The notes under the pieces are model-generated. The model had not been told where the DNA came from and made no database searches. It worked only from the letters and a program-made list of their open reading frames with translations. Source: Pseudomonas hygromyciniae (lineage in GTDB: Bacteria > Pseudomonadota > Gammaproteobacteria > Pseudomonadales > Pseudomonadaceae). From it: 64,000 bases of DNA. The position numbers and the translations under genes were made by a program. Numbering within the stretch: the stretch's first letter is position 1; every line of letters starts with the position of its first letter. Below are positions 1 through 64,000 of this stretch, piece by piece. The stretch covers positions 3,284,501 through 3,348,500 of the forward strand of contig NZ_CP070506.1 of NCBI RefSeq assembly GCF_016925675.1. The letters run 5' to 3'.

Positions 1-1076
1 TGGGCCCCTATAACTACCCGCTCAACGAAACCTTCACCACGCTGATTCCGGCACTGATCATGGGTAACACCGTGGTGTTCAAGCCGGCCAAGCTCGGCGT
101 GCTGTTGATCCGTCCGTTGCTGGAGGCCTTTCGCGACAGCTTCCCGGCCGGGGTCATCAATGTGATCTATGGCAGCGGCCGCGAAACCGTCAGTGCGCTG
201 ATGGCCAGCGGCAAGGTGGATATCTTTGCGTTTATCGGCACCAACAAGGCAGCCAGTGATTTGAAGAAGCTGCACCCTCGCCCCCATCGCCTGCGCGCGG
301 CCCTGGGGCTGGATGCGAAAAACCCCGGCATCGTGCTGCCCGAGGTCGATCTGGAGAATGCGGTCAATGAGGCTGTCACCGGTTCGCTGTCGTTCAACGG
401 CCAGCGTTGCACCGCGTTGAAAATCCTGTTTGTGCATGAAGCCGTGGTCGACCGTTTCATCGAAAAATTCAACCAGAAACTCGCCACCCTCAAGCCGGGC
501 ATGCCCTGGGAAGACGGTGTGTCGCTGACACCGTTGCCGGAGGTAGGCAAGGTGGATTACCTCAATGGGCTGGTGGCCGATGCCGCGCAACACGGGGCCA
601 AGGTGGTGAACGCCAATGGTGGTGCCAGCCGTGGCTCGTTCTTCTACCCGGCGGTGCTGTACCCGGTGAACCCGCAAATGCGTGTGTACCACGAGGAGCA
701 GTTCGGCCCGGTGGTGCCCATCGTGCCCTATCGCGACCTGGACACGGTGATCGACTACGTACTGGAGTCGGATTTCGGCCAACAGTTGAGCATTTTCGGC
801 ACCGACCCGGCGCAAGTCGGGCGCCTGGTGGACACCTTTGCCAATCAGGTGGGCCGGATCAATATCAACGCCCAGTGCCAGCGCGGCCCGGACACGTTCC
901 CATTCAATGGTCGCAAGAACTCGGCCGAGGGCACGCTGTCGGTGCATGACGCGCTGCGGGTATTCTCGATCCGCACCCTGGTGGCCACCAAGTTCCAGGA
1001 CAGCAACAAAGAGCTGATCAGCGATATCATTCGTGAGCGGGCGTCGAGCTTCCTGACCACCGACTATATTTTCTAG
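1..1076 (+). CDS. NADP-dependent glyceraldehyde-3-phosphate dehydrogenase-like aldehyde dehydrogenase, 5' truncated by window edge
   Basis: The reading frame is open from base 3 and has no start in the window, so this is the C-terminal ~357 residues of a longer protein. The first visible residues (GPYNYPLNET, then PALIMGNTVVFKPAK) are the cofactor-binding region of the aldehyde dehydrogenase superfamily. The catalytic cysteine lies in FNGQRCTA (codon 408-410) and a downstream EEQFGPVVP motif is also present. The PYNYPLNET form and the general sequence resemble non-phosphorylating GapN, which oxidises glyceraldehyde-3-phosphate to 3-phosphoglycerate with NADP. Family membership is certain; substrate is inferred by resemblance. 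It ends 17 bases before a REP palindrome. Confidence 0.85.
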   Translation, partial: GPYNYPLNETFTTLIPALIMGNTVVFKPAKLGVLLIRPLLEAFRDSFPAGVINVIYGSGRETVSALMASGKVDIFAFIGTNKAASDLKKLHPRPHRLRAALGLDAKNPGIVLPEVDLENAVNEAVTGSLSFNGQRCTALKILFVHEAVVDRFIEKFNQKLATLKPGMPWEDGVSLTPLPEVGKVDYLNGLVADAAQHGAKVVNANGGASRGSFFYPAVLYPVNPQMRVYHEEQFGPVVPIVPYRDLDTVIDYVLESDFGQQLSIFGTDPAQVGRLVDTFANQVGRININAQCQRGPDTFPFNGRKNSAEGTLSVHDALRVFSIRTLVATKFQDSNKELISDIIRERASSFLTTDYIF

Positions 1077-1092
1077 ATTCGACATTGCTCCA

Positions 1093-1121
1093 GTGTGGGA
1101 GCGGGCAAGCCCACTCCCACA
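1093..1121. repeat. REP-type palindrome (GTGGGAGCGGGC family)
   Basis: TGTGGGAG is followed 12 bases later by CTCCCACA, with GCGGGCAAGCCC between. This is the common Pseudomonas intergenic palindrome; related copies occur near 17.4, 20.0 and 44.0 kb. The frame open across it upstream of the next gene is not evidence of coding. Confidence 0.8.
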
Positions 1122-1163
1122 TTGGACTGCATGACATCTATCGATGAGGCCCTCTTAATCCCG

Positions 1164-2225
1164 ATGAACCTGCCGCCCTTCGCCCGCCGCCTGTTGCGGC
1201 CCCTGCTCGATCCCTATCGCCGCTATCGCAACGCCAAACTGATCCACGCCGTGCGTGTGTCCATCGGTCTGCTGGCCACCATCCTGCTCACCACCGGTCT
1301 GAACCTGCCCCATGGCGAATGGGCCTCGGTGACCATGCTGGTGGTCATCGGCGGCTTGCAGCACCACGGCAATATCGGCAAGAAAGCCGTGGAACGGGCC
1401 TATGGCACGCTGATCGGTGCCAGCGTCGGCCTGTTGCTGGTGGTGCAAGAGGCGTATATGGGCCAGCCGCTGCTCACCTATCTGCTGATGTCAGTGGTGT
1501 GTGGGTTCTTTTCCTATCACGCCATCGGCAAGGGTGGATACACCGCGCTGCTGTCGGCGATCACCGTGTTTATCGTTGCAGGCCATGGGGCTAACCCGTT
1601 GTCCGATGGCCTGTGGCGCACCGTGGATATCCTGATCGGCATCGCCCTGGCCCTGGCGTTTTCCTTCGCCCTGCCGCTGTATGCGGTGTATTCCTGGCGC
1701 TACAACCTGGCCAGTGCGCTGCGTGATTGCGCCGCCATCTATAGCCGGATCATCAGTGGCCAGTCGGTCACCGATGATGAGCATCTCAAACTGCTCAATC
1801 GCTTGAATGCAGCGATGCTGCAACTGCGCTCGCTGATGCCGTCGGTGTCCAAGGAAGTGCGGATTTCCATGACCGAACTGGATGCGATCCAGCGGCATCT
1901 GCGGATGTGCATCAGCACCCTGGAAATTCTCGGTAACACACGACCTGATCCACGGGACAAGCAGGCACTGGCCCGTATGCAACTGGCGCTCAAGGCTGAG
2001 CATCGGCAGATTCGCGTGCAGTTGATCGGGATGGCGCGGGCCCTGCAGACCGGCGCAGCACAGCGCCTTGAACGGGCCAGCCAGATACCCGTCAACCAGG
2101 CACCGCTGCAAACGCCAGTGCACAGTGCGCTGGATGGTTATCGGCTGTTGACTGCGCAATTGGTGGCGAATGTCGATGCGATGCACGCGCGACTGGCGAA
2201 AAGCGCCAAGGCGTGGAACATCTGA
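1164..2225 (+). CDS. FUSC-family inner-membrane protein (aromatic-acid/fusaric-acid exporter type)
   Basis: About 353 residues if translation starts at the methionine of MNLPPFARRLL; an in-frame ATG at 1131 is a possible alternative, while the still earlier start lies inside a REP palindrome and is unlikely. Several hydrophobic segments (around VRVSIGLLATILLTTGL, WASVTMLVVIGGL, TLIGASVGLLLVV, LLTYLLMSVVCGFFSY and ILIGIALALAFSFALPL) occupy the N-terminal half and a charged, helical cytoplasmic half follows. This is the layout of the FUSC/YccS family, proposed to take part in efflux of aromatic acids. No partner adaptor gene is adjacent, so the transported compound cannot be inferred. Confidence 0.75.
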   Translation: MNLPPFARRLLRPLLDPYRRYRNAKLIHAVRVSIGLLATILLTTGLNLPHGEWASVTMLVVIGGLQHHGNIGKKAVERAYGTLIGASVGLLLVVQEAYMGQPLLTYLLMSVVCGFFSYHAIGKGGYTALLSAITVFIVAGHGANPLSDGLWRTVDILIGIALALAFSFALPLYAVYSWRYNLASALRDCAAIYSRIISGQSVTDDEHLKLLNRLNAAMLQLRSLMPSVSKEVRISMTELDAIQRHLRMCISTLEILGNTRPDPRDKQALARMQLALKAEHRQIRVQLIGMARALQTGAAQRLERASQIPVNQAPLQTPVHSALDGYRLLTAQLVANVDAMHARLAKSAKAWNI

Positions 2226-2325
2226 AAAGATGTCGTGAATTAATATTGGATCCACATTTTTTTCACGTTTTATTCACATCCGCGGCCGTACTGTGAAGCC
2301 TCATCCGTTACAAACGTTGCACATC

Positions 2326-2354
2326 AAGCCCGCCGCCCCAGCGGGCTTTTTTTT
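2326..2354 (+). terminator. Rho-independent terminator
   Basis: AAGCCCGC, a short CCCC loop region and GCGGGCTT form a stable GC stem followed directly by eight T. It lies 100 bases after the FUSC stop codon on the same strand. The ~330 bases from 2226 to 2558 otherwise hold no convincing gene; a 93-codon open frame there is interrupted by this hairpin. Confidence 0.8.
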
Positions 2355-2460
2355 GAATAAAAACGGGACAGATCTCTTAAAAAGACCTATTCCGCTTTCA
2401 CACCATTGGACGCGCCAGCGGGTTTGCCTACAAACCATTCATTCCAACCACTCGTCGGCA

Positions 2461-2513
2461 CTGTCAATTCTGACAGCTAGCCACCCCCGCCCCTGCGGGT
2501 GTTTGATTTTCCT
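2461..2513 (+). promoter_or_regulatory. Two short inverted repeats in the leader of the giant repeat protein
   Basis: CTGTCA-ATTC-TGACAG (2461-2476) is a perfect 6-4-6 inverted repeat. It is followed by a GC-rich hairpin, CACCCCCGC / GCGGGTG, and a T-rich run (2482-2513), ending 45 bases before the start codon. The first could be an operator and the second an attenuator-like hairpin. This is inference from symmetry only. Confidence 0.3.
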
Positions 2514-2558
2514 TGTTTCGCGACGTCAGGCGGCGTCGCCCTTTCAGGGACTGCTGAC

Positions 2559-5500
2559 ATGTCTAACGAACTGATTACCCACGATTCTTTCCCCCGTCCC
2601 CTTTCCCCTGCAGTGCCCCCCACGAGGGCGGCGGGGGACCCCCGCTATGTCGAAGACCTCGACACGCCTTACGTCGCCAATGCCGTGCAACCGGTCGTGG
2701 ATGCCGATATCGGGCTCGGTATTCGTCATCTGGAAAACGTCCTGTACATCACCTTCGAACGCTGGTTCAACCTCAACGTCGGTGATTCGTTCAAGTTCCA
2801 GATGGGCAACTTCACGACCTTGGCTGAGATCACGACAGGCAAGGAGAATGAACCTCGCTACCAGTTGGCGATTTCTTATGACGACGTCCCCATCGGCTTG
2901 GTATACCCCTGCTATGGCAGCGTGCTGCGCGCCGGCAGCAGCACCGAAAGCACTTCACCCAAACAGACCTGGCTCGTTAAAAAAACGCGCCCGGGCGGCG
3001 TGGATAAAGACCCGGGAGAGCCCTACCACTCGGAATTGGTGGTGTCTCTCCCGGCCGACTTGCAGGGACCCGGCGCAACCCTGGTCCCCGAGCGCGCCAA
3101 TTTGGGTGTGGTGCTTACGATCAAGCGATATCCCAATATTCGGGTGCGCGACACCATCGAGCTGTACTGGAATGGTCACGAGGTGCGCCTGCTCCTGGAT
3201 GAGGACCATGTTTCCGGAGCCAAACCCATCGAATTAACGGTTGAACCCGAAGTGCTCTACCGCCCCCAAGGCAGTGGCTTGTTGATCATCCGTTTCAGGG
3301 TTGTCGATGAGGTATTGAACTACTCAGGTGGGCCCTGGATGAACCCCGAGCAATTCCAGCAGCAGTGGTCCCAATCGATCCACCTGGAAAGCGACCTGGA
3401 TCCCTCCTTGCTGGAACGGCCCTACTTCCTGCTGGACGACCTCGACATCACCGATGTAGATTTCGACACCCACAGTGAAGGCCACTTTCAGGTTGAGGTG
3501 TTTGTCCCCACCCGCCTTCCCGACAACTCATTGACACCTGTCGGCACGCAGATCGTCGTGACGTTGAGCGGCATTGACGCCGTCGGCAACCCCATCACCA
3601 TGCAGTTGCCACCCTTTGCGGCCCGGATCAACCGGTCGGCCTTTGCCGATGTGCCTAACAGCTTCCTCAAACAATTGATCAACGGCACGCTGCAAATCGC
3701 CTATGAGCTGCAGTTTCCCCTGGGCACTGTGCTGGGCACCTCGCGCCGCCTTACCGTTACGATTTACGGTACCCTCTCGACCATGCCGCCAGTGCGCATC
3801 GTCGAAGCAGAGGCTGGGTTGATCGACCCGACACTTCCCTATATCACCGTCGAATTCCCGGAATACATCCCCTACGACCGCAACTACGCGGTCACCCTGC
3901 GCATGGAAGCGGTGCGTCCCGATGGCTCCGTGGAGTTTTATGAACAAGTGCTGCTGGCCGGTGACCCGCCACCGCCGACGCGCTTTCGGATCGTGTTCAA
4001 CAGTGACTTCCAGCGTTTTGAAAATATCAAGAATGTGGTGGTTTACTACCGGGTAGACGATGGCAAAGTCGGCGTCTTCGGCGCCAACCTGCTGACGGTA
4101 CGCGAGTCCGAACGACTGACGGTCCAGTTTGGCACGCGCGTGGCGTCCATGCCGCCCCCCCAACTGCAAGGGGTTGATGAACATGACAACCTCGACCCTG
4201 CGAATGTGATTGGTCAGGCCATTCTCACCCTCCCTTATCTGCGCACCTTCTCCGGGGATACATTCATCTGGAGCTGGACAGGCACCGGCATCGGCGGCAG
4301 CACAAGCGGCGAAATCGAACTCAACAACGCCAGCGCCGGTCGTCCCGTGGCGTTTCCTGTCAGCAAGTCGTTTATCGACCCCAATTACAACGGTGAGATT
4401 CGTATCCGCTACTCGTTGGTTCCGGCCGACGGTGGCCCCGTGCTGAGCTCAGAGGTGCTGATCATCAGCGTGGGCGCAGCCTTGGGCGACCTGCTCCGAC
4501 CAGAAGTCGAAGAAGCCTCAAGGCATCCCGACCAAGTGACCCCGGAGGCCCTGACGGCAGGCGCGACCATCAAGGTCACCTTTGCCCAGATGCAGACCAG
4601 CGACAGGGTACGAGCCTGCTGGAAAGGGGTGGACGGTATCGGCAGCCATTGCGAGACCAAGGACGGCAACACCTTCAAGACGCTGTTTTTCACGGTGCCT
4701 CCCGAAGTGGTCGGCAGCAGCATCCAGCCAGGCGGACGCATTATCCAAGTGCAGTATTTCCTGCGGCGCGGCACTCGGGAAATCCCGTCGCCGGTGCTGT
4801 CGTTACTGCTGCTGCCACTCACCACGCTATCGATTCCCACCATCGAAGGCATCGGCGAAAGCCCGATACTTGAACTTTCCCGCCTCGCCGGCCACGAACG
4901 CACAATGCTCAACGCCTGGCACTTTATCCACGCGGCCCAACGTATGTGGATGGAGTATCACGGTGAATATGCCGACGGCACGCCGTACTTCGAAGCCACC
5001 TATACCGCCAACCTGGTGACTGACGACGGTGTCTCCCAAGGCATCCTGCCACCAACCCCGGTGGATGAACTGCGCCTGCTCAAGGATGGCTCACGGCTGA
5101 GTATTCAGTTTTGGGTCAGCTTCAGTCGTACCTCCGATAAATCCAGTGCCGTGCTGTTCCGGATTCGTGAACACACGATCCAGGCGTTGCCCGGGGTCTT
5201 GCCTCATCCCTTCATCGACGGAGCTTCGGGCACCGGCCCCAACGTAACCATCGCCGACCCGCTGAGCATCGAGAACAATATGCGCGTCAGCGTGGCCTAC
5301 GCCATAGCAACGACTGACCGAATCACCCTGGAGATGATTTTCCAGCACGGCACACCTTATACCGTGAGCCTGGATGGCCAGGCCGGTGGCACGGTGGTGT
5401 TCTCCCTGAGCAACGCCATCCTGGCACGTTGCGTGAACAGCATCGTCTGCTTGCGATACAGCGTATTGCGTAATGGCCAGACTATTCCATCAAGCGTGCA

Positions 5501-6320
5501 GACGGTCACCTTCGGGACCATTGCGGCTGCGAACCTGCCTCGGCCATTGATCAATAATATTGCCAACGGCGGAACGATTAACCTCAATAACTTTAGCGGC
5601 AATGCCACCGCCTCTGTCGTCAAGTGGCCCTTGAGTGCGGCCAAACAGCTGGTGTGGTTGACGTGCAGCAGTGCGGGTGTGGCTAATCTGGATGTGCTTA
5701 AGGGGGTTGAGATCAGTGCAACGGAAGCGGCGAATGGGTTGGTGAATAAGCCGGTGTTGCGTAGTTGGTTGGCGGCGTTGCCAACAGGAAGGCAAATTGC
5801 CGTGACGTTCAAAGTGACGCTTGATGGCAGCACGGATGAGGCGAACGCGGTACTTTTTCCGACGACCACTTACGCAGTGGCACAACGCCCTAAGTTGTCA
5901 CTCTATTGGGACTTTAATGACAACACCTTTCAAGGGTGGGTACCCCAAGGAGGTTATGCCCAAGGGCAGCTAGCAGTTGGTGATGGGACTGTGAGTACCT
6001 ACACTGGCGGAGGTCATAATTTTTACGGGTTAGTCATGACTCGTGTTATTTCAGTCTTCGCCGGCAGTACCTATGACGTAGGTTTTTCAGTAACAGCCAT
6101 ATCTAACACAGGTGCCAATGGAACAATTCTACAACTTGTCGTCAATGGGGCTGGTATAGGGGACTCCGTAAACACACACAACCAAGTAGTCTGGCGAACC
6201 GGCAGCGGAGTTTTTACCGCCTCAACGACAGGAAGTGTCACTCTTGGGCTTTTTAATCACATCGGTGCCCAGGGAGGCAATGACTTCGCGATAGATAACA
6301 TCTGGATAAGGGAACGCTAG
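2559..6320 (+). CDS. Large (1253 aa) protein of degenerate Ig-like/beta-sandwich repeats with a distinct C-terminal lectin/CBM-like module
   Basis: Start chosen at the ATG of MSNELITHDS; an upstream in-frame ATG at 2499 gives a proline/cysteine-rich extension that looks non-coding. No signal peptide or transmembrane segment is visible. The body is built from about eight or nine degenerate ~110-residue units, each ending in a pattern such as (V/I)xYxVxRxGxxxxSxxxxxxI (for example LRYSVLRNGQTIPSS, VQYFLRRGTREIPSP, IRYSLVPADGGPVLSS), typical of Ig-like repeat proteins of plant-associated Pseudomonas. The last ~140 residues (from LSLYWDFNDNTFQGW to the end) are a separate glycine/threonine-rich beta-sandwich resembling a carbohydrate-binding module. 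From about base 5890 the DNA becomes visibly richer in A/T than the rest of the gene. Function unknown; a surface or secreted binding role is inferred. Confidence 0.7.
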   Translation: MSNELITHDSFPRPLSPAVPPTRAAGDPRYVEDLDTPYVANAVQPVVDADIGLGIRHLENVLYITFERWFNLNVGDSFKFQMGNFTTLAEITTGKENEPRYQLAISYDDVPIGLVYPCYGSVLRAGSSTESTSPKQTWLVKKTRPGGVDKDPGEPYHSELVVSLPADLQGPGATLVPERANLGVVLTIKRYPNIRVRDTIELYWNGHEVRLLLDEDHVSGAKPIELTVEPEVLYRPQGSGLLIIRFRVVDEVLNYSGGPWMNPEQFQQQWSQSIHLESDLDPSLLERPYFLLDDLDITDVDFDTHSEGHFQVEVFVPTRLPDNSLTPVGTQIVVTLSGIDAVGNPITMQLPPFAARINRSAFADVPNSFLKQLINGTLQIAYELQFPLGTVLGTSRRLTVTIYGTLSTMPPVRIVEAEAGLIDPTLPYITVEFPEYIPYDRNYAVTLRMEAVRPDGSVEFYEQVLLAGDPPPPTRFRIVFNSDFQRFENIKNVVVYYRVDDGKVGVFGANLLTVRESERLTVQFGTRVASMPPPQLQGVDEHDNLDPANVIGQAILTLPYLRTFSGDTFIWSWTGTGIGGSTSGEIELNNASAGRPVAFPVSKSFIDPNYNGEIRIRYSLVPADGGPVLSSEVLIISVGAALGDLLRPEVEEASRHPDQVTPEALTAGATIKVTFAQMQTSDRVRACWKGVDGIGSHCETKDGNTFKTLFFTVPPEVVGSSIQPGGRIIQVQYFLRRGTREIPSPVLSLLLLPLTTLSIPTIEGIGESPILELSRLAGHERTMLNAWHFIHAAQRMWMEYHGEYADGTPYFEATYTANLVTDDGVSQGILPPTPVDELRLLKDGSRLSIQFWVSFSRTSDKSSAVLFRIREHTIQALPGVLPHPFIDGASGTGPNVTIADPLSIENNMRVSVAYAIATTDRITLEMIFQHGTPYTVSLDGQAGGTVVFSLSNAILARCVNSIVCLRYSVLRNGQTIPSSVQTVTFGTIAAANLPRPLINNIANGGTINLNNFSGNATASVVKWPLSAAKQLVWLTCSSAGVANLDVLKGVEISATEAANGLVNKPVLRSWLAALPTGRQIAVTFKVTLDGSTDEANAVLFPTTTYAVAQRPKLSLYWDFNDNTFQGWVPQGGYAQGQLAVGDGTVSTYTGGGHNFYGLVMTRVISVFAGSTYDVGFSVTAISNTGANGTILQLVVNGAGIGDSVNTHNQVVWRTGSGVFTASTTGSVTLGLFNHIGAQGGNDFAIDNIWIRER

Positions 6321-6374
6321 ATAGCTAACCCGCAGTCAAAAAGCCGAATACACGACAACCATAGGGTAAGTTAG

Positions 6375-6418
6375 AAAAAACATGGCCGGTTCACTTGAAC
6401 AATCGGCCATGTTTTTCT
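6375..6418. terminator. Bidirectional Rho-independent terminator between convergent genes
   Basis: A stem of AACATGGCCG / CGGCCATGTT is flanked by A6 on the left and T5 on the right, so it can serve both the large repeat-protein gene and the convergent tetR-type gene that ends at 6434. Confidence 0.8.
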
Positions 6419-6433
6419 ATTCCTTTTTTGCAG

Positions 6434-7198
6434 TCATTTGATCAGCGTGCTGACTTTACCCGTTGCCGGCAGCGCAGACTGTCCACGAATCGCCCGCTGG
6501 GTATCAAGTACCCGCGCCAGCGCGGTTTCCGCTTCCGGGCTTTGCTGCGGCACACGAATGGCCGCCGAGACCAGGGTGATCAGCTTGGCCATGACTTCCG
6601 CGTCGGTGGCCGGGCGTCCCAGGCTCATGGAGTTCATCAAAAGGCGCAATTCGGTGCCGGCCATCACCCCTGAAATCGCCTTGAGGGCAAATTGCAGACG
6701 CACTCCCAGCTCATTGCGCGGCAGGTCGGGCAACGCCAGGGCAAAGGCTTCGAAGAAACGCTGGAACACCGGCTGGTAATGAACCTTGAGGTACTCCTGG
6801 ATAAACGGCGACGTGTCGCTGTAGACCCGACCCAGGAAGCGGATGAACGAGCGCCCTTCGCCGCTGGCCGGATCGCTGCGTTCCAGGCCCATGGCCGGGG
6901 CGAACAATACGCCGAGCAAGGTATCGCAATCGAGCGGGCCGTCAGACTCTGCTTCGCAGCGGGCGAGCAGTTCCAGGCGCTGCTCGTTGAGCGGCTCCAG
7001 GCGTTGCATCAATAGCGTCTTCATCAGGGAGTCCTTGTCCCCGAAGTGATAATTGACCGCGGCGAGATTGACCTGAGCCTTCTCGGTGATTTGCCGCAAC
7101 AACACGGCGTCGTAGCCGTATTTGATGAAGAGAGCCTCTGTCGCATCCAGCAGTCGAGTCTTGGTTACATTTGGAGCGCTGAGTTTCTTCGCGACCAT
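6434..7198 (-). CDS. TetR/AcrR-family transcriptional regulator
   Basis: 254 residues from the ATG of MVAKKLSAPN, which has GGAA about nine bases upstream; the longer open frame begins inside the divergent promoter. The N-terminal helix-turn-helix (TRLLDATEALFIKYGYD, then VNLAAVNYHFGDKDSLM) is diagnostic of TetR and close in style to PsrA-type regulators. The ~190-residue C-terminal ligand-binding domain is all helical. It is transcribed divergently from the ABC efflux operon starting at 7556, so it is most likely the local repressor of that operon and of itself. Ligand unknown. Confidence 0.85.
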   Translation of the reverse strand: MVAKKLSAPNVTKTRLLDATEALFIKYGYDAVLLRQITEKAQVNLAAVNYHFGDKDSLMKTLLMQRLEPLNEQRLELLARCEAESDGPLDCDTLLGVLFAPAMGLERSDPASGEGRSFIRFLGRVYSDTSPFIQEYLKVHYQPVFQRFFEAFALALPDLPRNELGVRLQFALKAISGVMAGTELRLLMNSMSLGRPATDAEVMAKLITLVSAAIRVPQQSPEAETALARVLDTQRAIRGQSALPATGKVSTLIK

Positions 7199-7555
7199 AT
7201 AAGTTCCACGGAGGAAATATGTTTTAAAAAAAATTTGATTTTTTATACCGGGGCAGGTGCACGAAAGCAAGTAGTGACAGTGCGCAATACTATCCAAACG
7301 CGTGGTGGGCCTCGCCGTAAACGTTCCCCCAAGGGTTGGCCCGGGCGTTTTCCAGACGCCGGCATCAGCTCTATTCCCAGAAAAACGGCTCTATCTCTGT
7401 GGCTGGCGAACCCGCCGGATCGCAGTTACTATTCAAACAATGTTTTAAAAAAAAAGAATAAAAAACCAGCTGTTGGCAGCCGCAAAGCAGGCCCTGAACA
7501 TGTTACAAGTATTTTCAGGGGGGCAAGCAGGATTGCCGAAGCGCAAGGCGTAGTC
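7199..7555. promoter_or_regulatory. Divergent tetR / efflux-operon control region with duplicated AT-rich motif
   Basis: 357 bases without a gene. The 15-mer ATGTTTTAAAAAAAA occurs twice in the same orientation, at 7219-7233 (21 bases upstream of the tetR start codon) and 7440-7454 (about 100 bases upstream of the ABC ATPase start). Each copy is followed by another A/T run, in a GC-rich setting. One copy per divergent promoter fits an operator or intrinsically bent upstream element; binding is inferred. Confidence 0.4.
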
Positions 7556-8263
7556 ATGATGACAGATACCCCAACGCTCCCAGGCTTTATTTCCCTGCAA
7601 GGCATCGGTAAAAGCTATCAATTGGCTGGGCAGCACCTGGCCATTCTCAACGACGTCAGCCTGTCCATCGCCCGTGGCGACAGCTGCGGCATCCTCGGCG
7701 CATCCGGCTCCGGCAAAAGTACCCTGCTCAATATCCTCGGCCTGCTGGACCTACCGGACTGCGGCGCCTATCGCTTCGCCGGCCATGACATTTTCAACGC
7801 GACACCGGACCAACTGGCCGCGATCCGCAACCAGCAGATCGGCTTTGTATTCCAGAGTTTCAACCTGCTACCGCGCCTCAGCGCCCTGGACAATGTCGCC
7901 CTGCCCCTGGGTTATCGCGGCGTATCGCGCCAGGAATCGGTAGCGCGGGCCCTGCATATGCTGGAACAGGTAGGCCTGGCCGAACGGGCCCATCATCGCC
8001 CCGCCGACCTCTCCGGCGGCCAGCGCCAGCGGGTGGCGATTGCCCGGGCGCTGGTGGGCGCGCCGGCGGTGATTCTGGCCGACGAACCCACCGGCAACCT
8101 CGACAGCCACACCGCCCAGGAGATCATGGATCTGCTGCTGGCCCTGAACCGCGAGCAAGGCGTGACGTTGATCATCGTCACCCATGATGCGCATATCGCC
8201 GAACGCCTGAATCGCCAGATCCTGGTACGCAACGGCGTGGTCCATGAGGCAGAGTGCGTATGA
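7556..8263 (+). CDS. MacB-type ABC transporter ATP-binding protein
   Basis: 235 residues starting at MMTDTPTLPG; AAGG lies seven bases before the ATG. The frame runs open further upstream but through the AT-rich control region. Walker A is GASGSGKST, the Q-loop VFQSFNLL, the signature LSGGQRQRVAIARAL, Walker B VILADEPTGNLDS and the H-loop IVTHD, all intact. The GASGSGKSTLLNILG and DEPTGNLDS forms are typical of the MacB/LolD lipoprotein-and-macrolide export class. It overlaps the permease gene by four bases (ATGA), so the two are translationally coupled. It supplies ATP hydrolysis for the tripartite pump encoded by the next three genes. Confidence 0.92.
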   Translation: MMTDTPTLPGFISLQGIGKSYQLAGQHLAILNDVSLSIARGDSCGILGASGSGKSTLLNILGLLDLPDCGAYRFAGHDIFNATPDQLAAIRNQQIGFVFQSFNLLPRLSALDNVALPLGYRGVSRQESVARALHMLEQVGLAERAHHRPADLSGGQRQRVAIARALVGAPAVILADEPTGNLDSHTAQEIMDLLLALNREQGVTLIIVTHDAHIAERLNRQILVRNGVVHEAECV

Positions 8264-9459
8264 GCCTGCGGGTCGAACAGAGCCTGAGCCAGTTGCTGCA
8301 TGAAGCATTTGTCAGCCTGCGAACCCTGGGCAAGCGCTCCATCCTGGCCTTGTTGGGGATCGTCATCGGCAGTTCATCGGTGGTCGCGCTGATCAATATC
8401 GGGCATAACGCCGCCGAAGATGCGGCGATGATTTTCAAGGACATGGGCACCGACACCCTGGTGGCGCAGTTCCCGCCCAAGGGCAACAGCACTGCGCACA
8501 TGCCCACCAGCCTAAACCTGCATGCCGTGCGCCAGGCGGTGCCGGGCATCGTCCATATCGGCGCGATTACCTCGTTCAGCGGGCCGGTCGTGTTTCATGG
8601 TCGCACCACCAACGCCGGCCTGATTGGCAGCACTCCGGGCCTGAAGGACGCCATGCGTCTGGCACTGCGCGAAGGCCGCTTCCTGTCCGAGTTCGATAAC
8701 GGCGAAACCTACGCAGTGGTCGGCGACCAGATCGCCCAGGCGTTAAGTACACCCGGCGACCCGCTGCGCCTGGGCGACCGGGTGCGGGTCAACGACTATC
8801 TGTTCCTGATCATCGGCATCCTGCAAAGCCAGCCGCGATCGATGCTGATTCCAGTGCAAACCAACGAATCACTGTTTATCCCGGCGCCTGGCATGCGCCG
8901 TATCTATTCTGCGCCGCAGATTGGCAGCGTGATCCTGCGCGCAGCTGCCGGCCAGGACATGGAGCGCATCGCCGCCGATGCCACCAACGCCTTGAGCGCG
9001 CAACTTACTGACCACACGGTAGAGATCCAGATTCCGCAGCAAATGATCGATGGCATGACCCGCCAAAGTCGCACGTTCGCCTATCTATTGCTGGCCCTGG
9101 GCGCCATCTCTCTGGTAGGCGGAGGGGTCGGCGTGATGAATGTGATGCTGATGAATGTCTCGGAGCGCCGCCGGGAAATCGGGATCCGCATGGCCCTGGG
9201 CGCTCGCCAGCGGGACATCCGCAACCTGTTCCTGCTCGAAGCCGTCACCCTCACTGCCGTCGGCGCGCTGTGTGGCGCGGTACTGGGCATGAGTGCAGCC
9301 TATCTCTACGCCTGGCTGTCGGGCTGGCAGTTTTCTCTGGCCATGTCGGCCCTGCCCCTGGGAGTGGGCAGTACGTTGCTGGTGGGGTTGTTTTTCGGCC
9401 TTTACCCGGCCGTTTCGGCGTCACGCCTGCAGCCGGTGGAGGCCCTGCGCGATGAATAA
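8260..9459 (+). CDS. MacB-type ABC transporter permease
   Basis: 399 residues from MSLRVEQSLS (ATGA overlap with the ATPase gene). An N-terminal membrane segment (SILALLGIVIGSSSVVALI) is followed by a ~220-residue periplasmic domain and three C-terminal membrane segments around LLLALGAISLVGGGVGVMNVMLM, LLEAVTLTAVGALCGAVLG and LPLGVGSTLLVGLFFGLYPA. This is the MacB/FtsX topology, and the SERRREIGIRMALGAR signature between segments 2 and 3 is characteristic. In MacB itself ATPase and permease are fused; here they are separate genes. The product should work by mechanotransmission with the adaptor and outer-membrane channel encoded downstream. Confidence 0.92.
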   Translation: MSLRVEQSLSQLLHEAFVSLRTLGKRSILALLGIVIGSSSVVALINIGHNAAEDAAMIFKDMGTDTLVAQFPPKGNSTAHMPTSLNLHAVRQAVPGIVHIGAITSFSGPVVFHGRTTNAGLIGSTPGLKDAMRLALREGRFLSEFDNGETYAVVGDQIAQALSTPGDPLRLGDRVRVNDYLFLIIGILQSQPRSMLIPVQTNESLFIPAPGMRRIYSAPQIGSVILRAAAGQDMERIAADATNALSAQLTDHTVEIQIPQQMIDGMTRQSRTFAYLLLALGAISLVGGGVGVMNVMLMNVSERRREIGIRMALGARQRDIRNLFLLEAVTLTAVGALCGAVLGMSAAYLYAWLSGWQFSLAMSALPLGVGSTLLVGLFFGLYPAVSASRLQPVEALRDE

Positions 9460-10933
9460 ACCCCTGCTGTTGCTGCTCGCCCTGGCAAGCGTGCCCTGTG
9501 TGGCCGCCGATATCGTGATCCGCCCTTCGGCGCCGACCACCACACGCAGTGGCTATGAGCGCAGTGTCTCGCTCAATGCCCAACTCACCAGCCTGACCCT
9601 GGGCGACGCGGTGTACCTGGGCCTGCGCAACAACCCGGCGATTCGCAGCGCGTACCTGCAACGGGTGGCGCAGAAATTCGACCTGCGGGTGGCCGAAGAT
9701 GCCTTCAACCCCAAGCTGGTGCTCAACAGTGCCTACCGCACCACCCAAGGCAGCGACGACCGCGCCCGTAACGCCAACCTGGCGCCCACCACCAGCTTGC
9801 TTGGCGAATACGGCACTCGGCTGAGCATGGGCTGGACCCAGCAACTGAACAACGCCAACCGCGCCGGGCGCTACCGCAGCGACGGCCTGGACCTGGCCAT
9901 CATCCAACCGCTGATGCGCGGTGCCGGTTGGGACGCCACCACCGCACCACTGCGCTTGTCGCGTCTTTCCGAACAGGCCAACCGCTTGAACCTCAAGGCC
10001 AACGTCGCGCAGACCATCAGCCAGATCATCGCCACCTACCGCGAATTGCTACGTGCCCAGGAGCAACTGAACATCGCTCAGGAAGCGCTCAAGCGTTCCA
10101 ATACCCTGCTGGAGGTCAACAAGGCCTTGATCAATGCCGGGCGCATGGCCGAATTCGAAATCGTCCAGACCGAAGCCGACATTGCCTCGCAGCAACTGGG
10201 GGTCGAGGAAGCCCAGAACCAGTTGGATATGAGTCGCCTGTCGTTGCTGCGCCTGCTGGCCCTGGACCTGGCCACACCGATCCGTGCCACTGAAGCCCTC
10301 GAAGCATCGCCCATGGACATCGACAAACGCGAAGCCTTCAACCTGGCGCAGAGCCAGCAGCCCGAATACCTATCGGCCCTGCTGGGCAGCCAACAGGCCG
10401 ACCTCAATCTGGTGCTGGCCAAGGATTCCGGGCGCTGGCAAGTGGACCTGGTGGGCGGCGCCAATCAGATCCGCGCCAACACCGATAACGATGCGGGCAG
10501 TACCAGCAATCGGCGCTGGGACAGTTATGCCGGTGTCCAGGTGCGCATTCCCATCGGTGATATCAGCACCCGGCAGGCCGAAGTCCGCGCGCGGGTCGAT
10601 GTGGAGAACCAGGCCATCTTGATCACCGACGCACGCCAGGAGCTGGAGCGCAGCGTCAATAACGTGGTGCGCGACCTCGGCACCCGCTGGCGCCAGTATG
10701 AAATTGCCCAGCGCGCCGTGGAACTGTCGCGGCGCAAGATCGAGATCGAGCGGGACAAACTTGGCGCCGGGCGCTCCACCAACTTCCAGGTGTTGAGTTT
10801 CGAAGCAGACCTGCGCAGTGCCGAAAACTCGCGCCTCAATGCCCTGATTGCTTATTTGAATGCCCAGACCCAGCTCGACCTGACGCTGGGCATGACCTTG
10901 GAAAGTTGGGAAATCGCCCTCAATGACTACTAA
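9452..10933 (+). CDS. TolC-family outer-membrane efflux protein
   Basis: 493 residues from MNKPLLLLLALASVPCVAADIV, which carries a clear Sec signal peptide with likely cleavage after CVAA; longer upstream open frame overlaps the permease and is not used. The body contains the duplicated helical-hairpin pattern of outer-membrane efflux proteins (LGDAVYLGLRNNPAIRSA and a second repeat around ISTRQAEVRARVDVENQAI). The start codon lies inside the permease stop region (eight-base overlap) and the stop overlaps the adaptor gene, so the four genes form one transcript. It forms the outer-membrane exit duct of the pump. Confidence 0.9.
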   Translation: MNKPLLLLLALASVPCVAADIVIRPSAPTTTRSGYERSVSLNAQLTSLTLGDAVYLGLRNNPAIRSAYLQRVAQKFDLRVAEDAFNPKLVLNSAYRTTQGSDDRARNANLAPTTSLLGEYGTRLSMGWTQQLNNANRAGRYRSDGLDLAIIQPLMRGAGWDATTAPLRLSRLSEQANRLNLKANVAQTISQIIATYRELLRAQEQLNIAQEALKRSNTLLEVNKALINAGRMAEFEIVQTEADIASQQLGVEEAQNQLDMSRLSLLRLLALDLATPIRATEALEASPMDIDKREAFNLAQSQQPEYLSALLGSQQADLNLVLAKDSGRWQVDLVGGANQIRANTDNDAGSTSNRRWDSYAGVQVRIPIGDISTRQAEVRARVDVENQAILITDARQELERSVNNVVRDLGTRWRQYEIAQRAVELSRRKIEIERDKLGAGRSTNFQVLSFEADLRSAENSRLNALIAYLNAQTQLDLTLGMTLESWEIALNDY

Positions 10934-12191
10934 AAAAGCCCTACTGGGCGCAGGACTGCTGATACTGCTGGGCGCTGGCGGATTTGCGCTGCTCAGCCGC
11001 CCAACACCTGCCGCCGACCAGGCCGGCACCGCCGAGCAATGGCTGGAGGTAAAAAATGACGCCCTGGTACACCAGATCGGCCTGGTCGGCAGGATCGAAC
11101 CCGACACCACCATTACCCTCACCGCCCCCTTCGACGGCAACGTGCAAGCCAACCTGGTGGAACAGGGCCAGCGGGTCGAAGCCGGCCAGGTCCTGTTGCG
11201 CATGGACCCCGCCACCCTTGAAGTGCAACTGCGCGAAGCGCTCTCCACACAACTCAAGGCCCGGCGTACCGTGCAGGAAATGCAGGACTGGGACGCCAGC
11301 CCAACCGTCAGCCGCGCCCGTCGCAGCCTGCGCACCTCGCAAATGAGCGCCGACAACACCCAGCGCAAACTGCTTGAAAGCGAGAACCTGTTCAAGCGCG
11401 GCATCATCCCGCGCAACGAATTGGACGACCTCAAGCAACAGGCTCAGCAGCAACAGTTGGATCTGGCTGCCGCGCGCAGTGAACTGCAACAAGCCCTGGA
11501 CCAGGGCAAGGGTGAGTACCGACAGATTGCGGATATGGAGTTGACCAACGCCACGGTCAAGTACGAGGCCCTGCGCAAGCTGCTCGAAGGCCAGGAGGTC
11601 AAGGCCCCGTTTTCCGGGATTGTCGTGCCCCCACCGGGCAGCAACACCCCGCAGGGCGGCGCAAGCAGCAACGCACCGGTGCAGGCGGGAAGCAAGGTCG
11701 GCCAGGGCCAGGTGCTGTTCGGGCTGGCCAATATCGAACGCCTGAAAATCGTGGCCAAAGTCTCTGAACTGGATATCAACCAACTGCATCAGGGCCAGCC
11801 GGTGGAAGTCATGGGCGACGGTTTTGATGGCGAGCGCCTGAGCGGCTCCGTCAGCGTGGTCAGCGGCCTGGCAATCACCAATGACAGCCAGGGCAGCGCG
11901 CAATTCCCGGTGACCCTGGCCATTCCAAAATTGACCGAGAAACAGCTGCAACGGGTCCGCCTGGGCATGAGCGCGCGCCTGACCATCGTGACCTATAACA
12001 ATGAGCAGGCGATTGTCGTCCCGGCCCAGGCGATCAGGCAGGATGCCGATGCCATGAGCGTGGAATACCGGGCGGCGATGGACAAGCCGGTGGAACGGGT
12101 AAGGGTCACCACCGGCCAGTCCACCGCGCAGGGCGTGGAAGTGTTCGGACTCAAGCCCGGTTTCGTAAAAATGGATGCGACCCCAAATTAA
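10923..12191 (+). CDS. Periplasmic adaptor (HlyD/MacA-type membrane-fusion protein)
   Basis: 422 residues. An N-terminal membrane anchor (KKALLGAGLLILLGAGGFALL) precedes a lipoyl half-motif (ITLTAPFDGNVQANLVEQGQ), a long helical hairpin with Q/L-rich coiled coil (residues ~95-210), the second lipoyl half (VKAPFSGIVV) and beta-barrel domains ending in an IVVPAQAI segment. This is the classical adaptor layout, bridging MacB-like permease and TolC-like channel. The order ATPase-permease-TolC-adaptor is unusual, since macA normally precedes macB. No biosynthetic gene is adjacent, so export of a drug, peptide or lipid-like product cannot be distinguished. Confidence 0.9.
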   Translation: MTTKKALLGAGLLILLGAGGFALLSRPTPAADQAGTAEQWLEVKNDALVHQIGLVGRIEPDTTITLTAPFDGNVQANLVEQGQRVEAGQVLLRMDPATLEVQLREALSTQLKARRTVQEMQDWDASPTVSRARRSLRTSQMSADNTQRKLLESENLFKRGIIPRNELDDLKQQAQQQQLDLAAARSELQQALDQGKGEYRQIADMELTNATVKYEALRKLLEGQEVKAPFSGIVVPPPGSNTPQGGASSNAPVQAGSKVGQGQVLFGLANIERLKIVAKVSELDINQLHQGQPVEVMGDGFDGERLSGSVSVVSGLAITNDSQGSAQFPVTLAIPKLTEKQLQRVRLGMSARLTIVTYNNEQAIVVPAQAIRQDADAMSVEYRAAMDKPVERVRVTTGQSTAQGVEVFGLKPGFVKMDATPN

Positions 12192-12212
12192 ACACAGAGC
12201 CAGCTCCCACAT

Positions 12213-13634
12213 TTAGAGTTGCGTTAACGTTGATGCCAACGCCTTAGCTTGCAGCGCCACATCCGTCACCGCCGTGCTTTCCCACCACATGCCGCGCAGC
12301 GGTGGGCCCATGGCGAACAGTCGCTCACTGGCCACGCCCTGTGCGTCCAGCACCGCACCCGATGCATCCGCCGCAATCCCCAGCGCCAGCGGCCCGGGCT
12401 GGATCAAGCCTCGCGCCAACAGTTGCTGGGGCAACGGGCGGGCCACGCGGCGCCAGTCGTATTCGATCCCGCTAGAGTTGATCAACGCCGCCCCACTGAC
12501 CTGGGTGGTGTGCTGTTCACCCCGACGGCGCAGGCGCAGAGTCACTTCGCCGTTCACTGTCGGTTCCACGCCCTGGAACGATGCTGCCTGGATACGCAAG
12601 CGCCCTTCCCCATGCAGCCGCGCCACCAACTCGGCGCTCAGCGGCGGCGAGCGATGGTGATGGCTCTCCCACCAGGGCCGAACATGGCGCACGAACTGGC
12701 GTTTCTGGCGTTCGCTGGCCTGGCTCCACAAACGGCCGATATGGCAGCGCACAGTATCCAGTGGTGCTTGCCAGTCGATACCCAGTGCCAGGGCGCTCTG
12801 GCATTGGCGGCGCACTGCACGCATTAACTGCAGCGGGCTGCGCAGGCTGTGATCTTCAGCGAGAAAGTCCGCCCAGGCCGGTGGTTGCCGACGCACATGA
12901 GGCAACAGGCCATGGCGCGAAAAAATCTCGATCGGCCCACGATGACCGGCCTGCTCCAGGGACACCACCGCATCGACCATGGTCAAGCCGGAGCCGATGA
13001 TCAGCACCGTGGATTGTGGGTCCAGTTGCGTCATGGCGTGCACATCCCACGGGTCGACCGCCGCCGCATTCAAACCGCTGGATTGGGTTTGTGGTGTGCG
13101 CGCCGCCGGGAACATGCCGGTGGCCAATACCGCCTGGGCACCCTGCAACTGTTGGCCGTCATCCAGGGTCAGGTGTACACCGCTCGGGGCCACCTGCAGG
13201 TCGATCACTTCGGCGCGAACATGTTCCAGCGTCGACGTCGACCGCGCCCGGGCCTGCGCCAGGCGCTGTTGCGCGTACAGGCCAAAGATCCCTCGGGGTG
13301 GGAACAGCTCGCTGACAGGCACATGTTGCTGGTCCGATTCCGGCCAACCGCCAGCAGCGATGTAGTCGGTCAACCAGTGGGTCAAGTCATCGGGGTTGTC
13401 CGGGTCCACACTCATGCGCGCGGCATTGCCATTAAGGGTGTGCCCCAGCTCCACCGCGCTATAGGCTTCGCCCCGCCCCAGCTCCGCGCGCGGCTCAATC
13501 ACCAGGATCTGCCGTGTGCCAGGCAAGCGCAGCAACTGCACAGCCAGCATGGTGCCGCTCAGGCCCCCGCCGATGATCAGCACATCGGCGTTGCGGATGG
13601 CCTTTGTCGCCTGTCCGCGTTCGGTTTCACTCAT
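12213..13634 (-). CDS. FAD/NAD(P)-binding protein (YdhS-like, NAD_binding_9 family)
   Basis: 473 residues. The N-terminal dinucleotide-binding motif VLIIGGGLSGTMLAVQLL is followed by a second Rossmann motif at TVLIIGSGLTMVDAVVSLEQAG, and the conserved VLATG segment lies between them. The family (hydroxyacylglutathione/monooxygenase-like FAD proteins sometimes called YdhS) is widespread in proteobacteria without an assigned substrate. It is convergent with the efflux operon (21 bases apart) and has no obvious partner. Cytosolic, no signal peptide. Confidence 0.75.
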   Translation of the reverse strand: MSETERGQATKAIRNADVLIIGGGLSGTMLAVQLLRLPGTRQILVIEPRAELGRGEAYSAVELGHTLNGNAARMSVDPDNPDDLTHWLTDYIAAGGWPESDQQHVPVSELFPPRGIFGLYAQQRLAQARARSTSTLEHVRAEVIDLQVAPSGVHLTLDDGQQLQGAQAVLATGMFPAARTPQTQSSGLNAAAVDPWDVHAMTQLDPQSTVLIIGSGLTMVDAVVSLEQAGHRGPIEIFSRHGLLPHVRRQPPAWADFLAEDHSLRSPLQLMRAVRRQCQSALALGIDWQAPLDTVRCHIGRLWSQASERQKRQFVRHVRPWWESHHHRSPPLSAELVARLHGEGRLRIQAASFQGVEPTVNGEVTLRLRRRGEQHTTQVSGAALINSSGIEYDWRRVARPLPQQLLARGLIQPGPLALGIAADASGAVLDAQGVASERLFAMGPPLRGMWWESTAVTDVALQAKALASTLTQL

Positions 13635-14037
13635 GAAAATACGCCCTTATTGGTTGCCCGAATAATGCTCATGCCCATCGCCTGCGCCGGCGTCAAGCCG
13701 CGTTCTGCGCGATGTGGATGCGCTATTTATAAAGCCAGGCGCGCTCCGTTGCACGAGTTACGCCAAGATTGAACCCCCCATGGGTCCTCACTTTGCGACA
13801 GACCAATAGGCATGCCACACACGGTTAATCAGCAAACTGTTTATTGACTGTTGGCTGGCCAACATTAGTGCGTGCAACCGCAGATTTACAGTGAACCGCT
13901 GCAAATCAAGGCTCAAACACCCTGCACTTTCTCGATTGCGATGAAACTGTTAGCGCCATTAGTGGGTTTTTCCATACACCGGGAACGCACAACATAAGTC
14001 GCAACGCGCCTTTGCCTGCTTATTTCCGGAGTTCTTC
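13635..14037. other. 403-base intergenic region with one inverted repeat
   Basis: No gene, RNA or REP element is evident. TGTTGGC-TG-GCCAACA at 13849-13864 is a perfect 7-2-7 inverted repeat about 175 bases upstream of the royal-jelly-family gene, overlapping a possible -35 (TTGACT, 13844-13849). It may be an operator; there is no other support. Confidence 0.3.
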
Positions 14038-15201
14038 ATGCACCTCAAGCATCCCTTTATCTGGTCGATCCTTGCCTTGACGATTGCCAGCAACAGCCAT
14101 GCCGCCCAGAGCCAGCCGCTGCCCAGTGAGCAAACCGTTGGCGCGATCGAGCAGGTGTTCGCCTTCCACGACGCCATGCCCACCGGCGTCAGCGTTACCG
14201 AAAACGGGCGGATTTTTGTCAACTTTCCACGCTGGGGCGATGCCGTGCCGTTTACCGTCGCTGAACTGCGCGACGGCAAGGTTGTGCCCTACCCTGACAT
14301 GGCGATGAACCAGGCCGATCCGAAGGACCCGGCCAAGGGTTTTATCAGCGTGCAAAGTGTGGTCGCCGATGGTCGCGGGCGTATCTGGATATTGGATACC
14401 GCCGCCCCCGGCTTCGCATCTCCAACGCCGGGCGGTGCCAAGCTGATGGCCGTGGATCTGGCCACCAATAAGGTGGTCAAGACCCTGGTATTCCCGAAAA
14501 ACGTGATGCTGCCCAGCACCTACGTCAACGATATGCGCTTTGACTTTCGGGTGGGCGATGAGGGGGTGATCTACATCACCGACTCCTCCCTCAGCGGCCC
14601 CGGGGCGATCATTGTCATGGACATTGCCAGCGGTACCGCCATACGCCGACTCAGTGGCGCCACGTCGACCTCGGTAGACCCAAGCTTCGTGCCCAAGGTC
14701 GAAGGCCAGGTCTTGCAGGTGCGCAACGCCGACGGCAGCACCCGGCCGTTTGCGGTTGCGTCCGATGGCATCGCCCTGTCGGCAGACGGCCAGACGTTGT
14801 ACTTCTGCCCGCTGTCCAGCCGCCATCTGTACTCGGTACCGACCGCGCTGCTGCGTGATCCCTCGGTCAGCGAAGCGCGGCTCGATATGGCGGTCAAGGA
14901 CCTTGGGGAAAAAGGCGCCTCCGATGGCCTCGAAGCCGACGCCGCCGGCGCCCTGTACGCCGGCGACTACGAACACAACAGCGTGCGCAAACGCCTGGCA
15001 GATGGGCAGTGGCAAACCATCGTCCACGACCCACGCGTGCTTTGGCCTGACACCCTGTCTATCGGACCGGATGGCTACCTGTACTTCATGGCCAACCAAC
15101 TGCATCGCCAGGGCATCTTTCACGCAGGCAAGGATCTGCGCCAGAAACCCTACAGCCTGCTGCGGGTGAAGATTGATGCCGCGCCGGCGCCCACACGCTA
15201 G
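14038..15201 (+). CDS. Major royal jelly protein / yellow-family secreted beta-propeller
   Basis: 387 residues starting with a Sec signal peptide (MHLKHPFIWSILALTIASNSHAAQS, cleavage after SHA). GGAG lies seven to ten bases upstream of the ATG. The segments GVSVTENGRIFVNFPRWGD, GRIWILDTAAPG, YVNDMRFDF and the DGIALSADGQTLYFCPLSS motif are those of the MRJP/yellow family, six-bladed propellers known from insects and scattered bacteria. Bacterial members are periplasmic or extracellular with no established reaction; some relatives act as lactonases. It is followed 54 bases later by an OpuAC-like gene in the same direction. Confidence 0.85.
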   Translation: MHLKHPFIWSILALTIASNSHAAQSQPLPSEQTVGAIEQVFAFHDAMPTGVSVTENGRIFVNFPRWGDAVPFTVAELRDGKVVPYPDMAMNQADPKDPAKGFISVQSVVADGRGRIWILDTAAPGFASPTPGGAKLMAVDLATNKVVKTLVFPKNVMLPSTYVNDMRFDFRVGDEGVIYITDSSLSGPGAIIVMDIASGTAIRRLSGATSTSVDPSFVPKVEGQVLQVRNADGSTRPFAVASDGIALSADGQTLYFCPLSSRHLYSVPTALLRDPSVSEARLDMAVKDLGEKGASDGLEADAAGALYAGDYEHNSVRKRLADGQWQTIVHDPRVLWPDTLSIGPDGYLYFMANQLHRQGIFHAGKDLRQKPYSLLRVKIDAAPAPTR

Positions 15202-15255
15202 GCCGCAGTTCTGTTCATGCGTCCCACGCCGCTCAATCACCGTGAAGGAACAACC

Positions 15256-16149
15256 ATGGGTAAAACCACACCAAGGCGTCCGGGTAAAAAACTGCCTGTG
15301 ACCCATCAAGACTTCGCCCGGGCCAACATCGCCAACGGCTCACGGCTGGTACGGCTGGGTGTCACCGACCTGTCGTTCCACCGCGCCACCGCTGCGGTAG
15401 TCGCCCAGGTCATGCAACACATGGGCCTGACCGTGGAGCGCCAATATGCCCTGCACGAGGACAACTTCAGGCGACTGCGCGAAGGCACGATCGACATGAT
15501 TGCCTCGGCCTGGATTCCGTTCAGCCACGGGATCTACAAGCAGACGATCGACGCGGTGACGCCCACCCGTGAGCTGGGTCTGCATTACCAGCCCTATGCA
15601 TTGTGGGGTGTGCCTGACTACGTGAACGAGCATGAGGTGGCCTCCATCGAGGACCTGCTCAAACCCGCCGTGCGCGCCCGGATGAACCCGCTGATCCAGG
15701 GCATTGGGCCGGGGGCCGGGATTACTCGGTTTTCGCTGAAGATCATGGACGAGTACGGCTTGACCCGCGCCGGGTACCAGTTCCGCACGGGCACCCAGGA
15801 TGACTGCATTGAGGCCTTTGAAGCCCTGTATGGCCAGCAGCAATGGGGCATCGTCCCGCTATGGCATCCACAGTTCCTGCATCACCGCTATCGCATCCGC
15901 GACCTCAACGACCCCAAGGGTTTGCTCGGCAGCATCGACCGCGCCGTGCTGCTGGCTCGCGAGGATCGCCTGGCGCTGCTGACCACCGCCGAGATCCAGG
16001 TGCTGGACAACATTCGCCTGTCGAACGCCATCGTTGCCGAGCTCGACGATGCCTTCAATCGCGGCGAACAGTCGGCTGACGAAGCCGCGAGCGACTGGCT
16101 GGCAAGGCACCCTCAAACCTTGCGTGACTGGTTGGCGCCACTGGCCTGA
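15256..16149 (+). CDS. Glycine-betaine/proline-type (OpuAC) substrate-binding domain protein lacking a signal peptide
   Basis: 297 residues from MGKTTPRRPG, preceded by GAAGGA at good spacing; an in-frame start at 15217 would add 13 residues that also do not form a signal peptide. The fold is that of OpuAC-type binding proteins: LVRLGVTDLSFHRATAAVVAQVM, then EGTIDMIASAWIPFSHG and the aromatic-rich HYQPYALWGVPDYV. These proteins are normally exported and paired with permease and ATPase genes, neither of which is here. It may be a cytoplasmic sensor-like or enzyme-associated variant; the true role is unknown. Confidence 0.65.
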   Translation: MGKTTPRRPGKKLPVTHQDFARANIANGSRLVRLGVTDLSFHRATAAVVAQVMQHMGLTVERQYALHEDNFRRLREGTIDMIASAWIPFSHGIYKQTIDAVTPTRELGLHYQPYALWGVPDYVNEHEVASIEDLLKPAVRARMNPLIQGIGPGAGITRFSLKIMDEYGLTRAGYQFRTGTQDDCIEAFEALYGQQQWGIVPLWHPQFLHHRYRIRDLNDPKGLLGSIDRAVLLAREDRLALLTTAEIQVLDNIRLSNAIVAELDDAFNRGEQSADEAASDWLARHPQTLRDWLAPLA

Positions 16150-16275
16150 ACAGGCGTGTCTTTAAACGTATTTGACGAATGCTGAAATCGCCACGGGCTG
16201 GCTACAAGCCTTTGTCCATGGAGATAACTTGGCATTGCAGGCTTTCTGCAATGATCCACCAATGAGGAAACCACC

Positions 16276-16587
16276 ATGCTTTATCTAGTGTTCAGCGGCA
16301 CCATCAAAGCAGGCAAACAGGCCGAATTCTTTCGAGATGTCGCCGCCGTTTCGCAAAAACTTACACGCCAGCATGACAAGGCTGTGGTTTATCAGTGGCA
16401 CCAGGACGAAGAGAACCCCAACAGGTTTTTCCTCAATGAGCAGTGGGAAAGCGTCGAAGATCTGCACGCGCATTTTGAAACCCTCTACAAGGCTTTCGGC
16501 CCGGCCAAACCTACTGAGCGCCTACCGGCGAAGATCCTCGCCTACCTGGATGAGGCGCAGGTGAACTTCTACAAGGCTATTGCCTAA
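16276..16587 (+). CDS. Antibiotic-biosynthesis-monooxygenase (ABM) domain protein
   Basis: 103 residues, one ABM ferredoxin-like domain (LYLVFSGTIKAGKQAEFF, then VVYQWHQDEENPNRFFLNEQWES and LHAHFETLYKAFG). The GG(A)-rich leader AATGAGGAAACCACC gives a clear ribosome binding site. Small single-domain members such as YgiN act as cofactor-independent quinol monooxygenases; others are structural homologues with no known activity. It lies 105 bases upstream of nfsB-like gene and the two may share a redox-stress role, but that is inference from proximity. Confidence 0.7.
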   Translation: MLYLVFSGTIKAGKQAEFFRDVAAVSQKLTRQHDKAVVYQWHQDEENPNRFFLNEQWESVEDLHAHFETLYKAFGPAKPTERLPAKILAYLDEAQVNFYKAIA

Positions 16588-16692
16588 ACGCAGCCCCCGT
16601 CCATCCCCGCGCCAAAGGGCTGGACGGGACATCCGCGCCGAGCAACTGCGGCAACGTTCCAAAGGCTTCAACTCACCAAGAACGGGGACTCA

Positions 16693-17349
16693 ATGATGGA
16701 CATGGTCACACTTTCCAAACGCCGTTACACCGCCAAACTCTTCGATGCTTCACGCAAGATTCCCAAAACCACCCTGGAGCCGTTGCTGGAACAACTGCGC
16801 AACAGCCCCTCGTCGGTCAACTCGCAACCCTGGCACTTTGTGGTCGCTGAAAGTGAGCATGCCAAAGCACGCATTGCCAAAAGTGCGGAAGGTGCCTTTG
16901 GCTTCAACCAGGCAAAAATCCTCGACGCCTCCCATGTGCTGGTGCTGTGTACCCGAACCCAGATGACCGAGGAGTACCTGCAGGCCCTGCTCAGCCAAGA
17001 GGCCAGCGATGGACGCTTTCACGACGAGCAAGCCAAGGCAGGCCAGGACAGAGGGCGGCACAATTTTGTCAACTTGCATCGCTATGACCTCAAGGACGTC
17101 CAGCACTGGATGGAGAAACAAACTTATCTGGCCCTGGGCACCCTGTTGCTGGGGGCTGCAGCGCTGGACCTTGATGCAACGCCCATGGAAGGTTTCGACA
17201 GCAAGGTGTTGGATATCGAACTGGGTTTGCGTGAACGCGGGTTTACCAGTTCAGTCGTGGTGAGCCTGGGATATCGCAGCACCGAAGACTTCAACGCGCG
17301 CCTGGCAAAATCCCGGTTGCCTGCCCAGGTTCTGTTCGACTTTATCTGA
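16693..17349 (+). CDS. nfsB: Oxygen-insensitive NAD(P)H nitroreductase, NfsB type
   Basis: 218 residues. Alignment from memory with E. coli NfsB is nearly collinear: RRYTAKLFDASRKIP, SPSSVNSQPWHFVVAESE, AKILDASHVLVLCTRTQM, a GRFHDEQAKAGQDRGR stretch, MEKQTYLALGTLLLGAAALDLDATPMEGFD and the terminal KSRLPAQV. These carry the FMN contacts (R-R near the N-terminus, S-S-x-N-S-Q-P-W) of the family. It reduces nitroaromatics and quinones by two electrons using NAD(P)H, as a cytosolic FMN dimer. MMDM offers two adjacent starts; the first is used. Confidence 0.88.
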   Translation: MMDMVTLSKRRYTAKLFDASRKIPKTTLEPLLEQLRNSPSSVNSQPWHFVVAESEHAKARIAKSAEGAFGFNQAKILDASHVLVLCTRTQMTEEYLQALLSQEASDGRFHDEQAKAGQDRGRHNFVNLHRYDLKDVQHWMEKQTYLALGTLLLGAAALDLDATPMEGFDSKVLDIELGLRERGFTSSVVVSLGYRSTEDFNARLAKSRLPAQVLFDFI

Positions 17350-17399
17350 TCGCGGCGGCAACTAGCCGGCCAAGCGCATAAATCCTGGCAGAGAGGGCA

Positions 17400-17493
17400 G
17401 TTGTGGCGAGCGGGCTCGCCACAGGGAGGTCGTGAGTGTCTGAAAGTTGTGTAGATACCGATGGCTATCGCTGGCAAGCCCGCTCCTACAGGG
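17400..17493. repeat. Pair of REP elements plus dispersed 27-base repeat
   Basis: TGTGGCGAGCGGGCTCGCCACA (17402-17423, described by its ends TGTGGCGAG / CTCGCCACA) is a REP palindrome, and GCTATCGCTGGCAAGCCCGC followed by TCCTACAGGG is a second. The 27 bases from 17435 to 17461 between them recur exactly at 30787-30813, also next to a REP element, so they belong to the dispersed repeat family. Confidence 0.7.
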
Positions 17494-17519
17494 GATAGGC
17501 TACGACTTTATTGTCATTA

Positions 17520-18461
17520 TCAATGCTGGATCACCGCCTTGAGCACGGTCTTGAAGGTCTCCAACTGCTCATCGCTGAATTGGCTGAAGACCTTGTCTTG
17601 CTGCTCACGGGCGATGGTCCACAACGACTCGGTTTCATCGACGCCCTTGGTGGTGAGTTTGACCCGCTCCTGATCGTCGCGTACCAAGGCCTTGCGCTTG
17701 AGGTTGTTCACCGCCTCTTCGATCTCCCGCGCGGGCATTGCTACTTCGCGCTGCAGCTCGGCCAGGCTCAGGCCAGCGTCGTTCTCCAGCACCATCAGCA
17801 TCCGCGCCTCACTGGTGCGCAGGCCGGTGGACAGCTGGCGGGGCTGGTAGCTGGACTGATAAGCACGCAGCGCCTGGGTCATCAGGTAATAAAGGTTATG
17901 GCTCAGGCGGCCCTGGAAATGGCTGCTCGGTGGCTGGCCTTCCTCGCGCTGGGTCATGCGGGTGTGCGGCAGCACCATGGAATAGGCGCCCTGGTGATAC
18001 AGCAACGGCGAACGGCCGCAGTCGTCGAAGGCGACCACTTTGCCAATCATGATCCAGTGGTCACCCCCGTCGACCTGCTGGAACTTCTCACACTCAAAAC
18101 GTGCCGAGCAGTCTGCCAGAATCGGTGCCCCGCCTTCGCCGGCCTGGTACTCGACTTCGGCAAACCGGTCCTCCTTGGGCCGGGCAAAGTTGTTGGACAG
18201 GTCGATCTGATCGGCGGCCAAAACGTTCACCGCAAAGTGGCTGGCCGTCTCGAACACTTCGTGGCTGGTCGAGCGTTTGTCGATGCTCCACAAGATCAGC
18301 GGTGGGTCGAGGGACACCGAGTTGAAGCTATTGGCGGTCACCCCGACTTTGCGCCCATTGGCATCAGCCGCGGTCACCACCGTGACACCGGTGGCGAAAT
18401 TGCCCAAGGCGCGGCGAAATGCGCGGGTATCGAATACGCTGCTTGGATTTTCAGTAGACAT
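17520..18461 (-). CDS. p-Hydroxyphenylacetate 3-hydroxylase-type reductase (C1): flavin reductase with C-terminal MarR-like domain
   Basis: 313 residues in two domains. Residues ~10-170 are a flavin-reductase domain (RRALGNFATGVTVVTAADANG, SFNSVSLDPPLILWSI, then HFAVNVLAADQ). Residues ~190-313 are a winged-helix MarR-like domain (LRTSEARMLMVLENDAGLSLAELQREVAMPAREIEEAVNNLKRKALV). This exact fusion and length match the C1 reductase of Acinetobacter baumannii p-hydroxyphenylacetate hydroxylase, where the MarR-like part is autoinhibitory and is relieved by substrate. It supplies reduced FMN to the oxygenase encoded by the next gene upstream on the same strand, 63 bases away. Substrate is inferred, since no other hpa catabolic gene is in the window. 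Confidence 0.82.
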   Translation of the reverse strand: MSTENPSSVFDTRAFRRALGNFATGVTVVTAADANGRKVGVTANSFNSVSLDPPLILWSIDKRSTSHEVFETASHFAVNVLAADQIDLSNNFARPKEDRFAEVEYQAGEGGAPILADCSARFECEKFQQVDGGDHWIMIGKVVAFDDCGRSPLLYHQGAYSMVLPHTRMTQREEGQPPSSHFQGRLSHNLYYLMTQALRAYQSSYQPRQLSTGLRTSEARMLMVLENDAGLSLAELQREVAMPAREIEEAVNNLKRKALVRDDQERVKLTTKGVDETESLWTIAREQQDKVFSQFSDEQLETFKTVLKAVIQH

Positions 18462-18524
18462 GCAAGACTCCCGGGCAGGCCGATGGCCCTGCCCTGATTG
18501 TTCTTATAGGTAAAGAGTAGTGGG

Positions 18525-19695
18525 TCAGACCATTGCCGGGTCCGGCTCCAGGCCCATCAGTTCACGCCCCAGGATCTGTGCGCAAACATCGTAATCGGTG
18601 TAGGCATGCGCCCCGGTAAGGTGAGCGTCGCGGAACAGACGTTGCAGCTCGTTGGTTTCAAACCAGGCGCCACCGCCCGCCGCCTCCATCAAGCGATCCA
18701 CCGCCTGGATGCACATTTTGGTGGCGTAGCCCTGGTTGGTCCGCCAGAACGCCAGAGTGCCGCGACTGGGGTATTCATGGCGCTCGCTGTGCTCGGCGAT
18801 CTCATCCCAGCTCTTTTCCAGCAAAGCCCGTGCGGCAGCCACTTGGTGGGTGGACTCGGCCAGGCGCATCAGCGCTGGCGTCGCAGCGCCGACTGCCGCA
18901 CCGGTGTAGGCCCGTACGCGGTTTTTGGTTTTTTTCGCGGAAGACGTCGAGCATGCGCTCGGCAATCCCCAGGCTGACGGTGGAGAAGCCGCTGGCAAAA
19001 TACGGACGGTACGGCGCGAAGAAGATCTTGCTGTCGGGGTACAAGCCAAAGCCCGCCGACTTGCCTTCCATCATGTCCTTGGCCTTCTGGATGCGGTGCT
19101 CGGGGACGAAGGCCTGGTCAACGATCAAGGTCTTGCTGCCACTGCCGCGCATGCCCACGGCAAACCAGTCGTCACGAATCGCGTAGTCACTGCGCGGCAG
19201 CACGGCGAAGCAATAATCCTGGGTGCCTTCGGCGTTTTTGCGGCGAAAGCCCATGATCGCCCATTCGGCATGATCGCAGCCTGAGCTCCAGCCCATCTCG
19301 CCGCTGAAGGTCACGCCACCCGGCACCTCTTCGGTGCGACCGAACGGCGCGATGCTGCTGCTGGCGGTGGCGTCGGGATCAGTGCCCCAGACCTCGTCCT
19401 GCAACTTTGACGGGAACATTGCCATTTGATGGCTGTGGGTACACAGCAGGCTCATGGCCCAGGCGGTACTTGCGCAAGCGCCCGCCAACAGGGCGATGCA
19501 TTGGGCAAATTGCGGTAGGGAGATTTCCATGCCGCCGTACTTTTTCGGCAGAAACGCCCGGTGCATGCCGATGCCCTTGAGCAGCGCGATGTTCTCGGCT
19601 GGCACGCTACGGTCTTGCTCGGCGGCGAAGGCATTGGCAGCAATGATCGGCAGGACTGACTTGAGGTCTTCCAGCAGCGGGTTTGGCTTTTTCAT
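18525..19695 (-). pseudogene. p-Hydroxyphenylacetate 3-hydroxylase-type oxygenase (C2), reading frame broken by one extra base
   Basis: The gene starts at MKKPNPLLEDL and reads LKGIGMHRAFLPKKYGGMEI, ACASTAWAMSLLCTHSH, GEMGWSSGCDHAEWAIMGF to AERMLDVFREK, an acyl-CoA-dehydrogenase-fold flavin monooxygenase. At the run of seven T on the plus strand (18929-18935) the frame slips. Removing one base restores FREKTKNRVRAYTGAAVG and continues in the second frame to the natural end at 18525, giving ~389 residues. Both halves are well conserved, so this is either a recent mutation or a homopolymer sequencing error. The product would hydroxylate a phenol using FMNH2 from the C1 reductase encoded next to it. 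Family assignment is firm; functional status is uncertain. Confidence 0.78.
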
Positions 19696-19868
19696 GGGTT
19701 GTCTCTTTATTATTGGATATCCCCATTCCTGGCCTGGCTGTGCCCTGTTCAATCGGCAGCAGACTTAAAAAAACCGGGAACGTTCGTAATGACGCGACCA
19801 GTATGTGGCGCTTGGTCGCAGCGCAAAATGCACGTTCCAAATGGAAGATTGTACTTTTCATGGCCCAC

Positions 19869-19897
19869 AAAAAAGCCGTCGCAGAGACTGCGACGGC
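19869..19897 (-). terminator. Rho-independent terminator, minus strand
   Basis: GCCGTCGCAG-AGA-CTGCGACGGC (19875-19897) is a perfect ten-pair stem, followed on the minus strand by six T (A run 19869-19874 on the plus strand). It lies downstream of xenA and separates it from the hydroxylase genes. Confidence 0.85.
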
Positions 19898-19978
19898 TTG
19901 GCCGAGGTGGAACAAGATCCAATGGGCGCTGCTTGCCTGCGATAGCTGTGTGTACCTGGCGGAAAAGTAGCGCCTGAA

Positions 19979-20070
19979 CCACCGCTATCGCGGGCAAGCC
20001 CGCTCCCACACTTGACCGGGTTGGAACGGAATCACTGTGGGAGCTGGCTTGCCTGCGATAGCGTCGTGTG
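19979..20070. repeat. Inverted pair of REP elements (BIME)
   Basis: CGCTATCGCGGGCAAGCCCG with CTCCCACA, and about 45 bases on TGTGGGAGCTGGCTTGCCTG with CGATAGCG, are inverted copies of the same REP sequence, forming a hairpin-capable pair directly after the xenA stop codon. The remaining bases of the 377-base gap (19696-19868) hold no recognisable feature. Confidence 0.75.
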
Positions 20071-20072
20071 CC

Positions 20073-21163
20073 TCAGCGATAGCGCTCAAGCCAATGCGCG
20101 TAAGGTGCCGGCAGGGTCCAGGAGGCCTTGTCTACGCCCAGCTCCTTGGCGGCGAAGTACGCCCAGTGTGGGTCGGCCAGGTGTGCACGTCCCACGGAAA
20201 CCAGGTCCAGATGACCGGCCTGCAGTGCGCCTTCAGCCAGTTGCGGCGTGCCGAAACCCCAGGCCGACGTGACCGGCAGACCGGTTTCACGACGCACACG
20301 CTCGGCAATCGGGCCCATGAACGCCGGGCCCCAAGGGATATTGGTATCGGGGATGGTGAAGCCAACGCTCACGCTCAACAAATCCAAACCGCCGTCCTTG
20401 AAGCGACGGGCTAATTGAATGGATTCCTCCAGAGTCTGTTCGTCGCGCCCGTCATATTCGATAACGCCGAAACGCGCGGTCAACGGTAGGTTTTCCGGCC
20501 AGACTTCACGCACGGCGGCGAGGGTTTCCAGGAGGAAACGGCTGCGGTTGTCGAAGCTGCCACCGTAGGCATCGGTGCGCTGGTTGGAGTGCTCGGAGAA
20601 AAAGCTCTGGCCCAGGTAACCGTGGGCGAAATGCAGTTCGATCCACTCAAAGCCCGCGTCGCGGCGCGGCGCGCGGCATCAACGAAATCCTGCTGCACAC
20701 GGGCGATGTCTTCCAGGGTCATGGCCTGGGGGACTTTCGGCAGGTTCGCACCAAACGCAATCGCCGAAGGTGCAAGGGTTTGCCAGCCTCGGGCGTCGTC
20801 GGCGGGGATATGGTCATCGCCTTCCCACGGACGGTTGGCGCTGGCCTTGCGCCCGGCGTGGGCGATCTGGATACCGGGCACCGAGCCTGCTGCCTTGATC
20901 GCTTGCACCATGGGTACGAAGGCTTGCGCATGGGCATCGCTCCAGATGCCGGTACAACCGGGGGTGATCCGGCCTTCAGGGGCCACGGCGGTCGCTTCTA
21001 CCACCACCAGACCGGCGCCACCACGGGCCAGGCTGGCGAGATGGACGTGATGCCAGTCATTGACCATGCCGTCTTCGGCCATGTACTGGCACATCGGCGG
21101 GATAGCGATGCGATTGCGCAACGTAACGTCTTTGAGCGTAAAGGGTTCGAACAATGCAGCCAT
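20073..21163 (-). pseudogene. xenA: XenA-type NADH:flavin oxidoreductase (old yellow enzyme), frame broken by one missing base
   Basis: Starts at MAALFEPFTLKDV with AGGAG nine bases upstream. The text follows P. putida XenA almost residue for residue: RNRIAIPPMCQYMAEDG, VVVEATAVAPEGRITPGCTG, IQIAHAGRKASANRPWEGDD, then TARFGVIEYDGRDEQTLEES, and the end YAHWLERYR. Near 20660-20685, in a GC-alternating stretch, one base is missing: the upstream frame reads DAARRAATRALS where DAARRARDAGFEWIELH is expected, and the rest of the gene is in the next frame. With the base restored the protein has 363 residues, the length of XenA. The FMN enzyme reduces nitro compounds and alpha,beta-unsaturated carbonyls. 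It is divergent from an arsR-type gene with a shared palindromic operator. Confidence 0.85.
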
Positions 21164-21199
21164 GGTAATGCTCCTGAAACGAGGGTTACGTCTGATTCG

Positions 21200-21223
21200 A
21201 TAGTTCGATCTTAATCGAACTAT
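21200..21223. promoter_or_regulatory. Perfect 10-4-10 palindrome, probable ArsR operator
   Basis: ATAGTTCGAT-CTTA-ATCGAACTAT lies between the divergent xenA (start 21163) and arsR-type (start 21258) genes, 36 bases before each start codon. Size, symmetry and AT-flanked TTCGA/TCGAA core fit operators of the ArsR family. One site could control both promoters. Confidence 0.75.
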
Positions 21224-21257
21224 GGTAATCAATGCCAGCCCTGTTATCATTCACGCC

Positions 21258-21557
21258 ATGCGAGCCTTCAAACACCCCTCCCCCGAAGACCTGACCCTCG
21301 AACGCCTGCTCTATGCGTTGAGTGACCCGGTGCGCCTGGACATCGTGCGTTGCCTGGCCGGGGTGGAAGAAGCCAGTTGTGGCGAGCTGGACGGCGGGCG
21401 TCCGAAGTCCAGCATGTCCCACCACTTCCGGGTTTTACGTGATGCCGGGCTGGTGCATACGCGCAGCGTTGGCACGACCCATATGAACTCGTTACGGGCC
21501 GATGTGTTGGCCGAGCGATTTCCGGGGTTGCTCGAGTGCATCCTTGCTCAACATTGA
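21258..21557 (+). CDS. ArsR-family transcriptional repressor
   Basis: 99 residues from MRAFKHPSPEDLTLERLLYALSDP. The winged helix-turn-helix is complete (VRLDIVRCLAGVEEASCGEL, SMSHHFRVLRDAGLVHTRSVG). The classical metal-binding ELCVCDL motif is absent; the only cysteines are isolated (RCLAG, SCGEL, ECIL), so metal sensing is not evident. Pairing with xenA suggests a sensor of electrophiles or xenobiotics that xenA detoxifies. The longer open frame starting at 21222 would begin inside the palindromic operator and is rejected. Confidence 0.85.
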   Translation: MRAFKHPSPEDLTLERLLYALSDPVRLDIVRCLAGVEEASCGELDGGRPKSSMSHHFRVLRDAGLVHTRSVGTTHMNSLRADVLAERFPGLLECILAQH

Positions 21558-21575
21558 GATAGCTCCTACATTTCG

Positions 21576-22430
21576 TCAGTAGAAATACGCCAGGCGAAAC
21601 TGCAGCGAATTATCGATCTTCACCCCTTCGCGCACCGATGTGTCATGCATCAACTGCCCCAATACCTGCACCTGTTTGCCCAGCATCGTGGCCACGGTAA
21701 AGCCCAGCGTGCCGTTGCTGCGGCTGGTGGCCAGGGTTTCATGGTCGAGCGTCTCCCGTGCGCCCCAATTGTGGCGATAGGAGACCGCCGCGTAAGTCTC
21801 TGGGGTGAAGTTGTAGCGCAGGTGGTTGTGCAGTTGCAGCAGCGGATCTTTCTTGGCATCGGTGGCGCGCTGTTCGCCGTAGAACTCGGTCTCGGCAATC
21901 ACATCCCAGGTGATTTTGTCGGTCAGCCCCTTGATATAGCCCACCTGGAAATCCAGGGCCCAGCGGTTGCTGCTCAGGGCAAACCCCTGGTTTTTGTCGC
22001 TGCCCGTGGGCGCGGTGACAAACGCCGACCAACCCAGATGCTGGTTGTTGGCCAGGTCCGCGATGGTCCACACCGTGCCGCCAAACGTAATGTCGCCCAA
22101 CCCCGAGTTCTTGGTGTCGCTGGCACCGATCTTCTGGTAGCCGAAAGGAATGACGATCTGCGGGTCCCAGGTCAGGCCGGTGTTGAAAAACTCGGTGAAG
22201 TGGATCAGGCGCAACACGCCAACGGTCATGTCCAGGTCAAGGTTGTCGGCGACTTTCTTGCCGCCGGAGTAGACCTTGTCGCCCCGCGGGTTCTGCTGGT
22301 ACAGCACCACCACATCAGTGCCCTGGGGCAAGGCCGTGTAGTCGCCGGGATCGGGCTTGACGTCGGCATGGGCCAATGGCGCCAGGCTTGCGAAAAGTGT
22401 ACTGAGGGTCAACGTGCTAAGTGTTTTCAT
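21576..22430 (-). CDS. Outer-membrane channel/transporter of the phenol-degradation MetA family
   Basis: 284 residues with a Sec signal peptide (MKTLSTLTLSTLFASLAPLAHA, cleavage after AHA). The mature part is composed of amphipathic beta strands ending in an aromatic C-terminus (FRLAYFY), as in outer-membrane beta-barrels. Motifs such as NLDLDMTVGVLRLIHF, WDPQIVIPFGY, GLGDITFGG and TAPTGSDKNQG are those of the Phenol_MetA_deg family, found next to genes for oxidation of alcohols and aromatics. Lies 86 bases downstream of the quinohemoprotein dehydrogenase and is probably cotranscribed, providing substrate entry. Confidence 0.8.
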   Translation of the reverse strand: MKTLSTLTLSTLFASLAPLAHADVKPDPGDYTALPQGTDVVVLYQQNPRGDKVYSGGKKVADNLDLDMTVGVLRLIHFTEFFNTGLTWDPQIVIPFGYQKIGASDTKNSGLGDITFGGTVWTIADLANNQHLGWSAFVTAPTGSDKNQGFALSSNRWALDFQVGYIKGLTDKITWDVIAETEFYGEQRATDAKKDPLLQLHNHLRYNFTPETYAAVSYRHNWGARETLDHETLATSRSNGTLGFTVATMLGKQVQVLGQLMHDTSVREGVKIDNSLQFRLAYFY

Positions 22431-22516
22431 GGCGAGTCCATCTTATTGTTATTGGAGGCAAAGCTTCGCCGTGACGACTCCACGGAGAGTCGCCAGGCGT
22501 AGGTTTCAACGAGGGG

Positions 22517-24617
22517 TCAGTGGAGCGTCTTGAGATCGGCCTGCAAGTCCTGGGTCCGCTTGACCAGGTATTGGCGCAGCAACTCCATGTCCTCGCGCTG
22601 CAAAATGTCGGAGAAGTTAGGCATGCCTTTATTGATCAACGCCCCACTGACATAGGCTGGAAATGCCGCGTGCTTGTTGTCATCCAGATAGCGAAGATCT
22701 GGCACCACCCCGCCGCTGATCGCATTCAGGCCATGGCAACCGGCGCACAGGCCATTGAACATGTCACGCGCCTGGGCCAGTTGCTCGGGTGTCGCCGAGA
22801 GTACCTGGCGGGTCGTCGGCAACACCGGCGCGGCCTTGGGCGGTGGCAGCTCGCCTGTAGCACCGAGCTTGAAGGCAATCACCCGCGACTCGGCCCGCAC
22901 CTTGCCCTTATTGGTCAGCGGGCCCGTCAACAGCGGCAGGATCCCGCCCCACCCCACCGAAAACGCCACGTACTGCTCGCCGTTGACCGTATAAGTGACC
23001 GGCCCCCGCCATCACGCCGGAATTGGCCCGGTGCTCCCACAGTGGCTTGCCGGTATCGGCACGGTAGGCCACCACCCGCCCGTCGGCGGTGCCCTGGAAC
23101 ACCAGATTGCCGGCGGTGGCGAGGGTGCCGCCGTTGCCGGCACTGACGTAGGGTTGTTTCCAGGCGGCTTTCTGCGTCACCGGGTCCCAAGCGATCAACT
23201 CACCGCTCCAGGCATCACGGATCTGGTTAAGCACTTTCGGGTCTTCCGGCAGGTCCGGCACATCCAGGCCGAAGTTGACCACTGATTTGTTCGCCAGGAA
23301 CTGCGGGGCCTTGGCCGCCTTCAACTCGGCCAGGGTGTACTGCGCCGGTATGTACACGTAGCCGGTCTTCGGGCTGTAGGACATGGGGTGCCAATTGTGC
23401 CCACCGAGGAAACTCGGCTGCACCACCTTCGGCTCCTTGGAATAGTCCGCCGCGCCGGTGAGGATCGGCCGCCCGGTCTGCAGGTCGATGCCACTGGCCC
23501 AGTTCACTGGCACGAAGTTGTTCGCTGACAGCAGTTTGCCGTTGGTGCGATCAAGGACGTAGAAGAAGCCGTTTTTCGGCGCCTGCATGATCACCTTGCG
23601 CACGCTGCCATCAATCTTGATATCGGCGAGGATCATGTGCTGGGTCGCGGTGAAGTCCCACTGGTCCTGTGGCGTGACCTGGTAGTGCCAGACGTATTCG
23701 CCGGTGTCCGGGCGCAGCGCGAGGATCGACGACACATACAGGTTGTCGCCCTTGCCATTGCTGCGGAACCGGTAATTCCACGGCGAGCCGTTGCCGGTGC
23801 CCACGTAGAGCAGGTCCAGTTGCGGGTCGTAGGCCATCGAGTCCCACACGGTGCCACCGCCGCCCCACTTGACCCAGCCGTCGCCATCCCAGGTTTTCAT
23901 GGCTTTGGCCATCGCGGCGTTTTCCGCTGGCAGCTTGGGGTCGCCCGGCACAGTGTAGAAGCGCCACACTTGCTTGCCGGTGTCGGCGTCATAGGCGGTG
24001 ACGTAACCGCGCACTCCGAATTCGGCGCCGCCGTTGCCGATCAACACCTTGCCCTTGACGATGCGCGGCGCACCAGTGATGGAGTAGCTTTTGCTGCGAT
24101 CAATGATGGTGTCGACGCTCCACACCGGCTGGCCAGTGCCCGCATCCAGCGCAATCAGGCGCCCATCAAAACTGCCCACGTAGACTTTGCCCTGCCACAC
24201 CGCCACGCCCCGATTGACCGGGCCGCAGCAGCCCTGACTGAGGTTTTCGGCGGGCACTTTCGGGTCGTATTTCCACAGCAACTCGCCGGTGGCCGCATTG
24301 ATCGCATAGACGATGCTGAAGGCGCCCGTGGTGTACATCACCCCGTCGACCACCAGCGGCGTGGCCTCGGTGCCGCTGTCGATATCCAGCTTGGTAGTCC
24401 AGGCCATGCCCAACTGGCCGACGTTGCCGGCATTCACATGGTCCAGGGGGCTGTAGCGTTGTTCATCGTAGGTACGGCCGTGGCTCATCCAGTTACCGGG
24501 CTCCTGGTCGGCGGCGATGATGCGCGCCCCATCGACCTGGGCGGGCCCGGCCAAGGCCAGCGTGGCAAACGCGGTCAATAGCAGAGGCGTGCCCAACAGC
24601 AGGCTCCGTGTATTCAT
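22517..24617 (-). pseudogene. PQQ-dependent quinohemoprotein alcohol dehydrogenase (type II, C-terminal cytochrome c), frame broken by one extra base
   Basis: Begins with a Sec signal peptide ([25 protein letters not shown]). The propeller domain carries the vicinal disulfide [12 protein letters not shown], the [17 protein letters not shown] and [20 protein letters not shown] motifs and several tryptophan-docking repeats. At the run of five C (23004-23008, plus strand) the frame slips. With one base removed, [24 protein letters not shown] joins to the second part, which has a cytochrome c domain with CAGCHG and a distal methionine (KGMPNFSD). The repaired product has ~699 residues, normal for type II quinohemoprotein dehydrogenases, which oxidise alcohols in the periplasm and pass electrons through the haem. 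Substrate unknown; neighbours suggest an aryl alcohol. Confidence 0.82.
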
Positions 24618-24694
24618 TGTTATTGTTCTCCAACATTAATCGGTTCTGGCCACGCTATTAGAGGGCCTGCCACGCGCGACCACTTGACTGAGGC

Positions 24695-24725
24695 TGCCAA
24701 AGCCCTTGGCATTCCCTGCCAAAGC
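24695..24725. promoter_or_regulatory. Direct repeat TGCCAAAGC at 22-base spacing, candidate AraC-type operator
   Basis: TGCCAAAGC occurs at 24695-24703 and 24717-24725, exactly 22 bases apart, on the same face of the helix. AraC/XylS-family regulators bind direct repeats at about this spacing. The site lies ~80-110 bases upstream of the dehydrogenase start codon and right after the AraC-type gene. The first copy also pairs with the following TTGGCA. Confidence 0.5.
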
Positions 24726-24730
24726 GCTGG

Positions 24731-25672
24731 CTAAACCGGCTGCTGGCGAAAGTCCCGGGGCGCATGTTGAAAATGCCGCTTGAAGGCCCGACTGAAATGC
24801 GCAGCGTCGACAAAGCCCCACTTGAAGGCGATCTGGGTGATCGACTCATGCCGCAAATCGCGGGCGCGCAGGTCCTGCGCCACCCGCTCCAGGCGGCGTT
24901 GCTGGATATAACGCGCGATGCTTTCATGACGTTGCTCGAACAGCCGGTATAGCTGGCGCACTGAGACATTCAGGTGCCGCGCCAGGTACTCGGGGCCAAG
25001 GTCGGCTTCTTGCAAGGAAGCTTCCACCAGGCGCGTGGCCAGGCCGTAAATATCGTCCTGCCCCACGCAGGCGAAACCCGGCTGGCCCTCGGCACGCGCG
25101 TCCAGGCCCGCAGCCGCCAGGCCGATCATGGCTTGCTCCACGGCCGGGCCATCGTTCTCGCCGCCATAGCCGTCACTCAGTTGCGCCTCCTCCAGGGAGC
25201 GCACCAGTGCACGAATCATATGGGTGGCGACGCTGTTGCGCGCCAGCTTCCCAAACAAGCGCTGCTGGCCGAACTGGCGGGTAACCTCGGCGCGTGACAG
25301 GTGCACCGAGGTGTTCTGCACCAGCCCCTGGGGCTCGATCTCGAAGGCCTGGGCCGAGTCCACCAGGGCGATATCGTCCGGCCCCAGATCGATCACCCGG
25401 TGCTGCTGGCGGATGCGCTGATGGCCGCTGCCCTGCAGGATCAGAAAGCAGTGGCGGTCATCGTCGCCATCGCCGTGGGTGTGGTGGCGGCTGATCAGCC
25501 CGGCATTGGTGCGGATATGGGCCAACTCCAGGCCACACACATCCTGGCCATGGACGCTGCCGATAAACAGGCTGTGTCGATCTGAGCGCGCGGTGCTGAA
25601 ATTGCCGCACACCGCACGCAAATCACGATTCCAATTGGCGAACTCAACGCAAGGGTTCAACAAGGCAGGCAT
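24731..25672 (-). CDS. FeaR-like AraC-family transcriptional regulator
   Basis: 313 residues from MPALLNPCVEF, preceded by GGGAGGGGG. The N-terminal ~180 residues match the AraC_binding_2 domain of FeaR-type activators (CGLELAHIRTNAGLISR, LGPDDIALVDSAQAFEIE). The C-terminal ~100 residues hold the double helix-turn-helix (LGPEYLARHLNVSVRQLYRLFEQ and SITQIAFKWGFVDAAHFSRAFKRHF). FeaR in E. coli activates oxidation of aromatic amines and aldehydes. The gene is directly upstream of and co-directional with the quinohemoprotein dehydrogenase, with a candidate binding site in the gap, so it is the likely activator of that gene and the outer-membrane channel. Confidence 0.85.
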   Translation of the reverse strand: MPALLNPCVEFANWNRDLRAVCGNFSTARSDRHSLFIGSVHGQDVCGLELAHIRTNAGLISRHHTHGDGDDDRHCFLILQGSGHQRIRQQHRVIDLGPDDIALVDSAQAFEIEPQGLVQNTSVHLSRAEVTRQFGQQRLFGKLARNSVATHMIRALVRSLEEAQLSDGYGGENDGPAVEQAMIGLAAAGLDARAEGQPGFACVGQDDIYGLATRLVEASLQEADLGPEYLARHLNVSVRQLYRLFEQRHESIARYIQQRRLERVAQDLRARDLRHESITQIAFKWGFVDAAHFSRAFKRHFQHAPRDFRQQPV

Positions 25673-25752
25673 ACCCCCTCCCACAGACCATTTATAGTTA
25701 TATTGTTAACATATTATCTATATAGGGTCAGCGCAAGCGTGGTATGGAGCCG

Positions 25753-28317
25753 CTAATCAGTCCGGCCCGTGATCAACGCACTGATCGCCTGGGCATTCAC
25801 CGGCACGCTGAGGTAGAAGCCCTGCGCCTCATCGCACTGCACATCCTTCAGCGCCTTGAGCTGGTCAAGGGTTTCCACGCCTTCGGCAGTCACCGTCAGC
25901 GAGAGCGCGCGACCCAGGCCGACAATCGCCTGGATGATCGACTGATCGCCGCCGCTGGCGGTCAGCCCACCGACAAAACTGCGGTCGATCTTCAGCCCGT
26001 CGAAGGGGAATGAGCGCAGATAACTCAACGATGAATAGCCGGTGCCAAAGTCATCCATCAGCAAGCGCACGCCCAGGGCCTTGAGGCCTTGCATGGTGTC
26101 CAAGGCGACTTTCTCGTCGTTGAGCATCACACTTTCGGTCAACTCCAGCTCCAGTCGCGCCGGGTTCAAACCCGTCTCGACCAGCACTGCTTTGACCCGC
26201 GCCACCAGATGCCCACGCTGGAACTCGGTAGAGGACAAATTGACCGAAATCATCACGTCGTCAGGCCAGCCAGCGGCCTCCTGGCAAGCCGCGTGCAGCA
26301 CCCAATTGCTCAGCGGCAGGATCAACCCGGTTTCTTCGGCAATGGGGATAAACACGTCAGGACCCAGCAGCCCGCGCCGCGGATGTTCCCAACGCACCAA
26401 GGCCTCGGCGCCGGCCAGGCGCTTGCCTTCGATGCGGTAGCGCGGCTGGAAATCCAGGCGCAGCTCACCGTTCTTGATCGCGTGGCGCAAATCGGCTTCA
26501 AGCTGGCGCCGCTCAATGATCCGCGCGTTCATATCGCCCGCATAAAAACGCCAGGTATTGCGCCCGCTTTCCTTGGCTTCGTAGAGCGCAATATCGGCAT
26601 AGCGCAGCAACTCTTCGGCCAGGGTCGCATCCGCCGGCGCCATGGCAATACCGATGCTGGCGCTGATGAACACTTCATGCTCAGTGATGTAAAACGGCTG
26701 CTCGATAAAATCGATTAGCCGCCGACACAGGCCTTCCACTTCCAACGGCGAACTCATGCCCGCCACCACCAACATAAACTCGTCGCCGCCAATGCGTGCG
26801 ACCAGGTCGTCACCGCGCAGGCAGCCCTGCAAGCGCCGCGACACCTGGTTGAGTACGTCATCGCCGGCGGCGTGCCCCAGCAGGTCATTGACCGGTTTGA
26901 AGCGATCAAGATCGATGCTGAGCATCACCAACGGCTGTTCCAGGGTCGGCACCGCCTTGAGCTTGCCTTCGAGGAACTCCTGCATGCGCGAACGGTTGGC
27001 CAGCCCAGTCAAGGCATCGTGTTGCGATAGGTACTCAATACGTCGCCGGGCCTGTACCTCTTCAGTGATGTCACTGGCGGTACCCCGATAACCCTGCCCC
27101 GGTATCTCGCGCACCGACAACCGGCAGATCCTTGGTTCGCCGTCACCCGAGAGGTAGTTGCATTGCACGATGGCATTCGGGCGATGGGCATGGTCCTTGA
27201 ACCAGTTGGACAACAGGCCCTGGTCCGAGGCCAGCAGGTCATCCGCCGCCAGCCCCAGGCAGTTGGCGCCCTTGAGGCCGGTGATCACATCGAAACGCTC
27301 CGACAGGTAGGTGAAGCGCAGTTGGCTATCCACCTCCCAGATCCAATCGGATGCCGCCTCGGCCACATCACGAAAACGCGCCTCGCTGACCAGCAGCGCG
27401 GCGCGACTGGCTTGCAGGGTGGCGTAGTTGCTGTCCATGATCCGCGCAGCGGCGGTGCTGCGGCGCTGGATCACCCAGGCCATCAGGGCGAAGATCAGCC
27501 CGGCGACCGTGACCAGGGGCACGACCAGCACCAGCAACTGGTGCCCCGGGTCATCGGAATCCCATTGCACCACGCCGGCATTGTCCCTGAGGCGCAGGCT
27601 CGGGACGTCCGCCGCGGTCCCGCCAGGCGGCGCGACCCGCAGGCCTTGCACACCAAAGTCCGCGCCCAACGCAGCCAGTCGTTGCGGCGCAAGCTTGGCA
27701 ATGAAGATCAACACCGAGGCGGGCCCGCTGTCAGCCTTCACACTCGGGTCAGTGCCCGGCGTCAGCGCCGCAGCGGCCAGCACCGCCGGCGCCCCGTCGG
27801 CCTGTACCAGGCGGCTCACCGATTGGCTGTTGACGGCGGCCTCCCGGGCCTGGGCCAGCAGTGGCTCGATCGGGATGTGCAGCCAGTCCTGTACGGCAAC
27901 GGTCTGCAACTGGCCATCAATCACCGAATACACCGTACGGCCTGTGGGATCGACAACAAAGACCCCTTCGAAGCCCAGATCGGCAAATAGCGTCGAGCCC
28001 AGGTTTTGCCGGCCAAACGCCCAGTCCACATCCACCTGCTGATGCAGGTGAACGTAGGCATCGCCCCAAAACGCATAGTCCTTGACCGTAGAGCCAGCGA
28101 CACGCTCCACAGACAGTAAGGCGTTTTCGATATCGATCCGACTGTGCTCGCCGGCGTCGTGATTCAGGTGATCGGCAATCGAAACCAGCAGCACCCCGAC
28201 CAACAGAAACATGGCCAGTAACAGCAACGAACAGGCAAGCAGATAAGCCCTTGCGGTAGAGAGATTGGAGACTTTGCCTTCCGGCGACGACTTTGGATCA
28301 ACCTTGAGCTTTTCCAT
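25753..28317 (-). CDS. Membrane-bound GGDEF/EAL protein with periplasmic CHASE4-like sensor and PAS domain
   Basis: 854 residues from MEKLKVDPKSS, preceded by GGAG. Two transmembrane segments (YLLACSLLLLAMFLLVGVLLV and VLVVPLVTVAGLIFALMAW) bracket a ~200-residue periplasmic domain with CHASE4 features (VKDYAFWGDAYVHLHQ). A PAS domain (residues ~315-420), a GGDEF domain with intact GGDEF and an EAL domain starting GAEALVRWEHP follow. The EAL domain keeps ELELTESVM, DDFGTGYSSLSYL and KIDRSFV, so both diguanylate cyclase and c-di-GMP phosphodiesterase sites appear competent. It should couple an external signal to c-di-GMP level. It stands alone, 125 bases from the acyl-CoA synthetase gene. Confidence 0.92.
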   Translation of the reverse strand: MEKLKVDPKSSPEGKVSNLSTARAYLLACSLLLLAMFLLVGVLLVSIADHLNHDAGEHSRIDIENALLSVERVAGSTVKDYAFWGDAYVHLHQQVDVDWAFGRQNLGSTLFADLGFEGVFVVDPTGRTVYSVIDGQLQTVAVQDWLHIPIEPLLAQAREAAVNSQSVSRLVQADGAPAVLAAAALTPGTDPSVKADSGPASVLIFIAKLAPQRLAALGADFGVQGLRVAPPGGTAADVPSLRLRDNAGVVQWDSDDPGHQLLVLVVPLVTVAGLIFALMAWVIQRRSTAAARIMDSNYATLQASRAALLVSEARFRDVAEAASDWIWEVDSQLRFTYLSERFDVITGLKGANCLGLAADDLLASDQGLLSNWFKDHAHRPNAIVQCNYLSGDGEPRICRLSVREIPGQGYRGTASDITEEVQARRRIEYLSQHDALTGLANRSRMQEFLEGKLKAVPTLEQPLVMLSIDLDRFKPVNDLLGHAAGDDVLNQVSRRLQGCLRGDDLVARIGGDEFMLVVAGMSSPLEVEGLCRRLIDFIEQPFYITEHEVFISASIGIAMAPADATLAEELLRYADIALYEAKESGRNTWRFYAGDMNARIIERRQLEADLRHAIKNGELRLDFQPRYRIEGKRLAGAEALVRWEHPRRGLLGPDVFIPIAEETGLILPLSNWVLHAACQEAAGWPDDVMISVNLSSTEFQRGHLVARVKAVLVETGLNPARLELELTESVMLNDEKVALDTMQGLKALGVRLLMDDFGTGYSSLSYLRSFPFDGLKIDRSFVGGLTASGGDQSIIQAIVGLGRALSLTVTAEGVETLDQLKALKDVQCDEAQGFYLSVPVNAQAISALITGRTD

Positions 28318-28442
28318 AGTGCTCCAGGCGCCAGGCGCCCTAACCACCCGCACCGAAAATCACACCACGCACACACAGCTGCGCGACTGCCTGCCCATAG
28401 ACGATAGACAACTTTTACGCTTCGAACAGCCCGAAAACCGCC

Positions 28443-30344
28443 TTATGCGCAATGCACCACATAACGCACGGCAAACCCGCTCAGGCGCTGATCCAATTGC
28501 TCACGGTGGACCGCGCTAAGCTGCGGCACATGAATATCCACGCGCTGCCCGTGGCGCTCGTCACTGTGGACCTCCACCCGGCTTGCCGCCGCGACCTGCC
28601 ACACCTCCTCCTCGAACACCCGGCGGATCGCATCCAGGCGCAAGGCGGGCTTGAAGGTCTTGCCCACAGCGGTCAACGGAATCTGCTCTACCAACCAGAT
28701 GTTCTTGGGCACCGCCGCACGTTCGTGGATGTGCTGCATGGCGTGCTCCAGCAACTGGGCCTCGCTGGCATGTTCGCCGGTCTTGAGCTGCACGTACACC
28801 ACCGGCAGTTCCCCGGCCCTGGTATCCGGCTTGCCCACTGCGGCGGCCAACGCTACGCACGGATGACGATGCAACGCCTCTTCGATCATCTGCGGGTCGA
28901 TATTATGGCCACCGCGAATAATCAGATCCTTGCTGCGACCGGTCAGCCAGATGTAGCCATCGGCATCGATGCGCCCCAGGTCGCCGGTATTGAACCAGTC
29001 ACCATCAAGCCAGATGCCGGCGTTCTTGTCCGCTTGCAGATACCCCTTGAACACCGTCGGACCACGCAGGCACAGGGAGCCAGGCTCGTCCGTGGCGGCA
29101 TCACGCAAGTAATTGCCATCGCTGTCGAGCACCGCGATCTTGACCTCGCAATACGGCAGGCGCAGGCCGATGGAACCGGGACGACGCTCGCCCTCATAGG
29201 GATTGCAGGCGGTGGCGCAGGTGCCTTCGGTCAAGCCATAACCTTCGATGATGCGCAGCCCCGTGCGGGCTTCGAACTGGCGGATGAGTTCCACCGGCAT
29301 CGGCGCTGCACCGCAGAGCGCAAAGCGCAGACTGGAGACGTCGATACCGTCATTGGGGATCTGCAGCAGTGCCGCATAGATGGTAGGCACCCCACTGAAA
29401 CTGCTGACTCGGTAGCGCTCCACCAGCCTCCAGAAGTCCTTGATCAAGGCCGGGTTGCGGTAACCCTGGGGCCCGGCGAGCAGCACCTGCGCGCCGTTAT
29501 GAAACGCGGCAAGCCCGGTGACCATCACCCCGTTGACGTGAAACAGCGGTAACCCGCAGAGCAGCACATCGTCCGGTACATATCGCCCATGCAGGCCAAT
29601 GATCTCGGCCATCGCCACTTCGTTGAAGTGGGTGTGAGGGGCCAGTTTCGGGGTGCCCGTGGTGCCGCCGGTGTGAAAGTAGGAGGCGATATCGTCAGGC
29701 TGGATAACCCGCCCGCTTTCCAGATAATCGGCCGGGGCGGCTGCAAGTACTTCATCGAAGTCCAGGACGCCTGCCGGCATCGCTGGCCGCTGGGCTCTTA
29801 CGGCGCTGCGTTGCGGCTCCGGCAACCGGTTGGCGAGGTCGACCGTCACAATCGTGGGCATCTGTGGCAAAAAGTCTGCCAGGGCCGCCACTTTCTGCCA
29901 CAGCTCGGTACCGGGGAACGGTGCCAGTGTGACCAGCACCGAGGTATTGGAAGCCCGGATCAGCTCTGCAATGTGCTCAGGTTCGAGCAACGGATTGATC
30001 GCATTGACGATCCCCGCCGCCTCACCGCCCCAAATCACAAAGTGCGTCTGCGGCAGGTTAGGCAACAGGAAAGAAACGGCCTGGCCGGGGCGCAACCCTA
30101 GACGATGCAAGGCGTTGGCGGTTTGCGTGACCTTGGCAAAAAGCTCGGCATAACTGATGCGCCAAGGCTGATCCTCGATGCTGCCCGTCGGCAGGAAACA
30201 CAAGGCCGGCAGATCGGCAAAGCGTTCGGCGGCACGCTGCAGCAACTCATAGGTACTGCCCGGCAAGTCACGCTGGGCCAAGGGATAGTGTTGCTCCAGG
30301 GCTTGGATATCGCTCAACCGGGCAAGGGAAACAGGACTGTTCAT
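28443..30344 (-). CDS. Acyl-CoA synthetase (AMP-dependent ligase family)
   Basis: 633 residues. The AMP-binding P-loop reads YFHTGGTTGTPKLAPHTH, followed by IIEGYGLTEGTCATA, GDWFNTGDLGRID and GRSKDLIIRGGHNIDPQMIEEAL, and the C-terminal catalytic lysine in AVGKTFKPALR. These are all signatures of adenylate-forming acyl-CoA synthetases. The protein is longer than most members, with ~60 extra residues at each end, and the family includes enzymes acting on long-chain and aryl acids. It would activate an acid to its CoA thioester in the cytosol. Upstream lies only a gene remnant and BIME repeats, so its pathway context has been lost or lies elsewhere. Confidence 0.85.
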   Translation of the reverse strand: MNSPVSLARLSDIQALEQHYPLAQRDLPGSTYELLQRAAERFADLPALCFLPTGSIEDQPWRISYAELFAKVTQTANALHRLGLRPGQAVSFLLPNLPQTHFVIWGGEAAGIVNAINPLLEPEHIAELIRASNTSVLVTLAPFPGTELWQKVAALADFLPQMPTIVTVDLANRLPEPQRSAVRAQRPAMPAGVLDFDEVLAAAPADYLESGRVIQPDDIASYFHTGGTTGTPKLAPHTHFNEVAMAEIIGLHGRYVPDDVLLCGLPLFHVNGVMVTGLAAFHNGAQVLLAGPQGYRNPALIKDFWRLVERYRVSSFSGVPTIYAALLQIPNDGIDVSSLRFALCGAAPMPVELIRQFEARTGLRIIEGYGLTEGTCATACNPYEGERRPGSIGLRLPYCEVKIAVLDSDGNYLRDAATDEPGSLCLRGPTVFKGYLQADKNAGIWLDGDWFNTGDLGRIDADGYIWLTGRSKDLIIRGGHNIDPQMIEEALHRHPCVALAAAVGKPDTRAGELPVVYVQLKTGEHASEAQLLEHAMQHIHERAAVPKNIWLVEQIPLTAVGKTFKPALRLDAIRRVFEEEVWQVAAASRVEVHSDERHGQRVDIHVPQLSAVHREQLDQRLSGFAVRYVVHCA

Positions 30345-30368
30345 GGGTTTATTGTTCTTCCGTGGTTT

Positions 30369-30572
30369 TTACAAAGGGCGCCAGGGGATGGGGGCTGGCA
30401 AATGCGCCAGCGTCGTGTACTGGCACTGCTCGGTAAAACGCAGCAGCCCCGGATCCAGCAACCCCTTCTGCTCGCTGCTCAGTTGCGCGGCCAGATCCAT
30501 GGCCCCAGCGTAGACCACGGTTTTGAACAACTCCAGTGGGTCACTAGTGCCAGGCCGGACGCACACTCTCAC
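30369..30572 (-). pseudogene. C-terminal remnant of an unidentified gene
   Basis: A 67-codon frame reads DPLELFKTVVYAGAMDLAAQLSSEQKG and ends PIPWRPL. It looks like the end of a real protein: amphipathic, no rare-codon clutter, and 24 bases upstream of the acyl-CoA synthetase start. The matching N-terminus is missing. Upstream, another frame carries a short stretch ALAMIASTACWAMGESVRPAWH that could be the preceding part, after which REP/BIME sequence takes over at ~30620. Probably a gene truncated by repeat-mediated deletion. I do not recognise the family. Confidence 0.4.
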
Positions 30573-30618
30573 CCATTGCCCAGCAGGCGGTGGACGCGAT
30601 CATCGCCAACGCCCACGG

Positions 30619-30813
30619 TGGTCGTGTGGCGAGCGGGCTTGTCGGAACGCCGCATCGCCCGCGCTGGGCTGCGAAGCAGCCCCAAAACCAGCCGTTACGG
30701 AGTATCTGATATACCGCACTCGGCTTACTGGGGCTGCTTCGCAGCCCAACGCGGGGCAAGCCCGCTCGCCACAGGGGGGGGGCGGCAGTGTCTGAAAGTT
30801 GTGTAGATACCGA
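30619..30813. repeat. BIME: nested inverted REP elements plus dispersed 27-base repeat
   Basis: GTGGCGAGCGGGCTTG and CAAGCCCGCTCGCCAC form the outer arms; CTGGGCTGCGAAGCAGCCCCA and its inverse TGGGGCTGCTTCGCAGCCCA form inner arms. A copy of the same architecture lies at 60220-60356. It is followed by a run of nine G and the 27-base repeat (30787-30813) also seen at 17435-17461. Confidence 0.8.
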
Positions 30814-30827
30814 CGCTCCCACAGGGG

Positions 30828-31490
30828 TCAGGGCCTGCCCAACACCTTGCTGAAGCTTTGCGCCGCCGGCTGCAACCAGCGTGCCTGGACCAGTAGTGGG
30901 GTCACAGCGGCACCTGGCTCAATCTGCCCGTCCACCTGCAAGCGCCGCGGGTCCGCTTCGATCTTGAAGTGGTGCTCGGCAGGCAGTTGCAGGTCGGCCA
31001 ATAGCCGCAGCCCATCGCGGCACTGTAGCGCTATCCGAGCGTTTCCCAGTTTGACCAGCCATGGACTCAACACGGCAAGGTCCTGCCCCACCAACTCCCC
31101 TTGCGTTTTACGGCACCCCGTTCCGGCGCCATCGACCTGCAATCGCCCTTCCCAATGGCCGTCCAGCACGAACATCGGCGCCGGCAAGGCGTTGACCGCA
31201 CGCGGCGCCAACTGCGCCTGCCAATTCCACGGCCAGCCCTGAATCGACAATGCCCAGAAGCGTTGTTGAAAGCCCAGGCCCACCTGCGCCTTCCACGGCC
31301 GCAGGTTCCACGCCACCGGGCCCAGGGCGCCAACCCGCGTCGCGTGGCCATTCCACACACTGCCCGCGACACCGATAGGTTGCCAGCCAGCCGGCCATGG
31401 CACTTGGCGGGCGACAAAGGTGGCTGGCAGCTCCAACAGCAAGGTCAGGGCAAACACCAGAATGGCCCATGTGATGACCCCGCGACTCAT
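30828..31490 (-). CDS. gspN: Type II secretion system protein GspN
   Basis: 220 residues, last gene of the gsp operon. One N-terminal membrane anchor (ITWAILVFALTLLLELPATFVA) is followed by a periplasmic domain with WPAGWQPIGVAGSVWNGHATRV and SPWLVKLGNARIALQCRDGLRLL, patterns typical of GspN. GspN is an accessory inner-membrane component present in some T2SS clusters only. It overlaps gspM by four bases. Assignment rests on position and these motifs; sequence conservation in the family is low. Confidence 0.8.
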   Translation of the reverse strand: MSRGVITWAILVFALTLLLELPATFVARQVPWPAGWQPIGVAGSVWNGHATRVGALGPVAWNLRPWKAQVGLGFQQRFWALSIQGWPWNWQAQLAPRAVNALPAPMFVLDGHWEGRLQVDGAGTGCRKTQGELVGQDLAVLSPWLVKLGNARIALQCRDGLRLLADLQLPAEHHFKIEADPRRLQVDGQIEPGAAVTPLLVQARWLQPAAQSFSKVLGRP

Positions 31491-31918
31491 GGCCGCGCCG
31501 CCACTTCCAGGCTAAAGGCATACCTCTGGCCGCCAGCCTGCTCAAGGCTCCATTGCAGCGGCCGCGCCCCCTGTTCCTGCACGGTGCGCAGCAGTTGCTG
31601 CAAGGCTTGGGGCCCGGGCAGTTCGCCTTGCAATTGCCAGCGATCGCCTTGCTGCTCGACACGGGTCAACACCCATTGGCGCGACACCGCCAGCGCCTGC
31701 CATTGCTCGTTGGAAAATGCTGCCGGCGGGATCAGCGCACCGGCCTGTTGCGCCAGTGCCTGCCACTGGCGCGCATCCTGCCAGGCTGCCAACAGCGGCC
31801 GAGTCAGCAACACCAGCAGCAACAGCGCAACGGTGGACCAGCCGGCCAGCAGGCTATAGCGGCGCTTGGCCGGCAGTTGGTTGAAATGGGCCAGGTACGC
31901 GTGCATCCGGGCTTTCAT
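31487..31918 (-). CDS. gspM: Type II secretion system protein GspM
   Basis: 143 residues with one N-terminal membrane segment (YSLLAGWSTVALLLLVLLTRPLL) followed by a short alpha/beta periplasmic domain ending in WSLEQAGGQRYAFSLEVAARP. Size, topology and position between gspL and gspN, each overlapping by four bases, identify it as GspM. GspM partners GspL in the inner-membrane platform and links the cytoplasmic ATPase to the pseudopilus. Confidence 0.85.
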   Translation of the reverse strand: MKARMHAYLAHFNQLPAKRRYSLLAGWSTVALLLLVLLTRPLLAAWQDARQWQALAQQAGALIPPAAFSNEQWQALAVSRQWVLTRVEQQGDRWQLQGELPGPQALQQLLRTVQEQGARPLQWSLEQAGGQRYAFSLEVAARP

Positions 31919-33024
31919 GGTTGTTCTCCCAGATCAAAACTCAGGTGCAGTTGCACGCCGACCCCTTGCACCTCATCGGTCCATTGGGCGCCCGCGAGTT
32001 GGGCAATGGCCTGCCATTGCGCCGGCTCCGGCCGGGGACCATTACCGCGCAGGCCGAGGCGCCAATGCTTGCCGTCGAACGCCATACTCATCACCGACCA
32101 CCCCGGCTGCTGTTGCAACCAGGCCGAGAGTCCCTGCTCCAGGGCCACGATTTTTTGCTGGCGCACCTGCCATTCGGTCGCCTCGCCTTGCACCCGCGCC
32201 AACGCCGTACGGGCCTGTTGCGGATTGCTGGCGGGCCCGGCCACCGCCCGGACCTGGGTTTTCCAAACGTCGATCTGGCGCAAGCTCTGCAACAGATACA
32301 CCGCACTCCAACAGGTCGCCAACACCACACACCCCAACAGCAAGTGCCGCTGTAAGCGGTTCATCAGAGGGGCCCGCTGTGCACGGACACGCGTCGGCCG
32401 CGAGCCTTCCAGCACACTGGGCAGTTGCTCCAGGCGCGCCAGGCGCGACGGCCAGTCGCCCGCAAGCGTCTCGCCAGGCAGATCGCGCCAGGCCTGGGGC
32501 AAGCGCTCACCCAATACCGATGGCCACACCAACCATTGCCGGGAGTGGGCCTTCAGGCACAGCAGTTGTTCGCGCTGCCAACGCACCGCGTGCCCCGGCT
32601 CGGCGTTCGGCAACAACTGCACCTCTGCCCAACCGTGGGTGATCTGCACGCCAAGTGCGGCACACTCGGCCAGCCAGTGCTGCACCTGCTCACGCTGCAT
32701 GACCAACAACTCCAACTGCCCGGCTTCGCGGGACAGGCAACTGACCAGCAACGCTTCGGCGGGCTGCTGCGCATACTCTTCAAACAATTGCGGCCACTCA
32801 TGGCGCTTGAGCCCCGGCGGCGCCGGCAGGCAGAAATGGCTGCAATCCAGTGCCGGAATAATCAAGGCGCCCGGCAGTTGCAGCAGAGCGGGCGGTGGCG
32901 GCCAGACGCCGCTTGCGCAAGCCTGTTGCGCGCTGTAGTGCAGCCACTGCCAAGGTCCCTCGGCGGTGGCTGGCGGGCGCACCAGCAACCATTCCCGCGG
33001 TTTGGCCCGCAGACGCTCAAACAT
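31915..33024 (-). CDS. gspL: Type II secretion system protein GspL
   Basis: 369 residues from MFERLRAKPREW; a longer open frame overlaps gspJ antisense-like and is not supported. The N-terminal cytoplasmic actin-like domain (LLVRPPATAEGPWQWL, then ALIIPALDCSHFCLPAP) recruits GspE. A single membrane helix (LLLGCVVLATCWSAVYLL, about residue 235) and a periplasmic ferredoxin-like domain (WSVMSMAFDGKHWRLGLRG) follow. It is the inner-membrane platform protein. gspK, which usually precedes gspL, is absent at this point and lies at 44908-45870. Confidence 0.88.
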   Translation of the reverse strand: MFERLRAKPREWLLVRPPATAEGPWQWLHYSAQQACASGVWPPPPALLQLPGALIIPALDCSHFCLPAPPGLKRHEWPQLFEEYAQQPAEALLVSCLSREAGQLELLVMQREQVQHWLAECAALGVQITHGWAEVQLLPNAEPGHAVRWQREQLLCLKAHSRQWLVWPSVLGERLPQAWRDLPGETLAGDWPSRLARLEQLPSVLEGSRPTRVRAQRAPLMNRLQRHLLLGCVVLATCWSAVYLLQSLRQIDVWKTQVRAVAGPASNPQQARTALARVQGEATEWQVRQQKIVALEQGLSAWLQQQPGWSVMSMAFDGKHWRLGLRGNGPRPEPAQWQAIAQLAGAQWTDEVQGVGVQLHLSFDLGEQP

Positions 33025-33038
33025 ACCGGTGCTCCCCC

Positions 33039-33629
33039 TCACGGCTGGGTATCGGGCAAGGCGAAGGTACAGACATAAGGGGCTCCATGATGCTCGAACT
33101 CGATCCGCACGCCGCGATTGGGCTGGGCGGCAGCAGTAGAAGGAAAGGCCAGCCAACGCGTGCCCTGATAAAAACTGAAGGTGGCGCGCTCGACCGGCGC
33201 CAATGACTCTTTGAGTGCCCAGCGTGGCTTGTCGGCGGCGTACAGGTCGGCCGAGACCCACAGCTCCAGGCGCTGCTGGCGCGCATCGAACAACAGGCGC
33301 TGGCGTTGCACGCGTGATGCGCCGTCGGCGGGCGGCCAGGCGGCCAGGGCCACCCACTGCAATTGCCCCAGACTCGGCTGCCACTCCAGCCACGCCAAGT
33401 CCAGGGGCAAGCGCTGCTCGTACAACTGGCGCAACACCAGGCCATCGAAACGGCGCTCCAGGGCCATGCACCATTCCAATACCTGGGGCTCGCCGCCGGG
33501 CTCTTCCAAACGCTCACGCACCTTGACCCAGCCATTGACCAGGGCGGCCAACAACACCCCGACCACCGCCGTGAGCGCCATCGCCACCAACAGCTCGACC
33601 AGGGTCAAGCCACGCTGCGCGGCCTTCAT
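33039..33629 (-). CDS. gspJ: Type II secretion minor pseudopilin GspJ
   Basis: 196 residues. The prepilin leader MKAAQRG is followed by the hydrophobic helix LTLVELLVAMALTAVVGVLLAALV with the conserved Glu at mature position +5. The leader would be cut after Gly by a PilD-type prepilin peptidase, whose gene is not in the window. The C-terminal beta-rich domain (LEWCMALERRFDGLVLRQL, RVRIEFEHHGAPYVCTFALP) fits GspJ. It overlaps gspI by four bases. GspJ forms the pseudopilus tip complex with GspI and GspK. Confidence 0.9.
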   Translation of the reverse strand: MKAAQRGLTLVELLVAMALTAVVGVLLAALVNGWVKVRERLEEPGGEPQVLEWCMALERRFDGLVLRQLYEQRLPLDLAWLEWQPSLGQLQWVALAAWPPADGASRVQRQRLLFDARQQRLELWVSADLYAADKPRWALKESLAPVERATFSFYQGTRWLAFPSTAAAQPNRGVRIEFEHHGAPYVCTFALPDTQP

Positions 33630-33991
33630 GGGCGCACCAGAAACAGGCTGAACTGGCCCAGGGGCTGGCGCTGCCCAGGGTCGGCAAACAGCGTCAACTC
33701 ACCTCGGCGCAAGCGATTGACCCCGGTATTGCCCAAGGTCAGTTGCCAGTGACAGGTGGCGTGCCCCTGGCGCAGCTCGCCGCTCACCGCCTTGATCTGC
33801 GGCCAGTACTGCTCCACGCCGAACCGCGTCTCCAGTTCCCGCGCGCACAAACTGCCCAGGCGATGTTGCGCGACGGCCTGGTGGGTTGCGATGCGCTGGC
33901 GCAACAACTGGCTGACCATCACCGCCATCAGCGCGGCAATCCCCAGGGCGACCATGACTTCGAGCAAGGTAAAACCTCGTTGGCGCTTCAT
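33626..33991 (-). CDS. gspI: Type II secretion minor pseudopilin GspI
   Basis: 121 residues from MKRQRGFTLLEVMVALGIAAL; prepilin cleavage site G-F with Glu+5. ATGA overlap with the gspH stop and with gspJ shows translational coupling. The body (LGSLCARELETRFGVEQYWPQ, ATCHWQLTLGNTGVNRLRRGELTLFA) fits GspI, the minor pseudopilin that initiates the tip complex. Because of a frameshift the upstream frame from gspH happens to run into this gene, giving an artefactually long open frame. Confidence 0.9.
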   Translation of the reverse strand: MKRQRGFTLLEVMVALGIAALMAVMVSQLLRQRIATHQAVAQHRLGSLCARELETRFGVEQYWPQIKAVSGELRQGHATCHWQLTLGNTGVNRLRRGELTLFADPGQRQPLGQFSLFLVRP

Positions 33992-34439
33992 GGCAGGGTC
34001 GCGATATGCAGGGTGTTGTCCGCTTGCCATTGCCAGCGCTGGCGGCCCTCGGCCCAACGCCAGGTCAATGACACCGGGCGGGCCAGCCCCCGATGGGGTG
34101 AACATCACTTGGGGCTCGCTGCTCACCGGCCAGTCAGGTTGCAGGCCAGTCGGCCAGGGCGCGCTGCGCGACGGTTCGACCCGCCACCCAGGCGCACCCC
34201 GCCCGACCTGCCAGCGCACGAACTCGGGGCTGCGGCCATTCCAGCGCAAGCCCAGCAACTGCCCGGCATGCCGGGCCTGGGCGGCCTGGCTGCGGGCCTC
34301 GTTGGCCAGTTGGGCCAGGGCCTGGCGCATCGGCGCCTGGCCGGCATCGAGGAACGCCACCCCCCAGGGCGCTGAACAAGCCGACGATCAGCAACACCAC
34401 CAGCATTTCCAGGAGCGAAAACCCGCGACTGCGCTGCAT
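33988..34439 (-). pseudogene. gspH: Type II secretion pseudopilin GspH, frame interrupted at two G/C runs
   Basis: Starts MQRSRGFSLLEMLVVLLIVGLFSALG (prepilin leader, Glu+5). At the C6 run 34360-34365 (plus strand) one extra base shifts the frame; removing it gives ALGVAFLDAGQAPMRQALAQLANEARSQAAQARHAG. At the C5 run 34087-34091 a second extra base occurs; removing it gives FTPSGLARPVSLTWRWAEGRQRWQWQADNTLHIATLP, whose stop overlaps the gspI start as ATGA. The repaired protein has 149 residues, normal for GspH. Two independent +1 errors in G runs within an otherwise intact operon point to sequencing error rather than loss of the gene. Confidence 0.85.
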
Positions 34440-34441
34440 GC

Positions 34442-34885
34442 CTAGAGGTTCCAGTTACCGATATCGGCATCGGTGCCTTCGCCGCCTTCCTGGCCGTCGG
34501 CGCCCAGGGAAAACAAGTCTACCCGGCCATGTTGGCCTGGCGTGCGGTAGCCATAGGCGTTGCCCCACGGGTCCTCGGGTAGCCGGCGGATATAGCCGTC
34601 GGCGCGCCAGCTGCGCGGCAACGGCTCCAGGGATGGTTTGCTGACCAGGGCCTGCAAACCCTGCTCGGAGGTAGGGAACCGCAGGTTGTCGAGGCGGTAC
34701 ATATCCAGCGCCTGCTCCAGGGTCGCCAGGTCAGCCAGGGCCTTCTGGCGCATGGCCTTGTCCTGGCTGCCGAGCACGCTGGGGGCGACCACCGCGATCA
34801 GCAGGCCGATGATAAAAATCACCACCATGATTTCCATCAGGGTGAAACCGCGTTCGCGGCGTTTGACTGCACGATTGCCTGGCAT
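34442..34885 (-). CDS. gspG: Type II secretion major pseudopilin GspG
   Basis: 147 residues from MPGNRAVKRRERG, with GGAG nine bases upstream; in-frame ATGs at 34900 and 34921 are alternatives. The prepilin site RRERG-FTLMEIMVVIFIIGLLIAVVAPSVLG, and the conserved KALADLATLEQALDMYRLDN, FPTSEQGLQAL and DPWGNAYGYRTPGQHGRVDLFSLGADGQEGGEG segments are textbook GspG, including the calcium-binding C-terminal loop. It polymerises into the pseudopilus that pushes substrates through GspD. Confidence 0.95.
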   Translation of the reverse strand: MPGNRAVKRRERGFTLMEIMVVIFIIGLLIAVVAPSVLGSQDKAMRQKALADLATLEQALDMYRLDNLRFPTSEQGLQALVSKPSLEPLPRSWRADGYIRRLPEDPWGNAYGYRTPGQHGRVDLFSLGADGQEGGEGTDADIGNWNL

Positions 34886-34917
34886 GGCTTGGCTCTCCAT
34901 TTTCAAGTTCTCTATTT

Positions 34918-36120
34918 TCAAAGGCTAAGGCCCTGATTGAGCTGCATGATCGGCAGCAACACCGCCAGCACGATGAACAGCACCACCGCGCCCATCAGCA
35001 GAATCATCAGGGGTTCGAATAACGCCAGCAGCAGGTCGACCTGGCGCGCAAACCCACGCTCCTGGTTGTCGGCGACCCGCTCCAGCATGTCGGGCAAGGT
35101 GCCGCTGGCCTCGCCGCTGGCGACCATGTTCAATAGCATCGGCGGAAAGTGCCCGCTGGCACTGAGCGCGCGGTACAGGGTCACGCCGCCTTCGACCTGC
35201 TCACGCACGGTTTCCAGGGATTGATGAATCTGCCGGTTGCCGACCGTGGCGGTGGCCACCTCCAGGGACTCAAGCAACGGCACGCCACTGCCCAGCAAAA
35301 TCGCCAGGCTGCGCGACACCCGCGCGCTTTCCAGCACCGACAACAGCACGCCGATACGTGGCAGGCGCAGGGCCAGGCCGTCACGGCGCAAGCGCCACAG
35401 CGGCCGGCGCAGTAAAACCCGCGCCCCCAGCGCCAGCAGCGAGCCCAGCCCCAGCAACCACGGGCCAAGCATCACCAGCCCTTCGCTGGCGCCGATCAGC
35501 ACCCGGGTAATCAGCGGCAGGCTTTGCCCGGTATGGCTGAACTGCTCGGTGAGTTTGGGCACCACAAAGGTCATCAGGCCGATCACCACCGCCAATGACA
35601 CGAGGATCAACACCGCCGGGTAGATCAACGCCGTGCGCGCCTTGTGTCGTTGTTTTTGCACTTGCTCCAAGTGCTCGGCCAGGCGCTCGAGGACCGGCGC
35701 CAATTTGCCCGAGCGCTCGCCGGCCTCGACCAGTGCGCAGTACAGCGTGTTGAACTGCCCGCCCTGGCGGCGCAGGCTCTGGGCCAGGCTCAAGCCTTCG
35801 CCGAGGGCGCCGCGCACCGCCACCAGCAAGTTGCGGATCGCCGGCTCTGCCAATTGGCGTTCCAGGGTGCCCAGGGCATCCACCAAGGGGATGCCGGCAC
35901 TCAAGAGCGTGGCCAACTGACGGGTCAATTCGCACAGTTGCCCATGGTTCAAACGTTGCCCACGCGGGCTCGACAGGCTCGCGCCCTGCACCTGCAGCTC
36001 CCGGGCAAACAGGCCCTGCTCGCGCAGCAGTTGCCGGGCATGGCGCTCGCTTTCTGCCTGGATACTGGCTTTGCGGCGATTGCCGCGCAGGTCCAGCGCC
36101 TGGTAGCGATAGGTCGGCAT
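34918..36120 (-). CDS. gspF: Type II secretion inner-membrane platform protein GspF
   Basis: 400 residues from MPTYRYQALDLRGN (TGATG overlap with the gspE stop). Two cytoplasmic GspF domains and three membrane segments (ALIYPAVLILVSLAVVIGLMTFVVP, GLVMLGPWLLGLGSLLALG and LLALFEPLMILLMGAVVLFIVLAVLLP) are in the usual positions. The conserved LLSAGIPLVDAL and GSGVPLLESLEVA repeats are present. The much longer upstream open frame overlaps gspE and is artefactual. GspF is the rotor-like core of the assembly platform. Confidence 0.93.
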   Translation of the reverse strand: MPTYRYQALDLRGNRRKASIQAESERHARQLLREQGLFARELQVQGASLSSPRGQRLNHGQLCELTRQLATLLSAGIPLVDALGTLERQLAEPAIRNLLVAVRGALGEGLSLAQSLRRQGGQFNTLYCALVEAGERSGKLAPVLERLAEHLEQVQKQRHKARTALIYPAVLILVSLAVVIGLMTFVVPKLTEQFSHTGQSLPLITRVLIGASEGLVMLGPWLLGLGSLLALGARVLLRRPLWRLRRDGLALRLPRIGVLLSVLESARVSRSLAILLGSGVPLLESLEVATATVGNRQIHQSLETVREQVEGGVTLYRALSASGHFPPMLLNMVASGEASGTLPDMLERVADNQERGFARQVDLLLALFEPLMILLMGAVVLFIVLAVLLPIMQLNQGLSL

Positions 36121-37580
36121 CAGTCGCGCACCGCACGCAGGACCTGCTCCAGGCTGGTATCGCCACGGCGCAGGCAGTCGGTGGCCATGGCGGTCAGGCT
36201 CTGGCGCTTGTCGGCCAGGTATTCGTGCATGGCCGCTTCGCTGGCGCCGTCGTACAGCAGGCTGATCAAGCCGGCATCCAGGGTGATGAATTCGTAGAGG
36301 CCGATCCGCCCGTTGTAGCCACTGCCCTGGCAGTCGTCGCAGCCCTGGGGGTGAAAGCTCTGTTCGAGGGTTGCCAGTTCCGGCCACAGCTGGCGCTCGG
36401 CGGCCTGCAATGGCGCAGGCGTTGCGCAATGGCACAGGCGCCGTACTAGGCGCTGGGCCATCACGCCCTTGAGGCTGGAGGCGATCAGGAACGGTTCGAT
36501 GCCCATGTCGCGCAAGCGGGTGACCGCGCCCACCGCGCTATTGGTGTGCAGCGTCGACAGTACCAAGTGCCCGGTGAGGCTGGCTTGCACGGCGATCTGC
36601 GCGGTTTCCTGGTCGCGGATTTCACCGAGCATGATCACGTCCGGATCCTGGCGCAGGATCGCCCGCAGGCCGCTGGCGAAGGTCATGCCGGCGCGGGGGT
36701 TGATCGCGGTCTGGCCGATGCCGGTGATCGCGTATTCCACCGGGTCTTCGACGGTGAGGATGTTGCACGAGCCATCGTTCAGCGCATTGAGGCTGGCATA
36801 CAGCGTGGTGGTCTTGCCCGAACCGGTAGGCCCGGTGCTCAACAAAATCCCGTTGGGTCGCGACAGGCACGCACGCAGGGCCTGCTCCACCTCGGCGGGC
36901 ATCCCCAGATTATTCAGGTCCAGCAGATTGGCCTGTTTATCCAACACACGCATCACCACGCGCTCGCCGTGGATGCCGGGCAAGGTCGAGACACGGATAT
37001 CCACCTCGCGCCCCCCGGAGCGCAGGGTGATACGGCCGTCCTGAGGCTGGCGTTTTTCGGCGATATCCAGGCGCGCCATGACCTTGATCCGCGATACCAA
37101 CATGGCCGACAAGGCCCGTGGCGGGCGCAGGATCTCGCGCAGATGGCCATCGACCCGCAGGCGCACCACCAGGCTCTGCTCGAAGGTTTCGATATGAATA
37201 TCCGAGGCCCGCAGGCGCAGGCCTTCGGCGAACAGGCCGTTGATCAGGCGAATCACCGGCGCCTCGTTGTCGCTCTCCAGCAAGTCTTCGATACGCGGCA
37301 GTTCGTTGATCAGGCTGTCGAGGTCGACCTGCTCGCCGATGCCTTCGATCAACGCCGCCGTGGCTGACTCGCCAGCCTGGTACAAAGCGCCCAGGCGCAG
37401 TTCGTACTGGGCCGGGTCAAGGTGCTCGACCAGTGTCGGCAAGCCATGCACGCGCAACACTTCCTGCAAGGCGTCGGTGTCCACATCCTCGCGCAGGCAC
37501 AAGGTCCAGCCCTGCGCGCCCGGCGCCCGCGCCAACCCCGCCTGGCGCGCCAGTCGGTAAGGTAACAACGTACTCACCAC
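36120..37580 (-). CDS. gspE: Type II secretion ATPase GspE
   Basis: 486 residues. Walker A STGPTGSGKTTTLYA, Asp box VEDPVEYAITGIGQTAINP, Walker B LRAILRQDPDVIMLGEIRD and His box GHLVLSTLHTNSA are all intact. The zinc-binding tetracysteine (LCHCATP with CDDCQGSGYNGRIGLYE) characteristic of GspE/PilB is present. The N-terminal GspL-binding region is short. It overlaps gspD by seven bases. GspE is the cytoplasmic hexamer that powers pseudopilus growth. Confidence 0.95.
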   Translation of the reverse strand: MVSTLLPYRLARQAGLARAPGAQGWTLCLREDVDTDALQEVLRVHGLPTLVEHLDPAQYELRLGALYQAGESATAALIEGIGEQVDLDSLINELPRIEDLLESDNEAPVIRLINGLFAEGLRLRASDIHIETFEQSLVVRLRVDGHLREILRPPRALSAMLVSRIKVMARLDIAEKRQPQDGRITLRSGGREVDIRVSTLPGIHGERVVMRVLDKQANLLDLNNLGMPAEVEQALRACLSRPNGILLSTGPTGSGKTTTLYASLNALNDGSCNILTVEDPVEYAITGIGQTAINPRAGMTFASGLRAILRQDPDVIMLGEIRDQETAQIAVQASLTGHLVLSTLHTNSAVGAVTRLRDMGIEPFLIASSLKGVMAQRLVRRLCHCATPAPLQAAERQLWPELATLEQSFHPQGCDDCQGSGYNGRIGLYEFITLDAGLISLLYDGASEAAMHEYLADKRQSLTAMATDCLRRGDTSLEQVLRAVRD

Positions 37581-39529
37581 ACGCCCTCGTCCAGGCGTTC
37601 GCGGCTGGCCGGGAACAAGCGCAGCAAGGCGTTGTTATCGGAGATTGCGGGCAATGCCAGGTTGGAGTTGACCTTGAGGTTGCGGTACTTCTCGCTGCTC
37701 AGTTGGGCCAGGGTCTCGCCGTCGCGCATGATTCGCGGGCGGATAAATACCATCAGGTTCTGCTTGGTGCGCTGGCTGGCGTTGGAGCGAAACAGCCGTC
37801 CTATCCCCGGGATGTCACCGAGCCACGGCACACGCTGGTCACTGTTCTTGGCCTCGTCGCCGATCAGCCCACCGAGCACCACCAGGCCGTTGTCTTCGAC
37901 CATGACCTTGGTCTTGATCTCGCGCTTGTTGGTGATTACATCGCTGGCACCGGTGCTTTCGGCAATCGACGAGACCTCTTGCACGATGTCCAGGCGCACA
38001 GTGTTGTCGATATTGATCTGCGGCTTGATCCGCAGCTTGATCCCCACTTCCTTGCGCTCGATGGTCTGGTAGGGGTTGGTGTTGTTCTGCGTTACCGAGC
38101 CCGTCACAAAGGGCACTTCCTGGCCCACCAGGATCGACGCCTCGGCGTTGTCCAGAGTCAGCAGGGTCGGGGTCGAGAGCAGGTTGAAGCCGCTTTCGCT
38201 CTTCAGTGCGTTGAGCAGCGCAAGGAAGTTCAGCCCACCGCCGTTGAGCTTGCCAAAACCTGCGGTCGCGCCGGGCACATTGGCCAACAGCTTGCCCAGG
38301 CCAGCCGTGTCACCACTGGCAGCGGCCCCCGCCAGGCCGGCGATGCTCGTCCCGCCATTGGTAAAGTTCACCGCGCCGCCGCCAAACGAGTCACCCAAAA
38401 ACAACCATTGCACCCCCAGTTCCTGGGCGCGGGTGTCGGAGACTTCGGCAATGATCGCCTCCACTACTACCTGGGCACGGCGGATATCCAGCTGTTCGAC
38501 GATGGTGCGGTAGGCGGCGATTTCGCTGTCCGGGCCGACCATCACCACGGCATTGGTGCCCTCCTCCGACTCCATGCGAATCCCCGAGGCGCTGGCCGCC
38601 ATCTGCTTGGGCGCGCCTTCCCCGGCCACGCCCTCGCCACCGGCGCCGGCGCCGGGGGTGTCCTGGCTCAAGCCGCGCAGCACCTTGACCACTTCGGCGG
38701 CATTGGCGTGGCGCAGGTACATCACCACGGTGTTCGACGGGCGCAAGGCATTTTGTGGCTGGTCCAATTGCTTGAGCAGCGCGCGTACACGTTGGCGGCT
38801 GTCGGCACTGCCGCGTACCAACAAGGCGTTGCTGCGCGGGTCGGCCACCACCTGCGCGCCATCGGCGCCCTGCTCGCGGGCCAGCAGGCGGGTCATCAAT
38901 TGCGCGGTGTCGTTGGCGCTGGCGTTGACCAGGGGCATTACTTCCAGGGGCTCCTGGCTGACCTGGTCGAGTTGCTGCAACAGCGCGTCGATACGGTCGA
39001 GGTTGCTGCGCCAGTCGGTGATCACCAGCAAGTTGGCCGACGGGTATGGGCTGATCACCCCGACGCGAGGGTCGATCAGCGGCTTGAGGATATTGAGCAT
39101 TTGTTCACTGGCGGCGTTGCGCACGCTGAATACCCGGGTGGCCATGCCGTCGTTGGCTTGCGCAACCTGGCGCGCCGACTCCACCGGCACCGGCTCCAGG
39201 CGTGCGGCCTGGTCCGGCACGATCTTCACGCTGCCATTGGGCAGGTTGACGGCGGCAAACCCCTGGGCGCGCAACTGGGCGAGGAAGATGTCGTAGATGG
39301 CCTCGCTACCGAGCATGTCCAGGCTGCGCACCGTGACCTTGCCCTTGACCCGTGGGTCGATGATGAAGGTGGTGTTGGTGATGCGCGACACGCTGTCGAT
39401 AAAGTCCGTGAGTTCGGTATCGATGAAGTTCACTTCATACAAGGCCGGCGCTTCTTCGGCGCGGACCGGGTTCACGCTCAAGGCCAGGCACAATGCGCTC
39501 AGGCCCAGGCATTTATTGATCATATGCAT
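37574..39529 (-). CDS. gspD: Type II secretion outer-membrane secretin GspD
   Basis: 651 residues with a Sec signal peptide (MHMINKCLGLSALCLALSVNPVRA, cleaved before EEAP). N0-N3 domains (VNFIDTELTDFIDSVSRITNTTF, VFSVRNAASEQMLNILKPLI, VMYLRHANAAEVVKVLRGLS) precede the secretin domain, where VPFVTGSVTQNN, ERKEVGIKLRIKPQIN and VPWLGDIPGIGRLFRS are diagnostic. A glycine-rich linker (GAGAGGEGVAGEG) lies between N2 and N3 or within N3. No long S-domain tail is visible after the barrel. It forms the 12-15-mer gated outer-membrane channel. Confidence 0.95.
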   Translation of the reverse strand: MHMINKCLGLSALCLALSVNPVRAEEAPALYEVNFIDTELTDFIDSVSRITNTTFIIDPRVKGKVTVRSLDMLGSEAIYDIFLAQLRAQGFAAVNLPNGSVKIVPDQAARLEPVPVESARQVAQANDGMATRVFSVRNAASEQMLNILKPLIDPRVGVISPYPSANLLVITDWRSNLDRIDALLQQLDQVSQEPLEVMPLVNASANDTAQLMTRLLAREQGADGAQVVADPRSNALLVRGSADSRQRVRALLKQLDQPQNALRPSNTVVMYLRHANAAEVVKVLRGLSQDTPGAGAGGEGVAGEGAPKQMAASASGIRMESEEGTNAVVMVGPDSEIAAYRTIVEQLDIRRAQVVVEAIIAEVSDTRAQELGVQWLFLGDSFGGGAVNFTNGGTSIAGLAGAAASGDTAGLGKLLANVPGATAGFGKLNGGGLNFLALLNALKSESGFNLLSTPTLLTLDNAEASILVGQEVPFVTGSVTQNNTNPYQTIERKEVGIKLRIKPQINIDNTVRLDIVQEVSSIAESTGASDVITNKREIKTKVMVEDNGLVVLGGLIGDEAKNSDQRVPWLGDIPGIGRLFRSNASQRTKQNLMVFIRPRIMRDGETLAQLSSEKYRNLKVNSNLALPAISDNNALLRLFPASRERLDEGVW

Positions 39530-39536
39530 CGTCGGT

Positions 39537-39989
39537 TCATTCCTTGCGCTTGAGGCCGATCACCGGGCGCTCAGTCGGCCATGGCAAGCGCTCGCGCTGC
39601 CCTTGATTGTCGAAAATCAGCCCGCGTTCATCGATGTCCTGCAAGACGATGCCCGGGGCCAGGCGCTGACCCAGGGTCAGCGTGCGTTCTTGCTGCGCAA
39701 AGCGCAGGACCAGCACCGTGGCGCGCAACGGCGTGGCCTTGAGGCTGCCCAGGTAATCGACCTTGAGCGTGGTCAACGGCAGGTCGTCGCTGGGCGCTTG
39801 GCGGGGTGTCCAATGGCTACTCAATAGGTCGGCGACTGGCGCCGGGGTCGGGTTGGACGCGATCGGCTGCGCGATCCCGTGCCACAGTTGCAGCACGCAT
39901 TGCGCCGCGAGCCAGGCCACCAACGTAACCAGCAGCACGTTGAACAGGCTGCCTGCCCGGTTCAACTGACCTGGCTCCGTGGATGCCAT
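39537..39989 (-). CDS. gspC: Type II secretion protein GspC, short form without PDZ domain
   Basis: 150 residues from MASTEPGQLNRAG; the start overlaps the upstream nucleotidase-like gene by 28 bases. One N-terminal membrane helix (FNVLLVTLVAWLAAQCVLQLW), a proline-rich linker, and an HR domain (LKVDYLGSLKATPLRATVLVLRFAQQERTLTLGQRL, IVLQDIDERGLIFDN) are present, after which the protein ends. The C-terminal PDZ or coiled-coil domain of longer GspC proteins is missing, as in the Hxc-type systems of Pseudomonas. GspC connects the inner platform with the secretin and selects substrate. Confidence 0.88.
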   Translation of the reverse strand: MASTEPGQLNRAGSLFNVLLVTLVAWLAAQCVLQLWHGIAQPIASNPTPAPVADLLSSHWTPRQAPSDDLPLTTLKVDYLGSLKATPLRATVLVLRFAQQERTLTLGQRLAPGIVLQDIDERGLIFDNQGQRERLPWPTERPVIGLKRKE

Positions 39990-41614
39990 CCTGGGTGCCC
40001 CTGCACGTAGCGCACTTCGGGCAATTGCAATGGCGCCAGTTGCCAATCCGCCGGCTGCTCGCGCAACCAACCTTCAAGGTGTTGCCACAACGGTTGCCCG
40101 GCATCGGCGGCAAAGCCCAAGCCAAAGGTGCGGCAGGTGCCCACCGGTTCGGCAAACTCACTGACCCTTTTGCCGCCAGGGCTATAGGTGACCTGCCAGG
40201 GCTGGCCGAGCCAGCGCGGCAGGTCCTGGCTGTTATCCAACAGCAGCGGCTCGCCAAACAGTTGCTCGGCGCCGTTTTCCAGGACCTGGCGCACCTGCTG
40301 CGCCGGTACATCGACCACCGGCGCCGGGTAGCTCGCGCTGAGGCTGATCAAGTGTTCGCGGGTAATCATCTGGCCGCGCGCCAAGGGGCTGTCATAGCGC
40401 AGCCCCGGCAGCAGCACCGCGCTCTTGGGCTCGCGGGCCAGGGCCTGGTGCAACAGGCGATCCCAACTGCCGCCGCGCACATCGCGGCGCCAGAGGTTTT
40501 CCGGGGCTTTGGCCAGGGGTTGGTCGAGCCAGGCCGCGTGGGCTGCGCGCTGTTGTTGCAGGCGCGGTTGCAGACGCTGGGCGTGGGCCTGGGCGCTAGC
40601 GTCCAACGCACTGGCCTGGGCCGGAAAAAAGCGTGCATCAAACCGCCATTGCCCCGCCTGCGCCTGGCAACGGATGCGAAACGCGCCGCTGGCCCGGGTC
40701 CCACCCAGCACCACCGGTACACGTTTGCCGGAACTCTGCAGGATCTCCACCGGCTGCGGCCACAGGTCCTGGCCACGGGCGCACAGCATCAAGTCCACCT
40801 GGCTCAGGCGCTCCGCCAGCCAGAACCCCGGCCCGGTGCCGACATCAGCCAGGGCCACCACCAGGTCGGCTTCTTCACGGGCTTGGGTGAGCACCGGTTG
40901 CAGGCTGTGCAACCATTGTTTCAAGGAGGCTTGCTGGTCCCGCGCATAAGGGTCGGTGATGCCAACCACGGCAATCCGCACACCGCCACGGCGGAACACC
41001 TGCATCCCCGGGGTGGCCAGGCGTTGCGCACTGGCGTTGGCCAAGCCGGCGCCCAGCACCGGATGACCGAATTGCTGATAGAGGCCCTGGCATTGTTCGG
41101 GCCATAGCACCCGCTCATCGCTGCTGACCCGTACCTCACTGCCAAGCAACTGACTGCCCTGGACCCCGGACAGGCCACGGGTCAGGTAAGCCAGGCCGCT
41201 GCCGTTCCAGCACTGGCCGTTTTCCAGGGTCAGGCTACTCTCATGCCCGGCTTCATCACGCAGGCGTTGCAGCACCGCGCCGAGTACCGCATAGCCGCCG
41301 GTTTGTACGCTGTCACTTAAGGAGGCATCCAGCAGGCCGTCCAACTGGCTGCCATCGGCTTGGCGAAAACGCGCATTGGGCCCGGTGATCCACGGCGCTT
41401 GGCCGATCCGTGTCGCCGGCCCCAGGCGTGTGGCGGGTACCACCGGGCGACCTGGCAGGCGTGCATCAAGGGTGTCGGCGATATACAGCAGGTCGACCGG
41501 CTGGCTGTCCGCAGGACCCGCCGCAGCCCCCAGGCTAGAGCAGCCGGCCAGCCACGGCGCACAGGCGCCCAGCGTCATCCATCCCAATACATCGCGCCGC
41601 ACCATTGAAGCCAT
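39962..41614 (-). CDS. uxpA: Tat-exported lipoprotein with 5'-nucleotidase/SoxB fold (UxpA-like), first gene of the gsp operon
   Basis: 550 residues. The N-terminus MASMVRRDVLGWMTLGACAPWLAGCSSLG combines a twin-arginine motif with a lipobox (LAGC). The rest resembles metallophosphatases of the UshA/SoxB type with a 5'-nucleotidase C-terminal domain (ENLWRRDVRGGSWDRLLHQAL, TREHLISLSASYPAPVVDVPAQQVRQVLENGAEQL). The usual N-terminal metal-binding D-x-H and N-H-E(D) motifs are degenerate here (LLYIADTLDARL), so catalysis is doubtful. P. putida has a lipoprotein called UxpA beside its Pi-regulated T2SS genes, and I assign this as its counterpart from context. A Pho-box-like site lies 58 bases upstream. 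Confidence 0.72.
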   Translation of the reverse strand: MASMVRRDVLGWMTLGACAPWLAGCSSLGAAAGPADSQPVDLLYIADTLDARLPGRPVVPATRLGPATRIGQAPWITGPNARFRQADGSQLDGLLDASLSDSVQTGGYAVLGAVLQRLRDEAGHESSLTLENGQCWNGSGLAYLTRGLSGVQGSQLLGSEVRVSSDERVLWPEQCQGLYQQFGHPVLGAGLANASAQRLATPGMQVFRRGGVRIAVVGITDPYARDQQASLKQWLHSLQPVLTQAREEADLVVALADVGTGPGFWLAERLSQVDLMLCARGQDLWPQPVEILQSSGKRVPVVLGGTRASGAFRIRCQAQAGQWRFDARFFPAQASALDASAQAHAQRLQPRLQQQRAAHAAWLDQPLAKAPENLWRRDVRGGSWDRLLHQALAREPKSAVLLPGLRYDSPLARGQMITREHLISLSASYPAPVVDVPAQQVRQVLENGAEQLFGEPLLLDNSQDLPRWLGQPWQVTYSPGGKRVSEFAEPVGTCRTFGLGFAADAGQPLWQHLEGWLREQPADWQLAPLQLPEVRYVQGHPGWHPRSQVS

Positions 41615-41671
41615 TGTTCTCTCACCCTAGGGCTAACTCTGCTTTAAGGGCGGCATAGTGGGGGTCAATTA

Positions 41672-41689
41672 ATGACGGTTTAATGTCAG
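41672..41689 (-). promoter_or_regulatory. Pho-box-like PhoB binding site for the uxpA-gsp operon
   Basis: On the minus strand the site reads CTGACAT-TAAA-CCGTCAT, against the consensus CTGTCAT-N4-CTGTCAT: one mismatch per half-site and correct 11-base periodicity. It lies 58 bases upstream of the first gene of the secretion operon, a normal activator distance. A second box precedes tatA. Confidence 0.75.
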
Positions 41690-41849
41690 TTTTTTTAACA
41701 GGAGTGAAATATGCTTCCTTGTAACAAAAGGAAATAAAAAGAAATACAATTAAATACATTTTTTAACAAAACCGACCGCGAATCATCACATTCGACTCTT
41801 AGAGTTCGGGCTCCTTTCAAAAATCGTGATCTACAAAGGACCTGATGAA

Positions 41850-43880
41850 ATGAGTCGAGAGACTGGCGACAACCAGAATCGCAACCTGAGCCTCAATGAG
41901 CCGATGGAATCGGTACTCACTGCCTACCTGAGCCGCCGCAGTGTGGTACGGGGCGGGCTCGGCGCCGCGATCGCCATGATTGCCGGCACCGGCCTGACGG
42001 GCTGCTTTGACAGCGGCGGCGGTTCAGACAACGACACGCCTACCCAGCCGCCAAAACCTGCGCTGAAGCTAGGCTTCAACTCGATCCCAGGCTCACTCAC
42101 CGATGCCTGCACCGTGGCCGCCGGCTACACCGCCCACGTGCTGGCCCCGTGGGGCACGCCGCTGAACAGCAACGCGGCCCCGTGGAAAAGCGACGGCAGC
42201 AACACCGCCACCGACCAGGCCAACTCGGTGGGCATGCACCATGACGGCATGCACTTCTTCCCCATCAATGGCAGCTCCACTGATGGCTTGCTGGCCATCA
42301 ACCACGAATACATCGACGCGCAAGCCTTGCACCCGGCTGGCCCAACCCTGGTTGGTGGTGTGCGTCCGGTTGAAGAAGTGCGCAAAGAGATCAACGCCCA
42401 CGGCGCCGGTGTGATGCGCATCACCAAGGTCAATGGCCGTTGGCAGGTGATGGAAAACGACCCGCTGAACCGTCGTTTCACCACCGCCACCGTCATGGAC
42501 CTGGCGGGCCCGATGAAAGGGACCGATCACGTAAAAACCAAATTCTCACCGACCGGCACCCAGACCCGCGGCACCAACAATAACTGTGGTAACGGCTACA
42601 CCCCGTGGGGCACCTACCTGACCTGCGAAGAAAACTGGCCAGGGATTTTCGTCAATAAAAGTGGCGCCCGCCCGGCAGACCAGGTGCGCATCGGCGTGGG
42701 TACCGGCAACGGCAACTATCGCTGGGAAAGTGTCGCGGGTGACCCGAGCGAAGTGAACGGCGAGTTCAGCCGCTTCAACGTGACCCCAAGCGGCGCCACC
42801 GCGACCGACGATTACCGCAACGAAGCCAGCACCTACGGCTACATCGTCGAGATCGACCCGTACAACGCCTCGACCCGTGCGGTGAAACGCACCGCACTCG
42901 GGCGCTTCCGCCACGAAGGTTGCTGGCCGGGCCTGACCACCGCTGGCAAGCCAGTGGTGTTCTACAGCGGCGACGACTCGCAAAACGAGTACCTCTACAA
43001 ATTCGTCTCCACCGCGTTGTGGGACCCGGCAGACGCCAACCCCAGCGATCGCCTGGCCACCGGCGCCAAGTACATGGACAGCGGCAAACTCTACGTGGCG
43101 CGCTTCAACGCCGATGGCAGCGGCAACTGGCTGCTGCTGGACGTGGCCACCAGCACCACCGATGGCAGCACCCTGGGCGCGAAGTTCACCGACCTGCCGG
43201 GGATCATCCTCAACACCCGTGGCGCGGCCGACGCCCTGGGCGCCACGCCGATGGACCGCCCGGAGTGGACCTCGGTCAACCCACTCAATGGCGACGTCTA
43301 CCTGACGCTCACCAACAACACCAGCCGCACGGTGGCCAACCCCGCCAACCCACGGGTGAACAACAAACACGGGCACATCATTCGCTGGCATGACGCCGAT
43401 AACCAGGTGTCGTTCACCTGGGACATCTTTGTGTTTGGCGCCAACGCTGCTGGCAGCCCGGACCTCAACCGCTCCGGCCTGACCACCCTGAACCAGTTCG
43501 CCAGCCCGGACGGCATGACCTTCGACAGCCGTGGCGTGATGTGGATCCAGACCGACAACGGCGAAAAAACCCTGACCGACTACACCAACGACCAGATGCT
43601 GGTGGTGATCCCCACCAACATGGTCGACGCCCAGGGCAAGCAAGTACCGGTCAACGCCCAGAACCAGACCGACCTGCGCCGCTTCTTCGTCGGGCCTAAT
43701 GGTTCGGAAGTGACTGGGGTGACTTTCACACCAGACAACAAGACGGTGTTCGTCAACATCCAGCACCCGGAAAACTGGCCGTCGACCACGGTTGCCACGG
43801 ACGTCACGGTTGGGACTGTGCGTCCACGTGCATCCACGGTGGTGATCCAGCGGGCCGATGGGGGGGAATTGGCGATCTGA
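41850..43880 (+). CDS. uxpB: PhoX-family phosphatase with Tat signal and lipobox (UxpB-like), probable type II secretion substrate
   Basis: 676 residues from MSRETGDNQN, with AAGGA ten bases upstream; an in-frame GTG at 41826 is less likely. The signal SRRSVVRGGLGAAIAMIAGTGLTGCFDSGGG has a twin-arginine motif and a lipobox cysteine. The body is PhoX: HHDGMHFFPI, LLAINHEYIDAQAL, TPWGTYLTCEENWPG, LGRFRHEGCWPG, GDDSQNEYLYKFV, SPDGMTFDSRGVMWIQTDN. PhoX enzymes are calcium/iron phosphomonoesterases. In P. putida the PhoX protein UxpB has the same Tat-plus-lipobox signal, is made under Pi limitation and is transported by the Xcp T2SS; the flanking genes here reproduce that arrangement. Confidence 0.9.
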   Translation: MSRETGDNQNRNLSLNEPMESVLTAYLSRRSVVRGGLGAAIAMIAGTGLTGCFDSGGGSDNDTPTQPPKPALKLGFNSIPGSLTDACTVAAGYTAHVLAPWGTPLNSNAAPWKSDGSNTATDQANSVGMHHDGMHFFPINGSSTDGLLAINHEYIDAQALHPAGPTLVGGVRPVEEVRKEINAHGAGVMRITKVNGRWQVMENDPLNRRFTTATVMDLAGPMKGTDHVKTKFSPTGTQTRGTNNNCGNGYTPWGTYLTCEENWPGIFVNKSGARPADQVRIGVGTGNGNYRWESVAGDPSEVNGEFSRFNVTPSGATATDDYRNEASTYGYIVEIDPYNASTRAVKRTALGRFRHEGCWPGLTTAGKPVVFYSGDDSQNEYLYKFVSTALWDPADANPSDRLATGAKYMDSGKLYVARFNADGSGNWLLLDVATSTTDGSTLGAKFTDLPGIILNTRGAADALGATPMDRPEWTSVNPLNGDVYLTLTNNTSRTVANPANPRVNNKHGHIIRWHDADNQVSFTWDIFVFGANAAGSPDLNRSGLTTLNQFASPDGMTFDSRGVMWIQTDNGEKTLTDYTNDQMLVVIPTNMVDAQGKQVPVNAQNQTDLRRFFVGPNGSEVTGVTFTPDNKTVFVNIQHPENWPSTTVATDVTVGTVRPRASTVVIQRADGGELAI

Positions 43881-43920
43881 TCAGAGTGCAGGAGCCGACC
43901 TGGTTCCTGCTTCACTGTTC

Positions 43921-44032
43921 TGGTGGGAGCTTTCGAGCCCCGGTGAGGCTGCGATGACGCGGTAATTGCCAGCATTGATGCTGACTGACCTACCGCTTTC
44001 GCAGCCTCGCCGGGGCTCGACAGCTCCCACAT
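43921..44032. repeat. Large imperfect hairpin / BIME downstream of the PhoX gene
   Basis: GGGAGCTTTCGAGCCCCGG with TGAGGCTGCG on the left and CGCAGCCTCG with CCGGGGCTCGACAGCTCCCA on the right are inverted copies around a ~50-base loop. A further GTGGGAGCTGGC element follows at ~44111. These are REP-type sequences and could act as terminators of the PhoX transcript. Confidence 0.7.
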
Positions 44033-44126
44033 TTGTTTTGTGGTGCAGGCAAACCCCGCAACGGGCAACACTGCATGCGGGAGAGCGTTTTGGGCGCCCC
44101 CCATTTAAATGTGGGAGCTGGCTTAG

Positions 44127-44422
44127 CTCTTTGATGGTTCTTGGGGGTGTGTACATATCCGTTGCTGCGGTTATGGCCGCCTAGGGTTCCGCCCTGACGG
44201 CGGGTCACTTTCGAAGAGCGCGAAAGTAACCAAAGCGCTCTTGCCCCACCACTCGGCACCTCGCCTAGGCTCGGTGTGCCCGTAATCCGACATTGTTTTG
44301 GGGGGCCGCCGCGATGGGCCATCCATGGCCCAGCGCGGCTAAACCGGCGTCCTGCCGGTTTACCCCCCAAATCAATATCGGATTACGGCCAGCGTGGTTT
44401 AACGGGGCGCCTAAGATCAAAA
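44127..44422 (+). repeat. Structured repeat element, left copy (inverted partner at 44557-44852)
   Basis: 296 bases, no credible gene. Predicted fold: small hairpins CCGCC/GGCGG (about 44190-44210) and AAGAGCGC/GCGCTCTT (44215-44245). A long stem CCGTAATCCGA (44280-44290) pairs with TCGGATTACGG (44378-44388) and extends through ATTG/CAAT and G6/C6. Within it are two hairpins: GCCGCG-A-TGGGCCAT with its complement (44308-44339) and AAACCGGC/GCCGGTTT (44341-44361). The copy on the other strand differs mainly by changes that keep these stems paired. Confidence 0.75.
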
Positions 44423-44556
44423 TCACAAGCAGAGCGAGGCGGCCTGACAGCCGACCTGATCGGTGAGGCTTACGCGTATACCTGTGGGACTGGCTTGCCT
44501 GCTCCCACAGGGGAATGCAGCTCCGCGCTCTGGCTTTGTTGTTGCTGTTGCTCTGC

Positions 44557-44852
44557 TTTTGATCTTGGGCGCCCCGTCAAACCACGATGGCCGCAGGCAG
44601 GTATTGCGCAGTGGGCACCCCGGCAGGATGCCGGGGTAGCCGCGACACGGCCATGGATGGCCGATCGCGGCGGGCCCACGGAGCAATGCCTGACTGCGGG
44701 CATGCCGAGCCTAGGCGAGGCACCGAGTGGTGGGGCAAGAGCGTTTTGCTTACTTTTGCGCTCTACAAAAGTGAGCCGCTGTAAGAGCGGAACCTTAAGT
44801 GGCCATGACCGCAGCAACGGATATGTACACAACCCCAAAAACCATCAAAGAG
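44557..44852 (-). repeat. Structured repeat element, right copy in inverted orientation
   Basis: 296 bases, the reverse-complement relative of 44127-44422 and of the same length, separated by a 134-base spacer that holds a REP-like element. Stem positions: CCGCAGGCAGGTATTG (44591-44606) against 44684-44699; GTGGGC (44611-44616) against GCCCAC (44674-44679); hairpins ACCCCGGC/GCCGGGGT (44617-44637) and GCCGCGAC..GATCGCGGC (44639-44671). The stem sequences differ from the left copy but still pair. Flanking bases 44853-44907 contain a partial REP (CATCGCGGGCAAGCCCGC). Confidence 0.75.
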
Positions 44853-44907
44853 TTCTATGGAATCTAGCCACCGCCATCGCGGGCAAGCCCGCCCACATTG
44901 TTTACCG

Positions 44908-45870
44908 CTACGGCAACGGCTCCCGCGAGCGCAACAGCATGCCCTGCGCCGGCACCCGCGCATGCCATTTCACCACGCCCAGGGCTTCGACACGGTACTG
45001 GCTGCGAAAGCGCTGGCCATCCAGGTCAACCTCCAGTTGCAACAGGAAGTGGTCACCGTTGAGCTGCAATCCTTCGCTCAGTTGCTCGAACATCGCATCA
45101 TCCATCGCTCCCAGGGCCTGGCGCAGTTCGCCCGCATCACGATAGCCCCCAGCCGGGCGCGCGCTGATCAGCCGGGTCAGCACCGAACGCGATACCTCGC
45201 CCTCGTACAACGCATCCAGCAGCGGCAGCATCTCCAGATTCAGCGCATTGGCGTTCAGCCGCCAGCCTGCAGTCTCGTCCAGGCTGCATAACTGCGGATA
45301 GCGCACAGCACGGAGCGCGTCGGGCACCGCCAGCAGGTTCAGCTCGCTGATATCGCGCATGCGTTGATTGGCCGCCAGGCGCGGGGGTGATTGACGCAGG
45401 TATTCGTTGCTTTCGGCACCTTGCAGGCGGGTCTGCTGGTCCGCGTCAAGCCAGTCGGCCAGGGTCTGGACCAAGCGCTCGGCGGCCATATCGGCTCCCA
45501 GCAAATGCACCAGTTGGCGCTGGGCACGTTCGGCTTCGGGGCCGATCAGGGCGTTGACGTTGAAGCAGGTGTGCAGGTCGCGAATCTGGATGCTTGCCTT
45601 GCCACCCTTGAAGTCATAAGCCAACGGTTGCCCGCGCATGGCCTGCCAGAATAATGGGCTGGCGCGCCACAACGGGTCTTGCAGGGCCTGTTCGGTAAAG
45701 GCCAGTGCCGCCCGTTCGATCGCCCGCGCCTGTACGCGCTGCTGCACCAAACGCACGCTATCGACCTGCTGGCGCCCCTGTTCGACCATCCAGGCCATAC
45801 CGCCCGCGAGCATGGCCAGGGCCACCAGCACCATCAACAACGCCGCACCCTGCTGCCGCTTCTTGTCCAT
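44908..45870 (-). CDS. gspK: Type II secretion minor pseudopilin GspK
   Basis: 320 residues from [27 protein letters not shown]. The prepilin-type leader and hydrophobic helix lack the usual Glu+5, as is normal for GspK. The large C-terminal domain with [73 protein letters not shown] and the helix-hairpin-helix-like [23 protein letters not shown] is that of GspK. It caps the pseudopilus with GspI and GspJ. It is separated from the other gsp genes by the PhoX gene and the structured repeats, and is divergent from tatA. Confidence 0.92.
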
Positions 45871-45958
45871 TGCCCCGCCGCCTTTTATGTAGAACCTGGC
45901 GACAGTCAACACACCGGATGTTTCAACCAGGTGGCAGGCTCACACAATTCCCGCAAAA

Positions 45959-45976
45959 ACGTCACCGCAGCGTCAT
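45959..45976 (+). promoter_or_regulatory. Pho-box-like PhoB binding site for tatABC
   Basis: ACGTCAC-CGCA-GCGTCAT: two GTCA cores exactly 11 bases apart, resembling CTGTCAT-N4-CTGTCAT (weaker than the box at 41672, with mismatches at the first two bases of each half). It lies 55 bases upstream of tatA and 88 bases upstream, in the other direction, of gspK. It could serve both, since the two genes are divergent. Confidence 0.6.
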
Positions 45977-46031
45977 AAAGCCTCGGCAAACTGCGCCTTC
46001 ATATTTCAAATCAATGGCTTGGAGTGTCGAT

Positions 46032-46247
46032 ATGGGTGGTATAGGGATTTGGCAACTGGTCATCGTGCTGCTGATCGTGGTGATGCTGTTCGGTACCCGG
46101 CGCCTCAAGGGCCTGGGCAGCGATGTGGGTGAGGCCATCAAGGGCTTTCGTTCATCCATGGGCAACGAACCCGGCGCCCAGGCGGCAGAAAAGACCAGCC
46201 TTGAGGTGCAAGCCGAGCCTCAGCGATCTGCAGACAGCAAACACTGA
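46032..46247 (+). CDS. tatA: Twin-arginine translocase subunit TatA
   Basis: 71 residues. [40 protein letters not shown] contains the short N-terminal membrane helix, the FG hinge and the amphipathic helix typical of TatA, followed by a charged, disordered tail. The stop overlaps the next start (TGATG). It forms the protein-conducting element of the Tat system. This is probably a second, phosphate-regulated Tat set beside a housekeeping set elsewhere, as in P. putida (tat-1). Confidence 0.93.
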
Positions 46248-47305
46248 TGTTCGATATCGGTTTTAGCGAACTGCTGCTGGTGGGCCTGGTGGCCCTGCTG
46301 GTGTTGGGCCCCGAGCGCCTGCCGATTGCCGCGCGCAATGCCGGGCTGTGGCTGGGCCGGGCCAAGCGGGCGATGAATACGCTCAAGGCCCAGGTCACTC
46401 AGGAACTGGACCACGAACACCTGTTGCAGAGCATCGATCAGCAACCCTTGCGGCAACTGGAACAGCAACTGCGCGACGGCATCCGCCTGGACGCTGCACC
46501 GCCGCCAGAAACCACCCCTTCCCCAGGACAACCTGCCCCCATGAGCGACCTGCCCTTGCCTGCCCCGCGCCTGTCGGTGACCGGCCACCTGACCCGGTTG
46601 CGCTCGCGCCTGGTGCGCTGCGTTCTGGCGATCCTCGTGGTGTTTTGCGCGCTGTTCCCCTTTGCCCAGCAGCTCTACAGCTTCGTCTCCCAACCCCTGC
46701 GCGATTTTTTGCCCAGCGGCGCAACCATGATCGCCACCGGAGTGACCTCGCCGTTTCTGGCGCCGCTCAAGTTGACCATGATGATCGCCCTGTTCATCAG
46801 CATGCCGCTGTTGCTGCACCAGGCCTGGGGCATGATTGCGCCGGCAGTGTACCGCCAGGAACGCCGCACCGCCGCCTGGTTGCTGGCCGCCAGTGTGGTG
46901 CTGTTTTACGCGGGCATGGCGTTTGCGTTTTTCCTGGTGTTCCCGATGATGTTCGGCTTCTTTACCAGCGTGACTCCAGACGGCGTGGCGATGATGACCG
47001 ATATCGCCCTGTACCTGGATTTCATCCTCGCGCTGTTGCTGGCATTCGGCCTGGCGTTCGAAATCCCGGTGGCCACCTTTCTGGTGATCTGGGCCGGGAT
47101 CACGGACGTGCAGACCCTGCAAAAAAGCCGGCCGTATGTGATCGTCGGCTGCTTTGTGGTGGGCATGCTGCTGACCCCACCGGACGTGTTTTCGCAAACC
47201 ATGCTGGCGGTGCCGATGTGGATTCTGTTTGAGCTTGGGTTGTTGGCCAGCCGGTCCGTGAGCAAGCCGCGCACAGAGGCGCCGGAGCCTGATACGGCGG
47301 GCTGA
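46247..47305 (+). CDS. tatBC: TatB-TatC fusion protein of the twin-arginine translocase
   Basis: One uninterrupted 352-codon frame. Residues 1-98 are TatB ([26 protein letters not shown], then an amphipathic helix and a charged, proline-rich tail). From Met99 (codon 46541) the sequence is TatC: SVTGHLTRLRSRLVRCVLAIL, PLKLTMMIALFISMPLLLHQAWGMIAPAVYRQERR, then FEIPVATFLVIWAG and VVGMLLTPPDVFSQTMLAVPMWILFELGLL, six membrane segments. There is no stop codon between the two parts; only a weak AGGA 12 bases before Met99 would permit separate initiation. TatB and TatC normally form a 1:1 receptor for twin-arginine signals, and engineered TatB-TatC fusions are known to work, so a natural fusion is plausible. 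The probable cargo is the PhoX protein and the nucleotidase lipoprotein. Confidence 0.88.
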   Translation: MFDIGFSELLLVGLVALLVLGPERLPIAARNAGLWLGRAKRAMNTLKAQVTQELDHEHLLQSIDQQPLRQLEQQLRDGIRLDAAPPPETTPSPGQPAPMSDLPLPAPRLSVTGHLTRLRSRLVRCVLAILVVFCALFPFAQQLYSFVSQPLRDFLPSGATMIATGVTSPFLAPLKLTMMIALFISMPLLLHQAWGMIAPAVYRQERRTAAWLLAASVVLFYAGMAFAFFLVFPMMFGFFTSVTPDGVAMMTDIALYLDFILALLLAFGLAFEIPVATFLVIWAGITDVQTLQKSRPYVIVGCFVVGMLLTPPDVFSQTMLAVPMWILFELGLLASRSVSKPRTEAPEPDTAG

Positions 47306-47362
47306 TTACGCTGTCCCCCAGGGCGCACTGACAGCGGCGCGCCTCGCCAAATAAACAAAATG

Positions 47363-47398
47363 TTGACTTAGTAAGGCGCCAAGATAAACTGCGCCTTA
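47363..47398 (+). promoter_or_regulatory. Promoter and inverted-repeat operator of the marR-type gene
   Basis: TTGACT (47363-47368) and TAAACT (47385-47390) are spaced by 16 bases. TAAGGCGC (47372-47379) and GCGCCTTA (47391-47398) form a perfect 8-11-8 inverted repeat that overlaps the promoter and touches the ATG. This is a typical autorepressor site. The predicted transcript would begin at or next to the start codon. Confidence 0.6.
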
Positions 47399-47910
47399 TG
47401 AATATTTTAGAGAACAAACACCACATCATGCTGCGCGAGCTTGATGGGGTGCCAGCCGAGGTCAGGGACAGTGTCAAGCTGTGCTTCGAGCTGCTGTCGG
47501 CCGCGGCCGCGATCAATCGTGTGTGTGCCATCCGCCTGGCCCGCTACAACCTGTCGGAGGGCCGCTTCGTCATCATGCTCACCCTCAAGAGCGCCGGCGG
47601 GAAGCTGTCGCCCCTGGAGTTGGCGACACGTCTGTCGATTACCACCGGCACCGTCACCGGCTTGCTCGATGGCTTGCAGGGCGACGGGTTTATCAAGCGC
47701 AAGACCGACCCGACCGACCGACGCAAGCTGATCATCACGCTAACTGCCGACGGCAAGCGCGTGGTCGATGAGGTGTTTGCCGAACACACCGATTGGATCA
47801 GCGCCATCATCCAGGGCTTGAGCCTTGAGCAGCGCCAGGCGTTGTCCGAGTCGATCTATTGCATCTCGGCCAGCCACGCGCTGTCCCAGCAACTGCCGGA
47901 TGAGCATTAG
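47398..47910 (+). CDS. MarR-family transcriptional regulator
   Basis: 170 residues. The winged helix reads LSEGRFVIMLTLKSAGGKLSPLELATRLSITTGTVTGLLDGLQGDGFIKRKTDPTDRRKLIITLTADGKRVVDEVF, with the DxRxx wing motif intact. No ribosome binding site precedes the ATG, which coincides with the predicted transcript start, so a leaderless message is possible. It is the first of nine co-directional genes with gaps of at most 63 bases and is their likely repressor or sensor. Confidence 0.9.
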   Translation: MNILENKHHIMLRELDGVPAEVRDSVKLCFELLSAAAAINRVCAIRLARYNLSEGRFVIMLTLKSAGGKLSPLELATRLSITTGTVTGLLDGLQGDGFIKRKTDPTDRRKLIITLTADGKRVVDEVFAEHTDWISAIIQGLSLEQRQALSESIYCISASHALSQQLPDEH

Positions 47911-47960
47911 GCCCGGGGTTCAATTGCTTCAATCGCGGTAGTCACACAAGGAGGTGTTTG

Positions 47961-48890
47961 ATGCTGCACAGTCAACGAGTGATGACCAATTTCGGCAGGA
48001 AGCCACGTATTCACAGCGGCGTCGATGTCATCCGCCACAGCGTGGTTTCCCTGGAACGCTACATCCCACCCACGCTTTACCGGCGCTTGTTTATCAAGCG
48101 TATCGCCCGTCATCCCCTGGCCATCGAAGGCTTTGAGTTTCGCCCGGTGCAAAGCCTGTTCGAACTGGAAGAGGCCTTGCGCCTGGTCAACGACAGCTAT
48201 GCACGGCGCGGTATCTCCACGGTGTGCCGGGCCGGCATGCGCTTTTCGGCGTTCCACTTGTTGCCGGGCACCACCACCTTTGTGGCGATCAAGGATCAAC
48301 AGATCGTCGGCACCGTCTCGTTGATCGAAGATTCCATGCTCGGTTTGCCCCTGGAAGAAGTCCATGGCAACGAGGTCGTCATGCAACGCCTGGCCGGCGG
48401 CCGGCTGGCAGAGGTCGGCACCCTGGCGGTGGCCGCAGGTTACCGGGGCAAAGGGGTGCCCTTGATGCTCTACAACGCGATGTTTCGCTGGGCCATGCAT
48501 TTTCGCGGGGTACAGCGGCTGCTGATCGCCGTGCATCCACGGGCGGGTGCGTTTTATCGCAATGTATTGTTCTTCTCCCCCATGGGCCGGGTGCAGCCCT
48601 ACACCAAGCTAAACAACGCCCTGTCGCTGCCCTTGTGTTTGGATCTGGGCAACGCGCCGGCAATTTTCCAGCAGGCCTATCAGCGACCTGCCCTAGGGTT
48701 TGCCGTCGAAGGCCAGCGCACGCATTTCTTCGATTTTTTCTGCCGCAGTGACTACGCCCATATCCGCCTGCCCGCCACCGGCAGCGTACGCCGCTGGGAC
48801 GCACAAGAAGTGCTGACCCATATGGCCCGCTGTGGCGTGCATGGCCGAAACCTGTCGCCACGGGTCCAGCGAGCACTGGCCCTGGCGTAA
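47961..48890 (+). CDS. FeeM-like N-acyltransferase (GNAT fold, N-acyl amino acid synthase type)
   Basis: 309 residues from the ATG following a near-perfect AAGGAGG six bases upstream. The N-terminal half has autoinducer-synthase/FeeM features: FEFRPVQSLFELEEALRLVNDSYARRG, then LLPGTTTFVAIKDQQIVGTVSLIEDSMLGLPLEEV. A GNAT acetyl-CoA-loop-like stretch AEVGTLAVAAGYRGKGVPLMLYNAMFRWAM and YRNVLFFSPMG follow. FeeM-type enzymes join a long-chain acyl group from acyl-carrier protein to an amino acid. As second gene of the operon it would provide the acylated scaffold or prime the pathway. Substrate is unknown. Confidence 0.7.
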   Translation: MLHSQRVMTNFGRKPRIHSGVDVIRHSVVSLERYIPPTLYRRLFIKRIARHPLAIEGFEFRPVQSLFELEEALRLVNDSYARRGISTVCRAGMRFSAFHLLPGTTTFVAIKDQQIVGTVSLIEDSMLGLPLEEVHGNEVVMQRLAGGRLAEVGTLAVAAGYRGKGVPLMLYNAMFRWAMHFRGVQRLLIAVHPRAGAFYRNVLFFSPMGRVQPYTKLNNALSLPLCLDLGNAPAIFQQAYQRPALGFAVEGQRTHFFDFFCRSDYAHIRLPATGSVRRWDAQEVLTHMARCGVHGRNLSPRVQRALALA

Positions 48891-48924
48891 GCACGTTCAA
48901 ACGTCATTTCATGGAGGAAGCAGT

Positions 48925-49791
48925 ATGGACAGCGGATTGCTGCGCGCGATATTCAGGGAAATAACGATCAAGCAACCGTTCGAGCGCATTCCCGAACCGG
49001 CCTTGGTCATGGAAGAACAGCAGAGTGTGGCGTCTTATGCCGACAGTGCCGCCCAGGGCCAGGCGTTGTCCGGCACCCACCTTTATCACTGTGCGCAGAT
49101 GTGCGCGCTGATCAAGCCCGGCGACGTGGTGCTGGACATCGGCTGCGGCCCGGCAGCCCTGTTGCTGCAAGTCGCACGGCTCAACCCACGGGCCGAATTC
49201 ATCGGAATGGACCTGTCGCAGAATATGCTCGAGGTGGCGCGTGAAGCGTGTCACCAACAAGGCATCGACAACGTACAGCTGATTGAAGATGACATGACCC
49301 GGCTCAGCATGATCGCTGACCGCAGCGTGGATGTGGTGATCTCGTCGATGGCCCTGCATCACCTGGAAAACCTCGGCCAGCTGGAAGGCACTTTTCGCAA
49401 TATCTCCCGGGTACTGCGCAATGACCGGGCGATTTACCTGAATGACTTCGGGCGCCTGAAAAGCATCGAGTCCGTCGACTACTTTGTCCAGCGTGCCAGC
49501 GACGGCGCGGACGCGGATACCCTGCTGGACTATCGCAACTCACTGCTCGCGGCATTCTCGCTGGAAGAGTTCCAGACCCTGGCCGCCAGTTACCTGGGCC
49601 CGTGTGCCAAGGTCTACAGCACCGCGTTCAGCCCGTTGATGATGGTGATTCGCACGCCCAAGCGGCGCTGCGTGAAAGTAATGAAGCCTGAGTTCCGCCG
49701 CCGCTACAGCGCGCTGCCCGCCAGTCGCCAGGCGGATGTGAACCAGTTGCGCCTGTTCCTGCGCCTGGGAGGCCTGGCCAGTGCCTTTTGA
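48925..49791 (+). CDS. Class I SAM-dependent methyltransferase
   Basis: 288 residues from MDSGLLRAIFREITIKQ, with GGAGGAAG five bases upstream. Motif I VVLDIGCGPAALLLQVA, motif II AEFIGMDLSQNMLEVAREA, NVQLIEDDMTRL and post-motif VDVVISSMALHHL make a complete SAM site. The residues ALHHL and NDFGRLKSIESVDYFV resemble small-molecule C/O-methyltransferases of natural product clusters. It is 34 bases downstream of the FeeM-like gene and overlaps the next gene by 11 bases. Confidence 0.88.
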   Translation: MDSGLLRAIFREITIKQPFERIPEPALVMEEQQSVASYADSAAQGQALSGTHLYHCAQMCALIKPGDVVLDIGCGPAALLLQVARLNPRAEFIGMDLSQNMLEVAREACHQQGIDNVQLIEDDMTRLSMIADRSVDVVISSMALHHLENLGQLEGTFRNISRVLRNDRAIYLNDFGRLKSIESVDYFVQRASDGADADTLLDYRNSLLAAFSLEEFQTLAASYLGPCAKVYSTAFSPLMMVIRTPKRRCVKVMKPEFRRRYSALPASRQADVNQLRLFLRLGGLASAF

Positions 49792-51418
49792 ACCCGCCCA
49801 CCTGGCACTTGCCCAGCAGCAGTGGCGCGAGGTACTCGGTGACGCGGGGGTGCGCATCGACCCCGCCAGCCTTGAGCGCTTCGGGCAAGACACCATGTGC
49901 TCCCCCGCGTATGCCAGGGTAGTGATTGCGCCACGCTCCACCGAGCAAGTGTCGGCGTGCATGGAGATCGCGCGGCGCTATGGGGTTGCCGTGCATCCGA
50001 TCAGCACCGGACACAACTGGGGCTACGGCAGCGCCTCGACCACCGACGCCCACTGTGTGTTGATGGACTTGTCCGGGATGGACCGGATTCTGGGGTTCGA
50101 TGAAGAACTGTCGGTAGTGACCCTCGAGCCAGGGGTGACCCAGGGCGACCTCGCCCGCTATCTACAGGAACACAACCTGCCGTGGCTGACACCCGTCACC
50201 GGCGCGGGCCCGACCTGCAGCGTGCTGGGCAATGCACTGGAGCGCGGTTTTGGCATCACCCCCCATACCGATCACTTTCAGGCGGTACTCGGCATCGAAG
50301 CGGTGCTGGCCGACGGGACGCTGTACCGCTCGCCAATGGCCCTGGGGGTCACCGCGCCCTGCTTCAAATGGGGTGTGGGGCCGTACCTGGACGGCCTGTT
50401 CAGCCAAAGCGGGCTGGGCGTGGTGACGCAAATGTCGATTGCCCTGGTGCGCAAGCCAGAAGTTATCCAGCCGTTCTACTTCTGGGTGGATGAAGAACAA
50501 GGGCTGGAAGCAGCCTTGGCAGGTATCAAGCGCATGCTGGACCTGGCCCCCGGGCAGATCGGCGGCATCAACCTGATGAACCGTACGCGGCTGTTGACCA
50601 TGGCCAGTGAGGACGCCCAGGTGGTGGGCCTGAGTGAAGCGCAGCAACGGGCCGCCGCCGATGCCCTGGGCCTGCCCGCGTGGATGGGCGTGGGTTCGAT
50701 CTATTGCCAGAAGGCCCAGCACGCCCCGCTCAAACGCATGATCAGCCATGAACTTGAGGCTTTCGCCAGCAAATCGCTGTTCAAGACCCGGGGTCAATTG
50801 ACTGCGGCACGACGCCTGCTGGGCCATCTGCCCGGCGGCTGGTCGCGGCGCTGGCAGCGGACCCTGGACAAAATGCTGCAAGGCATCGACCTGATGGAAG
50901 GCCAACCCAGCGAAGTGGCCCTGCCGTTGGCCTACACCGCCGGCGCCAAGCCGCTGCCCGATGCGCCCTTGAACCCTGCGCGAGATAACTGCGGGCTGAT
51001 CTGGTACGCCCCGATCCTGCCGCTGAAGATCCAAGAAGTCGCCGACTTTGTGCGCGCCATGGAACGTCGGTGCCGCCAGCAGCAAATGCCTTGCCCGGTG
51101 ACGCTGACCAGCCTGTCGAGCCGTGCCATCGACTGCACTGTGCCACTGCTGTTCGACCGTGCCGATACCCAGGCATCGAACCGCGCCCATGAGTGCTATC
51201 GCCAGCTGTTCGCCCACGGCAAGGTTCAGGGCGTATTGCCGTATCGCGTGCCCACCCGCTTCATGCACTTGTTGACCGACTCCCAGGGGCCTGCCTGGCA
51301 GCTTGGGGCGCGGATCAAGACCGCACTGGATCCGGACAACCTGCTTTCACCGGGGCGCTACTGCGCCGCAAACCCAACGCCTGACCAGGCCATGACCGCG
51401 TCGGTGGTATCGATATGA
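49781..51418 (+). CDS. FAD-linked oxidase of the vanillyl-alcohol-oxidase / p-cresol methylhydroxylase type
   Basis: 545 residues, GTG start with GGGAGG eight bases upstream, inside the end of the methyltransferase gene. The PP-loop reads VVIAPRSTEQVSACMEIARRYGVAVHPISTGHNWGYGSAS, followed by VTLEPGVTQGDLARYLQEHNLPWLTPVTGAGPTCSVLGNALERGFG, a classical FAD_binding_4 domain. The C-terminal part (RTRLLTM, LIWYAPILPL, PTRFMHLL, DPDNLLSPGRY) fits VAO-type oxidases acting on phenolic or alcohol groups. It should oxidise the operon's intermediate, making H2O2, or pass electrons to a cytochrome; none is encoded here, and a peroxiredoxin gene follows two genes later. Confidence 0.85.
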   Translation: MPFEPAHLALAQQQWREVLGDAGVRIDPASLERFGQDTMCSPAYARVVIAPRSTEQVSACMEIARRYGVAVHPISTGHNWGYGSASTTDAHCVLMDLSGMDRILGFDEELSVVTLEPGVTQGDLARYLQEHNLPWLTPVTGAGPTCSVLGNALERGFGITPHTDHFQAVLGIEAVLADGTLYRSPMALGVTAPCFKWGVGPYLDGLFSQSGLGVVTQMSIALVRKPEVIQPFYFWVDEEQGLEAALAGIKRMLDLAPGQIGGINLMNRTRLLTMASEDAQVVGLSEAQQRAAADALGLPAWMGVGSIYCQKAQHAPLKRMISHELEAFASKSLFKTRGQLTAARRLLGHLPGGWSRRWQRTLDKMLQGIDLMEGQPSEVALPLAYTAGAKPLPDAPLNPARDNCGLIWYAPILPLKIQEVADFVRAMERRCRQQQMPCPVTLTSLSSRAIDCTVPLLFDRADTQASNRAHECYRQLFAHGKVQGVLPYRVPTRFMHLLTDSQGPAWQLGARIKTALDPDNLLSPGRYCAANPTPDQAMTASVVSI

Positions 51419-52179
51419 GTGAAGAACGCAAAGACCTGATTGACCAGGGCCGCCTGGCCACTCGCAATCTGGGCGAATGCCTGGCCGTTGACCAGGTAGC
51501 ACTGGCAACGGCCCTTGGCGCACAGTTGGAGCCGTCCCTGGCGCAAACACTTTACAGCGCAGCCCAGGCCGGCCAGGCCCTGGGCATTTCCAAGAAAGTC
51601 GCCGCCCTGGGCCTTGCACTGGGGCAATGGCTGGAAAGCGCCGCCCTGCCCCTACGCGAGCAGACCTGGGGCCTGCTGCTGGAGCATCCGTCGGACACCG
51701 TGCGCAGTTGGGCGGCCTTTGCCAATGCCTATTGCCAACGCAACAGCGAACTGGAACAGGCTTTGCTGAGCCAGTTCCGGTTCGCCACCGACCCACATTT
51801 TGGCGTGCGCGAATGGGCCTGGATTGCCTTGCGACCGCTGCTGGTCCAGGACCTGACGGGCGCGCTGGAACTGCTCCGCCGCCATGCCCGCAGCGATGAC
51901 CCGCTGATCCGCCGTTTCTGCGTTGAAATCCTGCGCCCGCGTGGGGTCTGGTGTGAACACATCGCTTCGCTCAAAACCGAACCGCAGATGGCCGAACCGT
52001 TGCTGATTGCCATGCTCGATGAAACCGACAAATACGCCCAGGACTCGGTGGCCAACTGGATCAACGACGCCAGCAAGACCCGCCCGGAATGGGTGCAGCA
52101 GTTGTTCGAGCGTCACCCACCCAGCGGCAAGGCCGCCACCAGGATTTTTACCCGGGCTACCCGCAGCCTTTCTCAATAG
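51415..52179 (+). CDS. AlkC/AlkD-like HEAT-repeat protein (DNA-alkylation-repair superfamily)
   Basis: 254 residues, ATGA overlap with the oxidase gene. All-helical, with HEAT-type repeats: HPSDTVRSWAAFANAYC, FGVREWAWIALRPLL, then DDPLIRRFCVEILRPRGVWCEHIASLK and ETDKYAQDSVANWINDASKTRPEWVQQLF. The RRF..E..RPRgvW and SVANwiND.sK patterns match the AlkC/AlkD superfamily of non-flipping DNA glycosylases that remove bulky or cationic alkylated bases. In several biosynthetic clusters for DNA-alkylating compounds an AlkD relative confers self-resistance. Here catalytic residues cannot be fixed by eye, so glycosylase activity is inferred from family and context. Confidence 0.7.
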   Translation: MSEERKDLIDQGRLATRNLGECLAVDQVALATALGAQLEPSLAQTLYSAAQAGQALGISKKVAALGLALGQWLESAALPLREQTWGLLLEHPSDTVRSWAAFANAYCQRNSELEQALLSQFRFATDPHFGVREWAWIALRPLLVQDLTGALELLRRHARSDDPLIRRFCVEILRPRGVWCEHIASLKTEPQMAEPLLIAMLDETDKYAQDSVANWINDASKTRPEWVQQLFERHPPSGKAATRIFTRATRSLSQ

Positions 52180-52198
52180 ACGTGAACAGGAGTCACCC

Positions 52199-52840
52199 AT
52201 GTCGCTCAAGGACAAGCTACAAACCGTCAAGGACCAGATGGCCCAGCTGCCTACCGAAGTCCTGCACAAGTTCCAGGCATCGCTACAGACGCTGCTCGAC
52301 AGCCATTTGGGCGACAAGGCCCTGAAGGCCAGCGACAAGGCGCCCCTGGCGGTGCTCAAGGACGCTGACGAACAGGCGGTAGACCTGCGCCAGTTGCTGG
52401 ATAAAGGCCCATTGGTGCTGGTGTTCTACCGAGGCCTGTGGTGCCCCTTCTGCGGCCAGGCGTTGACCGCCTACCAGCAGATGGTCGCGGACCTGGCCGC
52501 CTCGGGCGCCACCTTGGTGGCGGTGTCGCCACAAACGCCTGAGTTCTCGCGCAAGACCCGCGAGGCCCTCGGCATCAAATACCTGTTGCTCAGCGATGCC
52601 GACAACCAACTGGCGCGCCAGTACGGCATCGTATTCAAGCTCGAAGACGAACTGGCTGAGGTCTACCGCTCCCTGGGCGCCGACCTCGAGCTGTTCAACG
52701 GCTCCGACGCCCTGACCTTGCCCATGGCCAGCGCCTTTGTGATCGGCCAGGACGGGCTGATCCGCGCCGCCTTCGTCAACGTGGACTACTCGCAACGGGT
52801 AGAGCCAGAGCAATTGATCACGGCCGCCAGCCGCGCATAA
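52199..52840 (+). CDS. AhpC/TSA-family peroxiredoxin
   Basis: 213 residues with AGGAG seven bases before the ATG. A thioredoxin fold with LVLVFYRGLWCPFCGQALTAYQQ carries a C-x-x-C active site in place of the single peroxidatic cysteine of typical Prx (PxxxTxxC is not visible). VAVSPQTPEFSRKTREALGIKYLLLSDADNQLARQYGIVF is the usual second half. A helical N-terminal extension of ~60 residues precedes the domain. It would reduce peroxide made by the adjacent flavin oxidase and halogenase-like enzymes. Function within the cluster is inferred. Confidence 0.82.
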   Translation: MSLKDKLQTVKDQMAQLPTEVLHKFQASLQTLLDSHLGDKALKASDKAPLAVLKDADEQAVDLRQLLDKGPLVLVFYRGLWCPFCGQALTAYQQMVADLAASGATLVAVSPQTPEFSRKTREALGIKYLLLSDADNQLARQYGIVFKLEDELAEVYRSLGADLELFNGSDALTLPMASAFVIGQDGLIRAAFVNVDYSQRVEPEQLITAASRA

Positions 52841-52903
52841 ACGGCAACCCTCGCCGAAGGCAGCCACGCCTTTGGCGAACCCACTTGTTCAGGGACTGAC
52901 GAC

Positions 52904-54574
52904 ATGAAACGAATCGCAATCATGGGGGCCGGTGTAGCCGGTCACCTGGCCGCGCTGTACTTCAAAAAAAGGCTACCGGGTGTCGAAGTCATCCTGATCG
53001 GGCGCCCGGACCGCAAGCGCCCGATCGTCGGCGAGTCCACGGTCGAGTTGACCACCCACTTCTTCAAGGGCCTGGGGCTGGGGCGCCTGCTGGAAGAAAA
53101 GCACTACCACAAGTACGGCCTGACCTATTACCTGAAGCTGCGCAACAACCCCGAGTGCCGCAACTACGTGGTGCACGAGGCGCCGGGCGTGATCCGCATG
53201 CCGGCCTACAACCTCAACCGCTTCAGCTTCGACAAGGACCTGCGCCAGATTGTCGGTGATCACCAGGTACACATGATTGAGGCCGATGTCACCGCCGTCG
53301 ACCTCAATGCCGGTGAGCACGCCACCCACCTGCTGACCCTGCGCAGCGCCGCCGATGAGCAACAGCAACTGACCGCCGATTGGGTGGTGGACGCCACTGG
53401 CCGTAATCGCTTCATGGCAAAAAAACTCAAGCTGCACAAAGAGGCGACTTACCAGCGCAGTACCTTCTGGCTCAGGCTCAAGGACTTTGACCGCAGCATC
53501 TTGTCCAGCATCACCGCGCACAAGGACAAGCATCACTGCTACGACCCGTACTACGTGACTCACCATTTTTATGGCAAGGGCTACTGGATCTGGATGATCC
53601 CGATGCGCAGCGATGACGGCAACGAGATGATCAGCATCGGCATCACCTACCGGCCGGACATGATCGAGCAGAAAATCAGCACCCTGGAGGCCTTCAAGGA
53701 AAAGGTCATGGCCGACCATCCGGTGATTACCGAGTTGATCGAGTCGGGCCAACTGGTCGATACCCAGGCCATGCACAACTACATGTACGAGGCGCGGCAA
53801 TACTACTCGACCGAAGGCTGGTTCCTGCTGGGCGACGCGGCGTTTACCTTCGACCCGGCCAACAGCGCCGGGCTGGCCTATGTGGCGCAGCAGATCCCAC
53901 AAGTCGCGGCAATGATCGAGAAGGATATCCACGGCAGCCTGACGCCCGCCTACGTCAATTGCCTGGAGTCGCACATCCAGGCGCAACTGGCCCTGCAGGA
54001 CACCTGGAGCAAGTGGTACGAGGTGATGGACGACCCGTTCATGATGGGCTGGACCCTGCTGTTCGCCAACATGGCGTACTTCCATGTGGTGCTACCGATG
54101 TACATGACCGGGGATTTTCTCGATGGTCATCAGGCCCAGCAGTTTGCTGACCTACTGCCGCGCTACACCCGCGAGATGCAACCCTCGCCCCTGCCGTTTG
54201 CCTGCCTGCTGCAAGAGATCCGCCGCTCCAACCCGGGCTTGAGCCCGACGATGATGCCCAACCTCTACTCGCGCACCATCAACTTCGACCTGTACAAGGC
54301 GGAAAACCGCGCACGACCGATCTACGCGTCCAACTACTACTTGCGTTCGGCCTTGCTAAGGGTGCGGCTGATGAAAATGGTCAAGTGGTCGCTGTCCGCG
54401 CGTCACCTCACGTTGTTGCTGCGCCATGGCTGTGGCGCCGTGCAGGACCTGGCTCGGGCTGCGGTCCTGCGTCTGCGCCCTTCTCTGTTCTACAAATATG
54501 GCGAGTCGCCAGAGCTGCTCAAGTCGCCGTTCGGCAAGGAAGGTGGCTTCCTCGATCTGGTACGTCGCGGATGA
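52904..54574 (+). CDS. Flavin-dependent halogenase-like FAD enzyme
   Basis: 556 residues. All three halogenase signatures are present: GxGxxG at residues 8-13 (GAGVAG), WxWxIP at 228-233 (WIWMIP) and FxPxxSxG at 316-323 (FDPANSAG). Lys70 in HYHKYGLTYY is a candidate for the catalytic lysine that guides hypohalous acid, though the flanking residues differ from tryptophan halogenases. The WxWxIP motif distinguishes halogenases from monooxygenases, so the enzyme should halogenate or hydroxylate an aromatic or activated carbon. It needs reduced FAD from a reductase; none is in the operon. It is overlapped by the amidase gene (ATGA). Confidence 0.8.
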   Translation: MKRIAIMGAGVAGHLAALYFKKRLPGVEVILIGRPDRKRPIVGESTVELTTHFFKGLGLGRLLEEKHYHKYGLTYYLKLRNNPECRNYVVHEAPGVIRMPAYNLNRFSFDKDLRQIVGDHQVHMIEADVTAVDLNAGEHATHLLTLRSAADEQQQLTADWVVDATGRNRFMAKKLKLHKEATYQRSTFWLRLKDFDRSILSSITAHKDKHHCYDPYYVTHHFYGKGYWIWMIPMRSDDGNEMISIGITYRPDMIEQKISTLEAFKEKVMADHPVITELIESGQLVDTQAMHNYMYEARQYYSTEGWFLLGDAAFTFDPANSAGLAYVAQQIPQVAAMIEKDIHGSLTPAYVNCLESHIQAQLALQDTWSKWYEVMDDPFMMGWTLLFANMAYFHVVLPMYMTGDFLDGHQAQQFADLLPRYTREMQPSPLPFACLLQEIRRSNPGLSPTMMPNLYSRTINFDLYKAENRARPIYASNYYLRSALLRVRLMKMVKWSLSARHLTLLLRHGCGAVQDLARAAVLRLRPSLFYKYGESPELLKSPFGKEGGFLDLVRRG

Positions 54575-56053
54575 ATGGCATGGCGCAGGTCCGGGCAGAC
54601 TTGCTGGAACTGAGTGCCGTGCAACTGGCGTGGTTGATCCGCGGCAAGCAGATATCGCCGGTGGAGCTGATCGAGCAATGCATTGCGCGCCTGGAGCAGG
54701 TCCAGCCGCTATGCAATGCCATGGCGGTCGACCTGTTCGAGTCTGCCCGCGACGCCGCCCGCCGAGCCGAAGAGGATGTGCTCAAGGGTCGGCCATTGGG
54801 GCGCTTGCACGGTGTGCCCTTCTCCATGAAGGAAGGCCTGGGTCTTGCGGGGCAGCCCAAGACCTGCGGTTCACGCCTGCGCAGCAACACCCGCGCCCGC
54901 AGCACCGCCACGGTCGCCACGCGGCTGATGGCAGCCGGCGCCATCCCGCTGGCCCTGGGCAATCAGGCAGAGATGGCGCTGTGGCCCGAAACGGACAACC
55001 TGGTGTATGGCCGCACACTCAACCCCTACGACCCCTCACGCACCGCCGGCGGCAGCAGCGGCGGTGACTCAGTGATGGTCGCCAGCGGATGCGTGCCCTT
55101 TGCCCTGGGCACCGACGGCGGCGGCTCGATCCGCATCCCGGCGGCGTTCAATGGGATCTTTGGTTTGAAGCCGTCGCGGGGGGCTGGTGCCGCTGAGCGG
55201 ACATCTGCCGCTGGATGAGCAGCGGGTGTCACTGCCGGTGTCCCAAGCCGTTGCCAGCCACTTCGCCGCCGGCCCCTTGTGCCGGTATGCAGAGGACCTG
55301 GGCGCAGTACTGGAGGTCATCGCCGGCAGCGACGGCATCGACCGCAATATCCACTCGGGCTATCAGCAACCGCCCCAGGCCACGACGCTCAAGCGCGTAT
55401 TCGTCTGCCTGCCAGCCCCTCTCAAATGGGGTACGCCAGTCTCGCCCGCCGTGACTGCCGGGGTGATCGAGACCGGCCAGCGTTATGCCGACCAGGGCGT
55501 GGCGGTGCACGCCTGGAATGAGGGCTGTTTGACCAACGCCTTTTTTATCTGGCTGGCCGTCCTCAAGTGCGAGACCCGCATTCACCTGGCCGACTACCTC
55601 GGGGATGGGCAGCCACTGAACTATCCACGGGCGTTGTATGCCGCCCTGGCCGGCAAGCCGCAATTTTCAAGGGGGCCACTGCTCGCCAGCCTTATGGACA
55701 GCTGCGGCGATCGACTGGGTAACCCGGGGCTCTCGCGGTTCCTCAAGCAGCGCGATCACCTGCAGCAGACCCTGGCCGGGCTGTTCGACGGCCAGAGCAT
55801 TCTGGTATTGCCGGCCACCCCAACCGTGGCGCCGGCCCATGGCAGTGCCCTGAAGCGCCCGTTCGATATCGGCTATTGCGCGCTGTTCAATGTTCTCGGT
55901 TTTCCGGCCCTTTGCGTGCCCACCGGGCGCCTCGACCAGGGCTGCCCGGTGGCCGTGCAACTGGTGGCCGGGCTGGGCCAGGACGGGTTGTTACTGGAAG
56001 CGGCGCGCTTTCTGGAAATGGAATTCGGCGGCTGGCGCAAGCCCCCGCTCTAA
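54571..56053 (+). pseudogene. Amidase-signature-family hydrolase, frame broken by one extra base
   Basis: Starts at MNGMAQVRADLLELSAVQLAWLI. The amidase catalytic triad is visible as VPFSMKEGLG (Lys), SRTAGGSSGGD (cis-Ser) and ALGTDGGGSIRIPAAFNGIFGLKPS (Ser nucleophile). At the six-G run 55178-55183 the frame slips into RGAGAAERTSAAG and a stop; removing one G gives GLKPSRGLVPLSGHLPLDEQRVS, which continues to EFGGWRKPPL. The repaired protein has 493 residues, full length for the family. Given five similar +1 events in this window, a sequencing error is likelier than a dead gene. It may hydrolyse or form an amide on the product of the preceding enzymes. Confidence 0.8.
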
Positions 56054-56076
56054 CCCTTCAAGCACTAGGACACCCC

Positions 56077-57414
56077 ATGCAAACCAACACCAGCGCTATC
56101 ACGCTACAACCCCCTGCGCCTGCGGGCGGGCAATCGGCCGTAGGTTCCCAGGCCGAGCACTTGACCTTGTTGTTCCTGATCCAACTGATCGTGATTTTCA
56201 GCGCCAGCCGCTTGATCTCCTGGCTCAGCACCCGCTGCCTGGGGCAAACCCCGGTGGCCGGGGAGATTCTCGCCGGGCTGGTCCTGGGCCCGAGCCTGCT
56301 GGGTTATTTTTTCCCGGAACTGCTGAGCAGTATCTTTGTGCCGCAAACCTCCACCGCCTTTGTCGCCACGGCCCAGGTCGGCCTGATTCTGCTGATGTTC
56401 CAGGTGGGCCTGGAATTTGAATTCGGTGCCCACCTCAAGGGGCGTAAGCGCTCGATCATGGCCATCAGCCTGGGTGGACTGCTGGTGCCGTTTGCCAGTG
56501 GTTTCCTGGTAGCCGAGTACTTTTGGCAACAGATCGTCGGCGACAAGCCACCGCTGCTGGCCTTCCAACTGTTTTTTGCCACGGCGCTGTCGATCACCGC
56601 CCTGCCGATCCTCGGGCGGATTTTCATGGAACTGGGGCTGTCCCGCTCCCGCGTGGCCACCCTGACGATTGGCGCGGCGGCCATCGATGATGTGTGCGGT
56701 TGGCTGATCCTTGGCGGGGTGACTTCGATCATCGCGTCCAACTTCAGCGTGTGGGCCTCCCTGGGCAGAATCCTCGCGCTGGCCGTGTTTATCGTGTTGG
56801 TACTGTGGGTGGTGCGGCCCCTGGTGCTGCGCTGGATCATCGGCGACCTGGAGCGCAAACCGCTGTCGGCCCAGGGCATATCGCTGATGCTGATCGTGCT
56901 GTTTGGCAGTGCGGTGATTACCAACCTGATCGGCGTATTTTCGATCATCGGCGGCTTTATCATCGGCGTCGCCCTGCACACCCACCGGCCCTTTGTCACA
57001 CAGTGGAATGCCAAGGTCAGTGGGCTGGTGAATGCGTTTTTCCTGCCGGTGTTCTTTGCCTACACCGGCCTGCGCACCGACATCGGTTCGCTCAACGGCG
57101 ACACAGCGCTGCTCAATTGCTTTTTGGTGTGCCTGGTGGCGTTCGCCAGCAAATTCTTCGGGGCCTATGGCGCCAGCCGCTGGCTGGGCGAGACACCGCG
57201 CAACAGCGCGCTGATCGGCGTGTGCATGAACACCCGGGCGCTGATGGAATTGGTGGTGCTTAACGTGGGCTATGACCTGGGCGTGTTGCCCAAGGAGTAC
57301 TTCACCATGCTGGTGATCATGGCCATTATCAGCACCTTTATCGCCTCGCCCCTGATCCGCCTGCTGACGAGCGAAGAAAGACGCGTGCCGGTGGGCCAGC
57401 CTGCGGTGAAATAA
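56077..57414 (+). CDS. CPA2-family cation:proton antiporter (Kef/NapA type)
   Basis: 445 residues with AGGA seven bases upstream of the ATG. About 12 membrane segments are visible, starting FLIQLIVIFSASRLISWL. The hallmark GQTPVAGEILAGLVLGPSLLG, TAQVGLILLMFQVGLEFE, FFATALSITALPILGRIF, TIGAAAIDDVCGWLI (conserved IDD) and IIGGFIIGVAL are those of Na+(K+)/H+ antiporters. No TrkA-N or TrkA-C domain follows. As last gene of the nine-gene cluster it may protect against cytoplasmic acidification or ion stress from the pathway or product, as Kef systems do for electrophiles. That role is inferred. Confidence 0.88.
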   Translation: MQTNTSAITLQPPAPAGGQSAVGSQAEHLTLLFLIQLIVIFSASRLISWLSTRCLGQTPVAGEILAGLVLGPSLLGYFFPELLSSIFVPQTSTAFVATAQVGLILLMFQVGLEFEFGAHLKGRKRSIMAISLGGLLVPFASGFLVAEYFWQQIVGDKPPLLAFQLFFATALSITALPILGRIFMELGLSRSRVATLTIGAAAIDDVCGWLILGGVTSIIASNFSVWASLGRILALAVFIVLVLWVVRPLVLRWIIGDLERKPLSAQGISLMLIVLFGSAVITNLIGVFSIIGGFIIGVALHTHRPFVTQWNAKVSGLVNAFFLPVFFAYTGLRTDIGSLNGDTALLNCFLVCLVAFASKFFGAYGASRWLGETPRNSALIGVCMNTRALMELVVLNVGYDLGVLPKEYFTMLVIMAIISTFIASPLIRLLTSEERRVPVGQPAVK

Positions 57415-57419
57415 TTTGG

Positions 57420-58066
57420 GCCAGGGCGATGCAGGGTGAATACCGACAGACGTTCCAACCCCACCCACTGTAGGAGCGAGCTTGCTCGCGAAAAGCCTGA
57501 GGGCAACGCGGGGAGTCAGGTTCCCCGCGTTATCGTTAACGACCTTCGCGAGCAAGCTCGCTCCTACAAGGGGCTTTGGGCCTGGGCGACACTAGGTGAA
57601 TACCGACAGACGTTCCAACCCCGCCCACTGTAGGAGCGAGCTTGCTCGCGAAAAACCTGAGAGCAACGCGGGGGGTCAGGTTCCCCGCGTTATCGTTAAC
57701 GACCTTCGCGAGCAAGCTCGCTCCTACAAGGGGCTTTGGGCCTGGGCGACACTAGGTGAATACCGACAGACGTTCCAACCCCGCCCACTGTAGGAGCGAG
57801 CTTGCTCGCGAAAAACCTGAGAGCAACGCGGGGGGGGGGTCAGGTTCCCCGCGTTATCGTTAACGACCTTCGCGAGCAAGCTCGCTCCTACAAGGGGCTT
57901 TGGGCCTGGGCGACACTAGGTGAATACCGACAGACGTTCCAACCCCGCCCACTGTAGGAGCGAGCTTGCTCGCGAAAAAACCTGAGAGCAACGCGGGGGG
58001 TCAGGTTCCCCGCGTTATCGTTGACGACCTTCGCGAGCAAGCTCGCTCCTACAAGGGGCTTTGGGC
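57420..58066. repeat. Tandem array of four ~160-base BIME units
   Basis: Units begin near 57420, 57580, 57740 and 57904 (the marker GAATACCGACAGACG recurs at 57438, 57598, 57758 and 57922: periods 160, 160 and 164). Each holds an inverted REP pair, TGTAGGAGCGAGC with TTGCTCGCGAA versus TTCGCGAGCAA with GCTCGCTCCTACA, around a GC-rich loop containing a second hairpin (ACGCGGGG..CCCCGCGT). The third unit has a longer G run (57829-57838) that accounts for the 164 spacing. No RAYT transposase gene is in the window. Short open frames inside the units are not genes. Confidence 0.92.
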
Positions 58067-58488
58067 CAGTTCAACATCATTGCCGTCGCGCAGGCCTTCG
58101 AGGCCAGTTTCAACCTTGTGCGCGTACTGCGTCCCCATGTCGCCGCCCCGGCCAACTATGTGGCGCAACTGCTGCGCCAAACCGCGCGAGGCTACCGTTT
58201 ACTGGCCGCGTGGGACGCTGGGCAAATGGTCGGCCTGGCCGGTTATCGCGAGTTGGAAAACCTCTCTACGGGCGCTTTATCTACGTCGATGATCTGGTGG
58301 TGCACCCAGACCTGCAGCGCAGCGGCCTGGGCGCTGTTCGCGTTGAAGCCGTGCAGCGCGGTAGCACCCATTTCGTACTGGACACCGGGCTGCATACGCC
58401 GCTGGCCCAACGTTTCTACTTTCGCCAAGGGCTGCTGGCCCACGGCATGCACTTCACCCAGAGCCTTCAGACAGAGAATCACGCATGA
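58061..58488 (+). pseudogene. GNAT acetyltransferase remnant abutting the BIME array
   Basis: From the last base of the array the frame reads FNIIAVAQAFEASFNLVRVLRPHVAAPANYVAQLLRQTARGYRLLAAWDAGQMVGLAGYRELENL, a GNAT N-terminal half. At ~58262-58270 a CT duplication (CTCTCT) shifts the frame; the other frame continues YGRFIYVDDLVVHPDLQRSGLGA and finishes HFTQSLQTENHA. The acetyl-CoA loop after GLGA appears shortened (VRVEAVQRG instead of an additional ~4 residues). No ATG start remains in a sensible place; the array reaches the first codons. Together this looks like a decayed gene. Confidence 0.65.
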
Positions 58489-58868
58489 ATAGTGTTCTAT
58501 TGATCAACGCCAGCCCCAATGGCCAGGTTTCCCATGCGAACCAATTGGCATTGGAGTTAGTGAAAACCCTGCGCCAGCACCACCCAAGGCTCGAACTGGT
58601 CGGCTCCGGCGGTTTTCATCAGGGCGAGAAGGCACGGCAACCGGACTTTCTGACGCCCTACCTACGTCAGGTCCTGGGCACGCTCGGGTTGCTCGACCCG
58701 CACTTCACCTACCTCCAGGGGTTGGTATTCGGTGCAGAGGCAGTCGAGGCGGCGCTCCAGGAGAGTCGTGCGCGACTGGCCCTGGAGCCACTGTTCAACC
58801 CGCTCGTCAAAGCACTCCGGGCACCACCAGGGTCAACCACGCAACACACGGCCCCACAAGGGCAATGA
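58485..58868 (+). pseudogene. FMN-dependent NADH-azoreductase (AzoR-type) with a large internal deletion
   Basis: The N-terminus MNSVLLINASPNGQVSHANQLALELVKTLRQHHPRLELV is the flavodoxin-like start of AzoR. The sequence then jumps to GSGGFHQGEKARQPDFLTPYLRQVLGTLGLLDPHFTYLQGLVFGAEAVEAAL, the C-terminal third. About 110-120 residues, including the P-MYNF flavin-binding region, are missing without loss of frame. The end runs 62 bases into the convergent carrier gene. At 127 residues it cannot fold as a functional azoreductase. Confidence 0.7.
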
Positions 58869-60159
58869 CCGCGCTGTAGATCAACAGGCTGCGTAACACC
58901 TTTTCGCGCTCCGGCGCCGGTGTATTGGCAACCACCAGTGCGCCATTGGTGGAGAACGGGCTGGTGTCGACGATGGTGGTGGAAATGGCGATGGCCGCGA
59001 CCACGCCGACTGCACTGATATGGCCCTGGCTCAAGAATGGCACGGCCAGGGGAATAATCACCCCCAGCAATGCAGTGGACGAGGCGAAGGATGAGATGAT
59101 CGCGGCGGTGAAGCACAGCAGCAGCGCCACTAGCAACGGTTCTCCCAGGCCGGAGATGCCATGGGCGACATAGTCGATGGTGCCGATGGTCTGCATCACG
59201 CCGATGTAGGTGATGATCCCGGTGATCAGCAACACCGTCGACCAACTGACCTTATCGATGGCCGCCTTCTGCGCCGTGGGCGCGAACATGGCCAGCACCA
59301 CCGCGACCGTCATCGCCACCAGGCCGATATTGAACTTGAACACCAGGGCCGAAATCGCCAGGGCCAACAGCCCGATCAGTGTCGACAGCTTGGCCCCGTC
59401 CAGGCCACTGACGGCCTGCAGCGGTGCGCCGGCGCCCGTCAGGTCGGTGCGGTGATAGGCCGGGGACGCCGGCGTGCCGCCATGCCCGAGAATCGCCAGG
59501 GAGGCGCCCGCCGTATGCAAGGTGGGGCCGAACGCGACCGGTGCCAACGACAGGCGCGCGCTGCGCAAACCACCGAAGACGACGAAGACCACCATGGCAA
59601 TCCCCAGGTTGAACAGCAGGCTGGTGATAAACAGCGTGAACGGCGCATAAGGCAGTCCAGAGGAGGCCACGATCTGATTGGTGATACCGCCGAAAATACT
59701 CACCGGCGAGAAGCTGCCGCCCTGGGCACCGTGGATCACCATGAGCCCCATCAGCACCGGATTAATGCGGTACTGCACCGCGAAGTTCAGTGCAATCGGC
59801 GCAAGAATCGCCGCCACTGCCGGGCTCAGCGCGCCGAATCCGGTGAGCAATGCCGCCACCACGAACATCACCCAGGGGATCCAGGCAACGTGTCCACGCA
59901 CCATCAACACGGCGCGCTCGATCAGCCAGTCGATGGTGCCATTGTTCTGCGCGATGCCGAACAGGTATGTGACCCCGACCAGTGTCAGGAACAGGTCACT
60001 GGGAAAGCCGGCAAAGATCGTCGCCGGGGTCATTTCCAGGATCACCGAGCCGACCACAAAGGCCGCCGCAAAGGCCAGCGCGCCCATATTGATGGGCAAC
60101 ACGCTGGCGATGCCGAAGATGACCACCAGCACCACAATCGACAGAATTTCATTGTTCAT
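58807..60159 (-). CDS. MatC-type dicarboxylate (malonate-like) carrier
   Basis: 450 residues, about 11-13 membrane segments, start MNNEILSIVVLVVIFGIASVLPIN. The MatC N-terminal features (LPINMGALAFAAAFVVGSVIL, FPSDLFLTLVGVTYLFGIAQNNGTIDWLIERAV, VMGLMVIHGAQGGSFSPVSIFGGITNQIV) and a SLC13/CitM-like second half (VSWSTVLLITGIITYIGVMQTIGTIDYVA, IISSFASSTALLGVIIPLAVPFL, STTIVDTSPFSTNGAL) are clear. MatC of Rhizobium imports malonate. The same-strand CoA-transferase and decarboxylase-like genes upstream (separated by a BIME) suggest a dicarboxylate is imported and turned into a CoA ester here. Confidence 0.82.
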   Translation of the reverse strand: MNNEILSIVVLVVIFGIASVLPINMGALAFAAAFVVGSVILEMTPATIFAGFPSDLFLTLVGVTYLFGIAQNNGTIDWLIERAVLMVRGHVAWIPWVMFVVAALLTGFGALSPAVAAILAPIALNFAVQYRINPVLMGLMVIHGAQGGSFSPVSIFGGITNQIVASSGLPYAPFTLFITSLLFNLGIAMVVFVVFGGLRSARLSLAPVAFGPTLHTAGASLAILGHGGTPASPAYHRTDLTGAGAPLQAVSGLDGAKLSTLIGLLALAISALVFKFNIGLVAMTVAVVLAMFAPTAQKAAIDKVSWSTVLLITGIITYIGVMQTIGTIDYVAHGISGLGEPLLVALLLCFTAAIISSFASSTALLGVIIPLAVPFLSQGHISAVGVVAAIAISTTIVDTSPFSTNGALVVANTPAPEREKVLRSLLIYSAVIALVGPCVAWLTLVVPGVL

Positions 60160-60219
60160 TGCAATCTGACTCCCCGCAGTCGGACGGTCCCGCAGGTACC
60201 GCCCTTGTTATTGTTTTTT

Positions 60220-60356
60220 CGGGATGTGGCGCGGGGGCTTGTCCCCCGCTGGGCTGCATAGCAGCCCCAAAACCTTGCGCCTCGGCCTACTCGGTAGCCC
60301 TTATTGGGGCTGCTGCGCAGCCCAGCGGGGGACGAGCCCCCTCGCCACAAGGGCGG
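60220..60356. repeat. BIME between the carrier and the crotonase gene
   Basis: TGTGGCGCGGGGGCTTGTCC and GGACGAGCCCCCTCGCCACA are outer arms; CTGGGCTGCATAGCAGCCCCA and TGGGGCTGCTGCGCAGCCCAG inner arms. The architecture matches 30619-30774. Such elements often act as mRNA boundaries within operons and may set different expression for the carrier. Confidence 0.8.
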
Positions 60357-60363
60357 TGTTCAA

Positions 60364-61158
60364 TTAGTTGCCGCTGAACACCGCCGGCCGGCGCTCGGCA
60401 AAGGCTGCCAGGCCTTCGCCAAAATCGGCGCTTGCGCAGGCCTGGCGGCGCAATTCGGCGATCTGTTCCATGGCCTGCACCGGCATCGGCTGCAGGTCTT
60501 CGAGGATGCGCAGTTGCTCCTTGACCGCCGCGACGGCCAGCGGCGCTTTGCTGGCGATGCCTTGGGCCAGTTCCAGAGCGGTGGCTTCCAGCACATCGCT
60601 GTCGACCAGGCGGTTGACCAGGCCATAGCGTTCGGCACGTTGCACATCAAGCTTGTTTGCCGTGAAGAACAGTTCCTTGAGCACATGAATCGGCAAGTTG
60701 TGGAAAAAGCGCAGCAGACCGCTGGTGGTGTACGGCAAGCCAATGTTCACGGGGGTCATGGCGAAGCTCGCGCTGTGATCTGCCACGACCATGTCGCAGC
60801 TCATCACCAGGTCCACTGCACCGCCCCATACCGAGCCGGACACCAGGGCAATCACCACCCCGGGATAGGCGCGGATGCTGCGCAATACGCGCTCGAGCGG
60901 TTTGCCGTAGGCAATCGGGTCGCGGTCGTGTTGCAGTTCACGAATGTCATGGCCGGCGCTCCACACCGACTGGCCGACTTCGCTGCCCAGGATCACTACC
61001 GGAATGCGTTGTGCCGCTAGGGCCGTGAGGCTCTCGTCGAGTGACTGCAGCAATTGTGCGCTGAGCGCATTGCGGTGGGTGGGATTGCTGAAGACCAGCC
61101 GCGCGATGCGCGGGTCGAGCTGGTTGACGGTCACGGTTGCGCAAGACGTTGGATTCAT
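60364..61158 (-). CDS. Methylmalonyl-CoA decarboxylase-like crotonase (YgfG/ScpB type)
   Basis: 264 residues. The crotonase core reads VFSNPTHRNALSAQLL, then QSVWSAGHDIRELQHDRDPIAYGKPLERVLRSIRAYPGVVIALVSGSVWGGAVDLVMSCDM, MTPVNIGLPYTTSGL and RRPAVFSGN. These follow E. coli methylmalonyl-CoA decarboxylase closely: SAGHDI (His70), SGSVWGG for the oxyanion hole, and NIGLPY with Tyr143 at the position of the catalytic tyrosine. It should decarboxylate methylmalonyl-CoA or a related 2-carboxyacyl-CoA. ATGA overlap with the CoA-transferase gene supports consecutive steps. Confidence 0.85.
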   Translation of the reverse strand: MNPTSCATVTVNQLDPRIARLVFSNPTHRNALSAQLLQSLDESLTALAAQRIPVVILGSEVGQSVWSAGHDIRELQHDRDPIAYGKPLERVLRSIRAYPGVVIALVSGSVWGGAVDLVMSCDMVVADHSASFAMTPVNIGLPYTTSGLLRFFHNLPIHVLKELFFTANKLDVQRAERYGLVNRLVDSDVLEATALELAQGIASKAPLAVAAVKEQLRILEDLQPMPVQAMEQIAELRRQACASADFGEGLAAFAERRPAVFSGN

Positions 61159-62369
61159 GGTGCGGTTCCTGTTGATGGGGCACAGTCTTGGAACACTACT
61201 TGCGCGGCGAGCAGTGCGTTGATCGATGCAGTGTCGAAACCGGCTTCACGCAGCACTTCGACGGTGTGCTCGCCCAGCAGTGGCGGCGGGCGACTGGCAG
61301 CGCCGGCATTGGCGCCAAACACCGGGGTCACGACCTGGCGCAGTGCGCCGAGTGTGGGGTGCGTGAGGGTCTCGGTCAGTTGGCTGTGCAATACCTGGGG
61401 GTCGGCGAAAACCTCATCGAGGGTATTGATGGGGCCAGCGGGTAAGCCGGCGTCGACGAACATGGCCGTCCATTCGCGCTTGCTGCGGGTTTTCAAGCGG
61501 CTCTCCAGAATGCCACGCAATTCGTCACGCCGTTCGACCCGCGCCTCATTGGTGGCGAAGCGTGGATCGTCCGGCAGCCCGGGCAAATCCAGCAGTACAC
61601 ACAGGCGCACCCACATGGCGGAGGTAATCGGCGCCAGATTAAGCGGGCCATCCTGGGTCTGGAATACGCCGTAAGGCGCAATCACCGAATGGGCGTTGCC
61701 GGTGCGACGCGGCACATCCCCCAGGCTGAGATAACGCTGGCCGTGCACACTCAACAACCCCACCAGGCTGGCCAGCAGCGAGGTGCTGACATGTTGGCCG
61801 CAGCCGGTGCGTTCACGCTCCAGCAGCGCGGCCAACACCGCGGTCACCAGCCACATGCCCGAGGTCAGGTCGCCGATGGCGGTGCCCGTGCGCGTCGGGT
61901 CGCCATCGCCGAAACCGGTCAGGCTCATCAGGCCCGAGTAGCCCTGGGCGATTTGGTCGAAGCCCGGCCAACTGCTCATCGGCCCGTCGCTGCCAAAGGC
62001 ATTGATGCTGCCCATCACCAGCCGTGGATTGCGGGCGCTGAGCACGTCATAGCCCAGGCCCATGCTGTGCAGGGTGCCGGGTTTGAAGTTCTCGATGACA
62101 ACGTCGGCGTCATCGATCAAGCGCTGGACGGTGGCCAGCCCCTTGGGGTTGCGCAGGTCAATGCACATGCCGCGCTTGTTGCGGTTGCAGGATAGGTAGT
62201 AGGTGCTCACCCCTCGGTCGAAGGGGCCCCAGGTACGGCTCATGTCGCCCGTCGGGCCGGGCTCGATCTTGATCACATCGGCGCCCAGGTCTGCCAGGAC
62301 CATGGTGCAGAACGGCCCCGACAGCGCGCGACTCAGGTCGACGATTTTCACGCCTTGCAAAGCTTGCAT
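61155..62369 (-). CDS. Class III CoA-transferase (CaiB/BaiF family)
   Basis: 404 residues. MQALQGVKIVDLSRALSGPFCTMVLADLGADVIKIEPGPTGDMSR is the family start, with the catalytic aspartate in GTAIGDLTSGMWLVTAVLAAL. IDLRNPKGLATVQRLIDDADVVIENFKPGT and FDQIAQGYSGLMSLTG are further signatures. It transfers CoA between an acyl-CoA and a carboxylate without ATP. With the next gene (decarboxylase-like) and MatC-type carrier it suggests import, CoA activation and decarboxylation of malonate, methylmalonate or a similar diacid; a propionyl- or acetyl-CoA donor could recycle. The diacid identity is inferred. Confidence 0.87.
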   Translation of the reverse strand: MQALQGVKIVDLSRALSGPFCTMVLADLGADVIKIEPGPTGDMSRTWGPFDRGVSTYYLSCNRNKRGMCIDLRNPKGLATVQRLIDDADVVIENFKPGTLHSMGLGYDVLSARNPRLVMGSINAFGSDGPMSSWPGFDQIAQGYSGLMSLTGFGDGDPTRTGTAIGDLTSGMWLVTAVLAALLERERTGCGQHVSTSLLASLVGLLSVHGQRYLSLGDVPRRTGNAHSVIAPYGVFQTQDGPLNLAPITSAMWVRLCVLLDLPGLPDDPRFATNEARVERRDELRGILESRLKTRSKREWTAMFVDAGLPAGPINTLDEVFADPQVLHSQLTETLTHPTLGALRQVVTPVFGANAGAASRPPPLLGEHTVEVLREAGFDTASINALLAAQVVFQDCAPSTGTAP

Positions 62370-62439
62370 AGGGTTCTCCAGTGAAGAACGCTTGGTGGGT
62401 TGTGGTCCGAGTCTAGGCGCCGTATCTCATAAACTAAAA

Positions 62440-62475
62440 ATATGATATTCCTCTGATCTCATCGGAAAATCATAT
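62440..62475. promoter_or_regulatory. Inverted repeat in the CoA-transferase / lysR intergenic region
   Basis: ATATGAT (62440-62446) and ATCATAT (62469-62475) are perfect inverted half-sites 22 bases apart, in an AT-rich 122-base gap between the divergent genes. LysR-type regulators bind such dyads near their own promoter. The second half-site lies 16 bases before the LysR start codon, compatible with autorepression. Confidence 0.5.
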
Positions 62476-62491
62476 GGCTCAAGAGGTACCC

Positions 62492-63409
62492 ATGGACCTG
62501 CGCCAACTGCGCTACTTCATCAAGGTCATTGAGTGCGGCAACATTACCCGCGCCAGTGAAGCGCTGCATATTGCACAGCCCGCAATCAGTCAGCAGATGC
62601 GCAATCTGGAACTGGATATGGGCATGCCGTTGCTTGAACGCAGCGTGCACGGAGTGGTCGCCACGGCGGCCGGGCAGACCCTTTACCGGCATGCCGTCGA
62701 GCTGCTGCGCCAAGCTGATGGCACCCAGGAACTGCTGCGCCAGGACGCCGACTTCCCGCAAGGTAAAGTCTCGGTCGGCATGCCATCGAGCACCGCGCGC
62801 ATGCTGGCCATTCCTCTGGCGCGCGCGATTGGCCGGCGTTATCCCGGCATCAAGCTGGAGTTGATCGATGCTCCCAGCGCCGAACTCGGGCGCCTGATCA
62901 CCGTGGGACGGGTGGCACTGGCAGTCAACGTAGACGTGGTCGAAACCCGTGGCATGGCGTTCCAGCGCCTGTTGACCGAAACCCTGTACCTGGTGGCGTG
63001 GCCGGCATTTGAATTGCCCGATGAACCGGTATCCATCGAGGCCTTGGCAAAGATGCCGCTGGTGCTGCCCTGTGCGCCCAATACCATTCGCAATCGGGTC
63101 GAGTTTGCCCTGCAGGAGGCCGGCCTCAAATGCGAGGTTGAGTTTGAAGCCAACTCCACCGACCTGTTGTTCTCAGCCGTCAAGGCGCAGTTGGGTGTCA
63201 CGATCCTGCCGTGGGCTGCGGCCCATGCCGAGTTGCCTCAGCACCGGCTCAAGCTGGCCAGGATCGATCATCGGCTGTTCAAGCGCGACCTTTCACTGTG
63301 CTGGCATGACACGGTGGTCGAGAGCAACGCGGTACAGAAGGTCAAGGCCACCATTCTTGAGCTGTTCGAGGAGTTCGGGCGCCAGCCGGGGTGGGCGGAC
63401 GGGCAGTGA
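62492..63409 (+). CDS. LysR-family regulator (Nac/CysB-like), probable regulator of the divergent CoA-transferase operon
   Basis: 305 residues from MDLRQLRYFIKVIECGNITRASEALHIAQPAISQQMRNLELDMGMPLLERSVHG, with AGAGG eight bases upstream; the start at 62474 adds six residues inside the inverted repeat. The LysR substrate domain follows (VSVGMPSSTARMLAIPLARAIGRRYPGIKLELIDAPSAELGRLI). Divergent placement makes it the likely activator of the CoA-transferase, crotonase and carrier genes. The inducer is probably their substrate or its CoA ester. Confidence 0.9.
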   Translation: MDLRQLRYFIKVIECGNITRASEALHIAQPAISQQMRNLELDMGMPLLERSVHGVVATAAGQTLYRHAVELLRQADGTQELLRQDADFPQGKVSVGMPSSTARMLAIPLARAIGRRYPGIKLELIDAPSAELGRLITVGRVALAVNVDVVETRGMAFQRLLTETLYLVAWPAFELPDEPVSIEALAKMPLVLPCAPNTIRNRVEFALQEAGLKCEVEFEANSTDLLFSAVKAQLGVTILPWAAAHAELPQHRLKLARIDHRLFKRDLSLCWHDTVVESNAVQKVKATILELFEEFGRQPGWADGQ

Positions 63410-63496
63410 CAAGAGGTCGGGGCTCGACGCGGGCGAATAAGCGCTACCATTGCCGCGCCTGGCCCACTGATCGGTTCAAATGAAGGAACAGAAGAC

Positions 63497-64000
63497 ATGA
63501 TCGAAACCCGCCTGCTGCGCCAGTTCATTGCCGTGGCTGAAGAGCTGCACTTTCATAAGGCGGCGATCCGCCTGCACATGGCTCAACCGCCGCTGAGCCA
63601 GGCCATCAACCGCCTGGAGGGCAAGCTGGGGTTCAGCCTGTTCAACCGCAGCAAACGCGGGGTAAAACTGACCCCGGCCGGTGACGCGTTCCTGCACGCC
63701 GCCTATAGCACCCTCAAGGAACTGGAGCTGGGCATCGAACACGCTCGCCAGGTGTCCGAAGGGATCGCGGGCACGTTGACCGTGACTGCCGTGTCGATCA
63801 GCTACTACGAGTCGCTGCTCAGTAGCCTGCGCCGATTTCGTGAACACTTCCCCAAGGTGCAATTGATCATCAAGGAGATGCCCTCCTCCAGTCAGGCCAA
63901 GGCGATTGTGGCGGGAGAAGCGGACATTGCCTTCATGCGCAAGTTGCCGATTTCGGCGCAAAACGTCGAGTCGCGCCTATTGCTGGATGAAGAGATCGTG
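63497..64000 (+). CDS. LysR-family regulator, 3' truncated by window edge
   Basis: 168 residues visible from MIETRLLRQFIAVAEELHFHKAAIRLHMAQPPLSQAINRLEGKLGFSLFNRSKRGVKLTPAG, a complete LysR helix-turn-helix. The beginning of the substrate-binding domain follows (TVTAVSISYYESLLSSLRRFREHFPKVQLIIKEMPSSSQAKAIVAGEADIAFMRK). The frame is open to the last base. GAAGGAAC lies upstream of the ATG. It follows the previous LysR gene by 87 bases but belongs to a different subfamily; its target is probably beyond the window. Confidence 0.88.
   Translation, partial: MIETRLLRQFIAVAEELHFHKAAIRLHMAQPPLSQAINRLEGKLGFSLFNRSKRGVKLTPAGDAFLHAAYSTLKELELGIEHARQVSEGIAGTLTVTAVSISYYESLLSSLRRFREHFPKVQLIIKEMPSSSQAKAIVAGEADIAFMRKLPISAQNVESRLLLDEEIV

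Follow-up and report, generated by a model that had tools for sequence, protein, structure and literature searches.

Nine genes lie on the forward strand at 47398-57414 of the window (the whole 64,000-nucleotide stretch of DNA that was analysed), with intergenic gaps of 47, 31, -11, -4, 19, 63, -4 and 23 bases. They are real, co-directional and form one unit (∼ 47352-57414). The same-strand cluster described in the earlier note is thus borne out; Pfam backs each of its labels, with corrections to the AlkD part of one and to the start of the CPA2 antiporter. The features are listed below (bit scores refer to Pfam profiles).

47352..57414, +, whole unit as a shared DNA block, starting ∼ 46 bases 5' of the MarR ATG and ending in close relatives at the CPA2 stop; the flanks vary
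47363-47368 / 47385-47390, +, promoter-like TTGACT / TAAACT (hexamers as we read them from the DNA)
47372-47379 / 47391-47398, +, perfect 8-bp inverted repeat TAAGGCGC-N11-GCGCCTTA, its last base coinciding with the A of the MarR ATG
47398..47910, +, MarR-family regulator, 170 aa (MarR, 48.6 bits)
47958..48890, +, FeeM-like N-acyl amino acid synthase, 310 aa (PF21926, 126.6 bits against a curated cut-off of 27)
48922..49791, +, class I SAM-dependent methyltransferase, 289 aa (Methyltransf_31, 81.5 bits)
49781..51418, +, VAO/PCMH-type flavin oxidase, 545 aa (FAD_binding_4, 93.9 bits; structure matches and alignment)
51415..52179, +, AlkC-like HEAT-repeat protein, 254 aa (fold/structure match, alignment and solo occurrence; HEAT_2, 29 bits; DNA_alkylation, a weak 22.5 bits)
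52199..52840, +, AhpC/TSA peroxiredoxin-like protein, 213 aa, with a CPFC motif (AhpC-TSA, 87.3 bits)
52904..54574, +, flavin-dependent halogenase-like enzyme, 556 aa, with GxGxxG, WxWxIP and DPxxSxG (Trp_halogenase, 75.3 bits)
54571..56053, +, amidase-signature enzyme, frame broken once (ORFs 54571-55218 and 55187-56053; Amidase, 201.7 + 56.3 bits across the two frames)
56077..57414, +, CPA2 antiporter, 445 aa, membrane domain only (Na_H_Exchanger, 167.3 bits)

The right end of the shared block falls at 57413-57414 in four relatives (L021-L024); in L025-L030, which are more distant, it falls at 57368. Its left edge lies at 47350-47363 except in L024, which has the left flank in common with the window; L021 shares neither flank. 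The promoter/repeat block is recognisable immediately 5' of MarR in 10/10 Pseudomonas relatives, with one arm mismatch in several. The inverted repeat is probably an autoregulatory operator, and the mRNA is perhaps leaderless. The Pfam profile search recognised neither an NRPS or PKS nor a dedicated exporter among the nine genes. At 58485-58868 there is a truncated Flavodoxin_2 frame that might have been the remnant of a tenth gene; this idea was rejected, since distant quinone reductases gave no match in the window at E <= 1e-3.

Conservation of the unit

All nine genes are colinear and on the same strand in 10/10 other Pseudomonas loci (the L029 methyltransferase being split between two frames), and the order of the core, FeeM-methyltransferase-VAO-halogenase-amidase, is kept in nine non-Pseudomonas loci. 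The arrangement is therefore not due to chance, and the view that this is a conserved biosynthetic unit holds: the core genes were not found scattered in other genomes. The AlkC-like gene is present in all nine non-Pseudomonas core loci, in five of which it has moved to the front. Of 16 cluster loci, 15 have it joined to the core, a Frankiales MAG included, at varying positions in the operon; the 16 are what remained of 79 halogenase-relative loci after exclusion of the 63 in which the core is missing. Six of the 16 are from Pseudomonas, and five of these six genomes also belong to the 10-locus set (L031-L035 versus L022, L024, L030, L028 and L027). In a Bryobacterales genome FeeM, methyltransferase, VAO and halogenase stand together without the AlkC-like gene.

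The antiporter, the peroxiredoxin and the MarR regulator are absent from some cluster versions; for the Frankiales record, which is 9125 bases long and begins within the AlkC-like gene, absence of the peroxiredoxin is only weakly tested. The redox-protection gene varies by lineage between a peroxiredoxin, a quinone reductase and a glyoxalase-like protein. Divergences are correlated among the cluster genes, as would also arise if every gene tracks its host. The cluster occurs in proteobacteria, one actinobacterial MAG and one acidobacterium. Among 369 surveyed genomes of the class, the window's own was the only one with a match at E <= 1e-100; a plasmid search returned two records, one of which, from a Methylorubrum plasmid, is nearly full-length. 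The earlier note knew of no described cluster with this gene set, and we likewise found no description in the literature searched.

Enzymes, regulator and antiporter

The sole PDB match to the FeeM-like protein at E <= 0.1 is FeeM itself (2g0b, E = 1.5e-08). A FeeM-type N-acyl amino acid synthase as key enzyme is shared with FeeM and the N-acyl dehydrotyrosine clusters (stieleriacines, thalassotalic acids, kyonggic acids). In the part of the source available to us, the latter have an adenylyltransferase/cyclase and a nitroreductase in common (PMC12479983). Neither family gave a Pfam match in any of the nine genes, which have a VAO oxidase, a halogenase-like enzyme, an amidase and an AlkC-like protein instead; the known N-acyl dehydrotyrosine (stieleriacine-type) pathway was ruled out on the absence of cyclase and nitroreductase. 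For the methyltransferase, no NCBIfam model reached its cut-off among the best 25 of 54.

The oxidase shares with the p-cresol methylhydroxylase/vanillyl-alcohol oxidase family the FAD_binding_4 domain and the Tyr, Tyr-Arg set that we take to be the p-alkylphenol (phenolate)-binding site of the family. Its Y82, Y488 and R489 align with those of PCMH and are invariant in 15/15 rows of the residue alignment, which includes four of the 10 other Pseudomonas loci. An aromatic substrate, as the earlier note had supposed, is therefore likely, and more precisely a phenolic one. Unlike the family, the oxidase is housed in a biosynthetic operon and lacks an equivalent of PCMH Tyr384, presumably the covalent flavin link, the 15 rows having N, D or H there. 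4-Cresol dehydrogenase (p-cresol methylhydroxylase) is among its nearest solved relatives, and a protein search with the oxidase returned, among the matches listed, mostly Marinobacter and unassigned relatives, which shed little light on the cluster.

The earlier note had read all three flavin-halogenase motifs in the halogenase-like enzyme; GxGxxG, WxWxIP and DPxxSxG are conserved there, together with the active-site Lys (K70). GxGxxG, WxWxIP and the Lys are invariant in 15/15 rows, apart from a single Ser within the Bryobacterales GxGxxG. Fold, motifs including WxWxIP, and a catalytic-type Lys resemble those of the flavin halogenases CmlS, PltA/PltM, RadH and CndH, whereas identity is 14-22% among the structural matches listed. 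Monooxygenase and reductase models (QhpG, GG reductases) give scores with this protein as well. A halogenation step would probably be part of the pathway.

The two frames of the amidase meet at ∼ 55.18-55.22 kb, and the halves lie in a single frame in 10/10 Pseudomonas relatives, P. gessardii DSM 17152 (L024/L032) among them. The enzyme is broken in this genome, so this strain possibly leaves the pathway unfinished. In the MarR regulator C43 is kept in 9/9 and C29 in 8/9 aligned rows, making it a candidate thiol-based electrophile sensor. The antiporter most likely starts at ATG 56077 rather than at the longer ORF start at 55876. An RCK/TrkA_N regulatory domain is the mark of the electrophile-gated Kef antiporters; Pfam matched only Na_H_Exchanger in this protein, and its TIGR00932 score (117 bits) is below the cut-off of 238. 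With no RCK domain matched, Kef-type identity was rejected, and the electrophile-gated antiporter once proposed here is not supported.

The AlkC-like protein and its solo copies

The protein had been labelled AlkC/AlkD-like. Only the AlkC half of the label stands: the HEAT-repeat AlkC fold is present, AlkC matches far better than AlkD, and by sequence the protein is an AlkC relative; AlkD membership is ruled out. AlkD2 is the second-best fold match. We take E121, E156 and W164 to be the catalytic residues of AlkC, E121 being essential in the Pseudomonas fluorescens enzyme. The residues aligned with E156 and W164 (E171 and W179) are invariant in 14/14 rows, of which 13 are cluster copies and one is the AlkC encoded separately in this genome. 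At the position aligned with E121, 13/13 cluster copies have Trp136 and the separate AlkC has Glu; three residues ahead of this Trp, the cluster copies share an invariant Glu133. The C-terminal Ig-like domain that presumably belongs to AlkC is absent, since the protein stops after 254 aa, against 365 in the genome's separate AlkC. It thus differs from P. fluorescens AlkC (5VHV, 5VI0) in lacking the C-terminal part of longer AlkC proteins, in the Trp at the E121 position and in an HFGVREW motif specific to the present family.

Relatives are numerous (3299 at E <= 1e-10), many from genera without an observed cluster, so membership of the AlkC-like family does not in itself mark a genotoxin. Within Pseudomonas, 13 of 298 genomes hold the AlkC-like gene, four of them without the rest of the cluster. 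Three of these four solo genes occupy the site where other species hold the whole cluster; the fourth (L113) is at another site. The solo copies retain the family motifs and have no pathway gene nearby. Of 30 loci opened, the site, as defined by a downstream marker gene, holds the whole cluster in three, the solo gene in three, a relic in one and nothing in eight; the remaining 15 have other neighbours and are uninformative, and 88 further marker-matching genomes were left out. A solo gene at the cluster site, empty sites and a decayed copy would, on comparison of sequences, fit the pattern of an immunity gene. The protective role foreseen in the earlier note gains support from the solo occurrence, which in three genomes is at the site of the cluster. 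The solo genes could also be ancestral repair genes that the cluster captured later.

We consider the AlkC-like protein a probable DNA glycosylase and self-resistance gene product. According to the portions of the sources available, YtkR2/C10R5 (AlkD-type) and AlkZ/TxnU (AlkZ/YcaQ-type) are self-resistance glycosylases of Streptomyces genotoxin clusters (PMC8626424, PMC8934636, PMC9040887). As in those systems, a DNA-glycosylase-type gene would lie within a cluster for a reactive product. Unlike them, the present unit has an AlkC-type gene, found also solo at the cluster's site, its nine genes include no NRPS or PKS, and its hosts are mostly proteobacteria. We know of no earlier AlkC-type self-resistance, and none was named in the literature searched.

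A proposed pathway and its alternatives

On balance we favour a unit whose product is a small, lipidated electrophile derived from tyrosine and which also shields the maker from it. In our best reading, a tyrosine-like phenol would be acylated, methylated, oxidised and probably halogenated, free of NRPS or PKS, to give a DNA-damaging electrophile. The FeeM-like enzyme, by its family, would N-acylate a tyrosine-like amine with a fatty chain, and the methyltransferase would cap a hydroxyl, amine, carboxyl or ring carbon. The oxidase, given its predicted phenol-binding residues, may then remove a hydride from the carbon para to the phenol, yielding a p-quinone methide and, with oxygen, hydrogen peroxide, and the halogenase-like flavoenzyme may halogenate or hydroxylate the ring. 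We speculate that the amidase cuts an amide last, most simply that of the first-added acyl chain, which would therefore be a protecting group. The AlkC-like protein, with its AlkC fold, partial active site and solo occurrence, would excise the DNA adducts of the product and so confer immunity. Peroxide or quinone formed as a by-product would fall to the peroxiredoxin or quinone reductase, and MarR with its Cys residues would derepress the operon as electrophile builds up. Several observations weigh against this reading: the Trp at the E121 position, the abundance of AlkC-like relatives, the possible late capture of the solo genes together with the different site of L113, divergences explicable by host descent, the scores of the halogenase-like protein with monooxygenase and reductase models, the lack of a recognisable exporter, the Bryobacterales version without AlkC, and the broken amidase.

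The AlkC-like gene might instead be a general alkylation-repair gene acquired by the cluster, reducing background damage (peroxide or methylation chemistry), with a product that does not damage DNA, such as an N-acyl tyrosine signal or surfactant. The many AlkC-like relatives and the solo copies in Pseudomonas are consistent with this, as are the stieleriacines, FeeM-type N-acyl tyrosines with growth and biofilm roles in the part of the source at hand (PMC7293339). However, the gene stays linked to the core in 15/16 loci despite its shifting operon position, as far as the Frankiales MAG; the genome already has a separate AlkC; and three of four solo copies sit at the cluster's own site. We therefore hold this explanation to be unlikely. 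The weak Pfam score, the Trp at the E121 position and AlkD2 as second-best fold match would suit a HEAT-repeat scaffold or other non-catalytic protein with no glycosylase role, comparable to AlkD2-type proteins, which reportedly lack the substrate-recognition motif. The invariance of E171 and W179 across the cluster copies and the genome's own AlkC, and the motifs retained by solo copies with no pathway gene nearby, make such a role improbable.

VAO/PCMH enzymes and amidases are often catabolic, and the kinship of the oxidase with 4-cresol dehydrogenase points the same way: a MarR-controlled operon could dismantle an N-acylated aromatic with its amidase and VAO oxidase, the supposed halogenase being in truth a flavin hydroxylase. 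We give this little credence, as the FeeM-type synthase and methyltransferase belong to the constant genes, the nine include no ring-cleavage gene, and the halogenase Lys and WxWxIP are invariant in 15/15 rows.

Returning to the electrophile pathway, we tentatively suggest, as a possibility that is itself doubtful, a genotoxin pathway of a new class that uses neither NRPS nor PKS, combining a FeeM acyl mask, methylation, halogenation, a quinone-methide warhead, amidase unmasking and AlkC-type immunity, with solo-glycosylase strains as immune non-producers in the manner of colicin immunity. Producers, immune strains and sensitive strains would therefore live side by side within the genus, and the site states (whole cluster, solo repair-like gene, relic, empty) would be a natural experiment on the three. 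If the favoured reading is right, the unit would represent an undescribed natural-product family and, to our knowledge, the first AlkC-type self-resistance, and the AlkC-like gene would be a handle toward finding the compound.

The nine-gene unit and its boundaries

The nine genes lie on one strand at 47398–57414 of the window and are tightly packed (spacing −11 to 63 bases), as the earlier note had described. Its gene labels also held: MarR, FeeM-like protein, methyltransferase, VAO-type oxidase, AlkC/AlkD-like repair protein, peroxiredoxin, halogenase-like protein, amidase and CPA2 antiporter all have a Pfam match, weak for the repair-like protein. The host genome is 6.29 Mb, and the cluster has matches in Pseudomonas genomes, P. 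gessardii DSM 17152 included, with halogenase identities of up to 99%. Counting the window's own, the halogenase-like gene was found in 9 of 298 and the FeeM-like gene in 11 of 398 Pseudomonas genomes. The ten Pseudomonas loci that we compared are these FeeM-like carriers minus the window's own; each of them has all nine genes, colinear and on a single strand, with CPA2 identities of 81.6–99.6%. The amidase of the window genome is in two overlapping frames, the halves of which share one frame in 10/10 relatives. In the Pseudomonas locus L029 the methyltransferase gene is split over two frame pieces (12088–12952).

The common DNA block begins ∼ 46 bases upstream of the MarR start; in the four closest relatives it extends to the CPA2 stop, in the other six to 57368. 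Outside it the flanks differ among relatives; in L021 the cluster DNA is 95% identical to that of the window, yet neither flank is in common. The transferred unit is therefore the nine cluster genes with their promoter. To the left of the cluster (window 44908–47305) are a GspK-like gene and apparent tatA and tatBC genes (labels read from sequence), which adjoin the cluster in the window and L024; other DNA intervenes in L022 and L023, and in L021 the cluster is located away from them.

The core in other taxa and its putative protective genes

A cross-species scan (one genome per species, queried with 32 aligned halogenase sequences) returned 79 loci. FeeM, methyltransferase, VAO and halogenase genes occur together in 16 of them: six Pseudomonas, nine from other named taxa (listed below) and one Bryobacterales genome. 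Five of the six Pseudomonas loci are from genomes already among the ten compared, so the sets overlap. In the other 63 a halogenase relative occurs but the core is missing; some of these have an antiporter or VAO homologue, at other distances.

Core loci from named taxa outside Pseudomonas
With peroxiredoxin: Burkholderia sp. Bp8963, Vreelandella stevensii, Collimonas silvisoli, Undibacterium crateris
With Flavodoxin_2 protein, without peroxiredoxin; AlkC-like gene precedes FeeM instead of following the VAO gene: Pseudoalteromonas flavipulchra, Frankiales MAG, Pannonibacter carbonis, Rhizobium sp. FKY42, Defluviimonas denitrificans

Of the 16 core loci, 15 have the AlkC-like gene (in the Frankiales MAG the contig end truncates it); the Bryobacterales locus is the one without it. 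Pairwise divergences correlate for every gene pair (r 0.74–0.98, lowest for pairs with CPA2), which is also expected if each gene tracks its host. An IS21-type element (IstB, rve transposase) separates amidase and antiporter in V. stevensii (L038, 10256–12576), and a second methyltransferase gene follows the amidase in Pseudoalteromonas (L041, 13274–14083). A Methylorubrum populi plasmid (NZ_AP014813.1, 3707–5365) encodes a halogenase relative, 46% identical; the matched stretch also has an FAD-binding oxidoreductase annotation.

Peroxiredoxin is found in 10 of the 16 core loci, those of Pseudomonas and the four taxa in the first row. All five AlkC-carrying loci that lack it have beside the cluster a protein of the Flavodoxin_2 family, the fold of quinone reductases; when two such proteins were searched against L021–L057 (cluster loci of Pseudomonas and other taxa among them) and the window, only those five loci matched. 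In the Bryobacterales locus, the gene for a glyoxalase-superfamily protein lies between those for halogenase and FeeM. We suggest that these three protein types replace one another in guarding against peroxide, quinone or some other electrophile. A truncated Flavodoxin_2 reading frame at window 58485–58868, matching only the C-terminal part of the profile, is possibly a relic of a quinone reductase.

Predicted chemistry and regulation

FeeM-type enzymes acylate amino acids. The VAO-type protein keeps, in 15/15 alignment rows, the Tyr, Tyr-Arg site to which p-alkylphenols bind in PCMH and VAO. Retention of this site makes a phenolic, tyrosine-like substrate likely, and a p-quinone methide would be the expected intermediate of the step. 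The halogenase-like protein carries the full set of halogenase motifs together with the active-site lysine. The best matches of its model include the halogenases RadH, CmlS, ChlB4, PltM and CtcP as well as an uncharacterised flavoprotein, with kynurenine monooxygenase lower down. The order of pathway steps and the role of the amidase are what we infer.

The promoter region has an 8-bp inverted repeat that overlaps the probable −10 box and reaches into the MarR start codon, where it ends; all ten Pseudomonas relatives have a recognisable form of the block, with one mismatch in several. The MarR cysteines C43 (kept in 9/9 rows) and C29 (8/9) would fit a thiol-based electrophile sensor.

The AlkC-like gene as candidate immunity gene

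Thirteen of 298 Pseudomonas genomes carry the AlkC-like gene. Nine of these are the halogenase carriers; in the remaining four, no other cluster gene was matched in the 14–20 kb of surroundings fetched. Three of these solo copies (L114–L116) are flanked by the same neighbours as the whole cluster is in, for example, L027, L028 and L030; the fourth (L113) is at a different chromosomal site. One border is a LysR/YdcZ pair (L115 shows only DNA beyond it). The other is a 193-aa gene common to solo and cluster genomes. Its end is no more than a few bases from the AlkC stop in solo loci; in cluster carriers it coincides with the CPA2 stop or overlaps it. The 30 loci opened around this gene comprise three with the cluster, three with the solo gene, one with a decayed remnant, eight with the LysR/YdcZ neighbours and no cluster gene between, and 15 with other neighbours. 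The remnant (L123, 2080–2370) is a short C-terminal piece of the AlkC-like gene at an otherwise empty site. The 193-aa protein (L116, 10137–10718), which borders the variable site, has no Pfam match; it has matches (E ≤ 1e-40) in 118/298 Pseudomonas genomes.

The solo genes retain the family motifs and nest in the tree with cluster-borne copies, the forks within that group being unresolved. The cluster may have been lost around the AlkC-like gene, or the gene may have been present first. Since it is retained without the pathway, a biosynthetic role in that pathway is improbable.

Self-resistance by glycosylases has been described with enzymes of the AlkD and AlkZ types (PMC8626424, PMC8934636, PMC9040887). 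The known N-acyl dehydrotyrosine pathways are described with genes other than those of this cluster (PMC12479983). The published literature, covered with few subscription papers, yielded no description of this gene set, and the nine-gene unit is apparently undescribed so far. The cluster is a real biosynthetic unit, widely conserved, with a predicted product and predicted activities, and its repair-like gene would behave like an immunity gene.
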